The notes under the pieces are model-generated. The model did not search any database, had not been told where the DNA came from, and saw nothing but the letters and a program-made list of their open reading frames with translations. From Candidatus Methanoperedens sp. (lineage in GTDB: Archaea > Halobacteriota > Methanosarcinia > Methanosarcinales > Methanoperedenaceae), in the NCBI GenBank assembly GCA_012026795.1, contig VEPM01000027.1, positions 1 to 54,509 on the forward strand: DNA of 54,509 nt, given 5' to 3'. Positions 1 to 54,509 of the stretch are shown here, piece after piece. The number at the start of each line of letters is the position of its first letter. Position 1 is the first letter of the stretch. The position numbers and the translations under genes are program-made.

Positions 1-103
1 AACTTCAGGTGTATTTCGGTGAACGAATGGATGCATATATATAAATATGAAAAATGTAAATTGTTATAGGAAGTTTCAGCAAATTATGTTACACTCCCGA
101 AAG

Positions 104-475
104 TTATGCAACAGCCAGCCTTTTCTCTATCTCAGCGATCTTTAGTTCCAAAACTGTTATCTTTTCGATTACAGGAATACGCTGTTCCAAAGACTCAAAT
201 TTTATAGTTACTATCTTATTTAATGTCTCTATCTTATTATGTGTAATCTCAAACTTATTATCTGTGGTCTCAAACTTAGATATCATCTCTTTCCTAAGAC
301 TGTCTATCCTGTCTTCAATGCGTACTATCTCTGATTTTGTCTCATTTCTCAGGCTGACTATCTGAGCTTCAACCGAATCTATCCTTGTATTGATTGACTT
401 AAGCTCCCCTTTAATCTCATTGAGTTCAGGCATCAAAACTTGTTTTATCCAGGATGGCACTTTTTCAACAGGCAT
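104..475 (-). CDS. Coiled-coil protein of unknown function
   Basis: A 123-residue protein that I cannot assign to a function. After a short N-terminal stretch (about residues 1-20) it is almost entirely heptad-like, with repeated units of the IDSVEAQI / IDSLRKEM / KFETTDNKFE / KIETLNKIV type, rich in E, K, I and L. It has no signal peptide, membrane segment, cysteine or catalytic motif. The pattern predicts a long parallel coiled coil, so the protein probably oligomerises. It is transcribed divergently from cas1 across a 75-bp gap that contains a TATA-like tract. It may be an unrelated neighbour rather than a CRISPR gene. Coding looks genuine because the ORF is full-length and has a consistent heptad pattern. 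Confidence 0.6.
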   Translation of the reverse strand: MPVEKVPSWIKQVLMPELNEIKGELKSINTRIDSVEAQIVSLRNETKSEIVRIEDRIDSLRKEMISKFETTDNKFEITHNKIETLNKIVTIKFESLEQRIPVIEKITVLELKIAEIEKRLAVA

Positions 476-494
476 AAGTTACACTTGATTTACA

Positions 495-512
495 TGTTAT
501 TTATATATATGT
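495..512. promoter_or_regulatory. TATA-like tract shared by cas1 and the divergent coiled-coil gene
   Basis: The tract ATTTATATATATG (499-511) sits about 40 bp upstream of the cas1 start and about 25-35 bp upstream of the minus-strand gene that starts at 475. It is nearly palindromic and can be read as an archaeal TATA box in either direction. The function is inferred from position and composition only. Confidence 0.45.
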
Positions 513-550
513 GTCAACGCGAAGTATAATATTGAAATCCAGGTTTTCAA

Positions 551-1558
551 ATGACAGCATTATATCTGACAGAACAGGGCTCAAAACTGAGAAAGACCTC
601 GCAGAGACTTGTTGTTGAGAAAGGCGGCACTACTTTACTTGAGGTTCCTGCAAGCGGGATAGACCGGGTACTGGTATTTGGTGCAGTGCAGCTCAGCACC
701 CAGGTTATCAGTTTCCTCCTTGACAGCAGGATCGATGTGAGTTTCCTTTCCATGGGCGGCAGGCTTAAAGGCAAGCTGATGCCGGTTGAATCGAAGAATG
801 TATTTTTAAGGTTAGCCCAGTATGACAGATATAAGGACGAAGAATTCAAACTATTGATCGCGAAAAGTATTATTGGGGCAAAAATGATTAACCAGCGCGC
901 TCTTATCCTGCGCTACCAGAGAAATCATCCTGAAGCGGATTTTTCACCTGAACTTAAGATCATTTCAAATTCCATTTCTTCAGTCCAGGAAAAGAATGAG
1001 AATAAGAATACCATTGCTGCCCTGATGGGTTTTGAAGGTGCAAGCAGCGCAGCTTATTTTCGGTGCTATTCCAGGATGCTGTCGGTAGATTTTGCATTCG
1101 AGAAAAGGACAAGACATCCGCCGTTGGATCCGACGAATGCTCTTTTAAGCCTGGGTTATGTGCTTATCGGGAATGAAATAGGGGCGCTGATAGAATCCGC
1201 GGGTTTTGATCCTTTCATAGGATTTGTACATGGTTTACGATATGGCAGGCAGTCTCTTCCTCTTGACCTTGTGGAGGAGTTCCGGCATCCTGTGGTGGAT
1301 GGGCTTGTCATGACCATGATCAACAATGGTAGCATAAAAAAAGATGATTTTAATAAACAAGATAACGGCGTTTATTTACTTGATAAGAAAGCTTTCAAAC
1401 GATTCCTGGGGTACTATGAAGAAAGAATGGAGAAACCCTTTCTGTACAGGGAACAGGACTCTCAAACAAGTTACCGCAAGCTTTTCCAGATCCAGGCTGA
1501 GAAAATCCAGAAGGCTGTTCTTAACAGGGAAGAATATCAGCCATTCCTGGTGAGATGA
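551..1558 (+). CDS. cas1: CRISPR-associated endonuclease/integrase Cas1
   Basis: At 335 residues this is a normal length for Cas1, the metal-dependent integrase that inserts new spacers at the leader end of the array together with Cas2. It has an N-terminal beta domain (about 1-80) and an alpha-helical catalytic domain. The expected active-site residues are visible: Glu162 in MGFEGASSAAYF, His227 in GFVHGLRYGR, and the acidic pair in DLVEEFR (239-245). There is no reverse transcriptase fusion and no fused Cas4 or Cas6. The stop TGA (1556-1558) is followed at once by the cas2 ATG in the same frame, so the two genes are translationally coupled. The array lies immediately downstream on the same strand, so this adaptation pair probably serves it. 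Confidence 0.95.
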   Translation: MTALYLTEQGSKLRKTSQRLVVEKGGTTLLEVPASGIDRVLVFGAVQLSTQVISFLLDSRIDVSFLSMGGRLKGKLMPVESKNVFLRLAQYDRYKDEEFKLLIAKSIIGAKMINQRALILRYQRNHPEADFSPELKIISNSISSVQEKNENKNTIAALMGFEGASSAAYFRCYSRMLSVDFAFEKRTRHPPLDPTNALLSLGYVLIGNEIGALIESAGFDPFIGFVHGLRYGRQSLPLDLVEEFRHPVVDGLVMTMINNGSIKKDDFNKQDNGVYLLDKKAFKRFLGYYEERMEKPFLYREQDSQTSYRKLFQIQAEKIQKAVLNREEYQPFLVR

Positions 1559-1834
1559 ATGGGATTTGTGGTGATATCATACGATATTTCCGATGACGGA
1601 ACGAGAACCAAAGTGGCAAACCTGCTATTAGATCATGGAACACGTGTGCAATACAGCGTATTTGAGTTTTTGATAGATGAGAACAGACTGGATGAGCTTA
1701 TTGAAAAATTGAAAGATTTTCCAGAATGTGGCGATAGCATAAGAATATATCATGTATGTGAAGGATGTCTGAAAAAAGCCATAATTCTAGGAAGAGGAGA
1801 ATTCGAAAAAGAAGTTAGTTTTCATATTGTTTAA
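1559..1834 (+). CDS. cas2: CRISPR-associated protein Cas2
   Basis: This is a 91-residue Cas2, the small dimeric ferredoxin-fold partner of Cas1 in spacer integration. The N-terminal strand VVISYDISDDGTRTKVANLL carries the conserved Asp after the first beta strand, followed by the typical helix and HGTRVQYSVFEF strand. Near the C-terminus, CEGCLKKAIILG holds a CxxC. It starts directly after the cas1 stop. No other cas gene follows before the array, so adaptation genes and effector genes lie on opposite sides of the array. Confidence 0.93.
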   Translation: MGFVVISYDISDDGTRTKVANLLLDHGTRVQYSVFEFLIDENRLDELIEKLKDFPECGDSIRIYHVCEGCLKKAIILGRGEFEKEVSFHIV

Positions 1835-2112
1835 GAAGTCTGTAAAAAAAGTAGATTTATTTAGAAAGTCATCATTTTTGGCGATTCCCTCCAGACCCCC
1901 GAAAACAGGGGTAGGCAATCGCCAGCAAGCAGAGGCTGAATTGGTTTATATAAATATGTGAAGATGCAGCTTTTTTCGTGAAAATATCGAGGCAATCGCC
2001 AAACATTATTTTTCCGAAATCGTTATATAATATAAGGAATCTTAAAAAGGTGCTAATTGCCGAATAAAGGCATTAGAATGCTTTTCAAGAAACCAGCATG
2101 CGGTGACATGGG
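1835..2112 (+). promoter_or_regulatory. CRISPR leader with two TATA boxes and structured repeats
   Basis: This AT-rich 278-bp region lies between cas2 and the first repeat and holds no gene. It contains a hairpin-capable inverted repeat, GGCGATT (1880-1886) and AATCGCC (1917-1923), with a CCCC/GGGG pair inside. The 10-mer GGCAATCGCC occurs twice, at 1914-1923 and 1991-2000. TATA-like boxes lie at about 1945-1957 and 2023-2034. The second would place a transcript start some 55-60 nt before the first repeat, giving a pre-crRNA that reads in the + direction. The position next to intact repeats, with the degenerate repeat at the far end, supports leader polarity. Confidence 0.7.
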
Positions 2113-3502
2113 GTGAGAAAAGAGATGACCCGGTTTAGGGGATTGAAACGGTGAAACACAAACCACTGAAAAAATGGAAGCCAGGTGAGAAAAGAGATGA
2201 CCCGGTTTAGGGGATTGAAACAATTGTACTTTGCACATTTTCATTCCTCTTTTTGTATTTGTGAGAAAAGAGATGACCCGGTTTAGGGGATTGAAACTGT
2301 GCTGTGGTTCCTCCGACATTCGGGAATGCAGAGTGAGAAAAGAGATGACCCGGTTTAGGGGATTGAAACTCCTGACCGCATCGGACGCATGTGTGCCGTG
2401 CCTGGGTGAGAAAAGAGATGACCCGGTTTAGGGGATTGAAACAGATTTCCCATATGTTTTTCTCCTTTCCTTTCTCCTGTAGTGAGAAAAGAGATGACCC
2501 GGTTTAGGGGATTGAAACCGTTTTTTTGAATGGGTATTTCCTGCTGCCTGGCATAGTGTGAGAAAAGAGATGACCCGGTTTAGGGGATTGAAACATCCAT
2601 TACTCCCTAGAATCAATCCTAGGATATTTCTGGTGAGAAAAGAGATGACCCGGTTTAGGGGATTGAAACAATATTCTTTTTCACAATTTCTGCAAAATCC
2701 TTAACGGCCTTTGGTGAGAAAAGAGATGACCCGGTTTAGGGGATTGAAACTTTTTCTTTTTTCTTCTCTTCTTATCTTCTTCTCTTTAGTGAGAAAAGAG
2801 ATGACCCGGTTTAGGGGATTGAAACATTGACTTAACGCCATTTCGAATACTCCGAACACAAAAGAAAGTGAGAAAAGAGATGACCCGGTTTAGGGGATTG
2901 AAACTTATTCTTTTCCTCTTCTCTTTCTCTTTTGCATCTTTCGGTGAGAAAAGAGATGACCCGGTTTAGGGGATTGAAACAACTTGAACAACAATGCTCA
3001 AACCTTTCTAATTTTACAGTGAGAAAAGAGATGACCCGGTTTAGGGGATTGAAACATTTGTCTAAACTCGGCAATACCAGAAAATATTACATTCATAGTG
3101 AGAAAAGAGATGACCCGGTTTAGGGGATTGAAACATTTATTGGTTTTATTGATATCACCACATCGATGTCGTGAGAAAAGAGATGACCCGGTTTAGGGGA
3201 TTGAAACATACGGTCATTTTCAATGGAATCATTGCAAGCACACGTGAGAAAAGAGATGACCCGGTTTAGGGGATTGAAACAGTGTCTTAAATTATAATAA
3301 TCCCTTTTTGTTATGTGAGAAAAGAGATGACCCGGTTTAGGGGATTGAAACTTTTTTTCCTTTCCCTTCATTTTTTCTTTTTTTTCTGTGAGAAAAGAGA
3401 TGACCCGGTTTAGGGGATTGAAACATCCACAACCATTGTGCTGTGCTCCTCATTACCACCCGATTGTTAGAAAAGAGATGAACCGGTTTAATGGATTTCA
3501 GG
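2113..3502 (+). CRISPR. CRISPR array: 18 intact 37-bp repeats, one decayed terminal repeat, 18 spacers
   Basis: The repeat begins GTGAGAAAAGAG and ends GGGGATTGAAAC; the ATTGAAAC end is typical of type I and III repeats processed by Cas6. Intact copies start at 2113, 2185, 2261, 2333, 2406, 2482, 2558, 2633, 2714, 2789, 2868, 2944, 3019, 3098, 3171, 3244, 3315 and 3388, and look identical by eye. A 19th copy at 3466-3502 has several substitutions (GTTAG start, AACCGG core, TTTCAGG end), which marks the leader-distal end. Spacers are 34-44 bp. Many are strikingly pyrimidine-rich on this strand, notably those at 2443, 2751, 2905 and 3352. Long ORFs on either strand here are translations of the repeat, not genes. 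Confidence 0.99.
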
Positions 3503-3527
3503 ATATAATAAGAAATACTACGAAAAG

Positions 3528-3536
3528 TATTTATAA
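3528..3536 (+). promoter_or_regulatory. TATA-like box upstream of the membrane CARF gene
   Basis: TATTTATAA lies 43-51 bp upstream of the GTG start at 3579, just after the degenerate repeat. This suggests that the effector-side gene has its own promoter rather than depending on read-through from the array. Confidence 0.4.
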
Positions 3537-3578
3537 TGTCAATCTGGATTAAGTAATATATCAATTGGTGGTATTGAT

Positions 3579-4391
3579 GTGAAAAAAGAAGAAGCTATAG
3601 AAGCCGTAGAAAAATTAGTAATTCCTTCAAAAAGGTTCATATGGGCTTTTTTAGCATGGATGTTCCTATCGTCAATTACGGCAAGTCTTTTTGCTAATGT
3701 TATGAGTAGATTTTCACTGGAATTTTGGGTTTTAATTATATTCGTTATCCTATTGATATCTTTATTTGTTTTCATAGCAAAATATCTGCAAAAAATGAAA
3801 GAAACAATTTCAGTGGAACGAAATCTATTGATAAGAAAATATAAGGGATTGATTGCTTTTGTAAGTGAACCTCCAAAGGACTCAATAAAAAATGATAAAA
3901 TGGAAGAAGATTGGTTTAATAATTGTAAAAATATAATTGATAATTTTGTTAATGAGGGGAAGGAGAATCCAGTTAAGCTTCAAAAAATTAGAGGGATTGG
4001 ATCGATATTCAAAGCAGTAAATCATCACCAAGAAGTATTGAAATATTGCTGGTTATTACATTCTAAGAATTCAGAAATTAATATAGATATTATCAACTAT
4101 TTCTTTAGTAGGGTATTAAATGATGCTATAAAACCAGATTTCAAGTTAATCCTGGATTCAAATGATCCAAAACATATCAATGAACTGATTGAGGGGATAT
4201 ATAGTAATCTGTCCTATGATATCAGCCCATCTGAAATTATTTCAGACATTACCGCAGGTAATAAACCTATGACAGCAGGAATGATAATATCATGTCTAAA
4301 TGGCAATAAGAAAATAGAATATATCGAACAAAGCGAAAAAGAGGAACTAATTGAAATCGATCTTTCTCCAAAAATAATTGTAAAGGTATAG
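3579..4391 (+). CDS. Two-transmembrane protein with a C-terminal CARF-like sensor domain (candidate type III CRISPR membrane effector)
   Basis: This 270-residue protein starts at GTG, preceded by GGTGGT (3567-3572). Two hydrophobic helices are visible, about 20-41 (FIWAFLAWMFLSSITASLF) and 46-68, joined by a very short loop, so it looks like a membrane hairpin with both termini on one side. After a charged linker (about 70-88), the soluble part resembles a CARF domain: a strand and loop GLIAFVSEPPKD (90-101), a second strand CWLLHSKNS (157-165), and the motif DITAGNKPMTAGMIISCL (223-240). The last matches the DxTGGTKpM-type signature of CARF proteins. CARF domains bind the cyclic oligoadenylates made by Cas10, and the Cas10 gene lies just downstream with an intact GGDD. 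By analogy with known transmembrane CARF effectors such as Cam1, I infer membrane disruption on activation. No nuclease motif is visible. The family assignment comes from motifs only. Confidence 0.72.
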   Translation: MKKEEAIEAVEKLVIPSKRFIWAFLAWMFLSSITASLFANVMSRFSLEFWVLIIFVILLISLFVFIAKYLQKMKETISVERNLLIRKYKGLIAFVSEPPKDSIKNDKMEEDWFNNCKNIIDNFVNEGKENPVKLQKIRGIGSIFKAVNHHQEVLKYCWLLHSKNSEINIDIINYFFSRVLNDAIKPDFKLILDSNDPKHINELIEGIYSNLSYDISPSEIISDITAGNKPMTAGMIISCLNGNKKIEYIEQSEKEELIEIDLSPKIIVKV

Positions 4392-4422
4392 TCTATGATT
4401 TAATGAACATTACAATTGATCT

Positions 4423-4435
4423 AAAAATATAAATT
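4423..4435 (+). promoter_or_regulatory. TATA-like box upstream of cas10
   Basis: AAAAATATAAATT lies about 60 bp before the preferred cas10 ATG (4494) in the 78-102 bp gap after the CARF gene. It is the only obvious promoter-like tract before the tightly packed effector genes, so cas10 to the last cas7 probably form one transcript. Confidence 0.4.
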
Positions 4436-4493
4436 TGGGTGATAGGATAATGAAAAAACAAAATTTTATTTGCATAAAAGGCTGGATGATAAA

Positions 4494-6041
4494 ATGAGCA
4501 TTACTTCTGTCCTACTGGAAGTAGCTTCCATTCAACAGTATGTATTTGGGAGTAATAAATTAAAAGAAAATCTTGGCGCATCATATCTTGTGGAGAATAT
4601 ATTCAAAGATAATTTGAAATCTGCTTTTGAAGAAGGTTCAATAAATATTGACTTTGATGACTGGCATGAGAAACCGGAAAAATTCCAGATATGCGATTCA
4701 AATGCAGAAGGCGAAATCGGTTATATAGGCGGTGGAAATGCACTTCTTTTTTTCAAAGAAAATTCAACTGCTAAAGAAATCGCAAGACTGTGGTCAAGAG
4801 ACCTTCTGTTAAAAACACCTGGATTAATCCCTTCAATTGCCATAAGAGATACAAATTGTTCTGCTATTACTGAAAATTTTAAGTCTGAAATGAATGAGCT
4901 TTTCAATAAATTAACTAATAACAAAAATCAAAATCAACCCCAAACGATGCTGCCAAGGCATGGAATAACTGCAGAATGCAGTCATACAGGTTTTTCTGCA
5001 GAATGCTTTAATAGTAATGATAGCACCTACATTTCTTCAGTTGCAAAATCCAAGATAATGAATGTTGAAAATGCGAAAAAAGAACATAAATTAAGATTTA
5101 AGCATATTTTAAAGGATAAATTTGAGTTTCCAGATGAACTTAATAATCTTGGGCAGAGAGAAGGCGATAACCATATTTCAATTGTCCATATAGATGGAAA
5201 CGGAATGGGAAAAAGATTTAGAGAATGCAATAATCTTAAAGAGTTGAGATGCTTTTCAAATGATGTACATAATGCCACTGAAAGATCATTTGGGAAATTA
5301 CTCGAAAAAATAGTGGAAATATATGACGATTATTACAATGATAATTTTAATTTGTCATATAATATGCTTCCTCTTAGACCTATAATCATCGGCGGAGATG
5401 ATATTACATTTGTATCGCATGGAAATTTGGGTATATATTTTGCAAAGATTTTCATGGAGGAATTTTCGAAACAACCAGTTTATGATAACACTAAACTTTC
5501 ATCTTGTGCAGGTATATCAATAACAAAGACAAAATATCCATTTTATAGAGGCTATGAACTTGCTGAAGATCTCTGTAATCATGCGAAAAAGAAAGCGCGA
5601 ATTGAAGAAGAAAAAAACACTTCTTGGATAGATTTTCATATAGCATATGGTGGATTTTCTGGGACATTGGATGAAATACGTAAAAAGAACTATAGTGCTT
5701 CGGAAGGATGCCTTTGTTTAAGGCCATACAGACTTGAAGTTGGGGATCATCGAAGTTTAGATGATTGTTTAAATGGGATACGGCAATTGAAAAAACAATG
5801 GCCTAAATCGAAATTATCTGAAATGAGGGAAATACTGGAGCAGGGAATCCCAAAATGTGAGATGTTTATAAAAGAGATGGAGTATAGGGGGAATTTTCTT
5901 CCAGAAGTAAAAGACCATCCTGAATGTAAGAAAAAAGGATGGGGGGAAGATAAGGGGACTAAGTTTACACCATATTTTGACATGCTTGAGTTGATGAAAT
6001 TCTATCCATTTGACCTTGATTTAGGGAGGATTGAAAAATGA
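4494..6041 (+). CDS. cas10: Cas10, type III large subunit without an HD nuclease domain, GGDD intact
   Basis: I prefer the ATG at 4494 (515 residues). An in-frame TTG at 4470 would add eight residues but has no Shine-Dalgarno. The protein opens directly in the first palm region (SIQQYVFGSNKLKENLGASY), so there is no N-terminal HD nuclease; this is characteristic of subtype III-D. The first palm has a GGGN sequence. The second, cyclase-competent palm has VHIDGNGMG and an intact GGDD (residues 300-303 from this start), so it should convert ATP to cyclic oligoadenylate when the complex binds target RNA. The C-terminal third is helical. It overlaps the following cas7 by ATGA. The intact GGDD fits with the CARF gene upstream. 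DNA cleavage by Cas10 is not expected. Confidence 0.92.
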   Translation: MSITSVLLEVASIQQYVFGSNKLKENLGASYLVENIFKDNLKSAFEEGSINIDFDDWHEKPEKFQICDSNAEGEIGYIGGGNALLFFKENSTAKEIARLWSRDLLLKTPGLIPSIAIRDTNCSAITENFKSEMNELFNKLTNNKNQNQPQTMLPRHGITAECSHTGFSAECFNSNDSTYISSVAKSKIMNVENAKKEHKLRFKHILKDKFEFPDELNNLGQREGDNHISIVHIDGNGMGKRFRECNNLKELRCFSNDVHNATERSFGKLLEKIVEIYDDYYNDNFNLSYNMLPLRPIIIGGDDITFVSHGNLGIYFAKIFMEEFSKQPVYDNTKLSSCAGISITKTKYPFYRGYELAEDLCNHAKKKARIEEEKNTSWIDFHIAYGGFSGTLDEIRKKNYSASEGCLCLRPYRLEVGDHRSLDDCLNGIRQLKKQWPKSKLSEMREILEQGIPKCEMFIKEMEYRGNFLPEVKDHPECKKKGWGEDKGTKFTPYFDMLELMKFYPFDLDLGRIEK

Positions 6042-6694
6042 ATTTAATTTTTGAACTTAAACTTCTTTCAGATACTTTAATCGGTTCAGGAGAAGGTTGG
6101 GGTGCAAACATAGATAGTGACATAGTTTTTGATGATATCGGATTACCTTATATTCCAGCCAAAAGAGTAAAAGGTTGTCTAAAAGAGTCTGCAATCGAAA
6201 TTGTTGAGATGTTTGAAAACTCAGGGATAAAATTCGCAACAAACGGTGATATCGAAATGCTATTTGGTAAACCTGGCCAAATGCGTTCAAGCATGTTTTC
6301 ATTTCCGAATTGTTATTTATCCGATTATGAATCAAATAGAAAATGGCTTGAATGGTTGAAAACAAAATATCAAGAATTAATCACAAAGGAAATTATATTG
6401 GGTACTTTTACAATAACAAGACAACAAACAGCTATTGATAATAATGGGATTGCAAAAGTTCATTCATTAAGAACAAAAAGAGTATTGAAAAAAGGCAGTA
6501 ATTTTTCTGGAAAAATCGAATGTAATGGGATAGAAGAACATTTACTGTGCTTGCTTTCCCTCGCTGTAAGTAATTTGAGATATATGGGCACTAACAGGAA
6601 CAGGGGTTTTGGATGCATCAGTTGCAACCTTTTTGATGAAAATAATATATCATTAAATAAAAAATATATAAATCATATATCAAAGGTGATATAA
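6038..6694 (+). CDS. cas7: Cas7 (Csm3-like) backbone and RNA-cleaving subunit
   Basis: This is a 218-residue RAMP protein of normal single-Cas7 length. Typical features are the opening strand FELKLLSDTLIGSGEGWGA, the loop NIDSDIVFDD with Asp26 at the position of the Csm3 catalytic aspartate, YIPAKRVKGCLKE (38-50), and the C-terminal glycine-rich loop YMGTNRNRGFGCI. It should line the crRNA and cut bound RNA. Its start overlaps the cas10 stop. Its own TAA (6692-6694) is followed with no gap and in the same frame by the ATG of the next gene, so the two form one open frame broken by a single stop. In III-Dv systems the equivalent Cas7, Cas5 and Cas11 are one polypeptide. Confidence 0.88.
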   Translation: MNLIFELKLLSDTLIGSGEGWGANIDSDIVFDDIGLPYIPAKRVKGCLKESAIEIVEMFENSGIKFATNGDIEMLFGKPGQMRSSMFSFPNCYLSDYESNRKWLEWLKTKYQELITKEIILGTFTITRQQTAIDNNGIAKVHSLRTKRVLKKGSNFSGKIECNGIEEHLLCLLSLAVSNLRYMGTNRNRGFGCISCNLFDENNISLNKKYINHISKVI

Positions 6695-8269
6695 ATGCAT
6701 CAAATGCAATATACTATTAGAACCTTATCACCGGTTCTTTTAACATCGATATCCGGGGACACAAACATAGTGTCCACTTTGGATTATATTCCTGGATCGG
6801 TAATTCGGGGGATATTTGCCCAAAAATATATCGAAAAAAAAGATTTAAAGTTTGAAGCCCATAAAGACGAACTTTTCTATAATTGCTTTCTTGGTTCCAG
6901 ACTATCATTTACAAATGCCTATTTGAGCAAAAGTAAAGATAAAAATATAATTTATTATTATCCAACGCCTCTCTCAATACAATCAGAAAAAAGAGATGAA
7001 AATAAAATTTACGATTTGATCAAAAAAGAAAACAGGGATGAACAAACCAAATATGTGGGTAAGTATTGTGCGCTAAGAGGGAATAGCATCGATCTATTAC
7101 ATGCTTCAAAATCAATTAACTTTCATAATACAAGAAGTAATCGAATAAAAGGATGCAGTGATGATGGATCAATATACAATTATGAGTCGCTTGACCCACA
7201 GCAAGAATTTTCCGGGAGGATAATCGGGGAAAAAGAAGTACTTGAGGCGCTATTCCGATCATTTGGAAAATGCATGGACATCAATATTGGCAGATCAAAA
7301 AATATCCAATATGGTAAGGCGAAATTCACATTCATTTCAGATAAACCTGAAGAATTTTCATCCGAAGTGAATACCTTCAAATCTGATAATATCGATGATG
7401 CTACTTTTACCGTGACGCTTTTGTCATCTGCAATAATATATAATCAATTCGGTTTTTCCTCAGCTTCTCTTACTGATTTCAAGGTATATCTGGCAGAATA
7501 TCTTGCGATAGATCCTGAAAATATTAAAATAGAAAAAGTATTTAAAAAAGCTGAAACCAACGAAAATTTTATTTCAATTTGGCAAATTAAAAGACCAAGT
7601 GAAACCGCTATCAAAGCAGGTTCCTGTTTTAAAATAGAAATAAAGGGAATTAATAATAAAATAAAAGAATTATTGATCGAATTGCAGAAAACAGGAATTG
7701 GTGAGCGTACAAACGAAGGCTTTGGTCGCTTCGCATTAAATTTACAAAATCTGCATATACAGGGAGATTTAAAAAATAACAAAAAAAATGTAGAGGAAAA
7801 AGAACAGGCATCCGAGAAACCCCCAGGAAAAATCCCTGAAATTGCTAAATATATAATCAAGGATGCAGCAATCAGATCATATATTAAATATACTGAAAAT
7901 AAGGCATTAGAAGATTGTAAAGGATTTTGTGATAACTTGAAGAACTTACCTACTAATTCATTAATCGGAAAATTGGAGATGTCCCTCAATGATTCAAAGA
8001 ATTCACAGGATTTTAGTGCAATCTTAGACAAATTTCCAGAACTTACACAAAAAAAATTGAGAATTTGCAGAAATAAGGATAAAGACCTATTTGAATTTAT
8101 AAAAGCCAACGAGATTCCAATTGATAAGAATAAGCATTTATCAGAATTCTGCAAACTGATCGATTTTGTTCCTGAAGTAGATGAGGAATTCAAAAAGAAA
8201 AATCATTGGCATTATTGGCATACTTTCCTAAGAAGCATGCGTAAAGAAAAAAAGAAAGGAGGTAATTGA
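6695..8269 (+). CDS. csx10: Cas5-like (Csx10) protein with a C-terminal Cas11-like helical domain
   Basis: This is a 524-residue protein. Residues 1-355 look like a RAMP/Cas5-type fold: IRTLSPVLLTS, YIPGSVIRGIFAQKYI (31-46), a glycine-rich INIGRSKNIQYGKAKF (197-212), and GIGERTNEGFGRFALN (334-349). This matches Csx10, the Cas5 of subtype III-D that caps the 5' tag end of the crRNA. A charged, proline-containing linker (about 358-383) leads to an all-helical tail (about 384-524) rich in K, L and E, of the size and character of Cas11 small subunits. That part is inference, since Cas11 sequences are poorly conserved. No separate small-subunit gene is visible in the operon, which supports it. It begins immediately after the cas7 stop, in frame. 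Confidence 0.75.
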   Translation: MHQMQYTIRTLSPVLLTSISGDTNIVSTLDYIPGSVIRGIFAQKYIEKKDLKFEAHKDELFYNCFLGSRLSFTNAYLSKSKDKNIIYYYPTPLSIQSEKRDENKIYDLIKKENRDEQTKYVGKYCALRGNSIDLLHASKSINFHNTRSNRIKGCSDDGSIYNYESLDPQQEFSGRIIGEKEVLEALFRSFGKCMDINIGRSKNIQYGKAKFTFISDKPEEFSSEVNTFKSDNIDDATFTVTLLSSAIIYNQFGFSSASLTDFKVYLAEYLAIDPENIKIEKVFKKAETNENFISIWQIKRPSETAIKAGSCFKIEIKGINNKIKELLIELQKTGIGERTNEGFGRFALNLQNLHIQGDLKNNKKNVEEKEQASEKPPGKIPEIAKYIIKDAAIRSYIKYTENKALEDCKGFCDNLKNLPTNSLIGKLEMSLNDSKNSQDFSAILDKFPELTQKKLRICRNKDKDLFEFIKANEIPIDKNKHLSEFCKLIDFVPEVDEEFKKKNHWHYWHTFLRSMRKEKKKGGN

Positions 8270-8270
8270 T

Positions 8271-9665
8271 TTGAATAATTTATCCTTGATTGGAAAAATT
8301 ATCATTAGGGGGAAATTGTATCTCGAATCTCCATTGATTATTGGAAGTGGAATTAATGAATTCATCGATATAGAAGTCCTGAAAGATGAAAATGGTATGC
8401 CCTTTATTCCTGCCACTTCTCTCATAGGTGTATTAAAGGATTACTTTAAAAATAATATTTCTGAAAATATTGGAGATGATTCTGATTATTTTTGGGGAAT
8501 GTCTGAAAAAATAAACTCCGTTACTCAAAAATCAATACAGAGTTCTTTTATTTGTCATGACCTCTACTCAACTGAGGGAAAAATAAACATTCGAGATGGT
8601 GTATGTATAAATCCAATAAACCAGACTGCAAAGGATAAGGGAAAGTACGATTTCGAAATAGTAGATAAGGGAGCAGTATTTGATCTATTCTGGGAAGTCA
8701 CTTTAAGAGAAATTTATAATAAAGATATTTTCAGGCGAATAATTGCAACTATAATAGAACCTTTAATGTCATCTAAGATTGCGATCGGCGCCAAAACTAA
8801 CAGCGGTTTTGGAAAAGTTGCATTAAAGAATATTGAGGTAATAGAGTTTGATTTTTCCAAGAAAGATGATGTTTATAGATGGTTAAAAAAAGATTTATCT
8901 CATGGTATTTCCTATTTAGATGCAAAACAATATATCAGTTATTCTAAAAAGATTGATGTTTTTAGCATAGAAGCTAAATTTGCATTAGTGAATTCAATTA
9001 TTATAAGAGCGTATTCTGAAAAACCTGATTTGCCTGATGCTGTAAACATTACATCGAATGGAGAATTTGTGCTTCCAGGCACTTCATTAAAAGGCGCCAT
9101 ACGCAATCGTGCCTTAAAAATCCTTAAAACCGTTAAAAACGATGGAGCTGAACAAAAAATTAACCAATTGTTTGGCATTGCAGGTGAAAATGAGGGAAAA
9201 AAGAAGATCAAAAGCCGTGTCAAGGTTGAAGAGAGAGTAATAAGAAATACTTTGCCAGAGCTTCAAAACCGAATAAAGATAGATAGGTTTACTGGTGGGA
9301 CAATAAAAACCGCTCTTTTCAATAGCATGCCTTTGTGGAGTGGAAATGAACTGAATGAATCAGTAATTGTAAATATCAGTATCCGAAAATATAAAAATTG
9401 GGAGGCGGGACTTATGCTTCAGGTTCTAAAGGATTTGTGGTGTGAAGATCTCGCAATAGGTGGAGAAAAAAATGTAGGCAGGGGAATTTTGAAAGGAATT
9501 TCAGCCTTAATCAGGTGGCAAAATAAGAATCAACAAGAGAGAGAACTAGAAATAAAAGCTGCAGGAAAAGGCATCACTTTTTTTATGAAAAAATCTGATG
9601 AAACAGAACAGGCAGTGAAAGAATTGAATGAGTTTGCTAAAAGCATACAAGGAGTAATGGCATGA
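8271..9665 (+). CDS. Cas7-2x: two fused Cas7 domains
   Basis: This 464-residue protein contains two consecutive RAMP units. The TTG start at 8271 is set by GGAGG at 8258-8262. Domain 1 (about 8-190) has GKLYLESPLIIGSG, FIDIEVLKDENGMPFIP with Asp33 in the catalytic-loop position, and the glycine loop IGAKTNSGFGKV (172-183). Domain 2 (about 230-415) has Asp256 in DLPDAVNI, then EFVLPGTSLKGAIRNRA and IGGEKNVGRGILKG (396-409). Each domain should supply one backbone position and one potential RNA cut. Double Cas7 proteins of this kind are known from III-Dv complexes and are related to the ancestors of Cas7-11. The start overlaps nothing upstream, and the 3' end overlaps the next gene by ATGA. Confidence 0.85.
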   Translation: MNNLSLIGKIIIRGKLYLESPLIIGSGINEFIDIEVLKDENGMPFIPATSLIGVLKDYFKNNISENIGDDSDYFWGMSEKINSVTQKSIQSSFICHDLYSTEGKINIRDGVCINPINQTAKDKGKYDFEIVDKGAVFDLFWEVTLREIYNKDIFRRIIATIIEPLMSSKIAIGAKTNSGFGKVALKNIEVIEFDFSKKDDVYRWLKKDLSHGISYLDAKQYISYSKKIDVFSIEAKFALVNSIIIRAYSEKPDLPDAVNITSNGEFVLPGTSLKGAIRNRALKILKTVKNDGAEQKINQLFGIAGENEGKKKIKSRVKVEERVIRNTLPELQNRIKIDRFTGGTIKTALFNSMPLWSGNELNESVIVNISIRKYKNWEAGLMLQVLKDLWCEDLAIGGEKNVGRGILKGISALIRWQNKNQQERELEIKAAGKGITFFMKKSDETEQAVKELNEFAKSIQGVMA

Positions 9666-10258
9666 AAGATATAGGTAACGGGTTACAATTTAGACAAATT
9701 AAATCGAGTATATCAAAGTTCAATATCATTGAAATTCAAGATTTCAATTCCATAAAATCGTTAGTCAAAGATTATTTTGGGCAAAAAGGCTTATGTGTTT
9801 TTTATCTTGATTATAAGGTGCTGATAGGTAAATATGATGGAGAAGACTTCAAATTTTATGAAAATAAAGAATTTGAACCGCAATTTATTCAAAAAATGAG
9901 GTTATTCAACACTGATAGGGAATTATTCGTCTGGAAAGAAAATAGAAATGGATTCAGAGGAAGATTAAGGATCGATGAAACGGGAAATAAAGTAGATGTA
10001 GTAGATGCATATCAGGTTTTGTGGGGAACAAAACTGGAATTTAGAGGGGAATTCACTGAAATATCAGAGGAAAGAGGAACGAAATTAGTACTTCCAGTAA
10101 AACATCTCAAAGTTGACAACTCTGAAAACAGAGCATTTATTCTAACTCGCAATTACATTTCATATGAAACTTACGACTCCACATACGAGCAAGCCGGATA
10201 TGAAGATTGTAGATTCGTGTCAATTACGGATAAAAATAGAAACCCATGTGGGGTGTGA
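9662..10258 (+). CDS. csx19: Csx19-like type III-D accessory subunit (TIGR03984-like)
   Basis: This is a 198-residue protein. The central part MRLFNTDRELFVWKENRNGF followed by RGRLRIDE (about 79-107) matches my recollection of the Csx19/TIGR03984 family, which is restricted to type III-D loci and is a structural subunit in the III-Dv complex. Further on are VDAYQVLWGT and a basic, aromatic C-terminal region. It has no nuclease motif, membrane segment or CARF motif. It overlaps the cas7-2x gene by 4 bp and the reading frame of the next gene by up to 13 bp, so it belongs to the effector operon. The position between cas7-2x and the large Cas7 supports the call; the sequence match is less certain than for its neighbours. 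Confidence 0.65.
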   Translation: MKDIGNGLQFRQIKSSISKFNIIEIQDFNSIKSLVKDYFGQKGLCVFYLDYKVLIGKYDGEDFKFYENKEFEPQFIQKMRLFNTDRELFVWKENRNGFRGRLRIDETGNKVDVVDAYQVLWGTKLEFRGEFTEISEERGTKLVLPVKHLKVDNSENRAFILTRNYISYETYDSTYEQAGYEDCRFVSITDKNRNPCGV

Positions 10259-10260
10259 AC

Positions 10261-12123
10261 ATGGTTTATAGGGATAAAAGAAAAAAAAATCTCAATAAAA
10301 ATCAGAATTTCCTAAGAAATAATTTTAGACCACTTCAAAAGAAACCTGATACAGATAGTGGTTCAAAATCAAGAAATGCTGCCGAAAATCAAATAAAACC
10401 CATTACTCATTTTGCACATGCTCCTTATAATTTCGTACCATTAAATACTTCAATTGTTGAGGGAGATCCGAAATTGCCTCAGGATAAATATTATTCAGAT
10501 AGATTATCAGGACATATTGATTGCGATCTGGAAACTTTAACTCCAATTTACATACGAGACAGTTTGACTGAAGATGAAGTAAGAAAAAAGATCGAAGCAA
10601 AAGATAAATCAGATTTTTTTTCACCAGCAGATATTGTGCGCATACCAGGAAGCAGTATTAGAGGAATGGTACGAAGCCTTGTGGAGATTATAAGCTGGAG
10701 CAGATTTGGATTTTTTGAAGATAAGAACCTATACTATCGAAGTTTTGCTGACATAAGCAGTTTGCGTGATGAGTATAAAAATAATATGAATCCTAAAAAC
10801 GAAGAAACTGGAAGATCAGATTATAGAATGTCTGCAGGATATCTTGTTAGGGAAGGATTTGAATATGCTATTTATCCCGCTGAAGGAAAGAAATTTGAAA
10901 GAATAAGCAAAAATGATGCCATGGAATCTGTCCGAAAAATTGGGCAGGTTTATTCTGAATTTAATTTTTATAGATTACCAGATGGCAGATGTATAATCGT
11001 CTCTGGTTCAATGCCAAGAAAAAAAGATTGGATTATATTTAAAATTGATAAGAAACCGGAAAAGAAAATTGTAATCTCAGAAATAGATATCGAAAGTTAT
11101 GAAATTGATGAGAATAGATCTGACAGAGTTCCAAACCTTCTAAAACTATGCAAACAAGATCGAGAAGTTCCATGTTTTTATGTTGAATGGATGGATAAGA
11201 ATGGAGAACCAAGAGTTTCTTTTGGTCATACAGGGTTATTCCGCATTGCATACAGAAAAACTATCAGTGATCATTTACCACCCTCGCTTGTTGAAGATAA
11301 TCATACAAAGAAAATTGATTTTGCTCATGCCATCTTCGGAAATACTGCGGAGGATAGCAAAGATTCTTTTTCAGGACGAGTCTTCTTTGAGGATGCCAAG
11401 CTTGTTGATCCAAAAATAAATCCTTTTCTTGAAGAGAAGATTCCCAAAATACTATTGGGGCCAAAGCCTACGACTTTTCAACATTATCTAGAACAGGATT
11501 CAACTAATCCGAAAAAGCTTAAACATTACAATTCAGAAACATTAATTCGAGGCAACAAGTTCTACTGGCATAAATCAGGTAAGAATTGGGAAGAAGACAA
11601 ACAAAATTCGAATAAAAATATTGAGACCAAGGTCAAACCTGTTAAACCTAACATACATTTTAGATTCCGCATAAGGTATGAAAATTTGACCGAAAATGAA
11701 TTGGGAGCATTACTTTTTGCACTAAGACTTCCTGATGGGTGTGCACACAAGATCGGTATGGGTAAGCCTATTGGATTAGGTTCGGTGAAGATCAATCCTG
11801 CACTATTTATAGTCGAAAGAGATAAAAGGTACTCGACTCTTTTTGACAATTCTGGATGGGTACTGGCAGAATCTCCAAAAAGTCATGAAGATATTAAAAG
11901 GATAGCATCGACTTTTGAGAAATATATCCTTAATAATATCGATAAATATAGAGGAAATGCGTCCTCTCTCTGGGATACTTATAGACTTAAACAGCTAAAA
12001 TTATTGCTTGATGTTGAAACTGGCAAGAATCTTGAAGTAAATGGTAAGATTGGATATATGAATCTCAAAGATTTCAGGTATAGAAATATTCTGCCGAATC
12101 CAGAAGAATGTGTGAAATCTTGA
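10261..12123 (+). CDS. Large Cas7 with insertion (TIGR03986-like RAMP), III-D effector subunit
   Basis: This is a 620-residue protein from the ATG at 10261, which is preceded by GGGGTG (10250-10255). An ATG at 10246 would add five residues inside csx19. The Lys/Asn-rich N-terminus leads to HAPYNFVPLNTSIVE, a phrase I associate with TIGR03986 RAMPs of type III-D loci. A Cas7-type first half follows (DCDLETLTPIYIRD, IVRIPGSSIRGMVRSLVEII), then a long insertion (about residues 170-390), GRVFFEDAKL, and the C-terminal glycine loop HKIGMGKPIGLGSVKINP. In III-Dv the corresponding Cas7-insertion protein sits at the 3' side of the backbone. It is the last intact gene of the operon; decayed genes follow. 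Confidence 0.82.
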   Translation: MVYRDKRKKNLNKNQNFLRNNFRPLQKKPDTDSGSKSRNAAENQIKPITHFAHAPYNFVPLNTSIVEGDPKLPQDKYYSDRLSGHIDCDLETLTPIYIRDSLTEDEVRKKIEAKDKSDFFSPADIVRIPGSSIRGMVRSLVEIISWSRFGFFEDKNLYYRSFADISSLRDEYKNNMNPKNEETGRSDYRMSAGYLVREGFEYAIYPAEGKKFERISKNDAMESVRKIGQVYSEFNFYRLPDGRCIIVSGSMPRKKDWIIFKIDKKPEKKIVISEIDIESYEIDENRSDRVPNLLKLCKQDREVPCFYVEWMDKNGEPRVSFGHTGLFRIAYRKTISDHLPPSLVEDNHTKKIDFAHAIFGNTAEDSKDSFSGRVFFEDAKLVDPKINPFLEEKIPKILLGPKPTTFQHYLEQDSTNPKKLKHYNSETLIRGNKFYWHKSGKNWEEDKQNSNKNIETKVKPVKPNIHFRFRIRYENLTENELGALLFALRLPDGCAHKIGMGKPIGLGSVKINPALFIVERDKRYSTLFDNSGWVLAESPKSHEDIKRIASTFEKYILNNIDKYRGNASSLWDTYRLKQLKLLLDVETGKNLEVNGKIGYMNLKDFRYRNILPNPEECVKS

Positions 12124-12157
12124 GATTATTTCTAACAAATGTTCGTCGGAGTAAGAA

Positions 12158-12450
12158 TTGGCAGTAAAAAAAGATATATTATTGAGAAAAAATAATGGAG
12201 ATTTTGGCTTTTTGCGGATTTTTCTGTGTCATTTATCTGAGGATTATGAGACTTACGTTCTTGATCTTTATCGTCAATTACGCAAGGAGGGTTTTGATCC
12301 GTGGTTAGTTCGTGGGTCAAGGGGCAGAGAACCCTCCTGCTTTCAAGCAGGAGATGAATTGGCCCCTTGAAATTGTGAAACTTATCCCTAATAACAATTG
12401 TCGTGACTGTATCTTTCGGGCACATTCTCAGAAAAACTTCAAACCGTTTT
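12158..12450 (+). pseudogene. Decayed TIR-domain protein gene
   Basis: From a possible TTG at 12158, the frame encodes RIFLCHLSEDYETY and LYRQLRKEGFDPWL, which is the beginning of a TIR domain (strand, conserved Ser/Asp loop, first helix, WL). After about 12305 the frame runs into unrelated residues and stops. Further TIR-like pieces reappear in other frames: NWPLEIVKLIPNNN in the frame of 12312 and a strand reading IVVTVSFG at about 12400-12423. The break coincides with a nested hairpin (12317-12370). I interpret this as a dead gene disrupted by an insertion and frameshifts. TIR domains act as NAD-degrading effectors in several defence systems, so its location beside a type III locus is suggestive, but whether it ever worked with that locus cannot be told. 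Confidence 0.6.
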
Positions 12451-12499
12451 TTACTGCGAACCGAAACAGCAACAAACGCTCAGGGCTTCCAGCCCTGAG
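12317..12499. repeat. Two palindromic hairpins resembling IS200/IS605-type element ends
   Basis: A nested perfect stem lies at 12317-12370: outer arms TCAAGGGGC and GCCCCTTGA, inner arms CTCCTGC (12334-12340) and GCAGGAG (12347-12353). A second perfect stem, CTCAGGGCT / AGCCCTGAG with a 3-nt loop, lies at 12479-12499. Subterminal hairpins of this sort mark the ends of IS200/IS605-family elements and their palindrome-associated non-autonomous derivatives. No transposase or TnpB is present, so this is at most a remnant. The first hairpin interrupts the TIR reading frame; the second immediately precedes the surviving part of a Csx15-like gene. Confidence 0.4.
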
Positions 12500-12779
12500 T
12501 AGTTTACATGAAAGCCGCCCATTCAGACCCCAATTTTGCGATTTGATAGCATCCGTGAAAATCTCTCCAGAAAGCTTGCAGCATGGTGAATATATAATTA
12601 ATCTGCCAGGCTATGCTCCCGCCGCAGCAGTATTGATCGCGGAACTGCATGGCAGGATGGGGCATTTCCTGACTGTCATTAGATTGAAAAAAGTGGATGG
12701 TAGTTTGCCCCCGGTTTTCGACGTGGAAGAGATTATGAATCTCCAAGCGATCAGGGATAAGGCGCGAACGTGCAGATAA
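12500..12779 (+). pseudogene. 5'-truncated Csx15-like CRISPR accessory gene
   Basis: The frame ending at 12779 encodes FCDLIASVKISPESLQ, then IINLPGYAPAAAVLIAEL with HGRMGHF, then RLKKVDGSLPPVFDVEEI and NLQAIRDKAR. This matches my memory of the C-terminal half of Csx15-family proteins, small type III-linked proteins discussed as cyclic-oligoadenylate-binding or ring-nuclease candidates. The N-terminal half, which should begin with a short beta strand and methionine, is missing. The frame upstream of about 12500 reads through hairpin and TIR debris and has no sensible start. I therefore call it a fragment. The family name is from memory and should be checked with a profile search. Confidence 0.5.
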
Positions 12780-12883
12780 ACGACGCTGGGTGGAAAGCCA
12801 AAGACTAATTTTGGCCTTCGCTGTTCATATAGTCATTCAGCGTAAAATAACCCGATAGGAATTCAAAGATTAATTGAACGCTC

Positions 12884-12950
12884 ACCGCAAAGAACGCAAA
12901 GGGCGCAAAGATTTGCTGCTAAGCTTTGCGTTCTTTGCGACCTTTGCGGT
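12884..12950. repeat. Inverted array of the 9-mer NNCGCAAAG
   Basis: Three tandem 9-mers, ACCGCAAAG, AACGCAAAG and GGCGCAAAG (12884-12910), are followed after a 13-nt loop by three inverted 9-mers, CTTTGCGTT, CTTTGCGAC and CTTTGCGGT (12924-12950). The whole can fold into one long hairpin. It is intergenic, lies downstream of the decayed genes and upstream of the hisA 3' end, and may also be a transcribed structure. Confidence 0.8.
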
Positions 12951-13037
12951 TTATTCTATCGTTTCCTTTTGGGCGAAATATGAATGATTCACTATATCAT
13001 TATGTTAAAGAAAAAATCGAAAGTTATTAGTTGGTTC

Positions 13038-13136
13038 TGTCAAGTCTTCGGTTGCTAAAAGTGGAATGCTCTAATCAAGAAGGTTACTGGATATGATTTA
13101 CTTAATATCATAGTATTAGCAACCGACAAATTGACA
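13038..13136. repeat. Imperfect inverted repeat, MITE-like
   Basis: The arms 13038-13058 and 13116-13136 share TGTCAA...TCGGTTGCTAA with TTAGCAACCGA...TTGACA. The 11-bp inner and 6-bp outer segments are perfect, separated by four mismatched bases. The 57-bp interior has no coding potential. The size and symmetry resemble a small non-autonomous element; no target duplication was established. Confidence 0.5.
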
Positions 13137-13141
13137 ATATC

Positions 13142-13864
13142 TTAATCTTCATCAAATTCCAGCGCCTCACCCAGGGTGAAATTCCCTACATACAGGGCTG
13201 CTCCGATAACGATGCCTTTTGCCCCTGTCCCTTTGATTATTTCGATATCGGATAATGTGGTTATTCCTCCCGATGCTATTACCGGGATTTCCAGGGCATC
13301 CACAAGTTCCTGTGTGGGCGCAGGGTTTACTCCCTGTAATAACCCTTCCGTATTAATATCTGTAAAAAGTATGCTTCCTGCTCCGAGTTCTTCAAATTTC
13401 CTGCCAAGCTCAACTGCTGAGAAAGCGGATTGTTCAGCCCAGCCGTGTGTGGTGACCCTGCCGTTTTTTGAATCCAGGGCAACCATGATCCTGTTGCTTC
13501 CGAATTCGTCTGCGAGTTCTTTTACCAGGGAAGGTTGCTTTATTGCAGATGTACCGAGGATTATTCTATCCACGCCCAATGAAAGGAGACCCTGCGCATC
13601 TTTTTTGGACCTTATCCCGCCGCCTGCCTGCGTTTCAATCCTGGAAAATTTGATTATCGATTCAATTATTGAACTATTTAAACGGAGTCCGTTGATGGCA
13701 CCGTCAAGGTCAATGAGGTGGATTATTTTAGCGCCACCCCTTATCCAGCGCAAAGCGACATCTAAAGGATTGTCAATTGATACTCTTTCCGTACCTGGAA
13801 TACCCTGGACAAGGGAAACGCATTTTCTATTTTTTAGATCGATCGCCGGGATTACTTTGAACAT
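13142..13864 (-). CDS. hisA: HisA, ProFAR isomerase (histidine biosynthesis)
   Basis: From the ATG at 13864 (MFKVIPAIDLKNRKCVSLVQ) this is a 240-residue TIM-barrel of usual HisA length; an upstream start at 13897 would add 11 uncharacteristic residues. It catalyses the Amadori isomerisation of ProFAR to PRFAR in histidine synthesis. The first catalytic Asp in IPAIDLK and the second near DINTEGLLQG are present, as are the phosphate-binding glycine motifs QAGGGIRS and IASGGITT. It is a stand-alone gene here, with no other his genes in the window. It ends close to the inverted repeats and is divergent from the ribosomal protein operon. Confidence 0.93.
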   Translation of the reverse strand: MFKVIPAIDLKNRKCVSLVQGIPGTERVSIDNPLDVALRWIRGGAKIIHLIDLDGAINGLRLNSSIIESIIKFSRIETQAGGGIRSKKDAQGLLSLGVDRIILGTSAIKQPSLVKELADEFGSNRIMVALDSKNGRVTTHGWAEQSAFSAVELGRKFEELGAGSILFTDINTEGLLQGVNPAPTQELVDALEIPVIASGGITTLSDIEIIKGTGAKGIVIGAALYVGNFTLGEALEFDED

Positions 13865-13987
13865 TTGACCACATTTTTGTTGACAATAGTGATACATAAG
13901 ATATAAATGCTATGCAAAAGTATTAGGGCTGCCCAAATGCGAGGGCTGCGCCGGATAATTCCGGGGCTAAAGCCACAGGAGGAAAAT

Positions 13988-14704
13988 ATGGCTAAAAAAG
14001 AAGAAACAAAAGAAGTAAAAGAACCCAAGAAAGAAGTTCATAAGAAGGAGGCTCCCAAGCAGGAAGCGGCTCCCCAGGAAGCGAAGAAAGAGAAGAAGCA
14101 GGAAAAGAAACACGAGGGGAAAGGGGAAGGAAAGGAACACGAAAAGAAAGATCGTAAAGGCGCCCCGAAAGAAGGAAAGAAAGAAGCTCCTAAAGCCAAA
14201 GAAACCGGCCCTGAGATCAAACATTTTGTGCGTATTGCAAATACTGACCTTGATGGTAAAAAAAGCGTCCAGTATGGACTGATAGGAATAAAAGGCATAG
14301 GCAGGCGTGTAGCCAAAATTATAACCCTTAATTCAACTGTTGATCCGAAAGCAACACTGGGTTATGTTTCCGATGCGGAAACAGAGAGATTACAATCATC
14401 AGTAGATAACATATCATCCATTCTCCCGGCATGGATGGTCAATAAACAAAACGAGATCATGTCAGGTGAAGACAAGCATCTTATCGGGACAGATGTATTA
14501 TTGGGTCTTAATGAAGATTTGAACACAATGAAAAAAATGCGTTCATATAAAGGATTAAGACATGAGCGCGGCCTGAGAGTACGCGGCCAGCGTACAAGGT
14601 CAACAGGCAGAAGAGGAAGAACAGTTGGTGTCTCGCGCGCAACTCTCCAGGCAAAACCTAAAGAAGCTGAAAAGAAAGAGGAGACAAAAGGAGCTGGTAA
14701 ATAA
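13988..14704 (+). CDS. rps13: 30S ribosomal protein uS13 (S13) with a long Lys/Glu-rich N-terminal tail
   Basis: The start at 13988 is fixed by the GGAGG just upstream, giving 238 residues; the frame open from 13907 is not needed. Residues from about 75 onward are a normal uS13: [33 protein letters not shown] (helix-hairpin-helix), and the basic tail [18 protein letters not shown] followed by the ribosomal-head contact region. Residues 1-75 are an almost pure K/E/A/P tail ([20 protein letters not shown] onward), as long as half the core protein, and a shorter K/E tail follows at the C-terminus. It is first in the uS13-uS4-uS11-rpoD operon, and the TATA-like ATATAAA at about 13901 is its likely promoter. 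Its stop overlaps the uS4 start. Confidence 0.92.
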
Positions 14705-15306
14705 TGGGCTACCCTGGAAAAAACACAAAATCATATAACACGCCCAAGCATCCCTGGCAGGCAACAAGGATCGAACCGGAGGTTGAACTTGTAAAAAGAT
14801 ATGGCCTCAGGAATAAGAGGGAAGTCTGGAAAGCCCACAGCGAACTTAAGAAATACAGGGAACTCGCCAGGAAATTGCTTGCGGAAAGTATAAAAGGAGA
14901 ACTTAAAGGGCATGTGAAGACAGATGGAGACAATATTCTCAATCGTTTGAAAAGGTATGGTCTATTAAAGAATGATTCGGTATTTGATGATATCTTATCG
15001 CTTGATGTGAATAATTTCCTTGAGAGGAGACTTCAGACCCAGGTGCACAAGCAGGGACTTGCCAATACACCTAAACAGGCAAGGCAATTTATTGTACATG
15101 GACACATTTCCGTTGCAGGAAGAAAGATCACCGTACCTGGTTATCTTGTTCCGGCTGACGAAGAATTATCACTGGGTTATTATACAGGTTCTGAATTATC
15201 GAAGGAATCCCATCCGGCAAGACCCGGACAGGTAGTAAAGAATATTGTCCAGGAAACAACAAAACCGGAAGAAACAAAAAATGTCCCCGTGAGGGAGGCT
15301 AAATAA
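14704..15306 (+). CDS. rps4: 30S ribosomal protein uS4 (S4)
   Basis: This is a 200-residue archaeal uS4. It has the conserved opening [27 protein letters not shown], an S4 RNA-binding domain around [16 protein letters not shown] and [18 protein letters not shown] (about 108-150), and a variable C-terminal tail. It binds 16S rRNA early in small-subunit assembly. The ATG at 14704 shares its A with the uS13 stop codon, and its own stop overlaps the uS11 start. This coupling is usual in archaeal ribosomal operons. Confidence 0.96.
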
Positions 15307-15686
15307 TGGCAACTGAGAAATGGGCTGTAGCTCATATATATTCCTCGTTCAACAATACCCTGATAACAATTACTGATTTAACAGGGGCTGAAACGATAGC
15401 AAAAACAAGCGGCGGTATGGTTACAAAGGCTGCAAGGGAAGAGAGTTCCCCTTACACTGCCATGCAGATGGCTAACCAGATTGCTGATAAGATAAGAGAC
15501 AAAGGAATAATGGGTATTCACATAAAAGTAAGAGCGCCAGGCGGCAACATGCAGAGAAGTCCCGGAGGAGGAGCGCAGGCTGCCATCAGGGCATTTGCAC
15601 GTGCCGGAATAAAAATCGGCAGGATCGAGGATGTTACCCCGATACCTCATGACGGCACAAAACCTAAGAAGGGCAGGCGTGTGTAA
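15306..15686 (+). CDS. rps11: 30S ribosomal protein uS11 (S11)
   Basis: This is a 126-residue uS11 of the platform of the small subunit. The sequence starts [20 protein letters not shown] and includes the conserved KASREESSPY-like segment ([18 protein letters not shown]), [10 protein letters not shown] and the terminal [20 protein letters not shown]. It overlaps uS4 by one base and is followed without a gap by rpoD. No unusual residues were noticed. Confidence 0.97.
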
Positions 15687-16472
15687 ATGGATATTGACAT
15701 AATCGAATTATCAGAGCGCAAGGCAAGGTTCGTTCTATCCGATGTTTCTGCATCATTTGCAAATGCTTTAAGAAGAAGCATCCTTGCAGAAGTTCCGGTA
15801 ATGGCTATTGATGATGTTAATATCTATGAGAATACTTCTGTATTGTTTGATGAACAGTTTGCATTAAGATTAGGATTGATCCCGTTAAAAACAGATAACA
15901 AATCCTATGTGCTTCCTGAAGAGTGCAACTGCAAAGGCGCAGGTTGCCCTTTATGTAAATTATCATTGACCCTTAGTGCAGAAGGCCCGAAAGTCGTATA
16001 TTCAGGTGACCTGGTTTCTGCTGATCCGCAGGTAGAGCCATCTGATAAAACCATACCAATTGTGGAACTCAAAGATAAGCACAAAATCGTAGTAGAAGCA
16101 ATAGCGAGGCTTGGAACAGGCAGGAAACACAGTAAATGGCAGGCCGGAGTCGCGGCAGGATTTAAAAATATGCCCGTTGTGACAATCGGAGAATGCGATT
16201 ATTGTGGAAACTGCGTTGAAGTCTGTCCGCGCAGTATCCTGAAAATGGACGGTGACAAAGTCAAGGTCGTTAATGTAATTGAATGTTCCATGTGCATGTT
16301 ATGCGAAGAAAAATGCGACATGGATTCAATTGAAGTAACAAGTAAACCCGACTCCTTTGTTATGACATTTGAAACAACAGGCGCCCTGACCGCTAAAGAA
16401 ATCGCTCTTGAAGCGGCAGGTAGTATTAAGAAGAGAGCCGAACAATTAAGTGAAATAATTGATGCCCTCTGA
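15687..16472 (+). CDS. rpo3: RNA polymerase subunit D (Rpo3) with two Fe-S cluster motifs
   Basis: This is a 261-residue alpha-like subunit that dimerises with subunit L to seed archaeal RNA polymerase assembly. The dimerisation domain is recognisable in FANALRRSILAEVPVMAIDD and FALRLGLIPLKT. A ferredoxin-like insertion carries two full cysteine sets: C170, C173, C176, C180 (followed by Pro) and C200, C203, C206, C210. Both could hold a 4Fe-4S cluster, as described for Methanosarcina RpoD; many archaea have lost one or both. A further CxC...CxxC group occurs near residues 77-89 (CNCKGAGCPLC). It is last in the operon and followed by a strong hairpin. Confidence 0.95.
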   Translation: MDIDIIELSERKARFVLSDVSASFANALRRSILAEVPVMAIDDVNIYENTSVLFDEQFALRLGLIPLKTDNKSYVLPEECNCKGAGCPLCKLSLTLSAEGPKVVYSGDLVSADPQVEPSDKTIPIVELKDKHKIVVEAIARLGTGRKHSKWQAGVAAGFKNMPVVTIGECDYCGNCVEVCPRSILKMDGDKVKVVNVIECSMCMLCEEKCDMDSIEVTSKPDSFVMTFETTGALTAKEIALEAAGSIKKRAEQLSEIIDAL

Positions 16473-16498
16473 TAAAAGAGAATACGATCTCTTTTATC
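16471..16498 (+). terminator. Hairpin at the end of the uS13-rpoD operon
   Basis: An 11-bp perfect stem, GATAAAAGAGA / TCTCTTTTATC, with a 6-nt loop begins on the rpoD stop codon. It is a plausible transcript-end structure; archaeal termination does not strictly need one, so the function is inferred from position. Confidence 0.55.
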
Positions 16499-16534
16499 TA
16501 TAAATATTCAATAATGCTTTCAAAGCATTCATTT

Positions 16535-16619
16535 GCGGAGGTTGCCCAGACAGGTCAAAGGCGCCAGCTTGAGGGGCTGGTTTCGAAGGAATTCGTGGGT
16601 TCAAATCCCATCCTCCGCA
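16535..16619 (+). tRNA. tRNA-Leu(GAG)
   Basis: The acceptor arms GCGGAGG (16535-16541) and CCTCCGC (16612-16618) pair perfectly, and the discriminator base is A (16619). The anticodon stem CCAGC/GCTGG encloses the loop TTGAGGG with anticodon GAG (reads CUC/CUU). A long variable arm and the T-arm GTGGGTTCAAATCCCA complete a class II tRNA. CCA is not encoded. No intron is seen. Confidence 0.93.
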
Positions 16620-16655
16620 TCCCCAACTTTAGCACATCACTGAGGTCATAACATA

Positions 16656-17597
16656 ATGCAAAAAATAATAGTAACAGGGGGAGCGGGTTTTATCGGAAGC
16701 CATGTAGCCGATAAATTACTAACAGGCGGGAATGAAGTCACAGTTATTGATAATCTGAGTTCAGGGAAAATGGAGTTTCTTGAACATCATATTCCTGATA
16801 AGAATTTCAAATTAGTTAAACTTGATATGCTTGATCATGAAGAACTAACACATGCCATCAAAGGTGCGGATTTCATTTATCACCTCGCAGCAAATCCCGA
16901 CGTCAGGCTCGGTGCTGATAACACAAAAGTACATCTGGAGCAGAACATAATCGTTACCTATAACCTGCTTGAAGCGATGAGGATTAACAGGCAGCAAAAT
17001 ATTGTTTTTACATCAACATCCACAGTATATGGCGAGGCGTCAATTATACCCACACCTGAAAATTACGGGCCGCTTGTCCCGATATCATTATACGGCGCCT
17101 CAAAACTTGCCTGTGAAGCGCTCATCACCTCATATTGCCATACATTTGATATGAGATCCTGGATATTCCGTTTTGCAAATATCGTGGGTGAGAGGGGAAC
17201 ACACGGGATAATTATAGATTTTATTAATAAGCTAAGGAAAAATCCTGAAACTCTTGAGATACTTGGGGACGGGCAGCAGAGAAAATCTTATATCCATGTT
17301 TCTGATTGTGTGGATGCTATTTTATTTGCAGTTGAGAACAGCCATGATATGGCAAATATATTCAACATCGGTTCAAATGATACAATAAATTCAACCGAAA
17401 TCGGCGAGTTGATCGTTAAAGAAATGGGATTAAAAGATGTCAAATTCACATATACTGGCGGGAAGCGCGGCTGGAAAGGCGATGTGCCAAAAATGCTTCT
17501 TTCCATCGAAAAATTGCAGGAGCTGGGCTGGAAACCCGCACACAATTCAAAAAGCAGCGTAAGCGCTGCGACAAGAAGTACTTTAGGAAAAATATAA
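16656..17597 (+). CDS. NAD-dependent NDP-sugar epimerase/dehydratase (UDP-glucose 4-epimerase-like)
   Basis: This is a 313-residue extended short-chain dehydrogenase. The NAD-binding TGGAGFIGSHVADKL is at residues 7-21, TSTSTVYGEA provides the catalytic Ser/Thr region, and YGASK holds the catalytic Tyr and Lys. Later segments such as RFANIVGERG and the GDGQQRKSYIHVSD loop are typical of archaeal GalE/WbpP-like sugar epimerases. It probably supplies an epimerised nucleotide sugar for glycosylation of surface glycoproteins. The exact substrate cannot be read from sequence. It overlaps the nmd3 homologue by one base, so the two are co-transcribed, which may be coincidental in function. Confidence 0.88.
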   Translation: MQKIIVTGGAGFIGSHVADKLLTGGNEVTVIDNLSSGKMEFLEHHIPDKNFKLVKLDMLDHEELTHAIKGADFIYHLAANPDVRLGADNTKVHLEQNIIVTYNLLEAMRINRQQNIVFTSTSTVYGEASIIPTPENYGPLVPISLYGASKLACEALITSYCHTFDMRSWIFRFANIVGERGTHGIIIDFINKLRKNPETLEILGDGQQRKSYIHVSDCVDAILFAVENSHDMANIFNIGSNDTINSTEIGELIVKEMGLKDVKFTYTGGKRGWKGDVPKMLLSIEKLQELGWKPAHNSKSSVSAATRSTLGKI

Positions 17598-18637
17598 TGG
17601 TCACTTTATTCTGTCCGAAATGCGGTAAAGATACGGATGTTTTTTTTGAAAACATATGCCTTGAGTGCTTCACGGGAAACAGGACCCTGATAGAGTGTCC
17701 CGCAGTCCTTTATTCGCGAATCTGCCGGACTTGCGGCTCGGTGTTCAAGAAAGGTCGGTGGTCATCAGGGGAAGATGAGGAAAAGACGGTCCGTGAATGT
17801 GTAAACGAGTCGCTAGAAATTGATAACGAAGCTGATGACCTGAAATTGACAATAACCCCGAAGTCCCTTGATTATTCAAGATACAGCATCCATGTAGATT
17901 CCAGCGCTAAAATCAAGGATGCACCGATTGAATCTTCGCTTGATACTGAAATGAGGATCAGCTGGGAGACCTGCGATACGTGCAGCAGGATATCCGGGGG
18001 TTATTTTGAGGGGATTGTCCAGATACGTGCGGATAAACGCCTCCCCACGAGTGAAGAACTTAAAAAATGCACGCAGATCGCGAAAGATGTTGCAGAACGC
18101 TCACGGGAAAAGGGCGATCGGCTTGCGTTTATTTCACAAACCCTTGATCTTGAAGAGGGTATTGATCTTTATGTGGGCTCAATGAAGCTTGGAAAGCAAG
18201 TTTGCAGGGCGATCATTGATGTTTTCGGGGGAAAATTCCAGGAATTTCCCAAGCTTGTGGGACAGAAGAACGGCGTAGACCTTTACCGGATCACGTTTGC
18301 TCTTCGGCTCCCTGAATTCGTCAAAGGGGATATTATAAGCGTTGGGGATAAAGTCATTGAAATCCAGAACTGCGGAAAGCATGTAAGCGGTCTCGATCTT
18401 GAAACCGGAAAAAGGTTCATGGAAAATTTCAATGACCTGATAGATGTAAAGAAATTAAGCAGGAGACTGGATGCAGTTCCCGCGGTACTGGTCGCGGATG
18501 AGGGAAGCACGATACAGGTCATGGACCCTGAAACTTATGAGTCGGTTACCATCAAAAGGCCGGAATTCCTGAGCGTAGAGCCGGGGAATGAGATCAATGT
18601 CGTTAAAACGGCGAAGGGGATTTTTGTGGTGCCGTGA
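17597..18637 (+). CDS. NMD3-family ribosome-associated protein
   Basis: This is a 346-residue archaeal homologue of NMD3, which in eukaryotes is the nuclear-export adaptor of the large ribosomal subunit; in archaea the role is presumably in late 50S maturation. The N-terminus holds the paired zinc-binding CxxC motifs of the family: FCPKCGKD, NICLECF and CRTCGSVF, with CDTCSR at about 123-128. The rest matches the archaeal form in length and composition, with RADKRLPTSEELKK and a C-terminal beta-barrel-like region. The final 137 bp are repeated, damaged, about 560 bp downstream. Confidence 0.85.
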   Translation: MVTLFCPKCGKDTDVFFENICLECFTGNRTLIECPAVLYSRICRTCGSVFKKGRWSSGEDEEKTVRECVNESLEIDNEADDLKLTITPKSLDYSRYSIHVDSSAKIKDAPIESSLDTEMRISWETCDTCSRISGGYFEGIVQIRADKRLPTSEELKKCTQIAKDVAERSREKGDRLAFISQTLDLEEGIDLYVGSMKLGKQVCRAIIDVFGGKFQEFPKLVGQKNGVDLYRITFALRLPEFVKGDIISVGDKVIEIQNCGKHVSGLDLETGKRFMENFNDLIDVKKLSRRLDAVPAVLVADEGSTIQVMDPETYESVTIKRPEFLSVEPGNEINVVKTAKGIFVVP

Positions 18638-18698
18638 GATTTTTCAAGACTCGTTTCCCCTGAGTATTTCAATTACGATATCAGTATCCAGAGTAAAA

Positions 18699-18953
18699 CT
18701 ATTCAATAACAGCCCTTCCTTCACTGAATTTTTCACGCTCTTTCACGATTTCAGAAAAAATATCTAACTCCGTCCGTGACATTTTTTTCCATATTCCGGC
18801 AAATTTAAGGATATCTACCACATTCCCTTGTTTTTCCCCAATAATCTCTTTCTTCATGAAATGAATAGTTTTTACGATCTTAGATAATTCTCGGTCAGAA
18901 AGCCCCTGAATTTCGTTTAATATGATATTCTCATATCTATTTCTTGATATCAT
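18699..18953 (-). CDS. Small antitoxin-like protein, no partner visible
   Basis: This is an 84-residue protein. The second half, DILKFAGIWKKMSRTELDIF followed by EIVKEREKFSEGR, resembles the toxin-binding tail of short type II antitoxins (LxFAGxW, then acidic-hydrophobic, then ER-K-R). The N-terminal half is a charged helical segment. No PIN-domain or other toxin gene is adjacent on either side, so if it is an antitoxin it is an orphan. An imperfect palindrome lies 23-45 bp upstream of its start. Coding is supported by a complete frame and upstream AT-rich promoter-like DNA; the function is a guess from pattern. Confidence 0.5.
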   Translation of the reverse strand: MISRNRYENIILNEIQGLSDRELSKIVKTIHFMKKEIIGEKQGNVVDILKFAGIWKKMSRTELDIFSEIVKEREKFSEGRAVIE

Positions 18954-18975
18954 TCAGTTTCACATCATTATATTT

Positions 18976-18998
18976 GTAAGTTAATACTTATATCTTAC
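18976..18998 (-). promoter_or_regulatory. Imperfect palindrome upstream of the antitoxin-like gene
   Basis: GTAAG (18976-18980) and CTTAC (18994-18998) flank an AT-rich core that contains a TATA-like stretch on the minus strand. A site overlapping the promoter would suit autoregulation by an antitoxin, but the symmetry is weak. Confidence 0.25.
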
Positions 18999-19060
18999 AT
19001 CCATCTTTAAACTATTCTTGTCGCAACTTTTCTTCCTCTTCTGCCTGTTGATCTTGTATA

Positions 19061-19200
19061 AGGGACGAACGATACAGGTCATGGACCCTGAAACTTATGA
19101 ATCGGTCACAATCAAAAGGCCGGAATTCCTGAGCAGAGCCGGGGAGTGAGATCAATATTGTTAAAACCGCGAAAGGGATTTATGTGGTGCCTGGGGTTTA
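19061..19200 (+). pseudogene. Duplicated, frameshifted 3' fragment of the NMD3-family gene
   Basis: The sequence from 19061 to about 19200 closely repeats 18501-18637, including GATACAGGTCATGGACCCTG and the GGCCGGAATTCCTGAGC block. A two-base deletion (GAGCGTAGAGCC to GAGCAGAGCC, near 19132) breaks the frame. No start or upstream part of the gene accompanies it. It looks like a local partial duplication, now non-functional. The remaining 19201-19422 stretch holds a TATTTATAG box at about 19219 and nothing else that I recognise. Confidence 0.9.
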
Positions 19201-19422
19201 GATTGGGCGATCCGCCATTTATTTATAGTGCCACAGCTTAATCACAATTTAGATAGGATTCTGCTCAAAAATCTTGTGTGTGAGTGGTATCTCTACGGGA
19301 TATGGTGAAAAAATGGTTTTGAAAAACTTTTGCGGAGGGAGGGCCCTCAGGATCGCGGTCGGGATAACGGCTCTGCCAATTATTAAAAACAATAATCAAT
19401 ATAAATAATGGAGTTAAATATT

Positions 19423-22400
19423 ATGAAAAAACATATTTCAATAAAAACATTCTTAGCAATTTTTTTGCTTACTTTGATGACTATTGCAGTCGCAACCCCA
19501 ATAGTAACAGCTGTTTCCAATGGCAAGATTGCTTTTGTGAGCAACAGGGATGGTAATGATGAGATATATTCAATGAATGCGGACGGTACCGGACAGACAA
19601 GGCTGACCAATAACACCGCCAGTGATGTGAATCCTGCCTGGTCATCTGATGGAACCAGGATTGCATTCGTAAGTAATAGGGATGGAAACAATGAGATTTA
19701 TGTAATGAATGCAGATGGCAGCAACCAGCAAAGACTGACTTCCAGCACTTCTAGCGACATAAACCCGACATGGTCACCAGATGGAACAAGGATTGCTTTT
19801 GCAACCAACAGAGATACTGGCTCCTGGGTCGGATATGAGGTATATGTCATGAATGCAAATGGCAGCAATCAGCAAAGGCTAACCAATAACACTGTTGACG
19901 ATGTGAACCCAACATGGTCACCAGACGGAACCAGAATTGCATTTATAACTAATAAGGACGGCAACTATGAGATTTATGTAATGAATGCAGATGGCAGCAA
20001 TCCGCAAAGGAGGACAAATAACACTGCTTCTGATGGGAACCCGGCATGGTCACCTGATGGAACAAAAATTGCATTTGTTAGAAATTCCGGAACTTGGGTT
20101 GCTGATATCTATATCACGAATGCATATACATGCCAGGAATGTACGGGTACAGCCCCGACAGACCTGTCCCAATCACCCAGTGCTGATGCAGATCCAGCTT
20201 TCTCACCAGATGGAACAAAGATTGCATTTGCAACTTCTAGGGATGGCAACTATGAGATTTATATAATGAATCCTGACGGCAGTGAGCAGATAAGGGTGAC
20301 TAATAATACTGCTTCGGATCGGGAGCTGAGCTGGCAGCCCATTTCAGCTACCCTGTTGCCCGGCATCTCAATAAACGATATAACGTTGACAGAACCCAAT
20401 TCTGGTACAAGAAACTTTGTCTTTACGGTAACAAGATCAGGTAATACAACAGGTGTCTCATCTGTAAACTTTTCAACAGCAAATGGAACTGCAATTGCAC
20501 CGTCAGACTATACATCAAACTCCGGAACAATAACCTTTGCAGCCGGAGAAACAACAAAGAATGTTACTATAATGGTGAATAGTGACACTACAATAGAGCC
20601 AGACGAAACGTTCTTTGTGAATTTATCAAACTGTATCGGATGCAGCATTACTGACAACCATGGAGTAGGTACAATCCTTAATGGGCAACTACTTGAACTC
20701 TTCAACGTATATATTTCACCAGATATTAATACAATTGGTCTTGGAAGCAGCAAAAAATCCACAATTACAATAAACAACTATGGTTCTGCAGCAAGCAATT
20801 ACAACATAAGTATTTCTGGACTAAATGACACCTGGTATACTCTCGAAAGAACGAATGTTAATCTTAACCCTGGAGAAATCAGTAATGTTAACATCAATAT
20901 AACATTGCCTTCAACTTGCTCCATAAGTGAAACATCAAGAAATTTCAGCGCATATGTTTCTTCCGTTGTCACAAATGCAACTGAGTCAGATCAGGCAGAG
21001 CTCAGAATTGACTCCGGTCATTCAATCAATAACCTTTTGCCAGTGAATCGAAGTAGACTGAGTTCCACGGATATAGCAATAACCTGGGATACTTATGGTA
21101 ATGCAACCACTGAAGTTTATTACAGGGCGCAGAACGAGGCGAATTATACCGCAATTACAGGGGCAAATGGTCGACAGCACTTTGTAAGGTTATTTAATCT
21201 TTCCAGAAATACATGGTATGCGTATTATGTCAGGAGCAATACCTCATGTGGTTCATCAGAGAGTGCAATTAATTATTTCTTCATAGATAATGGAATATCA
21301 TTTACTCAAAAAATATATTCTTTCAATATAAACAGGGACTATGACCAGCGAGTACAGGTTACGGTGAAGAACACAGATTCTAAACCGCACAGGTTACTAA
21401 TGCATGTTACCAATCCCTATGATGACTTGATAGGCAACTTCGTAGGGAGCGGCTCTGAGGATCAAATAATAACTTTATCCCCTGGCCAGTCAATGGCTGA
21501 AACACTTGCATTGCATGCTCAGGACGCTTTGCTCGGGAGCTATAAGCTCGGCTTGAATCTCACCAACATAGACGATAATACTACAGAATACATACACGAC
21601 TTTGCCATTGCAAACATCAATGTTTATCATCCTTATATCAACTTCTCTATCGATGAGATGAGCAGCGACAATATTACTTTAAAAAAGAAGTTTAGAATAA
21701 CAAATTACGGGGATACGATAACTGACTTGAAAGTAAGCATAGACGATGAGCATAAGAATTCAGTTTTCTTTGAACCATCCATAAATCACGGTTACCTGCA
21801 AAAAGGAGGCATGATGGAGTTTGAGGCTGTTCCTGCATTAGTTCCTGGTACAACAGGTTTCACTGCCACTATTTCCGTAAGCGGAGCAGGCGAAGAGGTG
21901 AACAAAACCACCAATTTTAACACACCTGAAGGCGAGAGGATATTTGTTGGGATAAGTCCGCCATTAAATATAAAATTCCTGGAACCGTTTGATGCTGATG
22001 GAATCAATTACACAAATCCGCCAGAAGAAAGCGTTCTGGCACCTTTTGTGGTTGGCAATACAGTTTCATTATTGGGCAAGGTAGGTGTTTTAGTTGAACA
22101 GTTTAATAGGCCTGTTAGCGGTGCAAATGTGTCATTGATTTTGAGATATGATTACCCGGGTAATAGCAATGTTACAACAATTTATGGGACGAGTAATCTA
22201 TTTGGGGTGGCTTCATTTACCATTTTTGGCCCACCTGGAAATTACAGCTATTCTGCCGAGTTGACTGGTATTGGCAAAACTACAGAGACAAGAAACTTCA
22301 GTGTAAATGAGATTCCATTCAAGTCTTTCCAGCCATTTTCTGTGATATGGACCAATGCTTCAGAAGCTAACATAAGCTATGAAATAAACAACTCCATGAA

Positions 22401-25400
22401 TTTAACTTTAGACTCACCACCGTTTGTAATAAAAGCCAAAAAGACGGGCTTGAAGCCAGATTCTGTTGCAGAAATATACTTTAAAGACAGCGCAGGAATT
22501 ACGGACTTTGAATCAGCAGGTGAAATTTCGGGAGATGAAATAATTTTCAATATATCTTCAATAGATCCGGGTGAGTACTCTGCTCTCATAATGATTTCTG
22601 ATCCGACTGAAATAGCAACCTCTATACAGAAGACATTTATATTTACCGAAAATGCCTCAATCGTAGTTGATTTAAATCCTGATTACGTGTCCGTGTTGCC
22701 ATTTAAGGCTAACGGCACAGATGTTGATTTCGTAAGGATGAAACATGTTACTAAAGAACAGGATGGCAGTAAGCTATTCAAGCTGATCAATATAGAACCT
22801 GTGAACTCCACTACGATCTTGCTGACATATGCTATAGCAGTGAACAAAACAATGAGCGATGATTTGCATCTTAATGTCACTATCAATGGCAATGTTATCT
22901 ACAGGGAATCAAGAACAATATCTTTCATGGAATTTGAACCTGAATTTGTGGAATTGTATATTCCTGTAAACCTGAATACTCAACCAGCATTCAATATTTC
23001 TTTTATTATGGAGGATCCGTCTTCGTTTGAGGAGGTGTTTACTTTAGAGCCTCGCAGTATTTACAGCAATACAGAGAACTTCTTTAGCGACAACCAGTTC
23101 AAGGCACAAATGCAAGTATTTACTTCTTCAAACTCGAACATGTCAGCACTTGGCAATCCGTTCGAACCTCACACCAAAGACGGAGTAATAGCCAAATGTA
23201 TCGGTAGATTTATACCGGGTGTTGGTACCGTAATGGGTGCATTTGACATTGGTTATGCCATGAAAGAAATCGCTGCAAGTGAAGGAATTGAGGCAATTGA
23301 GAAAACAATCGAAACTGTAGGGGGTATAAGTGAAACTACGATTGAACCGTTATCAAAAATAGAAACAAAGCGAATCGTAAAAGATCTATTAGGGCGTATA
23401 GGGGACAAGAATTATCGATTGATAAAAATAAAGGAATATAAGCACCTTAGAAACCTTCTAAAATTAGCTGGACCATTGAATTTTATTGGCAATGTTGGCT
23501 CTAACATAGAGGACTGGAATAGAGTTGTCGAAGAAGGCGGTGACTGGTCTGCTTTTGGGATTAACATATTAAAAAAGATTAAAGACTGGTATTGCACAAA
23601 TAGACCTGTTATAAATAACACGTTTAATATTCCGCCTACAGTGCCAAGTATCTTGAATGACGGCACACCGAATGTAGATATGGCTTATATTATACCAGAT
23701 TATACCCTGCCCTGGCCTGAAAACAGCTACAAACCACATAATGTAGATATTCTATTGAATGGACAGGGTACTGTTGGTCTAACGAACACGATACCGAATG
23801 GTTACTACCAGTTTTCAATGGATCCAAGTCTCTTGAATTTCGGTTCAGGTCTTTCCAGCGGTATTAACACTATAACAACTTCCACGACTCATCTAAATGG
23901 CGGTCATTATATAGTTTCTTCGAACATGAGAGTAATTGTACACTACAAAATTGCCACACTATCTGTCAGTGCAAAAAACCAGAGTGATGCCGATAATAAA
24001 ATACTTGGAATGGTTGATCAATTCACAGGTAATCCGGATTTAGTTATAAACCAGAGGGAAATAATAGCACCTACCAATGCACCTCTGGGTGAATCCGGAT
24101 TTATTAATATCACAGTGCATAATTATGGAACTCAAGTTGCAGGTGATGTGCTTGTTCAACTCCAGGATAATGATACTGTCATGAATAAGACGATATTTTA
24201 CCTGCCAGTTGGAGGCAGCTATAACATGAGCTTCGATTGGAAGCCATCTACTTCAGGCCAACATACAATCTCTATTAAGCTGAATCCGGATAAGCAAATC
24301 CAGGAAATAGATTATTCGAACAACGAAGCGTCCAAACTCATCACAGTAGGCAGCACATCCGATAACATACCGCCTCAGAGCATCAGTAACCCGGTCTTGC
24401 AGGCAGCAGGCACTACCTGGCTCAAATTCGCCTGGACCAATCCCCTTGATCCCGATTTCTCCCAGGTCATGCTCTACCTTAACGGTAGCTTCAAGACCAG
24501 CGTCCAGGCGCCGGAGAACTACTACAATTTCACAGGACTGAATCCAGATACTTTGTATGAACTCGGAACGCATACGGTGGATACTTCAGGCAATATCAAC
24601 CTGACGTGGGTTAATGCTACTATGAGAACAGCATCTGAAATAATAACTCCAACTCCATCAATTACAGTGGTTTCTCCTAACGGCAGTGAGAACTGGACAA
24701 TAGGCACAACCCAGATGATACGCTGGACTTATAGCGGCACTCCCGGATCCTTTGTAAATATCACACTCCTGAAGGGTGGGATATTTGATCGCACAATCAA
24801 CTCAAGTACTTCAATAGGAAGTAGCGGTTCTGGTTCCTATACCTGGCTAATTAACCCGGCCCAAGCGATGGGGACGGATTATAAAATCATGGTTACTAGC
24901 ATAACAAATAGCTCATATAACGACACCAGCAACAACTTCACTATCAATGCCTCCGCAATATTACCTATCAACGTAATCTCTCCCAATGGCGGTGAGAACT
25001 GGACCAGAGGCAAAACCCAAATTATCAACTGGACATCAACTGGCAGTCCGGGAACGTATGTGAAAATAGAACTATTGAAAGCAGGGGTCCTGAATAGTGT
25101 GATCATAGCAAGCACACTAAATGACGGCTCACACTCATGGCTAATTCCTGCAACCCAGACTCCAGGAACTGACTATAAGATAAGGATCACTAATACCTCC
25201 AATTCCTCATACACAGATACCAGCGACAACAACTTCACAATCCCGGCCCCAAATATAACTGTCACTGCCCCGAACGCAGGAGAAACCTGGAGAAGAGGGA
25301 CAACTCAAACAATCAAATGGAATTCAAGTGGCAGTCCGGGAACATATGTAAAGATAGAGCTCCTTAAAGGAGGGGTTTTGAACAGGCTGATCATAGCGAG

Positions 25401-26691
25401 CACCGTTAACGACGGTTCACATCCGTGGCTTATTCCCGCGACACTGGCACCGGGAACGGACTATAAAGTGAGGATCACAAGCACAACCAATGCGGCTTAC
25501 AACGACACAAGCGATGCCAATTTCACTATCCCTGTACCATCCATCACTATCGTAACTCCAGATGGTGGAGAGAACTGGACGCGAGGTACAACCAAGATCA
25601 TTAATTGGAACTCTACTGAGAGTCCCGGAACGTATGTTAAGATAGAACTGCTGAAAGCAGGAACCCTCAACAGGGTGGTCATAGCAAGCACCTTGAATGA
25701 CGGTTCACATCCATGGGTTATTCCCGCGACACTCGTCCCGGGAAAAGACTATAAAGTAAAGATTACGAGCATAATCAACATCTCAAATAGCGACACCAGC
25801 GATAATAACTTCACCATTCCGACCCCATCCATCAATGTCGTCTCACCAAATGGCGCAGAGAACTGGACACGGGGAACAACTAAAATCATAACCTGGAACT
25901 CTACTGAGAGTCCCGGATCGTATGTGAAGATAGAACTGCTCAGACCAGGAAAGCCGAACCAGTTGATCATATCAGCAACCCTGAATGACGGCTCACACCC
26001 CTGGTTAATTCCAGCAGCACAGGCGCCGGGGAGCGATTATAAAGTGAAGATAACTAGCGCCATTAACGCTTCAAACAATGACACGAGCGATGATAATTTC
26101 ATGATCCCCGCCCCATCATTCAAGGTGGTTTCTCCCAACGGAGGGGAGAACTGGATACGAGGAAGCACTCAAATAATAAAATGGAATTCTACTGAGAGTC
26201 CCGGAACGTATGTGAAGATAGAACTCCTTAAAGGAGGAGTTTTGAACAGGGTGATCATAGCGAGCACCATCAATGACGGCTCACATCCATGGATAATTCC
26301 AGCAACACAAACTCCAGGAGATGACTATAAAGTGAGGATCACAAGCACAGCCAATGTTTCGAACACGGACACAAGCGATGCCAACTTCACTATCCCGGTA
26401 CCTTCCATCACTGTTGTAACTCCAAATGGCGCAGAAAACTGGACACGTGGAACAACTAGGATCATCAACTGGAGTTCTACTGAAAGTCCTGGATCGTATG
26501 TGAAGATAGAACTGCTGAAATCAGGAGTCCTTAACAGGGTGATCATAGCAAGCACCATCAATGACGGCTCACATCCATGGCTAATCCCGGTTACACAGGC
26601 TACAGGAAGTGATTACAGAGTGAAGATAACAAGCACCATTAACATATTAAATAATGATGCAGGCAATAATGACTTCACGATTGGGAGTTGA
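19423..26691 (+). CDS. Giant secreted repeat protein: beta-propeller, Calx-beta, CARDB, Fn3 and seven KNH-like repeats
   Basis: The ATG at 19423 has GGAG nine bases upstream; an earlier in-frame ATG at 19408 is less likely. The 2,422-residue product begins with a signal peptide ([20 protein letters not shown]). Next come about six WD40-like/TolB-type blades of about 45 residues (NxDGSNxQRLTNN, [13 protein letters not shown]; about 30-310), a Calx-beta domain (about 310-405), several Ig-like/NEW3 regions, an unusual helical, Lys-rich segment near residues 1245-1390, a CARDB domain (about 1535-1630) and an Fn3-like domain (about 1645-1735). Seven repeats of about 95 residues with PNGxENWTRG and [10 protein letters not shown] follow (Kre9/KNH-like). 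NxS/T sequons are dense, fitting an S-layer-associated glycoprotein. No transmembrane or PGF-CTERM anchor is seen. Confidence 0.88.
24655..26690 (+). repeat. Seven tandem coding repeats of about 287 bp
   Basis: Units start near 24658, 24967, 25252, 25547, 25834, 26119 and 26407. Later copies share long near-identical DNA blocks, such as GTATGTGAAGATAGAACT and ATGACGGCTCACATCC, so the array has recently expanded or is being homogenised. Confidence 0.85.
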
Positions 26692-26735
26692 AGGCATTGT
26701 GGCCTTTTACTTCCCCATATCACCAAAAAAAATTA

Positions 26736-26757
26736 GAAAAGGGATTATTCCCTTTTC
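26736..26757. terminator. Bidirectional terminator-like hairpin between convergent genes
   Basis: GAAAAGGGA and TCCCTTTTC form a perfect 9-bp stem with a 4-nt loop, followed by a T-rich run on the + strand and preceded by an A-run that serves as a T-run on the - strand. It sits between the convergent ends of the giant repeat protein (26691) and the multihaem cytochrome (26777). Confidence 0.7.
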
Positions 26758-26776
26758 TTTCTTTTCTCTACCTTTC

Positions 26777-29700
26777 CTAACTTGAACCAGGCAGCCATGC
26801 CCTTCCTCCCCAAACAAAGGTGTCCTTGTTTGTATCGGTCAATGTATTCATAAAGAGCCAGTATCCCTGTCCCTTGTTCAATGGTGTACGATCTGTCAGA
26901 TCATCTCCGACAGTGTAGGTCTTGCGGGGATTCTTATAAGATACCAGGTATGAATACAGTGGTTTCCCGCCTATCTGGAGGGGCTGGAAAAGAAGGCCTG
27001 CGTCCAATTGTTTATTTTGCTCCTGTTCTTGCTTACTTGCAACAACCCCGATAAGATTCCAGCCTTCAAAGAGGTCCCTGCCTGGAGGAGGTGTGGATCC
27101 AACATTCGTATCTGCAATGAATCCGATACTCTGGTTGGATGCAGTAACATTGATCCAGTATCCATACAGGGGTTGCAGGTCAGCAGGCGTGGAGAAGGTC
27201 TTATTTCCAGGATCATATCCAACAAGTCCATTATTTTTCACGTTCTTCAGTATCATGTCAACACTGTCCGGATTTGCGAAATTCGGGATGGATATTAAAT
27301 TCCAGCCCGGATCCAGGTCAAATACCATGTCTGCAAATGCGATATCTGTGCTGCCTGTTGTTTTGCCGTTTGTTGCCGTAACGGTTACGAACTGGGCTAT
27401 ATTTGAACTCACTGGCAGGGTAGCTACTCCATTGCTGAATGTTACATTTGGCGGATAGATTACAGCGCTTGCATTCTTGCTTGCATTAACAGTTATACTC
27501 GCCATTCCATTAAAGCTCGTATCTGTTGTATTAACATTTAGAGCCTTTACTGTTATGGTTATGGTGCCTCCGCTCAGTGCAGCAGTTCTATCGGGTGTTA
27601 ACTCGAAGGAGGTTACATTTGGTTGCTGAATTATTATTGTATTTGTGAAATTCTGGTTCATCATGTCCGAACCTGCGATGGTGACTTGAATGGACATCGC
27701 AGATACGTTTGTCCATCCCGGCTGCATCTGTTCTGCAACTGTATATGTGCCGCCGGGCAAATTCATGAACTGGTACATGCCGCTGGCATCGGTTACATTG
27801 TCCATGACCGTGTTATCTGGTTTTGTCAGGGTGATATTCCAGTTCGCAAGACCAGTTCCGTTGTTATCGAGCTTGAAGCCTGAAATCTTGAATGTCTCCC
27901 CTGGCTGCACCTGCCTGTTAGTGATGTTCTGGTTCATCACATCTGCGCCGTTTATAGTTACTTGCACAGGCATCGCAGACACGTTTGTCCATCCTGGATG
28001 CATCTGTTCATTGATAGTATAAGTGCCGTTTGACAGATTCATGAACTGGTACATGCCGCTGGCATCGGTTACATTGTCCATGACCGTGTTATCTGGTTTT
28101 GTCAGGGTGATGTTCCAGTTCGCAAGGCCCGTTCCGTTGTTATCGAGCTTGAATCCTGAGATGCTGAATGTCGGGGTCACTGATACTGCTGTTTTTATCT
28201 GACCCCGGATCTCGCCTCCGGGATTCTGAACAGTATGCACATTGGCATATGTATTACCAGCCGTCATATTATCTATCAGAGCGCTAAGAGGCATTCCTGC
28301 AAGGGGACCTGTCAGGTTTTCTGCCGTTATATTGCCCTGCGCAAGTACGCCGTCGAAGCTTTCTGTTTTCGTTGGTCCGGGATAAAGTAATGCCACTATC
28401 GGGCCATTCTGACCTACAGGTGCAAGATGGATATGTGATAATGTGGCATTTGTTATGTTGGATACGGCCAGAGTAAAGTGCACAGTGTCATTGTCCAGAA
28501 TAAATGTGGCCTGGCCCCGTGCCTCTGTGATAACTGGCGGTACTTCCTCACTGCCTGATAGGTTAGCGGTGAAAGTTTGATTTCCGGTTTGATTTCCTGG
28601 ACCCAGAGCTTGTACGGCAGCATTTGCCTCATTTGAGGATTCATTGAGCATATTGTTTACTTTCACTGGATTATGCACACCCCAGCTTCCTTCCGATGAG
28701 ACCATTTGTAGCTTCCAGTACGCATCGGCGATCATATTACGGCTCTGGTTCTTCTCACCTGCAAAGGCATTAATTGTACCCAATGCATCCGTTACCGTCG
28801 TATTTGTGACATTCCACTTTGCACGGGTATCTGCCTGTATTTTCTCGATAGTATCACTTAAATTGCCAGGCTGGGACCCGGTTGTATGGCATCCTGCGCA
28901 AGTTGTGTTGCTCTGGAGTAAATCAACATTTACCTTGAAAGAATGACCTTTCACCTTCTGGCTATCAGGCAGCACCATCTCGGTCATATTCGTCGGGTCG
29001 GTTACCTTTGTTGCCATGTGACAGGAAATGCATTCAAATCCCAGGTTTGTCTGCTTCCATGAGCCGGCAAATATATCCTTTGCAGGCAGGCCGTGAGGTC
29101 GTATTGGCGTTGTATCATTTGTATTATTCCAGCCTGGTCCTTCCCTGAAAATTCTGGGACTATCATTCGAATGGCAGTTGCCGCATAGCTCTGTTGTATT
29201 TTCCATTACCGAATAGTTAGCTTTGTATCTGGTCAGGTCACCAGTTGTGTTAAATACCGGGATCGCATCCCTGTTATACCATGCATAGGGCTTTCCGGTC
29301 TTTTTAAGCCAGTCGCCCATATCGTGGATATTATGGCAAACCGCACATGTAATACCATTAAAATCATCCGCAGATACGATTGCTCTTTCATTTAACGGGT
29401 TCCAGTTGGACGGTGAATGGCATTTGCTGCAAGAGCTTTCCCTTTCCCTCGGAACACCGGTGCTGTTGAGGTAAAAACCACCATTCGCTTTTTCATTGTG
29501 TAAGCTTTGCCTCCATTCATTTACCTCAGGTACCAGTGAAAAAATACTATGGTTCAAATTCTGATCACTTGTTACATGGCATTGTGTGCCGCGCGAACAT
29601 GTCTTTGACGGGAAGTTCACTTCATCTTTCACATTAAAGGAGTGGTTCTTTTGGGTACCTGACATGTGGCAGTCGGTGCATGTGGCAGGCGGAAGTCCTA

Positions 29701-31084
29701 ATCCCGGATAATTTAACCTCGCATGTGTCAGGTTCACTTCAGCTATATGAGACAATCCATGTTCATAGTGGCAATTTGAGCAGAGCACTTCTGAGACAGG
29801 GCCTGTCACTTCTATTGGTCCGGGGTAGCTGTCATCAATCCTGTCAGTAGGTATCGATGCTGGCGTCATGAGAGTATCATAGACATCTTTTTCTCCGGTC
29901 AGAGTACCTGTTGGGCCGCCTGTAATAAGAAGCCTGCTGGCAGTTGAATTAAATAGGCTGTTTTTTGCATCCTTCATATCAGCGTATGAGGTTTGATTGA
30001 AACCTCCGGGCGAGAATAGCTCTCTATACTTGTTATCACTTGTATCATGGGAATTATGGCAATTTGCGCACACTACATTTATTGCCGTATCACTTGTTAC
30101 AGTGTTATTCCTTGCATAATCGAACGGAGAATGGCATCTGAGGCATGTTGCAGGCGCTTTAAGCGGCGGGGAATGAGCACTTGACAGGAATAGTCCCTGC
30201 CTTGTTGAACCGTTATGGCATTCCAGGCATAACTGTTCTGATACATCCGCTTTTACCTGATGTCCGTCGCCTGCAGGGCCGTGGCATCTCTCGCATGCGA
30301 TACCAGGCTCACTCCATGTCCCCACTATACCCGGAAGGCCGCTCTGGTTACCATTGCTTGCATTATATCCTGTTGTATGGCAACGCCCGCATGTATACTG
30401 GCTGGGGCCATAATCAGCAGATGTCCCGTTTTCAGCAAAGAACCTCTTGAACAAGTATCCGGATTCGTTCAGGTATCTCAGTTCCTGTTTTCCCACTATC
30501 ACATAGGACATATCCGTCCAGGTTAAATTCGGCGGTGTTGGGAGGCCCATGCCCTGGGCAGTGCTGTTATCTGTCAGCATTACACGGTGCATTGTGCCGC
30601 GCCAGTTGTCATACTTGCTTTTGTGGCAGTTTTCACAGGTTGTCGATTTCAGGTACGTTGCAGGAACGCCAGAGATAAGAGCGAAATTACCAGCACTGAC
30701 ATTCACATGACAACTATAACAGGAGGCTGGTGGTGCAAGCCTTGCTGAAGCCAGCGTGGTATCATTGTACCTGTGCGTACTGTTATAAAAAGAACCATTA
30801 GACGTAAACGGAAGAAAACCGGTTGCTAAATTTGTATGGCAGTAAGTACAGCTGGCAGTTGATGTTAGCGGCTCTGTCAGACCATTAAATTTGTGATTTT
30901 CTTTAAAGAGAATACCGTTTGCGTTCAATGCCGGGATTCCACTGTGGCAAGCAGCACAATTACTCCCGACCACCGATCCATAAACACTATGCGCGCTTCC
31001 GGTTCCTGCCAGCGCAAGCAGTAATATCCCTATTATTCCTATCCCAATCAAAATATCTATTCTTCCCGGAATTATCTTCCTCAT
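26777..31084 (-). CDS. Secreted multihaem c-type cytochrome (16 CxxCH plus one CX5CH) with CHRD and SdrD-like domains
   Basis: This is a 1,435-residue protein with a signal peptide (IGIGIIGILLLALAGTGSAH) and a good GGGAGG site before the ATG. The first 780 residues or so carry 16 CxxCH haem-binding motifs, from CAACH near residue 43 to CAGCH near 740, plus CSRGTQCH (CX5CH), which could bind a 17th haem. A CHRD domain follows (about 829-965: SGSEEVPP, HIHLAPVGQNGP, GEIRGQI). Next are two near-identical SdrD/SpaA-like units (about 974-1149, each with SGFKLDNNGTGLANWNITLT), an Ig-like region, and a C-terminal domain with two GWNLI motifs. There is no membrane anchor. It probably carries electrons outside the membrane, bound to the surface through its beta domains. 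Confidence 0.92.
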   Translation of the reverse strand: MRKIIPGRIDILIGIGIIGILLLALAGTGSAHSVYGSVVGSNCAACHSGIPALNANGILFKENHKFNGLTEPLTSTASCTYCHTNLATGFLPFTSNGSFYNSTHRYNDTTLASARLAPPASCYSCHVNVSAGNFALISGVPATYLKSTTCENCHKSKYDNWRGTMHRVMLTDNSTAQGMGLPTPPNLTWTDMSYVIVGKQELRYLNESGYLFKRFFAENGTSADYGPSQYTCGRCHTTGYNASNGNQSGLPGIVGTWSEPGIACERCHGPAGDGHQVKADVSEQLCLECHNGSTRQGLFLSSAHSPPLKAPATCLRCHSPFDYARNNTVTSDTAINVVCANCHNSHDTSDNKYRELFSPGGFNQTSYADMKDAKNSLFNSTASRLLITGGPTGTLTGEKDVYDTLMTPASIPTDRIDDSYPGPIEVTGPVSEVLCSNCHYEHGLSHIAEVNLTHARLNYPGLGLPPATCTDCHMSGTQKNHSFNVKDEVNFPSKTCSRGTQCHVTSDQNLNHSIFSLVPEVNEWRQSLHNEKANGGFYLNSTGVPRERESSCSKCHSPSNWNPLNERAIVSADDFNGITCAVCHNIHDMGDWLKKTGKPYAWYNRDAIPVFNTTGDLTRYKANYSVMENTTELCGNCHSNDSPRIFREGPGWNNTNDTTPIRPHGLPAKDIFAGSWKQTNLGFECISCHMATKVTDPTNMTEMVLPDSQKVKGHSFKVNVDLLQSNTTCAGCHTTGSQPGNLSDTIEKIQADTRAKWNVTNTTVTDALGTINAFAGEKNQSRNMIADAYWKLQMVSSEGSWGVHNPVKVNNMLNESSNEANAAVQALGPGNQTGNQTFTANLSGSEEVPPVITEARGQATFILDNDTVHFTLAVSNITNATLSHIHLAPVGQNGPIVALLYPGPTKTESFDGVLAQGNITAENLTGPLAGMPLSALIDNMTAGNTYANVHTVQNPGGEIRGQIKTAVSVTPTFSISGFKLDNNGTGLANWNITLTKPDNTVMDNVTDASGMYQFMNLSNGTYTINEQMHPGWTNVSAMPVQVTINGADVMNQNITNRQVQPGETFKISGFKLDNNGTGLANWNITLTKPDNTVMDNVTDASGMYQFMNLPGGTYTVAEQMQPGWTNVSAMSIQVTIAGSDMMNQNFTNTIIIQQPNVTSFELTPDRTAALSGGTITITVKALNVNTTDTSFNGMASITVNASKNASAVIYPPNVTFSNGVATLPVSSNIAQFVTVTATNGKTTGSTDIAFADMVFDLDPGWNLISIPNFANPDSVDMILKNVKNNGLVGYDPGNKTFSTPADLQPLYGYWINVTASNQSIGFIADTNVGSTPPPGRDLFEGWNLIGVVASKQEQEQNKQLDAGLLFQPLQIGGKPLYSYLVSYKNPRKTYTVGDDLTDRTPLNKGQGYWLFMNTLTDTNKDTFVWGGRAWLPGSS
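27640..28170 (-). repeat. Internal direct repeat of about 250-270 bp within the cytochrome gene
   Basis: The two SdrD-like domains are encoded by DNA that is nearly identical over long blocks (for example around 27765-27895 and 28040-28165), indicating recent tandem duplication inside the gene. Confidence 0.85.
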
Positions 31085-31396
31085 GATCTTTTTCCTCCCT
31101 TATCGATTTATATTAACTTTTTTATGCTGGCATTGAATTAATTGTCATGAAAATTGAGTCGTGAAGTACTACAAATTCCCCTGAACCAACACAAACCTGA
31201 ACTCCTAAGTATTATAGGTTTTTCCTTACTAATAAGTTTTACGGTTGCTTCGCTGTGTTGAATAAATACCGTCTAATCGGCAAGCTGAGGCCTGAAGCGC
31301 ATATCTCCCTTTCCCCGCATTGCCGAAATATCGAATTTATTAGAAAATAAAATTAAACCATTATATTTTTTATCAATTTAAACCAAAATCAGCTTA
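31085..31396. other. Intergenic region between divergent genes
   Basis: This 312-bp stretch has no gene that I can support. The minus-strand side holds GGGAGG and a TTAATATAAA tract for the cytochrome gene. The plus side is AT-rich near 31335-31380 and probably carries the promoter of the DUF356-like gene. Confidence 0.5.
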
Positions 31397-31771
31397 ATGA
31401 AAGAAGCACCTTTAGGGTATAAGGTAGAAAAAATGAAATCACTGGCAGTAATTAGAGCGAATGACAGTTCTAAATTAAGAACAGCGCTTCGTGACCTTGT
31501 GAAGTATGGTCATATATCATACGCCAAAGTACCAAAAAAGCTTGAACCAGGGTTTGCAGACAACATACTCGTAAATGTAATGAAAGTTCCAATAAAAGGC
31601 GGGTGTGTGGCTGCAGCTATTGTGCCGCTGGTGGATTCGGCCAGTGCCGCCATCGGAAGATTGAAGAAAATTCATCCTCCGGCTCACGTGATAATTGTGG
31701 GTCCGAGGCATGAGATTTACCGTGAACTGATAGATTATATCAAAATGTTGCCAGAGAGTGTTCACTTATAA
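31397..31771 (+). CDS. DUF356-like protein of methanogenic archaea
   Basis: This is a 124-residue protein; an internal ATG at 31433 (MKSLAVIRANDSS) is an equally possible start. The features LAVIRANDSSKLRTALRDL, FADNILVNVM, and RLKKIHPPAHVIIVGPRHEI match my memory of DUF356, a family of about 120 residues largely confined to methanogens and relatives and without a known function. It is probably cytosolic, with no signal or membrane segment. It stands alone, some 150 bp before the rubredoxin gene. The name is a recollection and not a search result. Confidence 0.6.
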   Translation: MKEAPLGYKVEKMKSLAVIRANDSSKLRTALRDLVKYGHISYAKVPKKLEPGFADNILVNVMKVPIKGGCVAAAIVPLVDSASAAIGRLKKIHPPAHVIIVGPRHEIYRELIDYIKMLPESVHL

Positions 31772-31925
31772 GCACCCCCGTTCAAAATATGGTTGCGGAG
31801 AAGATAATATGAAATCCCTCTGATGTTCGTTTAACCTTATACGATAGCTTTTTGATTAATTAAATACAAACTAGCTACAGGGAGTTATGTTATTAATTAA
31901 GCGCTTCCTTAAAAGAGGTGGATAA

Positions 31926-32084
31926 ATGGCAAAATATCAGTGTAGTATCTGTAACTATATCTATGATACGGATAAAGGTGAGCCTCCTGAAATCAGGCCC
32001 GGAACTGCTTTTGAAGATATACCGGATGACTGGTTATGCCCTTCGTGCAAGGTCTGTGGAAAAGATATGTTAAAAAGGATTTAA
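31926..32084 (+). CDS. Rubredoxin
   Basis: This is a 52-residue ORF, shorter than most gene-calling cut-offs, with a GAGGTGG ribosome site directly upstream. It encodes [20 protein letters not shown], then [20 protein letters not shown]. The two pairs CxxC (residues 6 and 9) and CPSCKVCG (39 and 42) are the iron ligands of rubredoxin, and YxYD, [12 protein letters not shown] is the family core. The usual GV(G/A)KD after the second pair is here VCGKD, which places a fifth cysteine beside the site, an unusual feature. It is a small cytosolic one-electron carrier, probably for oxygen or peroxide detoxification. Confidence 0.92.
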
Positions 32085-32119
32085 CTCCTTTAAAATACAA
32101 TTTTCTGCACGGACATAAC

Positions 32120-33196
32120 TTATCCGGCTGAATGTACATTTATCCATTCAATAATCTTCGGCCAGTTATCCCTGAGGGGTATTGAACCCATGAACAGTCC
32201 AATATGACCGCCGTTAGCTATGTCCTTTACAATTTCGCTCTTATCGGTTCCAAGCCGCTCCCCGGCATTGAATACCTGTTCTTTAGGGGTTATGTCATCC
32301 CTCTCCCCGGCTAACATGTATACAGGGCACTTTATATTGCCAAGATCCAGTTTCTTTCCGAGCCCAACAAACTCCCCTTTAAAAAATTTGTTTTCTTTGA
32401 AGAGCTCTTTTACAATCTGAATGTACAATTTCCCAGGAAGGTCAATGGTATACTCATACCATCTCTCAAAGATTTCAAACCTCTTAACGTGTTCCAGGTT
32501 ATTGATATGCTTGTAGAGCGCCACGTATTTGTTGAAATACTGGTCATCGGGGTGAAGGCTTTTAAAGCCGCCAAGCATGAAATCGCCTTTCAGAACGCCT
32601 CCTCCTATCGATACAAGTCCATGAAAAAATTCCAGAGGTAACATGTGAGCATATTTCATAATGGTCCCATCCCCGACATCAGTATCTATAGGAGCTCCTC
32701 CAAGAACAAGAGTATTTACTTTGCCCGGAAACCTTGCAGCATACATGGTGCCCAGCCACCCGCCCTGGCACATTCCCGCAAGATTGACCCGCCCGCCTAA
32801 TTCGTCTACGCATATATTTAGCTCGCTCAGATAGGTATCTATGTTGCAATATTTCATCTCCCGGGTTGCGCTCTTCCAGTCTATCGAGTATACACTCTTT
32901 ATCCCATTCTCCAGGAGCAGCTCAATAAGGCTCTGTTTAGTGTTAAAATCAACTATTGTGGAAGTATGGCCAGCATAAGGGGGTATGATTAGCATGGGGA
33001 TACCGCTGTCTCCTCTGGAGAAATCCCTGAGTTTCAACGTGTTTAAATCCATTATTATGCTGTTTTTTGTTATCCATGGCGGCTCAAGCTTTTCGATATG
33101 CGTTTTTTCAAATACTTTTAAAAATTTGAGATTGTTTCTGAGGGTTTCCACAGTCTCTTCTACAACTTTCGTATTTTTCTTCTTATCGCTTTCCAT
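32120..33196 (-). CDS. phaC: Class III-like polyhydroxyalkanoate synthase PhaC
   Basis: This is a 358-residue alpha/beta-hydrolase of the length of class III PhaC. The lipase-like box NLAGMCQGGWLG places the nucleophile at Cys143, with Asp300 or Asp301 in AGERDDITP and His331 in NGGHIGLF completing the triad. PPYAGHTSTIVD forms the oxyanion region and YSIDWKSA is typical of the family. It polymerises hydroxyacyl-CoA into storage polyester. PHA genes are known in Ca. Methanoperedens. Class III and IV synthases need PhaE or PhaR, but no such partner is adjacent here, so it must be encoded elsewhere or be dispensable. The gene is convergent with rubredoxin and divergent from the copper ATPase. 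Confidence 0.9.
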   Translation of the reverse strand: MESDKKKNTKVVEETVETLRNNLKFLKVFEKTHIEKLEPPWITKNSIIMDLNTLKLRDFSRGDSGIPMLIIPPYAGHTSTIVDFNTKQSLIELLLENGIKSVYSIDWKSATREMKYCNIDTYLSELNICVDELGGRVNLAGMCQGGWLGTMYAARFPGKVNTLVLGGAPIDTDVGDGTIMKYAHMLPLEFFHGLVSIGGGVLKGDFMLGGFKSLHPDDQYFNKYVALYKHINNLEHVKRFEIFERWYEYTIDLPGKLYIQIVKELFKENKFFKGEFVGLGKKLDLGNIKCPVYMLAGERDDITPKEQVFNAGERLGTDKSEIVKDIANGGHIGLFMGSIPLRDNWPKIIEWINVHSAG

Positions 33197-33432
33197 TCAC
33201 TAATTCACTCCTCCTATTATATATTTCTTCATTCCCCATATAAAGCTTTTTAAGCCGACTTCTATGGCTGGGAGAAGAGTGTTGTGCCAAGATTTGGATA
33301 ATCATCCTTTTACTATTTTTATTATATATTGCAGTAAATGCAAATAATCAAAAGGAAAAGTATATCGTAAAAAGAAGCCCTATGTTTGTATGGCAGTGCA
33401 TTTATGCCAATGCTTTCTGCAAGGGGTTTTTG

Positions 33433-35679
33433 ATGGAAAATCAATACGAAACAATAAGGCTGGAGGTTCGCGATTACATACGCCCTGAATGTTCCTGTAA
33501 GGTAGAGGACATGGTGAATTCTGTTGAGCACGTCACTGATTCTTCTTTTGATCCCGTGAACAACTTACTGACTGTTAAAGTCCATAAGGGCATGGTCAGT
33601 TCCGGGGATATAATAGAAGAGTTGAAGAAATGTGGAATCCGCTGCGAGGAAAAAAAAGCTGTTCATGATAAAGCCCATATGGAGCATGAAGCAGCGAAGA
33701 TGAAGAAGCCAGCCCCGCATGATCACCACGCGATGATGGAGGCTGAGATAAAGAGGCACTTTATTGTTGCTGCAATCTTCACGGTTCCTGTTCTGATACT
33801 CTCACCCTCTATCCAGGGCTGGGCCGGATATACACTGCCGCCATCCCCTGCCTGGAAAATATTGCTCGTTATCACAGCTTCGGTGGTGATTCTATATGGA
33901 GGCTTTGTTTTCTATAAAGGATCGGTTAAATCACTTAAATTACGCACGCTTGATATGAACGTCCTGGTAACAATTGCATTGCTATCAGGATATCTATACA
34001 GTTTAGGTTCTACTTTCTTTTTCGAAGCGCCGGATTTTTACTGGGAGATAAGCACTCTTGCCACTTTTATCCTCTTCGGGCACTGGATGGAAATGAAAGC
34101 TCAGAGAAGCGCGGCAGGAGCCTTAAGAGAGCTTGTTAAATTGATCCCGCCTACAGCTAATCTGATAAGGAACGGTGAAATTGTAGAAGTTTCTACTTCA
34201 GATCTCAAAGTCGGAGACATTGTTCTAATCAGACCGGGTGAGAAGGTTCCGATAGATGGCTTAGTTCTGGAGGGAGAAACCTCAATAAATGAAGCTATGA
34301 TCACGGGAGAATCAAAGCCAGTTGAAAAGAGGAAAGAAAGCAGGGTTATAGGAGGAACTATTAATATTGAAGGCGCTATCCGCGTCCGGGTGGCAAAGAC
34401 GGGTGAGGAAACAGCCATTGCCCAGATTATTAAGCTTGTTGAGCAAACCATGGCTTCCAAGCCCCAGGTTCAGAAACTTGCTGACAGGGCAGCCAGCTAC
34501 CTGACCCTTGTAGCAATCTTTGTGGGTGGCGGAACGTTCCTTTTCTGGTTCGGAATCGGAGCGGGCAGCCTTTTCGCTCTAACGCTTGCTATCACGGTCA
34601 TAGTTATTGCCTGCCCCCATGCTCTGGGATTAGCTATCCCGGCAGTTACTTCAATATCTACGACCATGGCTGCCAATAGAGGTATACTCATAAAGAACGC
34701 TGAAGCGCTGGAGATTGCAAAAAAAATCGATATTGTGGTGTTTGATAAAACAGGAACCTTAACAAAGGGGGAATTCGGTGTTACAGATATTATTAAGCTG
34801 GGAGACTGGAGCGAAAAAGATATCCTGGAAAATACCGCCTCCGTAGAGGTTAATTCAGAGCACGTTATAGCAAAAGGAATAGTTAAAAAAGCTGAGGAAG
34901 AGGGATTGCGGAGCATAAAACCTGAAAAGTTTACGGCTATTCCGGGAAAAGGCGCCAGGGCTATTGTCGGCAATAGTGAGATTTACATAGGAAATGCAAA
35001 TCTCGTACGAGATTTAGGAATAAAACCTGAAGAATACCAGGATGCTGTTTCAAGACTTTCGTCCCAGGGTAAGACTGTCGTTTATGTGGCGGAGAATAAG
35101 AAACTTCAAGGTTTAATTGCCATGGCGGACTTGATAAGGGATGAATCCAGAGAAGCAGTTAAGGCTTTGAAAGAACTCGGCTTAGAAGTAGCTATGCTTA
35201 CCGGGGACAATAAACAGACCGCAGCCTACGTAGCTAAAGAGCTGGGTTTGACCACTTTCTTTGCAGAGGTTCTTCCAGAGCAGAAAGCAAGTACTATAAA
35301 AGGATTGCAGGATCAGGGAAAGAGAACTGCGATGGTTGGAGATGGCATAAACGATGCACCTGCGCTTGTTCAGGCAGATGTCGGGATAGCTATCGGCGCA
35401 GGCACTGATGTTGCAGTTGAATCTGCTGATGTTGTTCTAATCAGGAACGATCCCGGGGATGTCTCCAGGCTTATCAGGCTGAGCGATAAGACCATGCGCA
35501 AAATGAATGAAAATCTGGTTTGGGCAACAGGTTATAACGTCGTGGCAATCCCGATAGCTGCTGGCATACTTGTTCCCTACGGAATAATTTTAAAACCTGA
35601 ATTTGCCGCTATTACCATGTCTGCAAGCTCTATAAGCGTGGTTGCCAATGCCCTTCTGATGAAGAGAGCAAAGATATAG
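33433..35679 (+). CDS. copB: P1B-type heavy-metal ATPase, CopB-like (CPH motif)
   Basis: I prefer the ATG at 33433 (AAGGGG just upstream, 748 residues); the frame is open from 33382. An N-terminal HMA-like domain (about 1-70) has a CSCK instead of the usual CxxC. It is followed by a Met/His-rich linker (HDKAHMEHEA, HDHHAMMEAE) and the P-type core: TGES, CPHALGLAIP (Cys about 394), phosphorylation site DKTGTLTKGE (Asp about 438), SEHVIAKGI, MLTGDNKQTA and VGDGINDAPAL. CPH rather than CPC places it with CopB-type copper exporters. It removes copper from the cytoplasm. A DUF326 copper-binding-like protein and a Met-rich secreted protein lie 12-13 kb downstream. Confidence 0.93.
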   Translation: MENQYETIRLEVRDYIRPECSCKVEDMVNSVEHVTDSSFDPVNNLLTVKVHKGMVSSGDIIEELKKCGIRCEEKKAVHDKAHMEHEAAKMKKPAPHDHHAMMEAEIKRHFIVAAIFTVPVLILSPSIQGWAGYTLPPSPAWKILLVITASVVILYGGFVFYKGSVKSLKLRTLDMNVLVTIALLSGYLYSLGSTFFFEAPDFYWEISTLATFILFGHWMEMKAQRSAAGALRELVKLIPPTANLIRNGEIVEVSTSDLKVGDIVLIRPGEKVPIDGLVLEGETSINEAMITGESKPVEKRKESRVIGGTINIEGAIRVRVAKTGEETAIAQIIKLVEQTMASKPQVQKLADRAASYLTLVAIFVGGGTFLFWFGIGAGSLFALTLAITVIVIACPHALGLAIPAVTSISTTMAANRGILIKNAEALEIAKKIDIVVFDKTGTLTKGEFGVTDIIKLGDWSEKDILENTASVEVNSEHVIAKGIVKKAEEEGLRSIKPEKFTAIPGKGARAIVGNSEIYIGNANLVRDLGIKPEEYQDAVSRLSSQGKTVVYVAENKKLQGLIAMADLIRDESREAVKALKELGLEVAMLTGDNKQTAAYVAKELGLTTFFAEVLPEQKASTIKGLQDQGKRTAMVGDGINDAPALVQADVGIAIGAGTDVAVESADVVLIRNDPGDVSRLIRLSDKTMRKMNENLVWATGYNVVAIPIAAGILVPYGIILKPEFAAITMSASSISVVANALLMKRAKI

Positions 35680-35818
35680 AGGTATCCATGGTAATATCCG
35701 GGGGCTCGGTTAAAAATATACTCTATATTTTTCCTCCAAGCCCTGGCATCGCTAGTTCCAGCAGCTGCAAATGAAGTTTCAGCCAAATTGTAAAAAGTAA
35801 AAAGATTGATAAATATGT

Positions 35819-35872
35819 TTTGGTTTTTTAAAGCAAAAACTGATTAAGGGATAACACCTACAATTAACATGT
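35819..35872 (+). promoter_or_regulatory. Intergenic element, copy A of a repeated promoter-like module
   Basis: The 36-bp segment 35819-35854 differs at one position from 37566-37601. It contains GGTTTTTTAAAGC followed by GATTAAGGGATAA, and both copies are followed 8-9 bp later by ATTAACATGT. TTTTTTAAAG may act as a TATA box. The rest of 35680-36089 holds no other feature that I recognise, apart from an inviable 75-codon frame from 35969. Confidence 0.6.
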
Positions 35873-36089
35873 ATCCGGGTTCAGAGTTTGTGCCAGAGTG
35901 AACCCTTCAAAAGCGCCCGAAAGCCGAATCCTTTGGATTTAGGAATACTTAAAAGGTGAATTAGATTTATGAATATGAGCGAAACTTTTGACGAAAGCAG
36001 AGATGGGACCAAAGAATCTGTTTTAATAATCCCAACCACCCCCCACTCTCCGTCTTTAAAAGTTATCTCTGATCAAGGGAAATGCATAA

Positions 36090-36440
36090 TGTCAGGAATA
36101 ATCCTGTTATCAATTGCTTTTACAGTAAATATTGGCATGGCACAATTATGCAAGATCGCGGCTGGCGGAGGCAAAAACCGAATTGAGAAGCAATAATAAG
36201 GATTACGCCAATATGGCGATTGAGCGGTACAGGGAAAAAATCCGGGCAGTTGAGGATTCAGTTTCAAATACAACCGGAAATGTTTCAGGACTTTTCGGCG
36301 CACAGAGGAAGATTATGAAGCATCAGTTCGTGCGAGAAGTAAGAGAAAATAATGATACAGAAGTCAATAGCAGAGGTGAAGAAAACAATACAAGAGGTGA
36401 TTATTCAAGGAAAATCCCGCCAATGGGATGGTGGGAATAG
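36090..36440 (+). pseudogene. Frameshifted small secreted protein (DUF5667-like)
   Basis: From the ATG at 36090 one frame gives a convincing signal peptide (SGIILLSIAFTVNIGMAQ), but it then turns into nonsense and stops at 36196. The overlapping frame from about 36135 gives NYARSRLAEAKTELRSNNKD, YANMAIERYREKIRAVED and a hydrophilic tail to 36440. The pattern of helices with alternating LAEAKTEL and A..RYREKI recalls DUF5667, found in secreted archaeal and bacterial proteins. A single base change near 36140-36160 would join the two. It is therefore a recent pseudogene, a programmed shift, or a sequence error. Confidence 0.5.
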
Positions 36441-36548
36441 ACCTTGGCTTTTTTATGTCCATAAATCCATTCTGGCCTGATGCCCCGGATATGCCTGTTT
36501 ATTTCGGGGCAATCATTAAAATTTTTGATGGGTAAGACCTTAGCCTGC

Positions 36549-36568
36549 ATTTCGCACATATGCGAAAT
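36549..36568. repeat. Perfect 8-bp palindrome ATTTCGCA-N4-TGCGAAAT
   Basis: The inverted repeat lies between the frameshifted gene and the next membrane protein. It is suitable as a dimeric regulator site, but nothing else supports that. Confidence 0.45.
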
Positions 36569-36592
36569 AAATTTGATAGCAGGATTTACAGT

Positions 36593-36619
36593 ATCAACGG
36601 GATAAATATTTTTGTCGTC
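36593..36619 (+). repeat. 27-bp intergenic repeat, first copy (second at 37409-37435)
   Basis: ATCAACGGGATAAATATTTT and the following TGTCGTC recur at 37409-37435 with one mismatch. A TTTCGGGGCA block lies upstream of each copy (about 36502 and 37352). The two intergenic regions are therefore relics of one duplicated module. Confidence 0.75.
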
Positions 36620-36682
36620 CCAGAGCCTAATCTAACGATACATATAAATACAATTATCATAATGATAATTGTGGTGATTAAG

Positions 36683-37078
36683 GTGCATAAATTAAAATAT
36701 TATATCTCTGGTTTAACAGTTATGGTGATTTTGATGTTTTTAATTGGTTCAGTTTACGCACAGGGCATGTCTACTGACGGAACTGAAGACGAAAGCAGTT
36801 TAATTCTTTATTTTCATATTGCTCAGGTGATTATAGCAATTATCGTAGCAAAATTTGTAATAGATGTCATTGAGGCTACTGGCCAAAAAGATGTCTTTAT
36901 ATTCATCCCAATTGCTATGGGTATTTTTATTGTCTCTGCGGTTATAAGATATCTCCCACATCTCTCTAATTTTAGCGAAGCTGACGCTGAATTATATAAT
37001 CTAATACTGAATAGCTTGGCTATGGTTTCAATGGGTGTGAGCTTTTATAAGTGGAGAAAAATGTTGATATCAACATAA
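36683..37078 (+). CDS. Small membrane protein of unknown function
   Basis: I place the start at the GTG at 36683 (preceded by GGTGAT; 131 residues). The open frame extends back to 36560, but that part overlaps a palindrome and a repeat and has no plausible ribosome site. The product has an N-terminal signal-anchor (LKYYISGLTVMVILMFLIGS), an extracytoplasmic acidic loop (GMSTDGTEDESS), then three hydrophobic helices (about LILYFHIAQVIIAIIVAKFV, VFIFIPIAMGIFIVSAVI, LILNSLAMVSMGVSFYKW). I do not recognise the family. Its location upstream of the redox cluster leaves a role in membrane electron transfer possible but unproven. Confidence 0.55.
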   Translation: MHKLKYYISGLTVMVILMFLIGSVYAQGMSTDGTEDESSLILYFHIAQVIIAIIVAKFVIDVIEATGQKDVFIFIPIAMGIFIVSAVIRYLPHLSNFSEADAELYNLILNSLAMVSMGVSFYKWRKMLIST

Positions 37079-37097
37079 TTCTATATGAGGCAAAAAA

Positions 37098-37322
37098 ATG
37101 ACATTATATTATGATAAAATATGCGGACTTTGTGAAAAATATCTCTCAGGTGGTGGGAAAATGTTTCTGGATAGACAAATTTCCGCCCACCTGAATAAAA
37201 ATCCTGAACTACTGGAACCGACAGATAAAACTGATTTGGCTAAATGGTGCAAGATATCTGGAAAATTGATATTGGGAGAAGACAAATCTCAGAAACTAGC
37301 GAATGAAATCCTATCTTCTTAG
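37098..37322 (+). CDS. Small conserved-looking protein with an N-terminal CxxC
   Basis: This is a 74-residue protein 19 bp after the previous gene. LYYDKICGLCEKYLSGGGKM carries CGLC; the rest, AHLNKNPELLEPTDKTDLAK followed by ISGKLILGEDKSQKLANEI, is helical. It is soluble with no signal. I have an impression of similar short archaeal proteins but cannot name a family or function. Two vicinal-type cysteines and Cys in WCKIS could bind metal or take part in redox exchange. Confidence 0.55.
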   Translation: MTLYYDKICGLCEKYLSGGGKMFLDRQISAHLNKNPELLEPTDKTDLAKWCKISGKLILGEDKSQKLANEILSS

Positions 37323-37408
37323 GTTTAATAAGACCATATTATCTTTTACTTTTCGGGGCATAATCCTGATTTAGGATACTTATGGAAGATTAGAAATTTG
37401 CCCCCAGG

Positions 37409-37435
37409 ATCAACGGGATAAATATTTTTGGCGTC
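37409..37435 (+). repeat. 27-bp intergenic repeat, second copy
   Basis: This is the partner of 36593-36619. The surrounding 37323-37565 interval has no gene that I can support; it contains a TTTATATAAATTAA promoter-like tract at about 37507-37520. Confidence 0.75.
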
Positions 37436-37565
37436 AAATCATCTTTAAATCAGGAATTTTGAAATAATGTGAAATCAATTTTATGAAGAGCGAAATATGG
37501 GCTTTAAATTTATATAAATTAATACCTCGTTTTGTTTCAAAAAAATCAAAAACCAGTATATGTCG

Positions 37566-37620
37566 TTTGGTTTTTTAAAGCAAAAACAGATTAAGGGATA
37601 AGCATATACTATTAACATGT
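37566..37620 (+). promoter_or_regulatory. Intergenic element, copy B of the repeated promoter-like module
   Basis: This copy is 35 of 36 bases identical to 35819-35854, followed by ATTAACATGT at 37611-37620. It stands directly upstream of the small ORF at 37634 and the DOMON gene, so it may drive the start of the redox cluster. Confidence 0.6.
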
Positions 37621-37633
37621 TAAAGATCAAGAG

Positions 37634-37813
37634 GTGAATAAGTCCGCGTTCGGAAAAAATAAACGGTACATAATTTTAAAACGCAGAGTCGAAATCATGG
37701 ATACTTTTAACATACTAATGTATATTTGTAAAAAAAGAGACGAGTTTATAGCAAAAGGACTGAATGCACAGGATGCCATAACAAAAGCAAGACGTGCAAT
37801 AGCTGAAGAATAG
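37634..37813 (+). CDS. Short basic ORF upstream of the DOMON gene
   Basis: A 59-codon frame from GTG at 37634; a shorter version starts at ATG 37697 (38 codons). The C-terminal part, CKKRDEFIAKGLNAQDAITK followed by ARRAIAEE, looks like a genuine helical protein segment and ends 2 bp before the DOMON start. No family was recognised. It may be a small protein or a translated leader. Confidence 0.4.
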   Translation: MNKSAFGKNKRYIILKRRVEIMDTFNILMYICKKRDEFIAKGLNAQDAITKARRAIAEE

Positions 37814-37815
37814 CT

Positions 37816-38625
37816 ATGAGAAAAAGCACTTTTGACGAAATAATACAATCTCTTCGATGTAAGAAATCAAAAATTATATATTTGAGGGGCATCACAGCAA
37901 TGTTATTTCTATTATCTTTCGTCAGCGTTAGCTCAGCTTTCTACGAGTTTATTCCTGAAATAGATGGACAAATTCAGGACGATGAATATCAAAATCATTA
38001 CAGGGATACTAAAATAAATATGGATATTTACTGGACGCTGAATGAGGAAAATATATACATGGCAATGAGAAGCCATGCTAAAGGATGGATGGGCATCGGC
38101 ATAGCTCCCACAGGCTCTCTGATGCAAGGAGCGGATATAATTCTGGGTTATATGAAAGATGGCAAATTGTTTATCCAGGATAATTTTGCCAATTCAGCTG
38201 TAAATCATGCTCCTGATACCGCTCTTGGTGGAAAAAATGATATTCTGGAATCTGCAGGTTCCGAGAGCGATAAGGGTATGGTTATCGAGTTTAGAAGGAA
38301 ACTAAATACTGAAGATAGTTTTGACAGGGCTTTGACAGATAATGAGTATAAAGTCCAGTTAGCATATTCAGATACAGATGACCTGACCAGCTATCATCCG
38401 GCAAAATCAATAGCATATATAAACTTCTTTTCAGGCAAAGGGAAGAATGATGCAGATAATCCAGGAAAGGAAGATAGCGTCTTAAAAACCCAAAACCCGG
38501 CAACTGATTCCATCCCAACCGGAAAGGATCGGTATCAATCCTTCCTTACCATGATTACCGGAGTTATCTCAATTGCAGGTATAGCAGCTGCTTTGCTTAT
38601 CATTCCGGAAAATAGGAGGAAGTAA
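37816..38625 (+). CDS. DOMON-domain protein with a signal and a C-terminal membrane anchor
   Basis: This is a 269-residue protein. The signal sequence is around GITAMLFLLSFVSVSSA (about 25-41), followed by a DOMON-type beta sandwich: DGQIQDDEYQNHYRDTK, MDIYWTLNEENIYMAMRSHA, KGWMGIGIAPTGSLMQGADI, SYHPAKSIAYINFF. DOMON domains bind haem b or sugars and often partner with b561-type cytochromes. The Met in SLMQGADI and a His in YHPA are candidate axial ligands. A C-terminal helix (about 245-263) and basic tail anchor it. It is immediately followed by a polytopic membrane protein (ATG on the next base), so the pair probably forms a transmembrane electron-transfer unit. Confidence 0.82.
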   Translation: MRKSTFDEIIQSLRCKKSKIIYLRGITAMLFLLSFVSVSSAFYEFIPEIDGQIQDDEYQNHYRDTKINMDIYWTLNEENIYMAMRSHAKGWMGIGIAPTGSLMQGADIILGYMKDGKLFIQDNFANSAVNHAPDTALGGKNDILESAGSESDKGMVIEFRRKLNTEDSFDRALTDNEYKVQLAYSDTDDLTSYHPAKSIAYINFFSGKGKNDADNPGKEDSVLKTQNPATDSIPTGKDRYQSFLTMITGVISIAGIAAALLIIPENRRK

Positions 38626-39201
38626 ATGAGTCATTTACACACAATTTCGGCCGAGATGCATACCGGGATGCTTGTCCTGGCATTCATTTCTATTTCACTT
38701 ATAATAATTATAGATAAACTGGGAAAATTCCCAAAAATAACCGGGGTTCTTGAGCAGACCGCCTATGTTTCAGCACTGGCCGGGTTGTTGTTCCTTATAC
38801 TCAGTGCTGTAACCGGGGTCACCTCGACCTGGCCAGGGGAGGCTTTGTTTGCTTCCCCTTTAGTCCTGAATAAGATAATTTTCACAGGATTCGCAATAAT
38901 ATTCTGGATGATATTCCTGCTTATAAGATGGAAGTATGGAGTAGATTTATGGAAGAGCCTGAAGCTGAAATCTTTGTATGTTTCGATGGCTCTGGGAGGA
39001 TTTTTAAGCATAACGCTGACTGGTTCAATGGGAGGACATGTAGCCGGGAAAGAAAGCCTGCTTGATCTCTTTTTGCATAAATGGGGAATAAACACCCACA
39101 TACCCTTTACCCTGCCTGAAACATGGATAGTTCCAATACTGGCATTTGTTTTTTCCATTTTGATTGTATCCATATTGCTAAGATTGAAGAATTGGCAGTA
39201 G
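38626..39201 (+). CDS. Polytopic membrane protein, probable b-type cytochrome partner of the DOMON protein
   Basis: This is a 191-residue protein with about five hydrophobic helices (MLVLAFISISLIIII, YVSALAGLLFLILSAVTG, IIFTGFAIIFWMIFLLI, YVSMALGGFLSITLTG, WIVPILAFVFSILIVSIL). Histidines lie at membrane borders: MSHLHTISAEMHTGM at the start, GGHVAGKESLLD after helix four, and HKWGINTHIP. This resembles DUF2231/b561-like haem proteins, but no exact family signature is clear. It starts directly at the DOMON stop. I infer that it passes electrons between a membrane quinone-like pool and the DOMON protein or the multihaem cytochromes encoded next. Confidence 0.6.
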   Translation: MSHLHTISAEMHTGMLVLAFISISLIIIIDKLGKFPKITGVLEQTAYVSALAGLLFLILSAVTGVTSTWPGEALFASPLVLNKIIFTGFAIIFWMIFLLIRWKYGVDLWKSLKLKSLYVSMALGGFLSITLTGSMGGHVAGKESLLDLFLHKWGINTHIPFTLPETWIVPILAFVFSILIVSILLRLKNWQ

Positions 39202-39313
39202 TAATTGCTTAAGAGGATATGAACTGAGGATAAATCAAGCTTTTCGCATAGTATTACCAAACATTTCTAAATACTTTGCGCTTTAGAAAATTAATATATT
39301 ATGTATATTTATC

Positions 39314-39374
39314 TTGGCTTTATAAAGCACAACTGTATTAAAAACCAAAGTCCATATACAAAATTATTAACATG
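39314..39374 (+). promoter_or_regulatory. Promoter-like element upstream of the cytochrome operon (related to copies A and B)
   Basis: TTGGCTTTATAAAGCACAAC (39314-39333) and ATTAACATG (39366-39374) resemble copies A and B in order and spacing but are more diverged. CTTTATAAAG is itself palindromic and TATA-like. It lies 16 bp before the start of the 12-haem cytochrome gene. A further weak relative, TTTTTAAAGCACAAATGTG, occurs near 54040. Confidence 0.4.
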
Positions 39375-39389
39375 ATCATGGTATAGATT

Positions 39390-42152
39390 ATGCTCGTTTT
39401 GAAAAACAGGATGCAAATTAGAAATGGCAGCAGCAATCAATATGTTAATCGTTATTATTTGGCTGTTGTCATAATATTTGTTCTGACATTCTTCTCATCT
39501 CTGGCATATGCCACAGACGGCAATTCTCAAGATTATAATGCTTCGGATAACAGCACAAATTCATCAGCCGGCCACATTCACCCGAATACGACTGCAAATT
39601 CTTCCTTGCACCTTCATCCGGATGCGAATCTGTCCGTAGCCTTCCTGATAAAAGACATTGCGGAACAAATAAAAGTTAATATCGAGGACTTCGGAACAAA
39701 AAATCCTGTGGCTTCAGAACCACCTGGTTTCCCGGTCAGGTTTTTTAAGGCAGATGCACAGAACATTTCTTTCGAAAACATCACCGTTAATATATCATAT
39801 TCGGAAATGGAGTTAAAAGATACTGATGAAGGAAAACTCATGATTTTCCGGCATGAACACAATAATTCAATATGGGTCATGCTGCCCACAAAAGTGGACA
39901 AGGAAGGAAATACTCTGGAGGCAACAACCGATTCTTTATCTCTATTTGCAGTTTCATCTCATTCTGATAATTCCTCTTTCCATAACCATAATAACACACC
40001 CAAAATCGAGAACAACACCTCCCATGACCATGCAGATAAAGATTTAGCGCCGATATCAGTTTCCTTCACAGGACCCGTGGGCACAAAAATCGTCCTTGAG
40101 CTGGATAGTAAAAATAGCTCCATTGCTTCATTACCCGGAAGCCCGATTAAATTCTTCAGGATAGACGCCGTAAATTTATCATATGATAAAGTGAATATGG
40201 AGGTAGCATACTTCGATTCAGAATTGAACATAACGAATGAAAACAACCTTTCTATCTTCCATTATTCCAATTCAACGTGGTCACAGTTGCCCACTGAATT
40301 AATTGAAGGCGAAAATATACTGAGGGCATCTACAGAATCCTTATCCCTGTTCGCAGTTTCTTCTTTTTCCGACACCGGGCACAATATGACCGGGTATAAT
40401 ATGAGTATGGGAATAGTGTCCGAGTGCCTGCGATGTCACGGGAGCAGTAAGAATTACAGCAGCGGCATGATGGGAAAAATGACCCCGAAAATCAATGAAA
40501 GCATCATGAACCTGAGCATTCATGCAGGTCTGAATAACGCAAGTTCCGATCCCAACAGGGCATGCTGGGCATGTCATTCCAACTCAACAACACCGCCGAT
40601 AAAGCACCCGATGCATAATCCTGCGATCACATGCACCTCCTGCCACATCTCCGGGAAATTTAATTCGCTGAGAACAACCGAGCATACTACCCGTGCTGTA
40701 AATATCACAGTGAATGCCACATGCCAGCTATGCCACGGCAAACCAGAGATGATAAACCTCAATGGGAGCAACCCGAATTCGACAATATCTCATTACGGTA
40801 AGAAAAGAACAGATATGATTGATCAAAATAAGTCCGGCACCAACTGCACTTCCTGCCACCAGGATCCGGGTTCCGGGTTCTCGGATGTTTTCAATAAGAC
40901 CTCAAGGACGAACATAACTCACAATGGTGGTATTGGTTGCTCATCTTGCCACGGCACAGGCAGGCTACACAATTCAACACTTGCAAATATGCAGGGTTAT
41001 AATTTACCGAATTGCATACAGTGCCACGGGACAGGTGGCTTTGCCCTGAATAAAGTAAGCGAATCATCCATCAACCAGAGTATTCATGCAAACCTGAACA
41101 ATGCAAGTTCAAGTCTCAACCGGGCATGCTGGACATGTCATTCAAATATAATTACTGCACCTGCTGCACACCCGGATATAGCTGAACAGCCGGATACCTG
41201 CTCCACATGCCACATTGACGGCCCTCTTAACCTGACAAAAAAATTAAAGCCAAATCATCTGTCAAGGCATACTCCCGAAAGCAGCCAGGTAAAGGTTGCG
41301 GCAGCCTGCATCCTTTGCCATAGCAATAATGTCCTTGTTTCAGGGAAAACAATAAATTCCACTGTATCTCATTACGCCCAATACCCGAAAGTGGATACCA
41401 GGGATTGTGTAAGCTGCCACCAGGATAAAGAAACCGGGAAGAAATGGGGGAGCCCGCCTGACCCGAGAGAGACAATCCAGCTTGTTGAGGTTGAAAAGAA
41501 ACTTGTTTCAGATGAAACCTGGAAACTTGACCGGAACTACAGCATAGCGATCACCGAAGTGGATAAAGAAGGCCAGTCGGCCTGGCTTGAACTGTATTAC
41601 AACGGGAAACTGGTACGGAAAGACCTTGTTCCCGAAGGTGGCATCTTCAAGTATGATGCGAAACTTGTTGAGAACGGCGATAAAAAAACAATAATCGATC
41701 TTGGGATATCGGAAATATTATACGGCGGAACAGTGAGCCTTGTGACTTTTCGCGGATTTGTGCCAAAACATATACATACCGAAACGAGCAGCTTCCAGTG
41801 CTACACCTGCCATGTCAGGGATTACAGGCAGGCTAAGCCGGACGGGTACAGGTATTTCGTACTCAAGAACGAGAAGGAGAATATCACATTAAGCCAGATG
41901 GACATCGATTTCTCAGCCGCTGATAAAAAAACGATATACCCGGGTGAATCATGGGATCTTGGAAGCGGATATGAACTGAAGATAAAGGATTTCAGCCGCA
42001 CAAATATGTATCTCACATTAATAAAAAACAATATTGTTGTCAAAGAGGAGTTCGTCAGGGAAGGGGATTACTTCACATACAATACAACATCGAATGGCGT
42101 CGAGGTCACGATGTTAAGCCTGAAGATAGCTGGTATGTTCGTAAATGGATGA
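39390..42152 (+). CDS. 12-haem c-type cytochrome fused to PGF-pre-PGF and S-layer-type domains
   Basis: This is a 920-residue protein with a signal peptide (YYLAVVIIFVLTFFSSLAYA). Two repeated beta domains follow (about 85-195 and 215-325; shared SPGFPVRFF/PGSPIKFFRIDA-like start, LMIFRHEHNNSIWVMLP, SLSLFAVSSHS), matching PGF-pre-PGF domains of archaeal surface proteins. Twelve CxxCH motifs occupy residues 345-690 and 812 (CLRCH, CWACH, CTSCH, CQLCH, CTSCH, CSSCH, CIQCH, CWTCH, CSTCH, CILCH, CVSCH, CYTCH). Two domains like the Methanosarcina S-layer tile unit (WKLDRNYSIAITEVDKEGQ at about 710, WDLGSGYELKIKD at about 853) flank the last haem. This suggests a cytochrome built into or across the S-layer. 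Confidence 0.9.
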   Translation: MLVLKNRMQIRNGSSNQYVNRYYLAVVIIFVLTFFSSLAYATDGNSQDYNASDNSTNSSAGHIHPNTTANSSLHLHPDANLSVAFLIKDIAEQIKVNIEDFGTKNPVASEPPGFPVRFFKADAQNISFENITVNISYSEMELKDTDEGKLMIFRHEHNNSIWVMLPTKVDKEGNTLEATTDSLSLFAVSSHSDNSSFHNHNNTPKIENNTSHDHADKDLAPISVSFTGPVGTKIVLELDSKNSSIASLPGSPIKFFRIDAVNLSYDKVNMEVAYFDSELNITNENNLSIFHYSNSTWSQLPTELIEGENILRASTESLSLFAVSSFSDTGHNMTGYNMSMGIVSECLRCHGSSKNYSSGMMGKMTPKINESIMNLSIHAGLNNASSDPNRACWACHSNSTTPPIKHPMHNPAITCTSCHISGKFNSLRTTEHTTRAVNITVNATCQLCHGKPEMINLNGSNPNSTISHYGKKRTDMIDQNKSGTNCTSCHQDPGSGFSDVFNKTSRTNITHNGGIGCSSCHGTGRLHNSTLANMQGYNLPNCIQCHGTGGFALNKVSESSINQSIHANLNNASSSLNRACWTCHSNIITAPAAHPDIAEQPDTCSTCHIDGPLNLTKKLKPNHLSRHTPESSQVKVAAACILCHSNNVLVSGKTINSTVSHYAQYPKVDTRDCVSCHQDKETGKKWGSPPDPRETIQLVEVEKKLVSDETWKLDRNYSIAITEVDKEGQSAWLELYYNGKLVRKDLVPEGGIFKYDAKLVENGDKKTIIDLGISEILYGGTVSLVTFRGFVPKHIHTETSSFQCYTCHVRDYRQAKPDGYRYFVLKNEKENITLSQMDIDFSAADKKTIYPGESWDLGSGYELKIKDFSRTNMYLTLIKNNIVVKEEFVREGDYFTYNTTSNGVEVTMLSLKIAGMFVNG

Positions 42153-42158
42153 GTACGT

Positions 42159-44345
42159 ATGAATGAATTGATAAAATACCTGTTTTTTATTATTCTCATC
42201 TTCCAGGTGATCAATGTATCATCTGCCGCTGCGGCGGAAGTGGCAATTATCGTAATTGAAGATGTTCGCCACCTGTCAAATGAAACGTATGTGATCGGGC
42301 AAAATGAAACTGTTGGAAATTATACCGGTTCGGAACTGGTTCCGGGGCAGTATATAAAAATAGGTGAAGTGCCGGCAACGTTCCATGAATCTTCCCTGAC
42401 CAGCGGGAATTTCAGCCCTGAATGCAGCGGCTGTCACAACCTCGGTGGATTAGCCGCAAAGCAGATAGATGTTAATGCTTTAAGAAAGAGCGTCCATGCG
42501 AACCTCAATAACAGGACAGAAAGCAAAGGAGTAACCGATCCGGTCAACAAGGCGTGCTGGGCATGTCACGGCAACGGCACCATGCCTGTGACCCATCCTG
42601 AAGAATACCTGGCGCCAAGATCATGCGCATCATGTCATTCATTTACTACTTCTTATAATGCCACGGGTGTAAATGGCCACACAAAAGCCGGGGAAAAATT
42701 GGTTTTGAAAATAAACTGCGAGATATGCCACGGCAACAGTCTCGTAAAATCCGGATTTAATATTTCGAAAGCCAATGTTTCGCATTACGCTGCAAATATA
42801 ACATATAACTCCACAGATTGTCTTTCCTGCCACGGGAATCCTGCCAATGCCACTAAATGGGGGAACGCGTCCCGGGTATATTCCCACGCTAAAAACGGTT
42901 CATGTATTGATTGCCACGGAACAGGGCAGGTTAAAACGCTGCACGATATAAATCTTACAATTCCCGCTGAGAGAACATGTATAAAATGTCATACGAGAGA
43001 GGACGCTGCTGAAAAATACGGGGTCAGGGATATTATCCGCACACATTATCCGGGAGCGCCGCAAGGGCGGGCAAATACGACAGCGCAGAATGCCAGCTTC
43101 TCATGCGAGCTGTGTCATAATACGGCCAACACTACGCTCCATAACCGCTCCCTGACTAAAAATCTCCTGGAGCTGAATAATATTCCACAGGATGACAACT
43201 TATCACAGATATTTTGCTCTGAGTGCCACAGTACGGAAGGAAGCTTTCCATATAAGCCTGCAGTCCAGATCCCGCGCATCATTCATGGTAACCAGAGAGA
43301 GCACGTCGCGCTGGGGATGAAACTAAATTGTGAAACATGCCATGAATCAGGGAAAGTGAACAGGTTCCATAAACCCACACTTTCCTGGGAAAGACCTGTT
43401 GGAAGGGTTGCGGATAGCAGGAATGCACAATGTACGGACTGCCACAATATCCATATAAAGCAGAACCTGCAAAACACCACATGTTCTACATGCCATTCAG
43501 GTTATGATGCTTCCCACTTCAGTACACTCACAGTGGAAAATATTAACAAGACTTTTACCTGTGGAGCATGCCATAACGAGATTAAAAACCAGTTCCATAA
43601 TCTTTCTAACCGGGAAAAAGACTTTATGAAAGATGAGAAAAAACCGGATGTCCAACAGGTTATATCCTGCGATTCCTGCCATAATAGCACTGGAAAAGAG
43701 AGATTCCATTACAGTGAATTCCCGACAGGAAGCGTCCAGTCCCCGGGGTGGACAGACTGGAGCCGGGGAGAAAGAGCGCAATGCGCTGATTGCCATGTCA
43801 GATATGGCGGAGATACCCCGTTTAATGCCACAAATCTCACCAACCCGCAACACAGGGCTGCAAGTAACTGCAATTTGTGCCATGGCGGGGACACTCCCAT
43901 CGGTCTCCATGTGCTTTCGAGTTCAAACACAACACCGTATATAAAAGATATTATCCTTGTTCCCTCAAGGATCATTTCCGGTAAAAAGATTTCAATGAAT
44001 ATTCTTGCCATATCGGGATGGGATGCCAATATCACAGGCGCAGAGTATTTTATCGATACTGTGAAGGATGGAGGGAAAGGCAGGAACCTGACACTTGGAA
44101 AAGAACTGGCAGGTAAACAGGCCATAGAAGCATACTCAGATGTGGATACAGGCGGATTAAAAGAAGGGACACATATAATCTATGTGCATGCCCGTGATTC
44201 AAAGGACAGGTGGGGAGATGTAAGACCTGTACCTTTCGTGATAAACAAAACATTGAGCATCTGGCATATTTTTGAGCACCAGGAGCTTGTTTTCGGGATA
44301 ATCGGTATTTTGGCAATAATGTATATTATTAAAAAAACCAGGTAA
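42159..44345 (+). CDS. 16-haem c-type cytochrome with a C-terminal membrane anchor
   Basis: This is a 728-residue protein starting 6 bp after the previous cytochrome. It has a signal peptide (YLFFIILIFQVINVSSAAAA), a short beta region, then 16 CxxCH motifs from CSGCH (about residue 89) to CNLCH near 570. Many additional histidines are available as distal ligands. An Ig-like domain (about 590-695: ISGWDANITGAEYFIDT, GTHIIYVHARDSKDRWG) and a final helix (LVFGIIGILAIMYIIKKTR) follow. It probably forms the membrane-proximal part of a wire delivering electrons to the S-layer cytochrome encoded upstream. The haem-to-length ratio is typical of ANME extracellular cytochromes. Confidence 0.92.
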   Translation: MNELIKYLFFIILIFQVINVSSAAAAEVAIIVIEDVRHLSNETYVIGQNETVGNYTGSELVPGQYIKIGEVPATFHESSLTSGNFSPECSGCHNLGGLAAKQIDVNALRKSVHANLNNRTESKGVTDPVNKACWACHGNGTMPVTHPEEYLAPRSCASCHSFTTSYNATGVNGHTKAGEKLVLKINCEICHGNSLVKSGFNISKANVSHYAANITYNSTDCLSCHGNPANATKWGNASRVYSHAKNGSCIDCHGTGQVKTLHDINLTIPAERTCIKCHTREDAAEKYGVRDIIRTHYPGAPQGRANTTAQNASFSCELCHNTANTTLHNRSLTKNLLELNNIPQDDNLSQIFCSECHSTEGSFPYKPAVQIPRIIHGNQREHVALGMKLNCETCHESGKVNRFHKPTLSWERPVGRVADSRNAQCTDCHNIHIKQNLQNTTCSTCHSGYDASHFSTLTVENINKTFTCGACHNEIKNQFHNLSNREKDFMKDEKKPDVQQVISCDSCHNSTGKERFHYSEFPTGSVQSPGWTDWSRGERAQCADCHVRYGGDTPFNATNLTNPQHRAASNCNLCHGGDTPIGLHVLSSSNTTPYIKDIILVPSRIISGKKISMNILAISGWDANITGAEYFIDTVKDGGKGRNLTLGKELAGKQAIEAYSDVDTGGLKEGTHIIYVHARDSKDRWGDVRPVPFVINKTLSIWHIFEHQELVFGIIGILAIMYIIKKTR

Positions 44346-44348
44346 TTT

Positions 44349-46301
44349 ATGGATGCTGGAAATATCTTCTTGTTGATAGGACTCTTTGCGGCAACTGTTT
44401 CATTATTTTTTTGTGCGAGAAAAAGTCAATATTATATAATCCCGCTTAGCTTTTCATTTGTTTCCATTTCAATGGCGCTTGTATTGCTAATTTATTATTT
44501 TATTTACGTAGATTATACCATAAAATATGTATCGATCTACAATATTGGGGAGTCCCTCCCATTCAGGGTTGCTGCCTTGTGGGCAGGAAAAGAGGGATTT
44601 TATCTTCTGCTCGTATGGGCAGTAATGTTTTGCATTTTGCTTTTTAATAACGGGGACAGTGAAAACCCCGGATTCAGGAGAAAGACATTGTGTATAGCTC
44701 TTGTTATTGAGATTGTGTTATTAATAATCCTTCTTCCCGGCTCGCCATTTGAAAAAATATCCCCGCTGTTCGATGGGACTACATCAACAGGCTATAACCT
44801 CAATCCGAAATTCCAGAATCCCTGGTTTCTCTTACATCCTCCGCTGGCTGTGCTGGCATATGCGGCAGGAGTGATCCTGTTTGCAAGCGCCATAACATTC
44901 CTTTATTCAGGGGAAAAAGAATGGGCAAAAACGGCAAGATCGTGGGGAAGAGCTTCATGGCTCTTGTTATCACTTTCGATGGCATCCGGCGGATTATGGG
45001 CTTACGGGACTGTTGGATGGGAAGGCTTCTGGAGATGGGATCCTGCCCAATCCGGCGCTCTTGTTGCCTGGCTTATCCTGACAGCTGCACTTCATGCTAT
45101 TGCCAGGCATCGTCGGAATCCCGCGGAATATGATATGACTGCTCCCCTGTTATCAGCCTTTGTTTTTATACTATACATATTTATAATTGTATTGACGGGA
45201 AAAGGCATAAAAGGCTCTGAACATATTTTTCTTGGGAACCGGATGTGGATCATTTTTCTTGGCGCAATGCTGTTGGCAGCCGGATCGATACTCTTCCTGG
45301 TATTGAGGAAGGGTTCGTCCCAGCTTGCTGGCAATAAGGGATTGAATCTGCATTCGATTCGAACTTCATTTAATGCAACTATTTTATTATTGTGCTTGCT
45401 TGCTTTTGTCCCATTCTGGGGTATAATGTATTCGATCATTTTTGGGAGTTTTTCCAGTGAATTTATTCCTTTTCCAGAGGATGCGTATAATTTCTGGAGT
45501 TTTCCCCTTGTGTTTATGTTAACTCTCCTGACCGGATATTGCCTGCTGCAAGGTAACATAAAACCAGGAAAACTTGTTATTATTGTGGCATTAATTGCCA
45601 TTACAGGTGCGGCAGCGTCTTATTTGCCCGGGACACCCGCGCTTATTTCCGCTTCTTCTGATTTTTTTAAATCAGCATCATTTGTTCAATTAGCGGGTTC
45701 TGTATATGCAGTTTCCTACATAGCGATGTCTCTCCTTGTTCTAACTTTGATGATTTTCAAGCTAATTTATGGAAAAAACCAATTTTCCTCCAACAATGCA
45801 GGCATAATGTTGATCCATACCGGATTCATACTTGTAATTCTCGGGTCGGTTGCATCCACATCGTTCAACAGGTCGGTGGATTTGAATTACACATCCCTGG
45901 AACTGGATCTGCCAAAGAGTACGGATGCAATATGGAGCATTGCCGTAACGAATGTGAGCGCAACTTCCATAGCCTGGAATTCAAGTGAGCAGGCTGTGAA
46001 TGTAAATATATACAAAAATGGGGATCTTCATGGATCAGGAATAGTCAGGTTATTAAGGAGCGAAGAGTCTGATTATTTTCATGACCTCATGATCCACAGG
46101 ACGTTTTTTACTGATATCCTGATACATTTTAATTCAAATGCATTTAACCCGGTTTTATTAAAACTGAATATAGAATTGATGCCGTTTGTGAATGTACTCT
46201 GGTCAGGAGTGCTGTTTATGATTTCAGGGATAATTATTCTGATAACGAAGCAGTTATTAACTAAAAAAGAGATATTATTTTATAAAGTTAAGGGAGGATA
46301 A
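44349..46301 (+). CDS. ccmF: CcmF/CcsA-family cytochrome c haem-lyase subunit
   Basis: This is a 650-residue polytopic protein starting 3 bp after the 16-haem cytochrome gene. The N-terminal part has AALWAGKEGFYLLLVWAVMF. The tryptophan-rich haem-handling motif GTVGWEGFWRWDPAQSGALV lies near residue 220, and conserved histidines occur in LLHPPLAVLAYA. A C-terminal periplasmic loop (about 500-610) and last helix complete the family layout. CcmF transfers haem to CxxCH apoproteins at the outer face of the membrane. Linking it to two cytochrome genes in the same operon suggests dedicated maturation. CcmE, CcmH and CcmABC are not in the window. Confidence 0.93.
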   Translation: MDAGNIFLLIGLFAATVSLFFCARKSQYYIIPLSFSFVSISMALVLLIYYFIYVDYTIKYVSIYNIGESLPFRVAALWAGKEGFYLLLVWAVMFCILLFNNGDSENPGFRRKTLCIALVIEIVLLIILLPGSPFEKISPLFDGTTSTGYNLNPKFQNPWFLLHPPLAVLAYAAGVILFASAITFLYSGEKEWAKTARSWGRASWLLLSLSMASGGLWAYGTVGWEGFWRWDPAQSGALVAWLILTAALHAIARHRRNPAEYDMTAPLLSAFVFILYIFIIVLTGKGIKGSEHIFLGNRMWIIFLGAMLLAAGSILFLVLRKGSSQLAGNKGLNLHSIRTSFNATILLLCLLAFVPFWGIMYSIIFGSFSSEFIPFPEDAYNFWSFPLVFMLTLLTGYCLLQGNIKPGKLVIIVALIAITGAAASYLPGTPALISASSDFFKSASFVQLAGSVYAVSYIAMSLLVLTLMIFKLIYGKNQFSSNNAGIMLIHTGFILVILGSVASTSFNRSVDLNYTSLELDLPKSTDAIWSIAVTNVSATSIAWNSSEQAVNVNIYKNGDLHGSGIVRLLRSEESDYFHDLMIHRTFFTDILIHFNSNAFNPVLLKLNIELMPFVNVLWSGVLFMISGIIILITKQLLTKKEILFYKVKGG

Positions 46302-46302
46302 T

Positions 46303-47484
46303 ATGAATATATCTATAAAAACAGTTGTTGTCGTGCTTGCTATCTTCATGCTATCCCTGCCGGTTTATGGACAGGCCGGTGGTGGTATGATGGGTGGAAA
46401 AGGCATGATTGGCAGCGATATGATGCGTGGAATAGCAAAAGACATGATGAACCGGGGCAACGAAATGCGAAGTCAGCAAGGAATGACCGGAATGGGATTC
46501 ATGCATAGCGAGGGGAACAACTACGGGAACTATGTGACTTTTTCTGTGGATAATAGTACGGGAGCCGTGATGAATTACGGTATATCAGGTATCACGATTT
46601 TTGATTCTATAAAAGTCACCAACATTGATTTCAAAGATTCAACAACAGCGGACGCCCTGACAAGAATTACAAGCAAAGACGGTTCTGTGGTGATGCAAAT
46701 TCATGATAATCCTGCCTCGGTGATCAATATTATGACAAAAACAGATACAACTGTCACTTTTGATATTGCAGAAGGCGTGAAAGCTTCAAAAGAAGATGAT
46801 ATAGTGAAGATAGATGCTGGTAATTTGACCGCATTTATTGCCTCGACGAATTCTACAAGTATAAGTATTGACGGAGGAGTGGTCAGGATCGGACAGGGCA
46901 AAGGAAATATCATTTTCAGGGCTTCACCTGTGAATATGCCTGTGGATGGGATACATCAAAAGTTCATGGGAGAAATGATGAGTAACAGGGTGGGAGCAGA
47001 GGTTTCTGTGGGTATGTCCAATAAATATTCCATTGTTAACTATTCCGGGAATATGAACGTAATGGTAAGATCCATGGAGAAAAATCGTATGAGAATGACA
47101 ATTAATTCCACTGACTCTTCGGGGAAATTTGTTATGATGAACATAGATAACAGTTCTTTAGTGTGGAATGAAAACCAGAGAGTGCGCTTATACCTTGACA
47201 ACGAACCAATGAGGCAGGTTATGACAGAGCAGGAGCTGTATGATGCAAAAGAATCTTCATTCTGGCTGACCATGCCAGGTGGAAACCGTATGCAAGCGAT
47301 GATGTATATTGCAAATTTCTCTGAACGCACGGTGGATATCGTGATTGAAAATGAAGTAACCCCAACACCTGCATCTACAAGGATGCAAGAAGCAAAAACA
47401 CCTGCACCAACAACACCGGGGTTTGAAGTTATATCTGGGTTGCTAAGTGCTGGTATTGCATATCAGTTAAGACGAAAATTGTAA
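46303..47484 (+). CDS. Secreted Met-rich protein with PGF-CTERM anchoring signal
   Basis: This is a 393-residue protein with a signal peptide (TVVVVLAIFMLSLPVYGQ). Residues about 25-67 are crowded with Met and Gly (GGGMMGGKGMIGSDMMRGIA, MNRGNEMRSQQGMTGMGFMH), a composition that can bind copper or silver. The rest is beta-rich without a recognised domain. The C-terminus TPGFEVISGLLSAGIAYQLR followed by RKL has the PGF motif, hydrophobic helix and basic end of PGF-CTERM proteins, which archaeosortase processes and lipid-anchors. It begins 1 bp after ccmF, so it is probably part of the cytochrome operon. Confidence 0.75.
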   Translation: MNISIKTVVVVLAIFMLSLPVYGQAGGGMMGGKGMIGSDMMRGIAKDMMNRGNEMRSQQGMTGMGFMHSEGNNYGNYVTFSVDNSTGAVMNYGISGITIFDSIKVTNIDFKDSTTADALTRITSKDGSVVMQIHDNPASVINIMTKTDTTVTFDIAEGVKASKEDDIVKIDAGNLTAFIASTNSTSISIDGGVVRIGQGKGNIIFRASPVNMPVDGIHQKFMGEMMSNRVGAEVSVGMSNKYSIVNYSGNMNVMVRSMEKNRMRMTINSTDSSGKFVMMNIDNSSLVWNENQRVRLYLDNEPMRQVMTEQELYDAKESSFWLTMPGGNRMQAMMYIANFSERTVDIVIENEVTPTPASTRMQEAKTPAPTTPGFEVISGLLSAGIAYQLRRKL

Positions 47485-47502
47485 AAAGGGGAGAAAAATA
47501 TA

Positions 47503-48075
47503 ATGAGCAGTAAGAAAAATCCTGTTTGCCGGGTTGAAAGGGCAGGACATTTTGATAATAGAATTCGGAGGTGGCTGCAAAATCCCCGTAAAATACTGGA
47601 ACCCTATATTGATGAAGGGATGGTGGCCCTGGATATGGGTTGCGGGCCGGGCTTTTTTTCTATTGATATGGCTCAATTGGCTGGCAAATCCGGCCGGGTT
47701 ATTGCTGCTGATCTGCAGGAAGGAATGCTTCAAAAGGTAAAAGACAAGATCCAGGGAACAGAGCTTGAAAAACGTATCACGCTGCATAAGTCCGAAGAGA
47801 GCAGAATAGGAATATCAGAAAAAATCGACTTTGTTTTAGCTTTCTACGTAGTTCATGAATTACCGGATCAGAAAAAATTTTTTGAAGAAATAAAATCCAT
47901 ACTAAAACCGAATGGAAAAGTTCTCATAGTTGAACCGCCTCTTCATGTCTCAAAAACAGCGTTCGAAGAAGCTATCAGAAAAGCCCGGGAGGCCGGATTC
48001 ACATCCGTTAAAGGGCCTAAAGTGTTTCTTGGCAAAACAGTGATTCTGGAAATTATGAGCGAAACATTTAAGTAA
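47503..48075 (+). CDS. Class I SAM-dependent methyltransferase
   Basis: This is a 190-residue protein with an AAGGGG-type site upstream. The SAM-binding motif VALDMGCGPGFFSIDMAQLA (about 41-60), the acidic end of strand two in VIAADLQEGML and the later FVLAFYVVHELPDQKKFFEE, ILKPNGKVLIVEP fit the Methyltransf_11/25 type. The N-terminus, KKNPVCRVERAGHFDNRIRR, is reminiscent of archaeal small-molecule methyltransferases, including arsenite or quinone types, but it lacks the Cys set of ArsM. The substrate is unknown. It follows the PGF-CTERM gene by 18 bp and is followed by the Cys-rich DUF326 gene. Confidence 0.85.
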   Translation: MSSKKNPVCRVERAGHFDNRIRRWLQNPRKILEPYIDEGMVALDMGCGPGFFSIDMAQLAGKSGRVIAADLQEGMLQKVKDKIQGTELEKRITLHKSEESRIGISEKIDFVLAFYVVHELPDQKKFFEEIKSILKPNGKVLIVEPPLHVSKTAFEEAIRKAREAGFTSVKGPKVFLGKTVILEIMSETFK

Positions 48076-48123
48076 ATAGTGATTCAGATATAAATATGCC
48101 ATCATATGAGGGAGGTGAGTTTT

Positions 48124-48558
48124 ATGGCGATAGCACGTACTACAGTAGTTAAAAGGGGTAAAGAAATGGAGAAGTGCATAGATGATTGTCTGGATTGTCA
48201 CAGTATATGCCTGGAAACGAGCATGTCTTACTGCCTGGAGAAGGGCGGCAAGCATGCAGAACCAGGGCATATGAGATTGATGCTTGACTGCAGCGAAATC
48301 TGCCAGGTAAGCGCAAATTTTATGCTGCGCAATTCGAATTTCAGCACTCGTACCTGTAATCTGTGCGCAGAAATATGCATAAAGTGCGCTGGAAGCTGCG
48401 AACAGTTCAAAGGCGATGAGATAATGGCAGCCTGTGCCAGGGTTTGCCGCCGATGCGCCGATTCCTGTGAGAAGATGTCTGAAATGTCTATGGCCCAGAT
48501 GTCTTCTATGGCTAAGACATCTGCAGCCGGGATGTCTGCGGCTGAAACGTCTATGTAA
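48124..48558 (+). CDS. DUF326-type four-helix Cys-rich protein (copper-binding-like)
   Basis: The start at 48124 is set by GGGAGGTGA just upstream (144 residues). The sequence repeats CxxxC and CxxC pairs along amphipathic helices: CIDDCLDCHSICLETSMSYC, LDCSEICQVSANFM, TCNLCAEICIKCAGSCE, CARVCRRCADSCEKM. This is the pattern of DUF326/copper storage protein-like bundles in which inward-facing cysteines hold Cu(I). The C-terminal tail is Met/Ser-rich (MSEMSMAQMSSMAKTS). No signal peptide is seen, so it is likely cytosolic. Together with CopB and the Met-rich surface protein, it points to copper handling near the cytochrome cluster. Confidence 0.85.
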   Translation: MAIARTTVVKRGKEMEKCIDDCLDCHSICLETSMSYCLEKGGKHAEPGHMRLMLDCSEICQVSANFMLRNSNFSTRTCNLCAEICIKCAGSCEQFKGDEIMAACARVCRRCADSCEKMSEMSMAQMSSMAKTSAAGMSAAETSM

Positions 48559-48740
48559 GTGCAGGATTTGTATGAGTACAGAAGGTAATGAAGTATATGG
48601 CCTCAAAACCATTACTTCTATGCATTAGCTCACTATAACTTCCAGGTAAAAATTTTTAAACCCCACTTCTGCCCAATGTGCCCATTATATACAATCGACA
48701 GGTTATTCTGCAAGTTTTAAATCTCCTCTGCTGTGCAGTA

Positions 48741-48806
48741 TTAAGCGCAGGAAGAATGACATTTGCAGGTTCCTCTGGCGATCTTCTTTACTATTTTGAT
48801 CTTCAC
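48741..48806 (-). CDS. 21-residue Cys-rich peptide, candidate RiPP precursor
   Basis: A GTG start at 48806 follows a strong GAGGTGA ribosome site. The frame encodes M-KIKIVKKIARGTCKCHSS-CA and stops with TAA. A basic, hydrophobic leader of 12 residues (KIKIVKKIARGT) precedes a compact core with three Cys and one His (CKCHSSC). The gene is on the same strand as, and downstream of, a radical SAM-SPASM protein with a PqqD-like N-terminal region; the gap is 108 bp. I infer that it is the substrate of that enzyme, giving a thioether-bridged peptide. Alternatives are a metal-binding microprotein or a chance ORF. The good ribosome site and the Cys clustering argue against chance. Confidence 0.55.
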   Translation of the reverse strand: MKIKIVKKIARGTCKCHSSCA

Positions 48807-48914
48807 GTTTTCACCTCAATGGACAAATTATTTTAATTCATTAATAGGTTGTTGGTTTAAGTTTATAAAATTTTACCGGGATTTTCTTGTTGTTACAAAA
48901 ACGCATCCGACATC

Positions 48915-50102
48915 TTACAGGTAGGTCAGAATACCGTTAGCATGACATAACAGCGGGTCAGGGGCTAAAATCCCTCCATATTGCCTTGCCCTGAAGCGGC
49001 ACCCTCCCCTGCAATCATGGATTACCTCGCAATCATGGCAATCAAGCTTATCAAGCGTCCACAGGTATTCCCTGCATATTTTTGCCCATGCTGCCCTTAG
49101 GTCATCAATATTCCCCGCAGGTTCATCCTCAAAAAAACCGCATTTACTGACCATGCCATCAGGCGATACGGCACACAGGTGAGAGCCGCACGTATAATCT
49201 CCCGTACTCTCATGCGCGCCAGCGCCAAAGCCATAATTTAAAAGCGGTGCCGCTCCTTTCAGATCAAGCATGAAATCCTGGTTATCTTTAAGATTACCTG
49301 CCTTGCAGGGCACATCAACGCTCCATGAAATGATATTCATGCCGGAAAAAAGCTTTTGCATTTCATCGAATTCTTCCGCGTTATATTTGTGCGCCATTGT
49401 AGCGATAGAAACAGGAATACCGGAACTCTGGAGATTGGTGATCCCGCGCATGGCTTTTTCATAAGAGCCCACCCCCCGCAAAATATCATGAGAACAGATA
49501 CCATCGATACTGACCTGTACTTCATCTATATATTCTGAGAGTTTCTTTGCCTCTTTCTTGCCGATCAATGTCCCGTTCGTTAGAATTACTTTCCTGAGTT
49601 CATAGGAAGGCAGGACTTCCATAAGCTCCCGGAATCCGGAATGCATAAGCGGCTCCCCTCCTGAGATCATAAGCTTCAGGCCGCCCATGCTTTCAAACTG
49701 TGAGACCGTCTTCTCAAACCGGCTAACTTCAATGTCGATATTTCCTGATTTCCCAAGATAGCAGTGTTTGCAGGCAAGATTGCATTTGTTCGTTATGTTC
49801 AGTAAAAGATAGCGCAATGAAGGAATTGGTGATCGGTCAACTTTTATAATTCTTTGATGTACAGAATCCTGCATCAGGATTATTCCTTCATTTAGAATGA
49901 ATTCAATAGTATCTTTGTGGCTGGCCGCACCTGGAAATGATACTGGAAAAGGATTCTTGCCATCGCATTTTTCCAGGAATTCAAATGCCTCATCATCCAG
50001 TTCATATAACTGGTCATCATTAATACTATAGACAAAATGCGCCTCAAGATTTCGCAGCGTATGGCCCGGCGCAAGTACCGGATATAACTCATTTGAAGGC
50101 AT
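48915..50102 (-). CDS. Radical SAM-SPASM peptide-modifying enzyme with PqqD-like N-terminus
   Basis: This is a 395-residue protein. Residues 1-85 (LAPGHTLRNLEAHFVYSIND, YELDDEAFEFLEKCDG) resemble the PqqD/RRE peptide-recognition fold. The radical SAM domain has CNLACKHCYLGKSG (Cys107, 111, 114) for the SAM-binding 4Fe-4S cluster, then LMISGGEPLMHSGFRELMEV and VQVSIDGICSHDILRG. The C-terminal SPASM region has C...C in YTCGSHLCAVSPDGMVSKCG and KLDCHDCEVIHDCRGGCRFR, for auxiliary clusters. Such enzymes install crosslinks in short precursor peptides. It overlaps the YHS gene upstream by 14 bp. The small Cys peptide downstream is the obvious candidate substrate. Confidence 0.88.
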   Translation of the reverse strand: MPSNELYPVLAPGHTLRNLEAHFVYSINDDQLYELDDEAFEFLEKCDGKNPFPVSFPGAASHKDTIEFILNEGIILMQDSVHQRIIKVDRSPIPSLRYLLLNITNKCNLACKHCYLGKSGNIDIEVSRFEKTVSQFESMGGLKLMISGGEPLMHSGFRELMEVLPSYELRKVILTNGTLIGKKEAKKLSEYIDEVQVSIDGICSHDILRGVGSYEKAMRGITNLQSSGIPVSIATMAHKYNAEEFDEMQKLFSGMNIISWSVDVPCKAGNLKDNQDFMLDLKGAAPLLNYGFGAGAHESTGDYTCGSHLCAVSPDGMVSKCGFFEDEPAGNIDDLRAAWAKICREYLWTLDKLDCHDCEVIHDCRGGCRFRARQYGGILAPDPLLCHANGILTYL

Positions 50103-50436
50103 CTTTTATTTCTTCCTGCGTGATCATGCCTTTCCGGAGCATGCTTTTTAAGATCTTGAATGCTGCACATTCGAGTTCGATATCATCTTCCTTGAAGAAC
50201 TCGCAGTGGCTGCAGATAAGCGCTACATAGGGGTTTTTCTCATTTATCCCCACGCTGCTGCCCTGTACCTGGTCAGGCATCTTCATAGAGCTTTTCACAC
50301 CCAGGTATTTATCTGGAGCTTTTTCAAATTCTTTTTTGCAGTTGAGTGAACAAAAGTAGTATGTCTGGCCATTATATTCGTTTTTTAAATCAGTCTTTCT
50401 ATCCACATGCATCCAGCAAACCGGGTCAATTGGCAT
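50089..50436 (-). CDS. YHS-domain protein with an extra Cys-rich C-terminal half
   Basis: From the ATG at 50436 this is a 115-residue protein (an upstream TTG would add three). The first half, PIDPVCWMHVDRKTDLKNEY and YYFCSLNCKKEFEKAPDKYL, is a YHS (TRASH-like) metal-binding domain with Cys in PVCWM and CSLNC. The second half has ALICSHCEFFKEDDIELECA and a helical tail. YHS domains often bind copper or other soft metals. It overlaps the radical SAM gene by 14 bp and follows the zinc ribbon gene by 2 bp, so it is part of one operon. A role in delivering metal to, or sensing metal for, the peptide product is speculation. Confidence 0.82.
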   Translation of the reverse strand: MPIDPVCWMHVDRKTDLKNEYNGQTYYFCSLNCKKEFEKAPDKYLGVKSSMKMPDQVQGSSVGINEKNPYVALICSHCEFFKEDDIELECAAFKILKSMLRKGMITQEEIKDAFK

Positions 50437-50438
50437 AA

Positions 50439-50636
50439 TTAACAATCCAGCTCCAGCACCACGGCCCCCACATAATCACAGCTATTGCACTGGTACTGAT
50501 AGCCTGTTTTCAGGCCCATATAATATGTGACCCCGGCAGAGCCGCAGACAGGACACACAAGTATCCTTCTCCCTTTTGGCTTTTTAAGATCATCAAGCAT
50601 CTCCTTTTCAATAACATCCAGTTCGTCCTCTATCAT
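50439..50636 (-). CDS. Small zinc-ribbon protein
   Basis: From the ATG at 50636, which has AGGAGG seven bases upstream, this is a 65-residue protein; the longer frame from 50675 lacks such a site. An acidic helix (IEDELDVIEKEMLDDLKKPK) precedes a zinc ribbon: RILVCPVCGSAGVTYYMGLK and YQYQCNSCDYVGAVVLE. The last residue before the stop is Cys. It is the first gene of the YHS-radical SAM operon. It could be a regulator or scaffold; no helix-turn-helix is visible. Confidence 0.8.
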   Translation of the reverse strand: MIEDELDVIEKEMLDDLKKPKGRRILVCPVCGSAGVTYYMGLKTGYQYQCNSCDYVGAVVLELDC

Positions 50637-50711
50637 ATTTGCGCCTCCTGGTAATCCAATAAACATATCAAACATAATGGTATAAATTCCCTTAACATTG
50701 AAATCCTTTAT

Positions 50712-51968
50712 TCACTGGTCATATCTTATAGCATCCACAGGTCTCATCTTGGCTGCATGCTTGGCAGGTATTATTCCCGATAGTATGCCTATCACCACCG
50801 AGAAACCGATTGCAAAGAATATGGTCCCTGCAGTAATCGTAGCTCTCATATCTCCTCCGAAACCAAGTGCCTGGATTCCCAGATAAGGGATGAGCAGGGA
50901 AATAGCAGCACCAAATATTACCCCGATTATCCCACCCACGAGTCCGAATATTCCTGACTCGATAAGGAAAAGTTTCATGATCTCACGTTCACTTGTTCCA
51001 ATCGCCTTCAATAACCCTATCTGCCTGGTTCGTTCCATGACCGACATGAACATGGTATTGGCTATACCTATTGCTCCCACAAGGAGCGAGACAGCAGCGA
51101 TCGCACTTAAAAACAGTGATAAAGTCTGGGTCACGCCGCTCATCTGTTCACGGATAAGGGCTGAAGCTATTACTGTAAAATCCTTTGTCCGCGGGTTTAC
51201 CTGCCTTGAACTCATAAGCTTTTGCTCGATATCAGCTTTCACATATTCTACAAGAGAGGCATCCGTTGCCTTAATGACCATAGAGGTAAATTGATTATTT
51301 GCTACTTTTTCAGTGATAACTTCTCTTGCCATCTCAGCCGGCATATATATCCCGGTATCACTGCCACTTCCTAACCCACCTGACTGCTTCAGGATACCCA
51401 CAACCCTGAAATTTTTTCCACCAATGGTAATCGGGCGGTTAAGCGTTATTGGCTGAAGGAAAGCCCCATAAGCAAGATTATATCCCACGACGATCGAATT
51501 AGAATCTCCGGACTGGAGATACCTCCCGTCATCTAATCCCGTATTATCCATCAGTCTCCAGACAGAAGTATCGACGCCAGTCACTGATACAACTGTTTTT
51601 TCATTATCATATTTAAGATCGGCTTTACCTGAAACAAGCCCGTTGACATACTTTACGCCAGGTACCTGTTTGATCACCCTGTAATCTTTATCTGTGAGGT
51701 TGATCGAAGAACTCGTACTTACAGACCTGTCTGTATGCATCTCGCTATGTACACCAGTCGCCCTGAAATATCCTGGGATCACGGTTATTATATCAGCGCC
51801 AAAGCCGCCGAGCCTTTGCTGCACATTTTCCTGCATTCCCTGTCCTATGGATATAATGGCTACGACCGAGGCAACACCTATGATCACGCCCACTATGGTA
51901 AGCCAGCTTCTCATCCTGCTTTTCCTCACATGGGAAAGAGAGAGAAGGAATATATCCGGAAGCCTCAT
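50712..51968 (-). CDS. MacB/FtsX-type ABC transporter permease
   Basis: This is a 418-residue protein with the MacB plan. An N-terminal helix (SWLTIVGVIIGVASVVAIIS) is followed by a large extracytoplasmic domain (about 45-280: GFGADIITVIPG, VKYVNGLVSGKADLKY, MDNTGLDDGRYLQSGDSNSI). Three C-terminal helices come next, with the FtsX core MSVMERTRQIGLLKAIGTSE and the end PAKHAAKMRPVDAIRYDQ. Such permeases work by mechanotransmission, exporting lipoproteins, peptides or antibiotics. It overlaps the upstream gene by 4 bp (51965-51968) and is co-transcribed with the ATPase gene further upstream. Confidence 0.92.
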   Translation of the reverse strand: MRLPDIFLLSLSHVRKSRMRSWLTIVGVIIGVASVVAIISIGQGMQENVQQRLGGFGADIITVIPGYFRATGVHSEMHTDRSVSTSSSINLTDKDYRVIKQVPGVKYVNGLVSGKADLKYDNEKTVVSVTGVDTSVWRLMDNTGLDDGRYLQSGDSNSIVVGYNLAYGAFLQPITLNRPITIGGKNFRVVGILKQSGGLGSGSDTGIYMPAEMAREVITEKVANNQFTSMVIKATDASLVEYVKADIEQKLMSSRQVNPRTKDFTVIASALIREQMSGVTQTLSLFLSAIAAVSLLVGAIGIANTMFMSVMERTRQIGLLKAIGTSEREIMKLFLIESGIFGLVGGIIGVIFGAAISLLIPYLGIQALGFGGDMRATITAGTIFFAIGFSVVIGILSGIIPAKHAAKMRPVDAIRYDQ

Positions 51969-53218
51969 TTTCTTCTCTGCCTCTGGAATTTTATCCTCTG
52001 GTACATCCCGGTGATGCTCTTTCGCTGCCAGAAGCCAATGATGCCAAGAAGCGCAATCCCGATATAGGGAGCAAAGCTAAGCGCAACTGTGGAATAATTC
52101 GTTCCTCCGCCATGCATAGCCGCATGCTGGTCATTATTTGAATTCGATGTCGCACCCGCCATACCGCCGGAAAGTTTTACGGGCAGTTTCTTATCTATTG
52201 ATCTTCGAACACCTGCGGCATCAGTATACTGTATCCTGATGTTCATATTGTATCCGCTTTTCTGGGCAACCTGGAAATTTGCAGATGTATAGTCTCCGGA
52301 ATTCAAATTGCCTATCACCTGTGTATTGCTCCCCGAAACAGTGAAACCGCTTTGAGGGGGTATTTCCACGCTGACTGCTTTAGCCGGATTGACTCCTACA
52401 TTGGATACGCTGAGGAGAAAACTGCTTCCAGACTCCTGGTAGCTCAATTCAAAGTCAGTAATCCCTGCAACACCCAATCCGATAAAATCGCTTGCAGAAT
52501 AATTGATCCCTGAGATCTTAATAGGTATATTATATACACCTGTCTGGGCCTGAGAATCAACTATCATATCGAATTTCATCTCGGTCTCTTCCCCGGGGCC
52601 AAGGCTTCCGAGGAAAAATCGCGTACCGGAACCTGTTATTGAAAATACGGAAGCAGTATGCTCACTGTCAGTGTTTAAATCCACATACAGATTTCTTGCA
52701 ATGCCCGTTCCCTCGTTCTTGAATTTTAATATAACATTATTTGTAGAGCCCGGTGCGATAGTAGAGATAGAGGTGTTTGCGAGTGTTACAATCGGCGTGC
52801 CTTTAATGACAAGTATCCTGTCTTTTAACGCTGCTGTGGTGGTGATGCCGCTTTCTTTCTCTTTTGTAGTGACATAAACGATAAACTCGTATTCTCCTTC
52901 CAGTGTATTTTGATCTATATGGACTTTAAAACTGGCTGTTCGCATATCATTCCAGTCATCAATATTGCCGAGTGACACCTCACTATCAAGTACATGTATA
53001 GTTTTTTCCGTAGCATTATTTGCCGGGACCAGTTTCACAACAGTGTCTACCAGCGATGTACCATAGCCAATGTTATTGATCGGGATCCAGACAAAGACCG
53101 TGTCTCCCGGATATACTGGTTCATGTTCTGTTACAAGATAATAATTCGATGCAGCCGCTCCCTGCAAAAATAGCAGCGAGATCAGCAAAACGATAAAATA
53201 TTTTCTTATATGATTCAT
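51965..53218 (-). CDS. Secreted, membrane-anchored COG1361/NEW3-type S-layer-like protein
   Basis: This is a 417-residue protein with a signal peptide (FIVLLISLLFLQGAAASNYY). Three or so Ig-like repeats follow, with the wording of COG1361/CARDB/NEW3 domains (VYPGDTVFVWIPINNIGYGT, IAPGSTNNVILKFKNEGTGI, LGSLGPGEETEMKFDM, VGVNPAKAVSVEIPPQSG). A C-terminal helix (ALSFAPYIGIALLGIIGFWQ) and basic tail complete it. In archaea this class commonly sits between the ATPase and permease of MacB-like transporters and may be the extracytoplasmic adaptor, replacing the MacA role. Its gene is 20 bp after the ATPase gene. Confidence 0.88.
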   Translation of the reverse strand: MNHIRKYFIVLLISLLFLQGAAASNYYLVTEHEPVYPGDTVFVWIPINNIGYGTSLVDTVVKLVPANNATEKTIHVLDSEVSLGNIDDWNDMRTASFKVHIDQNTLEGEYEFIVYVTTKEKESGITTTAALKDRILVIKGTPIVTLANTSISTIAPGSTNNVILKFKNEGTGIARNLYVDLNTDSEHTASVFSITGSGTRFFLGSLGPGEETEMKFDMIVDSQAQTGVYNIPIKISGINYSASDFIGLGVAGITDFELSYQESGSSFLLSVSNVGVNPAKAVSVEIPPQSGFTVSGSNTQVIGNLNSGDYTSANFQVAQKSGYNMNIRIQYTDAAGVRRSIDKKLPVKLSGGMAGATSNSNNDQHAAMHGGGTNYSTVALSFAPYIGIALLGIIGFWQRKSITGMYQRIKFQRQRRK

Positions 53219-53238
53219 ATATTTTTTACTCCGGTTAA

Positions 53239-53907
53239 TTATGATGCAAGTTTTCCGTCTATCATTCTCACAGTTTTATTCGCCCTTCCCGCAATTTTTT
53301 CATCATGAGTGATCATGGCGATCGTGACGCCTTTTGCATTCAGGTCTGTGAAAATATCCAGTACCTCTTTTCCTGCTTCCGTATCGAGATTACCGGTTGG
53401 CTCATCAGCTAAAATCAATAAGGGATTTGTAGAGAGAGCTCTTGCAATCGCTACTCTCTGGCTCTGGCCTCCCGACAGCTGGGAAGGATAATGATTTGCA
53501 CGGCCGGAAAGGCCAACAAGTTGCAGCAATTCCTCTGACCTGTCCCAGATATCTTCTTCAGCGAACTCATGTATTCTCATGGGTAACTGGACATTTTCAA
53601 GAGCTGTTAACGTTGGATATAGATTGTGGGACTGGAAGACAAAACCTATTTTCTTGCCTCTTATACGGGAGAGTTCCAATTCCGTAAGGGCGGCAATATC
53701 CTGTCCTTCAAGGAACACCCTGCCTTTTGTGGGTATATCAAGACAGCCGATCATGTTCAATGCTGTTGATTTACCACTTCCGCTTGGCCCCATGAGAGCC
53801 AGGAATTCACCAGGTTTTATCTTTAAGCTCAGGCCTTTAAGTGCAGGAACTTCCACTTCACCCATTCTGTATATCTTCCATACATCATCAAGTTCAATAA
53901 TGTCCAA
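53239..53907 (-). CDS. ABC transporter ATP-binding protein (MacB/LolD type)
   Basis: I place the start at TTG 53907, with AGGAGG six bases upstream (222 residues); an earlier TTG at 53934 has no such site. The Walker A motif is GPSGSGKSTAL, the Q-loop lies in GFVFQSHNLYPTLTALENVQ, the signature is LSGGQSQRVAIARAL, Walker B is LLILADEPTGNLD, and the switch is ITHDEKIAG. The LolD/MacB subfamily is indicated by YRMGEVEVPALKGLSL. It drives the FtsX-type permease encoded two genes downstream. The promoter region holds paired palindromes. Confidence 0.95.
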   Translation of the reverse strand: MDIIELDDVWKIYRMGEVEVPALKGLSLKIKPGEFLALMGPSGSGKSTALNMIGCLDIPTKGRVFLEGQDIAALTELELSRIRGKKIGFVFQSHNLYPTLTALENVQLPMRIHEFAEEDIWDRSEELLQLVGLSGRANHYPSQLSGGQSQRVAIARALSTNPLLILADEPTGNLDTEAGKEVLDIFTDLNAKGVTIAMITHDEKIAGRANKTVRMIDGKLAS

Positions 53908-53945
53908 AGATGCCTCCTGATATATTGTGCTCAACTTTCGATTAC

Positions 53946-53988
53946 TTTACACACAATGTAAACAAATTACTTTACAAGTAGTGTAAAG
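53946..53988 (-). promoter_or_regulatory. Two operator-like palindromes TTTACA-N5-TGTAAA upstream of the ABC operon
   Basis: Site 1 is TTTACA-CACAA-TGTAAA (53946-53962) and site 2 is TTTACA-AGTAG-TGTAAA (53971-53987, extended by one more pair). The centres are 25 bp apart and 47-72 bp upstream of the ABC start. Two identical half-site pairs this close are unlikely by chance and suggest a dimeric repressor, perhaps one sensing the exported compound. No regulator gene is in the window. Confidence 0.7.
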
Positions 53989-54109
53989 TAAATAGTTTGC
54001 GGTTTAAAAAATTAAAGTCCGGTTATTTATTTCATTACATTTTTAAAGCACAAATGTGATTAATGTAAAGAGAAGAATCATCTGTTATGGAAACAATCGG
54101 TGCATAGCA

Positions 54110-54349
54110 ATGTCCTTAATAGAACTGATACTGGTGGTGTTTTTGATCAACCTGCCTTTTGGCTACTGGAGGTTCAATACCGCCAGGTTCTCCAGGCGCT
54201 GGATGATGGCTGTGCATATTCCTGTACCCTTCGTGTTTTTGTTAAGAATATTCTCCGGGTTTGGCTGGCAGGTTATACCGCTGCTTATGTTATCTTTTGC
54301 TGCCGGGCAGTTCACAGGCGGGAAACTCAGGAAATTCGATGCTCACTAA
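54110..54349 (+). CDS. Small membrane protein of unknown function
   Basis: From the ATG at 54110 (79 residues; the frame is open from 54056) the product has three hydrophobic segments: LIELILVVFLINLPFGYW, WMMAVHIPVPFVFLLRIFSG and WQVIPLLMLSFAAGQFTGG. Basic loops (NTARFSRR) and a KLRKFDAH tail follow. The alternation suggests an inner membrane hairpin protein of a conserved archaeal type, but I cannot name it. It is divergent from the ABC operon, whose paired palindromes it may share. After it, 54350-54509 contains nothing that I can support. Confidence 0.6.
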   Translation: MSLIELILVVFLINLPFGYWRFNTARFSRRWMMAVHIPVPFVFLLRIFSGFGWQVIPLLMLSFAAGQFTGGKLRKFDAH

Positions 54350-54509
54350 CTGAAGTTGATTCTATATGACAAATCTTAAAAAAATGAAATAAATCAGTAA
54401 AAAATCTTTGACTTGACTTTCAAAGAAACGTAAAATCAGCCTAATTTTTTTGACAAACCTTAGTGCAAAGAACTCCTTGCTAATTCAAATATGTATGGCC
54501 TAACTTTTT

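What the first reader, a model, noticed from the sequence alone, without database searches (positions are those of the whole stretch)
6038..8269. cas7 and cas5-cas11 form one reading frame broken by a single TAA
The Cas7 stop codon (6692-6694) is followed immediately, in the same frame, by the ATG of the Cas5-Cas11-like gene. In III-Dv complexes the same three domains, in the same order, are one polypeptide (Cas7-5-11). This locus looks like the state just before fusion, or just after re-splitting, and could show how the fused type III complexes, and by extension Cas7-11, arose. Stop-codon read-through could also yield some fused protein.
Basis: partly seen in the sequence, partly recalled or inferred. 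Interest (0 to 1): 0.82.

Follow-up and report, generated by a model that had tools for sequence, protein, structure and literature searches.

The report
Ordinary split III-D CRISPR gene pair
In this methane-cycling archaeon two neighbouring CRISPR effector genes, cas7 and cas5-cas11, abut in the same reading frame with one stop codon between them; this is one of several ordinary junctions seen in a widespread split form of the system, not a fusion caught in the act.

Summary
cas7 (6038-6694) ends in TAA and the cas5-cas11 ATG (6695) follows at once in the same frame. The second protein is a real Cas5(Csx10)-Cas11 of the kind solved in the Synechocystis III-Dv complex (sequence, AlphaFold2 and Foldseek), in an operon with III-Dv gene order.

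The evolutionary reading is not supported. The split form is widespread: 102 of 117 scorable unique loci found here. The window's three nearest relatives are split with a 2-nt gap, out of frame. In-frame single-stop junctions occur in 10 of 28 non-overlapping split junctions (1/3 expected by chance, p=0.84), needing 8 changes on the tree. The same window has three more 0-nt in-frame gene pairs: cas1|cas2, rps11|rpoD and 38625|38626. A GGTGA Shine-Dalgarno motif lies 5 nt before the ATG, so separate initiation explains the arrangement. Nothing points to read-through.

By-product: the Cas7-Cas5-Cas11 fusion is not one clade (AU p=3.6e-10), so it changed state several times. Published work derives III-E from III-D2, a variant with three fused Cas7 domains, rather than from this arrangement.

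Verdict: a split III-D operon, a new member of a known kind.

The parts
6038..6694 (+). cas7 (first Cas7 backbone subunit; catalytic Asp26 conserved)
   Evidence: PADLOC PDLC02113 Cas7_IIId 6.6e-43 and PDLC02091 7.6e-54; matches residues 8-161 of 8s9t_A Cas7-Cas5-Cas11; D26 aligns with Synechocystis D26, 87 of 89 rows D
6692..6694 (+). cas7 stop codon TAA, immediately followed in frame by ATG 6695
6685..6690 (+). GGTGAT, Shine-Dalgarno-like motif; GGTGA ends 5 nt before ATG 6695
   Evidence: read from the sequence; SD-like motif upstream of cas5-11 in 97 of 102 split loci
6695..8269 (+). cas5-cas11 (Csx10 + small-subunit fusion, 524 aa)
   Evidence: PDLC02090 over residues 1-521, E 1.2e-72; TIGR02674 Csx10 below cut-off, 94.5 bits; AF2 pLDDT 88.7; top Foldseek hits 8s9u/8s9t/8s9v/8s9x chain A
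7838..8260 (+). Cas11 domain: all-helical C-terminal domain, residues 382-522, after a low-confidence linker at about 362-381
   Evidence: AF2 secondary structure and pLDDT; hhalign of this domain alone to the Synechocystis Cas11 region, probability 83, E 8.4e-06 one-to-one
4470..6041 (+). cas10d (TTG start; GGDD intact)
   Evidence: PDLC02057 Cas10d 4.2e-130; D310/D311 align with Synechocystis D308/D309
8271..9665 (+). cas7-2x (two Cas7 domains; D33 and D256 conserved)
   Evidence: PDLC02111 4.5e-124; two RAMP stretches in Pfam; residues mapped
9662..10258 (+). csx19
   Evidence: TIGR03984 9.1e-33, above cut-off
10246..12123 (+). cas7-insertion
   Evidence: TIGR03986 7e-136 above cut-off; C-terminal part also matches III-E gRAMP NF041225 at 129 bits, below its cut-off; a 187-position Csm3 profile is spread over residues 95-515
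3579..4391 (+). CARF-TM ancillary effector, probable cyclic-oligoadenylate sensor in the membrane
   Evidence: PDLC01941 CARF8-CARF_TM 4e-61
2102..3502 (+). CRISPR array, 19 repeats of GTGAGAAAAGAGATGACCCGGTTTAGGGGATTGAAAC, the last one degenerate
551..1834 (+). cas1 (551-1558) and cas2 (1559-1834), themselves joined by a 0-nt in-frame stop|ATG junction
   Evidence: TIGR00287 and TIGR01573 above cut-off; junction

Best explanation
This is a complete type III-D operon of a Methanoperedens-like archaeon in which Cas7 and Cas5-Cas11 are two separate subunits from adjacent genes. Cas7 translation ends at TAA. The ribosome, or a new one, starts at the adjacent ATG using GGTGA, probably with translational coupling. 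The two proteins then join Cas10, Cas7-2x, Csx19 and Cas7-insertion around one crRNA, in the places the fused Cas7-Cas5-Cas11 takes in the Synechocystis III-Dv complex. The complex would cleave target RNA at three Cas7 aspartates and make cyclic oligoadenylate through the Cas10 GGDD, activating the CARF-TM protein. Shown here: gene content, order, domains, conserved catalytic residues, the junction, its chance frequency and the tree. Inferred: expression, complex assembly and activity. The in-frame abutment is one of several interchangeable junction types and carries no special evolutionary signal.
For: Domains. Catalytic residues. Same gene order, split, in a same-genus genome and other Methanosarcinales, in cyanobacterial plasmids and in 102 of 117 scorable unique loci (with L152 re-read as fused). 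Nearest relatives L013, L014 and L027 have a 2-nt gap, out of frame, with stops TAA, TAA and TGA. In-frame contiguous junctions: 10 of 28 non-overlapping, p=0.84, needing 8 changes among split rows. SD-like motif before cas5-11 in 97 of 102. Three more such junctions in the window. PADLOC (2023) already holds separate models for split (PDLC02090, PDLC02113) and fused (PDLC02091, PDLC02089) forms.
Against: The window pair is truly one stop codon from a fused frame, and a read-through product would have about 16 linker residues, just under the shortest natural fused linkers (17-21 residues). So fusion by a single stop loss is sterically conceivable. No expression data exist.
Confidence: 0.93

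Rival explanations
1. Evolutionary intermediate: the lineage is about to fuse, or has just re-split, and the in-frame TAA|ATG is the trace of that.
For: Literal one-stop break. Fused forms occur in the wider 37-row clade that holds the window. Parsimony in the 37-row tree is tied between all-gain and gain-plus-loss histories for that half (my reading), so an ancient re-split is possible.
Against: Sister species and the rest of the 4-row archaeal clade are split and out of frame. No leftover linker: 14 residues after the Cas7 profile end, within the usual range for split loci. The in-frame state recurs at the chance rate.
Confidence: 0.05
2. Programmed or leaky stop read-through makes some fused Cas7-Cas5-Cas11.
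For: One in-frame stop. A weak hairpin overlaps the SD-stop region.
Against: UAA followed by A; stop identity not conserved (TAA, TAA, TGA) and relatives out of frame, so selection cannot be keeping read-through there. Own SD and ATG. The hairpin is unremarkable (z -1.55).
Confidence: 0.02
3. Sequencing or assembly error: the gene is really fused and the TAA is an artefact.
For: No read coverage could be inspected.
Against: The ATG with an SD motif sits exactly where relatives start cas5-11 (MHQ.. in L013 and L027), and three relatives independently stop cas7 at the same place.
Confidence: 0.01

Closest known systems
Type III-Dv effector of Synechocystis sp. PCC 6803 (pSYSA; PDB 8s9t/u/v/x; PMC11026444)
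   Same: Same genes and order: cas10, cas7, cas5-cas11, cas7-2x, csx19, cas7-insertion. Same Cas5-Cas11 architecture. Conserved D26, D33, the second Cas7-2x Asp and GGDD.
   Different: Cas7 is a separate polypeptide. Cas11 Arg678 aligns with Glu428, and R706, R769 and R773 with Lys. Low identity, about 25%. CARF-TM effector; no cas6 found among the identified genes of the locus.
Split III-D operons of Methanosarcinales, anammox and other bacteria, and cyanobacteria (PADLOC PDLC02090 + PDLC02113 type)
   Same: Same split of Cas7 and Cas5-Cas11 and same order. Cas5-Cas11 is 55% identical to the same-genus locus.
   Different: Only the junction type: relatives have a 4-nt overlap (56 of 102), other overlaps, or small gaps; the window has 0 nt in frame.
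III-E gRAMP / Cas7-11
   Same: Homology of Cas7-insertion and Cas7-2x to parts of Cas7-11 (NF041225, 129 and 36 bits, below cut-off).
   Different: This locus keeps Cas10, Cas5 and Csx19 as separate genes. The literature derives III-E from III-D2 with a Cas7x3 (PMC8730458, PMC12669027).

Membership tests
Type III-D (csx10/csx19 signature) | Csx10-type Cas5 | tested here: met
   Cas5_IIId models PDLC02090 1.2e-72 and others; TIGR02674 hit 7.6e-27 but below its curated cut-off
Type III-D (csx10/csx19 signature) | Csx19 present | tested here: met
   TIGR03984 113 bits against cut-off 35
Type III-D (csx10/csx19 signature) | Cas10 of the III-D group with intact GGDD | tested here: met
   PDLC02057 Cas10d 4.2e-130; D310 and D311
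Type III-Dv (Synechocystis form) | Cas7-Cas5-Cas11 in one polypeptide | tested here: not met
   TAA at 6692-6694 separates Cas7 from Cas5-Cas11
Type III-Dv (Synechocystis form) | Cas7-2x double Cas7 | tested here: met
   two RAMP stretches, PDLC02111
Type III-Dv (Synechocystis form) | Cas7 with a large insertion | tested here: met
   TIGR03986 454.9 bits; Csm3 profile spread over residues 95-515
Type III-Dv (Synechocystis form) | Single-copy subunits around a fixed-length crRNA, three RNA cleavage sites | not testable with these tools
   needs biochemistry; the three catalytic aspartates are conserved
III-E Cas7-11 | Single effector of four Cas7 plus Cas11, without Cas10 or Cas5 | tested here: not met
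   separate genes, Cas10 and Cas5 present
Stop-codon read-through gene | Conserved in-frame stop with conserved stop identity or context | tested here: not met
   three nearest relatives are out of frame, stops TAA, TAA and TGA

The most novel reading that the evidence does not exclude
In-frame single-stop junctions, which arise in about a third of non-overlapping split loci, are the raw material for the repeated Cas7-Cas5-Cas11 fusions, so this locus is one substitution from a working fused subunit with a linker of about 16 residues.
Probability: 0.12. Interest if true: 0.4.

Novelty: new member of a known kind. Interest (0 to 1): 0.2.

Why it matters
It removes a tempting but unsupported transitional-form claim. 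The survey gives something more useful: the split form is the commoner form in this sample, in-frame abutment recurs at the chance rate, and the Cas7-Cas5-Cas11 fusion that marks III-Dv does not form one clade. Fusion alone is therefore a poor marker of a III-Dv lineage or of an intermediate toward Cas7-11.

Tried and rejected
Two viral-contig scans found no relatives. A first profile script timed out. The automatic start choice put the window's cas5-11 start at the second ATG (gap 9); it was corrected to ATG 6695 because relatives begin MHQ. L152 was first counted as split but has an assembly gap (N run) inside a fused gene, so it was rescored as fused. The AU test on all 118 rows did not finish and was done on 37 rows. 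A hairpin at the SD-stop region was judged unremarkable. A re-split sign in L135 (in-frame TAG, near the fused L140/L152) was looked for, but its Cas7 has no leftover linker (221-aa ORF, profile ends at 204).

Full report
WHAT IS THERE. The window holds a type III-D locus: cas1 551-1558, cas2 1559-1834, an array of 19 repeats, a CARF-TM gene, cas10, cas7, cas5-cas11, cas7-2x, csx19 and cas7-insertion. cas7 ends with TAA at 6692-6694 and the cas5-cas11 ATG is at 6695, same frame. A fused-family profile (PDLC02091) runs across both as one 744-codon frame with one TAA, E 5e-120.

THE DOMAINS ARE RIGHT. Cas7 and Cas5-Cas11 each match, in order, parts of the solved Synechocystis Cas7-Cas5-Cas11 (8s9t). 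PADLOC names them Cas7_IIId and Cas5_IIId. AlphaFold2 with 46 rows (pLDDT 88.7) shows a Cas5 part to about residue 361, a flexible linker, and an all-helical domain at 382-522. Foldseek ranks the four III-Dv chains first, and the helical domain alone aligns with the Synechocystis Cas11 (probability 83). Cas7 D26, Cas7-2x D33 and D256, Cas10 GGDD and R453 are conserved; the Cas11 arginines R678, R706, R769 and R773 are not (Glu or Lys here).

THE SPLIT IS THE COMMON STATE. A same-genus genome (L002/L013) has the split form with a 2-nt gap, out of frame. Other Methanosarcinales are split. On cyanobacterial plasmids Planktothrix, Nostoc ATCC 53789 and Sphaerospermopsis are split, while Synechocystis 6803 and Nostoc edaphicum are fused; Photobacterium is split. 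A genome scan found 275 relatives, 80 kept. With phylum samples this gave 118 unique loci: 102 split, 15 fused, one cut by its contig end. The sample leans toward window-like loci. In the Bacillota draw of 21 genomes with a match, about nine loci look fused.

THE IN-FRAME STOP IS CHANCE. Of 102 split junctions 56 overlap by 4 nt, 18 overlap otherwise, and 28 do not overlap; of these 28, 10 are in frame and contiguous against 9.3 expected (p=0.84). That count of 102 was made before L152 was rescored, and one split locus gave no usable start. Among split rows the contiguous state needs 8 changes. In the window itself cas1|cas2, rps11|rpoD and the pair at 38625|38626 have the same 0-nt in-frame junction, and nobody would call those near-fusions. 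An SD-like motif precedes cas5-11 in 97 of 102 loci; here GGTGA lies 5 nt before the ATG.

READ-THROUGH. The three nearest relatives end cas7 with TAA, TAA and TGA and restart out of frame, so read-through is not conserved. The local RNA fold is unremarkable.

TREE. In a 118-row tree of Cas7 plus Cas5-Cas11 the window sits in a fully supported 4-row archaeal clade, all split. Fused against split needs 6 changes, or 4 without long-branch rows. In a 37-row careful tree it needs 4 (5-95% range over bootstrap trees also 4); holding all fused rows in one clade is rejected (AU p=3.6e-10), and also without the Synechocystis type (p=0.0046). Counts of changes do not separate gain from loss. For the half that holds the window, all gains and a fused ancestor with losses cost the same, so an ancient re-split is not excluded; a recent one is. 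Caveats: the main tree is a quick search with several long branches, and the 37-row test used a plain LG model.

LINKER. A fused product here would have about 16 residues between the domains (14 after the Cas7 profile end, the stop position and the Cas5 start), just below the shortest natural linkers of 17-21 (range 17-48). One stop loss could therefore plausibly make a working fusion.

LITERATURE. III-Dv is described as an apparent intermediate with III-D1 gene order kept (PMC11026444). III-E is derived from III-D2 with three fused Cas7 domains (PMC8730458, PMC12669027). The present locus adds nothing specific to the origin of Cas7-11.

CONCLUSION. A well-kept split III-D operon, a new member of a known kind. 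The repeated fusion of Cas7 to Cas5-Cas11 is the one observation worth passing on.

Noticed in passing
L021, L023, L125, L046, L050, L051, L113, L134, L136-L140, L152, L154: Fused Cas7-Cas5-Cas11 does not form one clade (AU p=3.6e-10 on 37 rows), so the fusion arose or was lost several times across Cyanobacteria, Bacillota and Bacteroidota.
   Followed up: partly
window 3579-4391: CARF8-type membrane effector with a GTG start between the array and cas10, probably the cyclic-oligoadenylate-activated arm of this system.
   Followed up: no
G000:C56:5048-5413 (L158): No Cas6 was identified among the genes of the window's CRISPR locus; a Cas6 (PF10040, 81 bits) lies on another contig and may process crRNA in trans.
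   Followed up: partly
window 551-1834, 15306-16472, 37816-39201: Three other gene pairs with a stop codon immediately followed in frame by ATG: cas1|cas2 (TGA), rps11|rpoD (TAA) and an unidentified pair (TAA).
   Followed up: yes
L160 5861-8083 (G1471): Another one-stop in-frame cas7|cas5-11, with TAG, near the fused L140/L152 in the tree; the best natural place to look for a recent change of state.
   Followed up: partly
window 19408-26691: Very long ORF (2427 aa) with six 288-nt direct repeats at 24967-26706, probably a repetitive surface protein.
   Followed up: no

Follow-up and report, generated by a model that had tools for sequence, protein, structure and literature searches.

Architecture of the gene and its product

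The window, a stretch of 54,509 nucleotides from Candidatus Methanoperedens sp., carries on its minus strand (26777..31084) an open reading frame with an ATG start that encodes a protein of 1435 amino acids. The gene and its parts are as follows:

26777..31084, minus strand: whole gene, a 1435-residue, predicted secreted 17-haem cytochrome with a CHRD/SpaA/Ig-like/GWNLI tail (open reading frame, motif count, Pfam, hydropathy)
30989..31084, minus strand: putative N-terminal signal peptide, about residues 1–32 (hydropathy scan and inspection; the cleavage site is not tool-predicted)
30707..30958, minus strand: haems 1–3 (CAACH, CTYCH, CYSCH), cytochrome c7-like (PF14522 match)
29576..30637, minus strand: OcwA-like nine-haem unit, haems 4–12 (two collinear blocks of a profile match to 6i5b, OcwA; E 2e-22)
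29576..29599, minus strand: haem 12, CX5CH (CSRGTQCH), aligned with OcwA haem 9 (profile alignment and conservation)
28592..29542, minus strand: NrfA-like pentahaem unit, haems 13–17, with C-terminal helices (matches NrfA, octahaem nitrite reductase and OcwA)
29417..29431, minus strand: haem 13 (CSKCH, residue 552), in the position of the active-site haem of NrfA (alignment of 23 homologues)
28196..28573, minus strand: CHRD domain, residues 838–963, with HIH, NVHT and EIRGQ motifs (Pfam and motif conservation)
27893..28168, minus strand: SpaA/SdrD_B-like repeat 1, residues 973–1064 (Pfam, DNA repeat, triad residues)
27635..27892, minus strand: SpaA/SdrD_B-like repeat 2, residues 1065–1150 (Pfam, DNA repeat, triad residues)
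27308..27625, minus strand: Ig-like (Big_1-like) stretch, residues 1154–1259 (weak match, E 0.0048, below cut-off; boundaries by inspection)
26780..27307, minus strand: C-terminal tandem of GWNLI...GYW units, residues 1260–1435 (one occurrence in the genome)

The hydropathy scan found a single hydrophobic stretch in the protein, at the N-terminus, and no second membrane segment; neither Pfam nor the scan recognised a membrane or S-layer anchor. The protein contains 16 CX2CH motifs and one CX5CH motif (residue 496), and all 34 of its cysteines sit inside these motifs; in 1000 shuffled versions of the protein, CX2CH occurred 0.03 times on average and at most once. The CX5CH site, to which the initial annotation had drawn attention, is conserved across relatives, with CX5CH in 19 of the 23 homologue rows, CX2CH in two, and CX4CH and CX1CH in one each. 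Judged by this conservation it is a genuine haem site, so that the haem-rich half described earlier stands, while its range of 16–17 haems should read 17.

The junction of this half with a CHRD domain, also proposed in the initial annotation, was borne out by a full-length match to PF07452 (positions 1–117 of 117; 106.4 bits against a cut-off of 24, E 2.2e-30), and the fusion is considered real because it recurs in three related species. The two units behind the CHRD domain match SpaA in two stretches (E 4.8e-18) and SdrD_B in two stretches (E 9.6e-14), and form a direct DNA repeat of 255 nt in which the longest identical run is 75 nt. Their earlier description as nearly identical in DNA holds for the middle only, where one 51-nt block reaches 98%, and is too strong for the whole repeat, which is 84% identical. 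The Ig-like (Big_1) stretch and the GWNLI tandem were absent from that annotation; the tandem has no match in Pfam or NCBIfam.

The haem half and its family

Profile and motif comparisons show the 830-residue haem half to consist of three added haems, an OcwA-like nonahaem unit (haems 4–12) and an NrfA-like pentahaem unit (haems 13–17); several multihaem families of Pfam match the protein. The nine haems of OcwA, the nonahaem reductase of Thermincola potens (PDB 6I5B), follow the order of haems 4–12: in the profile alignment, haems 4–9 fall on OcwA haems 1–6 and haems 10–12 on OcwA haems 7–9, the last of these coinciding with the CX5CH site. PMC6703420 describes OcwA as a terminal reductase of the cell surface in which haems 2 and 5 have an open distal site and haem 9 has His-Met ligation. 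The window protein differs from it in being archaeal and in carrying three additional haems in front, the pentahaem unit behind and a beta-rich tail of 600 residues. Profile comparison further shows haems 13–17 to be an internal duplicate of haems 8–12 (hhalign probability 99.1, score 130; two other segment pairs score 57 and 34). NrfA and octahaem nitrite reductase match residues 515–831, which comprise the last haems and the C-terminal helices, and five haems in the NrfA arrangement are found in sequence order through OcwA haems 5–9 and the NrfA matches. The electron-transfer half of the initial annotation is thus well supported by collinearity with OcwA and with NrfA.

In contrast to NrfA and octahaem nitrite reductase, the window protein has CXXCH and not CXXCK at the active-site position (haem 13), 12 extra haems in front and a tail; membership of NrfA was rejected on account of this CXXCH. 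CXXCK occurs at the haem 13 site in four of the 23 homologues. Twelve non-motif histidines are invariant in all 23 core rows, and haem 1 and His64 are absent together, in the same three rows.

Both AlphaFold2 models, of the core (23-row alignment, mean pLDDT 44.0) and of the tail (12-row alignment, mean pLDDT 49.6), were poor, so that neither the packing of the haems nor open sites nor the shape of the tail can be read from them; they were not used for haem packing or histidine geometry, and their Foldseek lists are taken as weak support. Within the core model, helices predicted at residues 742–773, 779–797 and 806–825 have a block pLDDT of about 65–88 and come after haem 17, not after haem 12. 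With this model, Foldseek returned, at low global scores, OcwA first (TM 0.21, rmsd 23.6), the undecahaem S-layer cytochrome of Carboxydothermus ferrireducens second, and octahaem/NrfA proteins thereafter. The Carboxydothermus cytochrome (PDB 6QVM, taken to be OmhA from the haem number given in PMC7829351) is also the second-best sequence match of the core (E 3.3e-18); it differs in its 11 haems and in length. The ANME S-layer cytochromes ANME-MHC A/B are likewise large extracellular multihaem proteins with non-haem surface domains (PMC9012536), but the window protein has neither their S-layer domain PF07752 nor their C-terminal membrane helix, and membership of the S-layer cytochromes was rejected because a PF07752 match is absent.

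The haem half defines a family of 23 full-length genes in 17 of the 31 genus genomes, counted as distinct genes with the duplicates L003–L008 (= L032, L039, L033–L036) taken once. A CHRD tail is present in three of the 23 rows, which form a single clade (support 100/99), and this grouping shows the CHRD form of the tail to have arisen once in the family. Paralogues in the window genome, BLZ2 and G013 adjoin a 23-haem cytochrome, which in the window genome has S-layer matches; upregulation of a 23-haem S-layer cytochrome on electrodes is described for Ca. Methanoperedens in PMC10874420. No S-layer cytochrome is adjacent to the window gene itself; one lies about 8 kb off (39390–42152, PF07752 present). 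True NrfA-like genes, with E values of about 1e-132 to 1e-137, occur in four of the 31 genomes, separate from the 17-haem family; the window genome has none, its best PF02335 match being the window gene (E 2.2e-11). A search with the core alignment confirmed no relatives in viral contigs, where 30 stretches matched a pattern. Plasmid records matching the query numbered 18, none covering 80% of it, and the best 10 of them held only CHRD matches and no cytochrome fusion. CHRD was absent from the papers listed by one literature search on the cytochrome–CHRD fusion. The 16-haem cytochrome Methanoperedens_00214, up 38-fold with soluble iron (PMC10542353), is not assigned to the 17-haem family.

The tail and its CHRD domain

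At the positions of a K-E-N isopeptide triad, the residues are kept in 31, 40 and 38 of 40 repeats, and this conservation would suit a stiff stalk. The SdrD B repeat is a spacer, and Sdr/MSCRAMM adhesins comprise a ligand-binding A region, SD repeats and an LPXTG anchor. The window protein, in contrast, has B-like repeats only, with no A region and no LPXTG; Pfam found no adhesin ligand-binding domain in it, and its NCBIfam SdrC match scores 20.7 bits against a cut-off of 1700.

Within the core family, 13 of the 23 members end in a short GWN module, to which the GWNLI units of the window protein are only weakly alike (23% to the first row), and the three of the single clade carry the CHRD form. 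An Ig-like domain lies in the linker after the core in BLZ2, LFW-24 and METP1, not in the window protein. In BLZ2, the last 844 nt of the orthologue are 98.0% identical to the 3' end of a GSDH/cupredoxin gene located on a different contig. The product of that gene, L038, with a glucose dehydrogenase and blue copper head and two CXXCH motifs, shares with the window protein the CHRD domain, SpaA-type repeats (in other order), the Ig-like stretch and the GWNLI tandem, but its head is not the 17-haem core. These matches show the tail to be an exchangeable module, common to a second secreted redox protein in this genus, and because of the shared 844-nt end it looks like a surface chassis that different redox heads have in common.

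Of the 16 CHRDs in the genus, 11 occur in proteins that also carry haem or blue-copper domains. A superoxide dismutase (SOD)-like Greek-key barrel has been solved for the human chordin CHRD (PMC13382577). HxH and one later histidine are invariant in all 26 typical microbial CHRDs (the distinct domains longer than 90 residues in a set of 46 hits at E 1e-5; two proteins, L085 and L084, account for eight). Four divergent, cupredoxin-linked CHRDs, handled separately, align with SOD at an hhalign probability of 57.6 (reversed control 1.8), placing HIH on HIH and VH on IH; the typical CHRDs alone reach 8.0, and the combined set of 26 and four gave no signal (1.4; reversed controls 1.8 and 2.2). We tentatively suggest, while holding it doubtful, that the CHRD may be an SOD-like copper domain with three of the four copper-ligand histidines and a conserved arginine, which would tether a mononuclear copper to the 17-haem chain; microbial CHRDs might then be copper redox accessories on extracellular cytochromes, cupredoxins and sugar dehydrogenases, relaying electrons or removing haem-made superoxide. 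The suggestion is weakened because only the four divergent, cupredoxin-linked domains align well with SOD. Pfam found no match to Cu,Zn superoxide dismutase (PF00080) in the window protein, and by inspection the CHRDs have no aligned zinc-loop histidines, the bridging histidine and zinc ligands being absent.

Proposed role and alternatives

We consider it likely that the window protein is an extracellular terminal electron-transfer protein with a spacer/attachment tail and not primarily an adhesin. We propose the following hypothetical scheme, in which (i) the protein would be secreted via Sec, acquire 17 covalent haems and act outside the cytoplasmic membrane; (ii) an S-layer cytochrome conduit would feed in electrons, which would travel down the haem chain; (iii) they would leave through solvent-exposed, possibly five-coordinate haems 5, 8 and 13, the first two proposed because their aligned counterparts in OcwA, haems 2 and 5, are open and the third because it is the duplicate of haem 8; (iv) metals, electrodes, partner cells or small shuttles would accept them. 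The tail would act as a stiff spacer and attachment module, keeping the haem part either at a distance from the surface layer or in register with it; the tail probably holds the protein out from the cell surface, and an adhesive role is not favoured.

An electron-transfer protein doubling as an adhesin, whose beta domains attach to minerals, matrix or a partner cell, would agree with the frequency of SdrD_B/SpaA/Ig-like modules in surface proteins and with the Foldseek matches of the low-confidence tail model, which are S-layer and Ig-type proteins including invasin. The human chordin CHRD binds glycosaminoglycans (PMC13382577), and a CHRD serving as a binding domain is possible. However, the likeness to SdrD stops at the B-type repeats, the same tail is found on a GSDH/cupredoxin head, and 13 of the 23 paralogues have the same haem core without these domains, and we regard the adhesin as unlikely. 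Less probable again is an NrfA-superfamily reductase of a soluble substrate (nitrite, hydroxylamine or a sulfur oxyanion) with a surface tail for retention only: the pentahaem unit, the usual NrfA active-site motif in four homologues and the slow reduction of nitrite and hydroxylamine by OcwA (PMC6703420) speak for it, but the window protein itself has CXXCH, and the genuine NrfA-like genes of the genus stand apart from the family and outside the window genome.

Helices followed by a variable linker at the end of the core would be compatible with proteolysis into two halves that work apart, but no cleavage signal was recognised in the window protein and the order of parts is kept in both complete CHRD members (window and BLZ2); we give this scenario very little credence. 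Tail modules common to several genes could mislead an assembler into fusing two of them, yet the same fusion is present in BLZ2 and LFW-24, NMD3 and an epimerase flank both the window gene and its BLZ2 orthologue on one side (95–96% identical), and core and tail are equally distant from BLZ2 in DNA (90.9% and 89.9%). On these grounds an assembly chimera was rejected as hardly credible.

In summary, the window protein combines two known reductase designs with an unusual exchangeable tail. The ancestry of its family is readable as an OcwA unit together with a duplicated NrfA-like unit, some members having CXXCK, and since the tail occurs in natural variants, the role of surface domains in electron transfer is testable by comparison. 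If microbial CHRDs bind copper, a widespread domain would gain a microbial function. Anaerobic methane oxidation in freshwater is supported by the extracellular electron transfer of Ca. Methanoperedens, most of whose cytochromes are without an assigned role; the 17-haem family provides a concrete candidate for the outermost step.

The cytochrome gene and its surroundings

The open reading frame at 26777-31084 on the minus strand encodes a protein of 1435 residues with 16 CX2CH motifs and one CX5CH motif, which together account for all of its cysteines (34/34); shuffling the protein gave at most one CX2CH per trial in 1000 trials. The N-terminal signal is its sole hydrophobic segment.

Layout of the protein encoded at 26777-31084 (minus strand)
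Residues 75-827: multihaem families (Pfam)
Residues 838-963: CHRD (Pfam)
Within residues 975-1145: SpaA/SdrD_B, two copies (Pfam)
Residues 1161-1250: Big_1, weak (Pfam)
Last 176 residues: two GWNLI...GYW units, without a Pfam or NCBIfam match

The fusion of a cytochrome to CHRD and SdrD-like domains, proposed in the initial annotation, is genuine and conserved within one clade. The two SpaA/SdrD_B repeats, described there as nearly identical in DNA, share 84% identity across 255 nt, including one run of 75 identical bases; the description holds only for their middle.

The host genome (3.59 Mb, 68 contigs, the window being contig C27) has Ca. Methanoperedens sp. BLZ2 as its nearest named relative, with 88% identity in the best protein segment. 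The NMD3 and epimerase neighbours are 95-96% identical between the two and in matching order; a 2427-aa surface protein lies between them in the window and is absent at the BLZ2 place. This secreted protein (19408-26691), with a PD40 propeller, Calx-beta, CARDB and seven Kre9/KNH repeats, adjoins the cytochrome gene. A row of genes some 7-15 kb away from the cytochrome gene (37816-46301) encodes, in order, a DOMON protein, a small membrane protein, two cytochromes (the first with 12 haems and an S-layer domain, the second with 16 haems) and a CcmF-like protein. The arrangement resembles a cluster for an S-layer electron conduit that brings its own maturation factor; CcmF adjoining an S-layer cytochrome is on record for ANME in an earlier study (PMC9012536). 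The window also holds a type III-like CRISPR locus (551-12123) with Cas1, a Cas10/Cmr2 palm and several RAMP proteins.

A haem core related to OcwA and NrfA

The haem half fits best as a member of the OcwA/NrfA superfamily, either a reductase or an electron-transfer protein working outside the cell. A profile of residues 132-512 aligned in a single collinear order (E 2e-22) with OcwA (6I5B), the nonahaem cell-surface terminal reductase of Thermincola potens; core haems 4-9 align with OcwA haems 1-6 and haems 10-12 with OcwA haems 7-9, as counted from motifs in the printed alignment. The pentahaem nitrite reductase NrfA, octahaem nitrite reductase and OcwA each match residues 515-831. Haems 8-12 and 13-17 are duplicates with all five motifs in register (hhalign probability 99.1, score 130), compared with scores of 57.5 and 34.4 for two other segment pairs, the hhalign E-values being uncorrected ones for a single comparison. 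The collinearity, the NrfA-like matches and the duplication thus lead us to read the core as 3 + 9 + 5 haems. The AlphaFold2 model of the core was poor (pLDDT 44.0), and Foldseek on this poor model ranked OcwA first and the undecahaem S-layer cytochrome of C. ferrireducens second, with octahaem and pentahaem nitrite reductases lower.

Full-length matches (E 0) number 23 genes, spread over 17 of the 31 genomes in the genus, and all are included in the core alignment. With these 23 rows as query, matches at E 1e-30 or better came from 26 of the 34 genomes in the taxonomic family, those beyond the genus being partial. Octahaem cytochromes of about 425 aa (L022, L024, L025, L027, L028), widespread in the genus, match the core only over approximately residues 131-382, where the OcwA-like unit begins. 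At least 22/23 rows have the complete motif (any spacing of 2 to 5) for 15 of the 17 haems, the exceptions being haem 1 (20/23) and haem 13 (19/23, with CXXCK in the other four). Outside the motifs, twelve histidines are invariant, and the same three rows lack both His64 and haem 1, the pattern that a haem and its ligand should give.

At the haem 12 place, the rows carry CX5CH (19), CX4CH (1), CX2CH (2) or CX1CH (1; a contracted CKCH in homologue L015), and the position aligns with a normal OcwA haem. The natural exchange with CX2CH among relatives is good evidence, at the level of sequence, for the proposed reading of CX5CH as a haem site. The five-coordinate haems of OcwA are haems 2 and 5, according to PMC6703420; their core counterparts are haems 5 and 8, the latter duplicated as haem 13. 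By this correspondence, haems 5, 8 and 13 would be open in the window protein. Haem 13 occupies the NrfA catalytic-haem place, with CXXCH in the window protein. The four homologues with CXXCK, the usual NrfA catalytic motif (L014, L015, L018, L037), are possibly true reductases inside a surface cytochrome family.

Next to the paralogues in the host genome, BLZ2 and genome G013 are genes for a small secreted protein and for a cytochrome with 23 haems and 1180-1219 aa; the host copy of this cytochrome shows S-layer matches. A separate study (PMC10874420) reports a 23-haem S-layer cytochrome increased on electrodes, which may or may not correspond to these genes.

CHRD domains, their partners and putative copper ligands

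CHRD (PF07452) occurs in 4 of 246 genomes of a phylum sample, the host among them, and 16 times in 11 of the 31 genus genomes. Its partners are the 17-haem core (3), glucose/sorbosone dehydrogenase with cupredoxin (3), cupredoxin with SdrD_B (1) and two blue-copper stretches (4, all divergent), so that 11/16 carry a redox head on the same polypeptide; the others are joined to SdrD_B alone (1) or free-standing (4). One free-standing pair, with PEF-type C-termini, lies directly behind genes for a 4-haem (NrfH-like by size) and an NrfA-like 5-haem cytochrome (L052, G015:C8:34500-40000), and a similar pair in genome G024 lacks such genes in front. No description of a CHRD-cytochrome fusion was found in the main texts of the open-access papers searched.

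Across 26 distinct archaeal and bacterial CHRDs, HxH and a later His are invariant and an Arg is present in 25; HxH and NVH are likewise present in the four divergent CHRDs. These four aligned with Cu-superoxide dismutase (SOD) along 102 columns, with HIH falling on HIH and VH on IH; the probability was 57.6, compared with 1.8 for the reversed control and 95.3 when the four were aligned with typical CHRD. Typical CHRDs alone reached 8.0 against SOD, and the combined set 1.4. The motif conservation and these mixed scores suggest that microbial CHRD may retain three of the four copper ligands. Human chordin CHRD is described in PMC13382577 as having the SOD fold without the metal histidines or the loops.

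An exchangeable surface tail

The 23 family members end in a short GWN...WTV-type module (13), carry CHRD (3) or have other beta tails (7, some interrupted by contig ends). The CHRD tail marks one clade (support 100/99, one change), and all three genomes with this form (host, BLZ2 and LFW-24) also possess a short-tailed paralogue. In BLZ2, the 3' 844 nt of the 17-haem cytochrome gene (L032) recur at 98.0% identity at the 3' end of L038, a gene on a different contig with a head of cupredoxin and glucose/sorbosone dehydrogenase; this stretch is the sole match between the two in that comparison. The window and BLZ2 copies of this 3' region of the cytochrome gene are about 10% divergent. Judged by its sequence, the L032/L038 identity probably reflects a recent exchange of the C-terminal module, for which module exchange or gene conversion inside the BLZ2 lineage would be the simplest reading.

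Among 40 SpaA-type repeats from the loci, the K, E and N places, which we take to be the Cna_B isopeptide triad motif, are retained in 31, 40 and 38, respectively, as expected of stiff stalk domains. Elsewhere in the host genome, a giant open frame of over 4700 aa (L050, G000:C1:109000-124500) contains many SpaA/Cna_B-type repeats. We do not favour an adhesin role for the window protein; the description that fits its tail best is a shared surface chassis.
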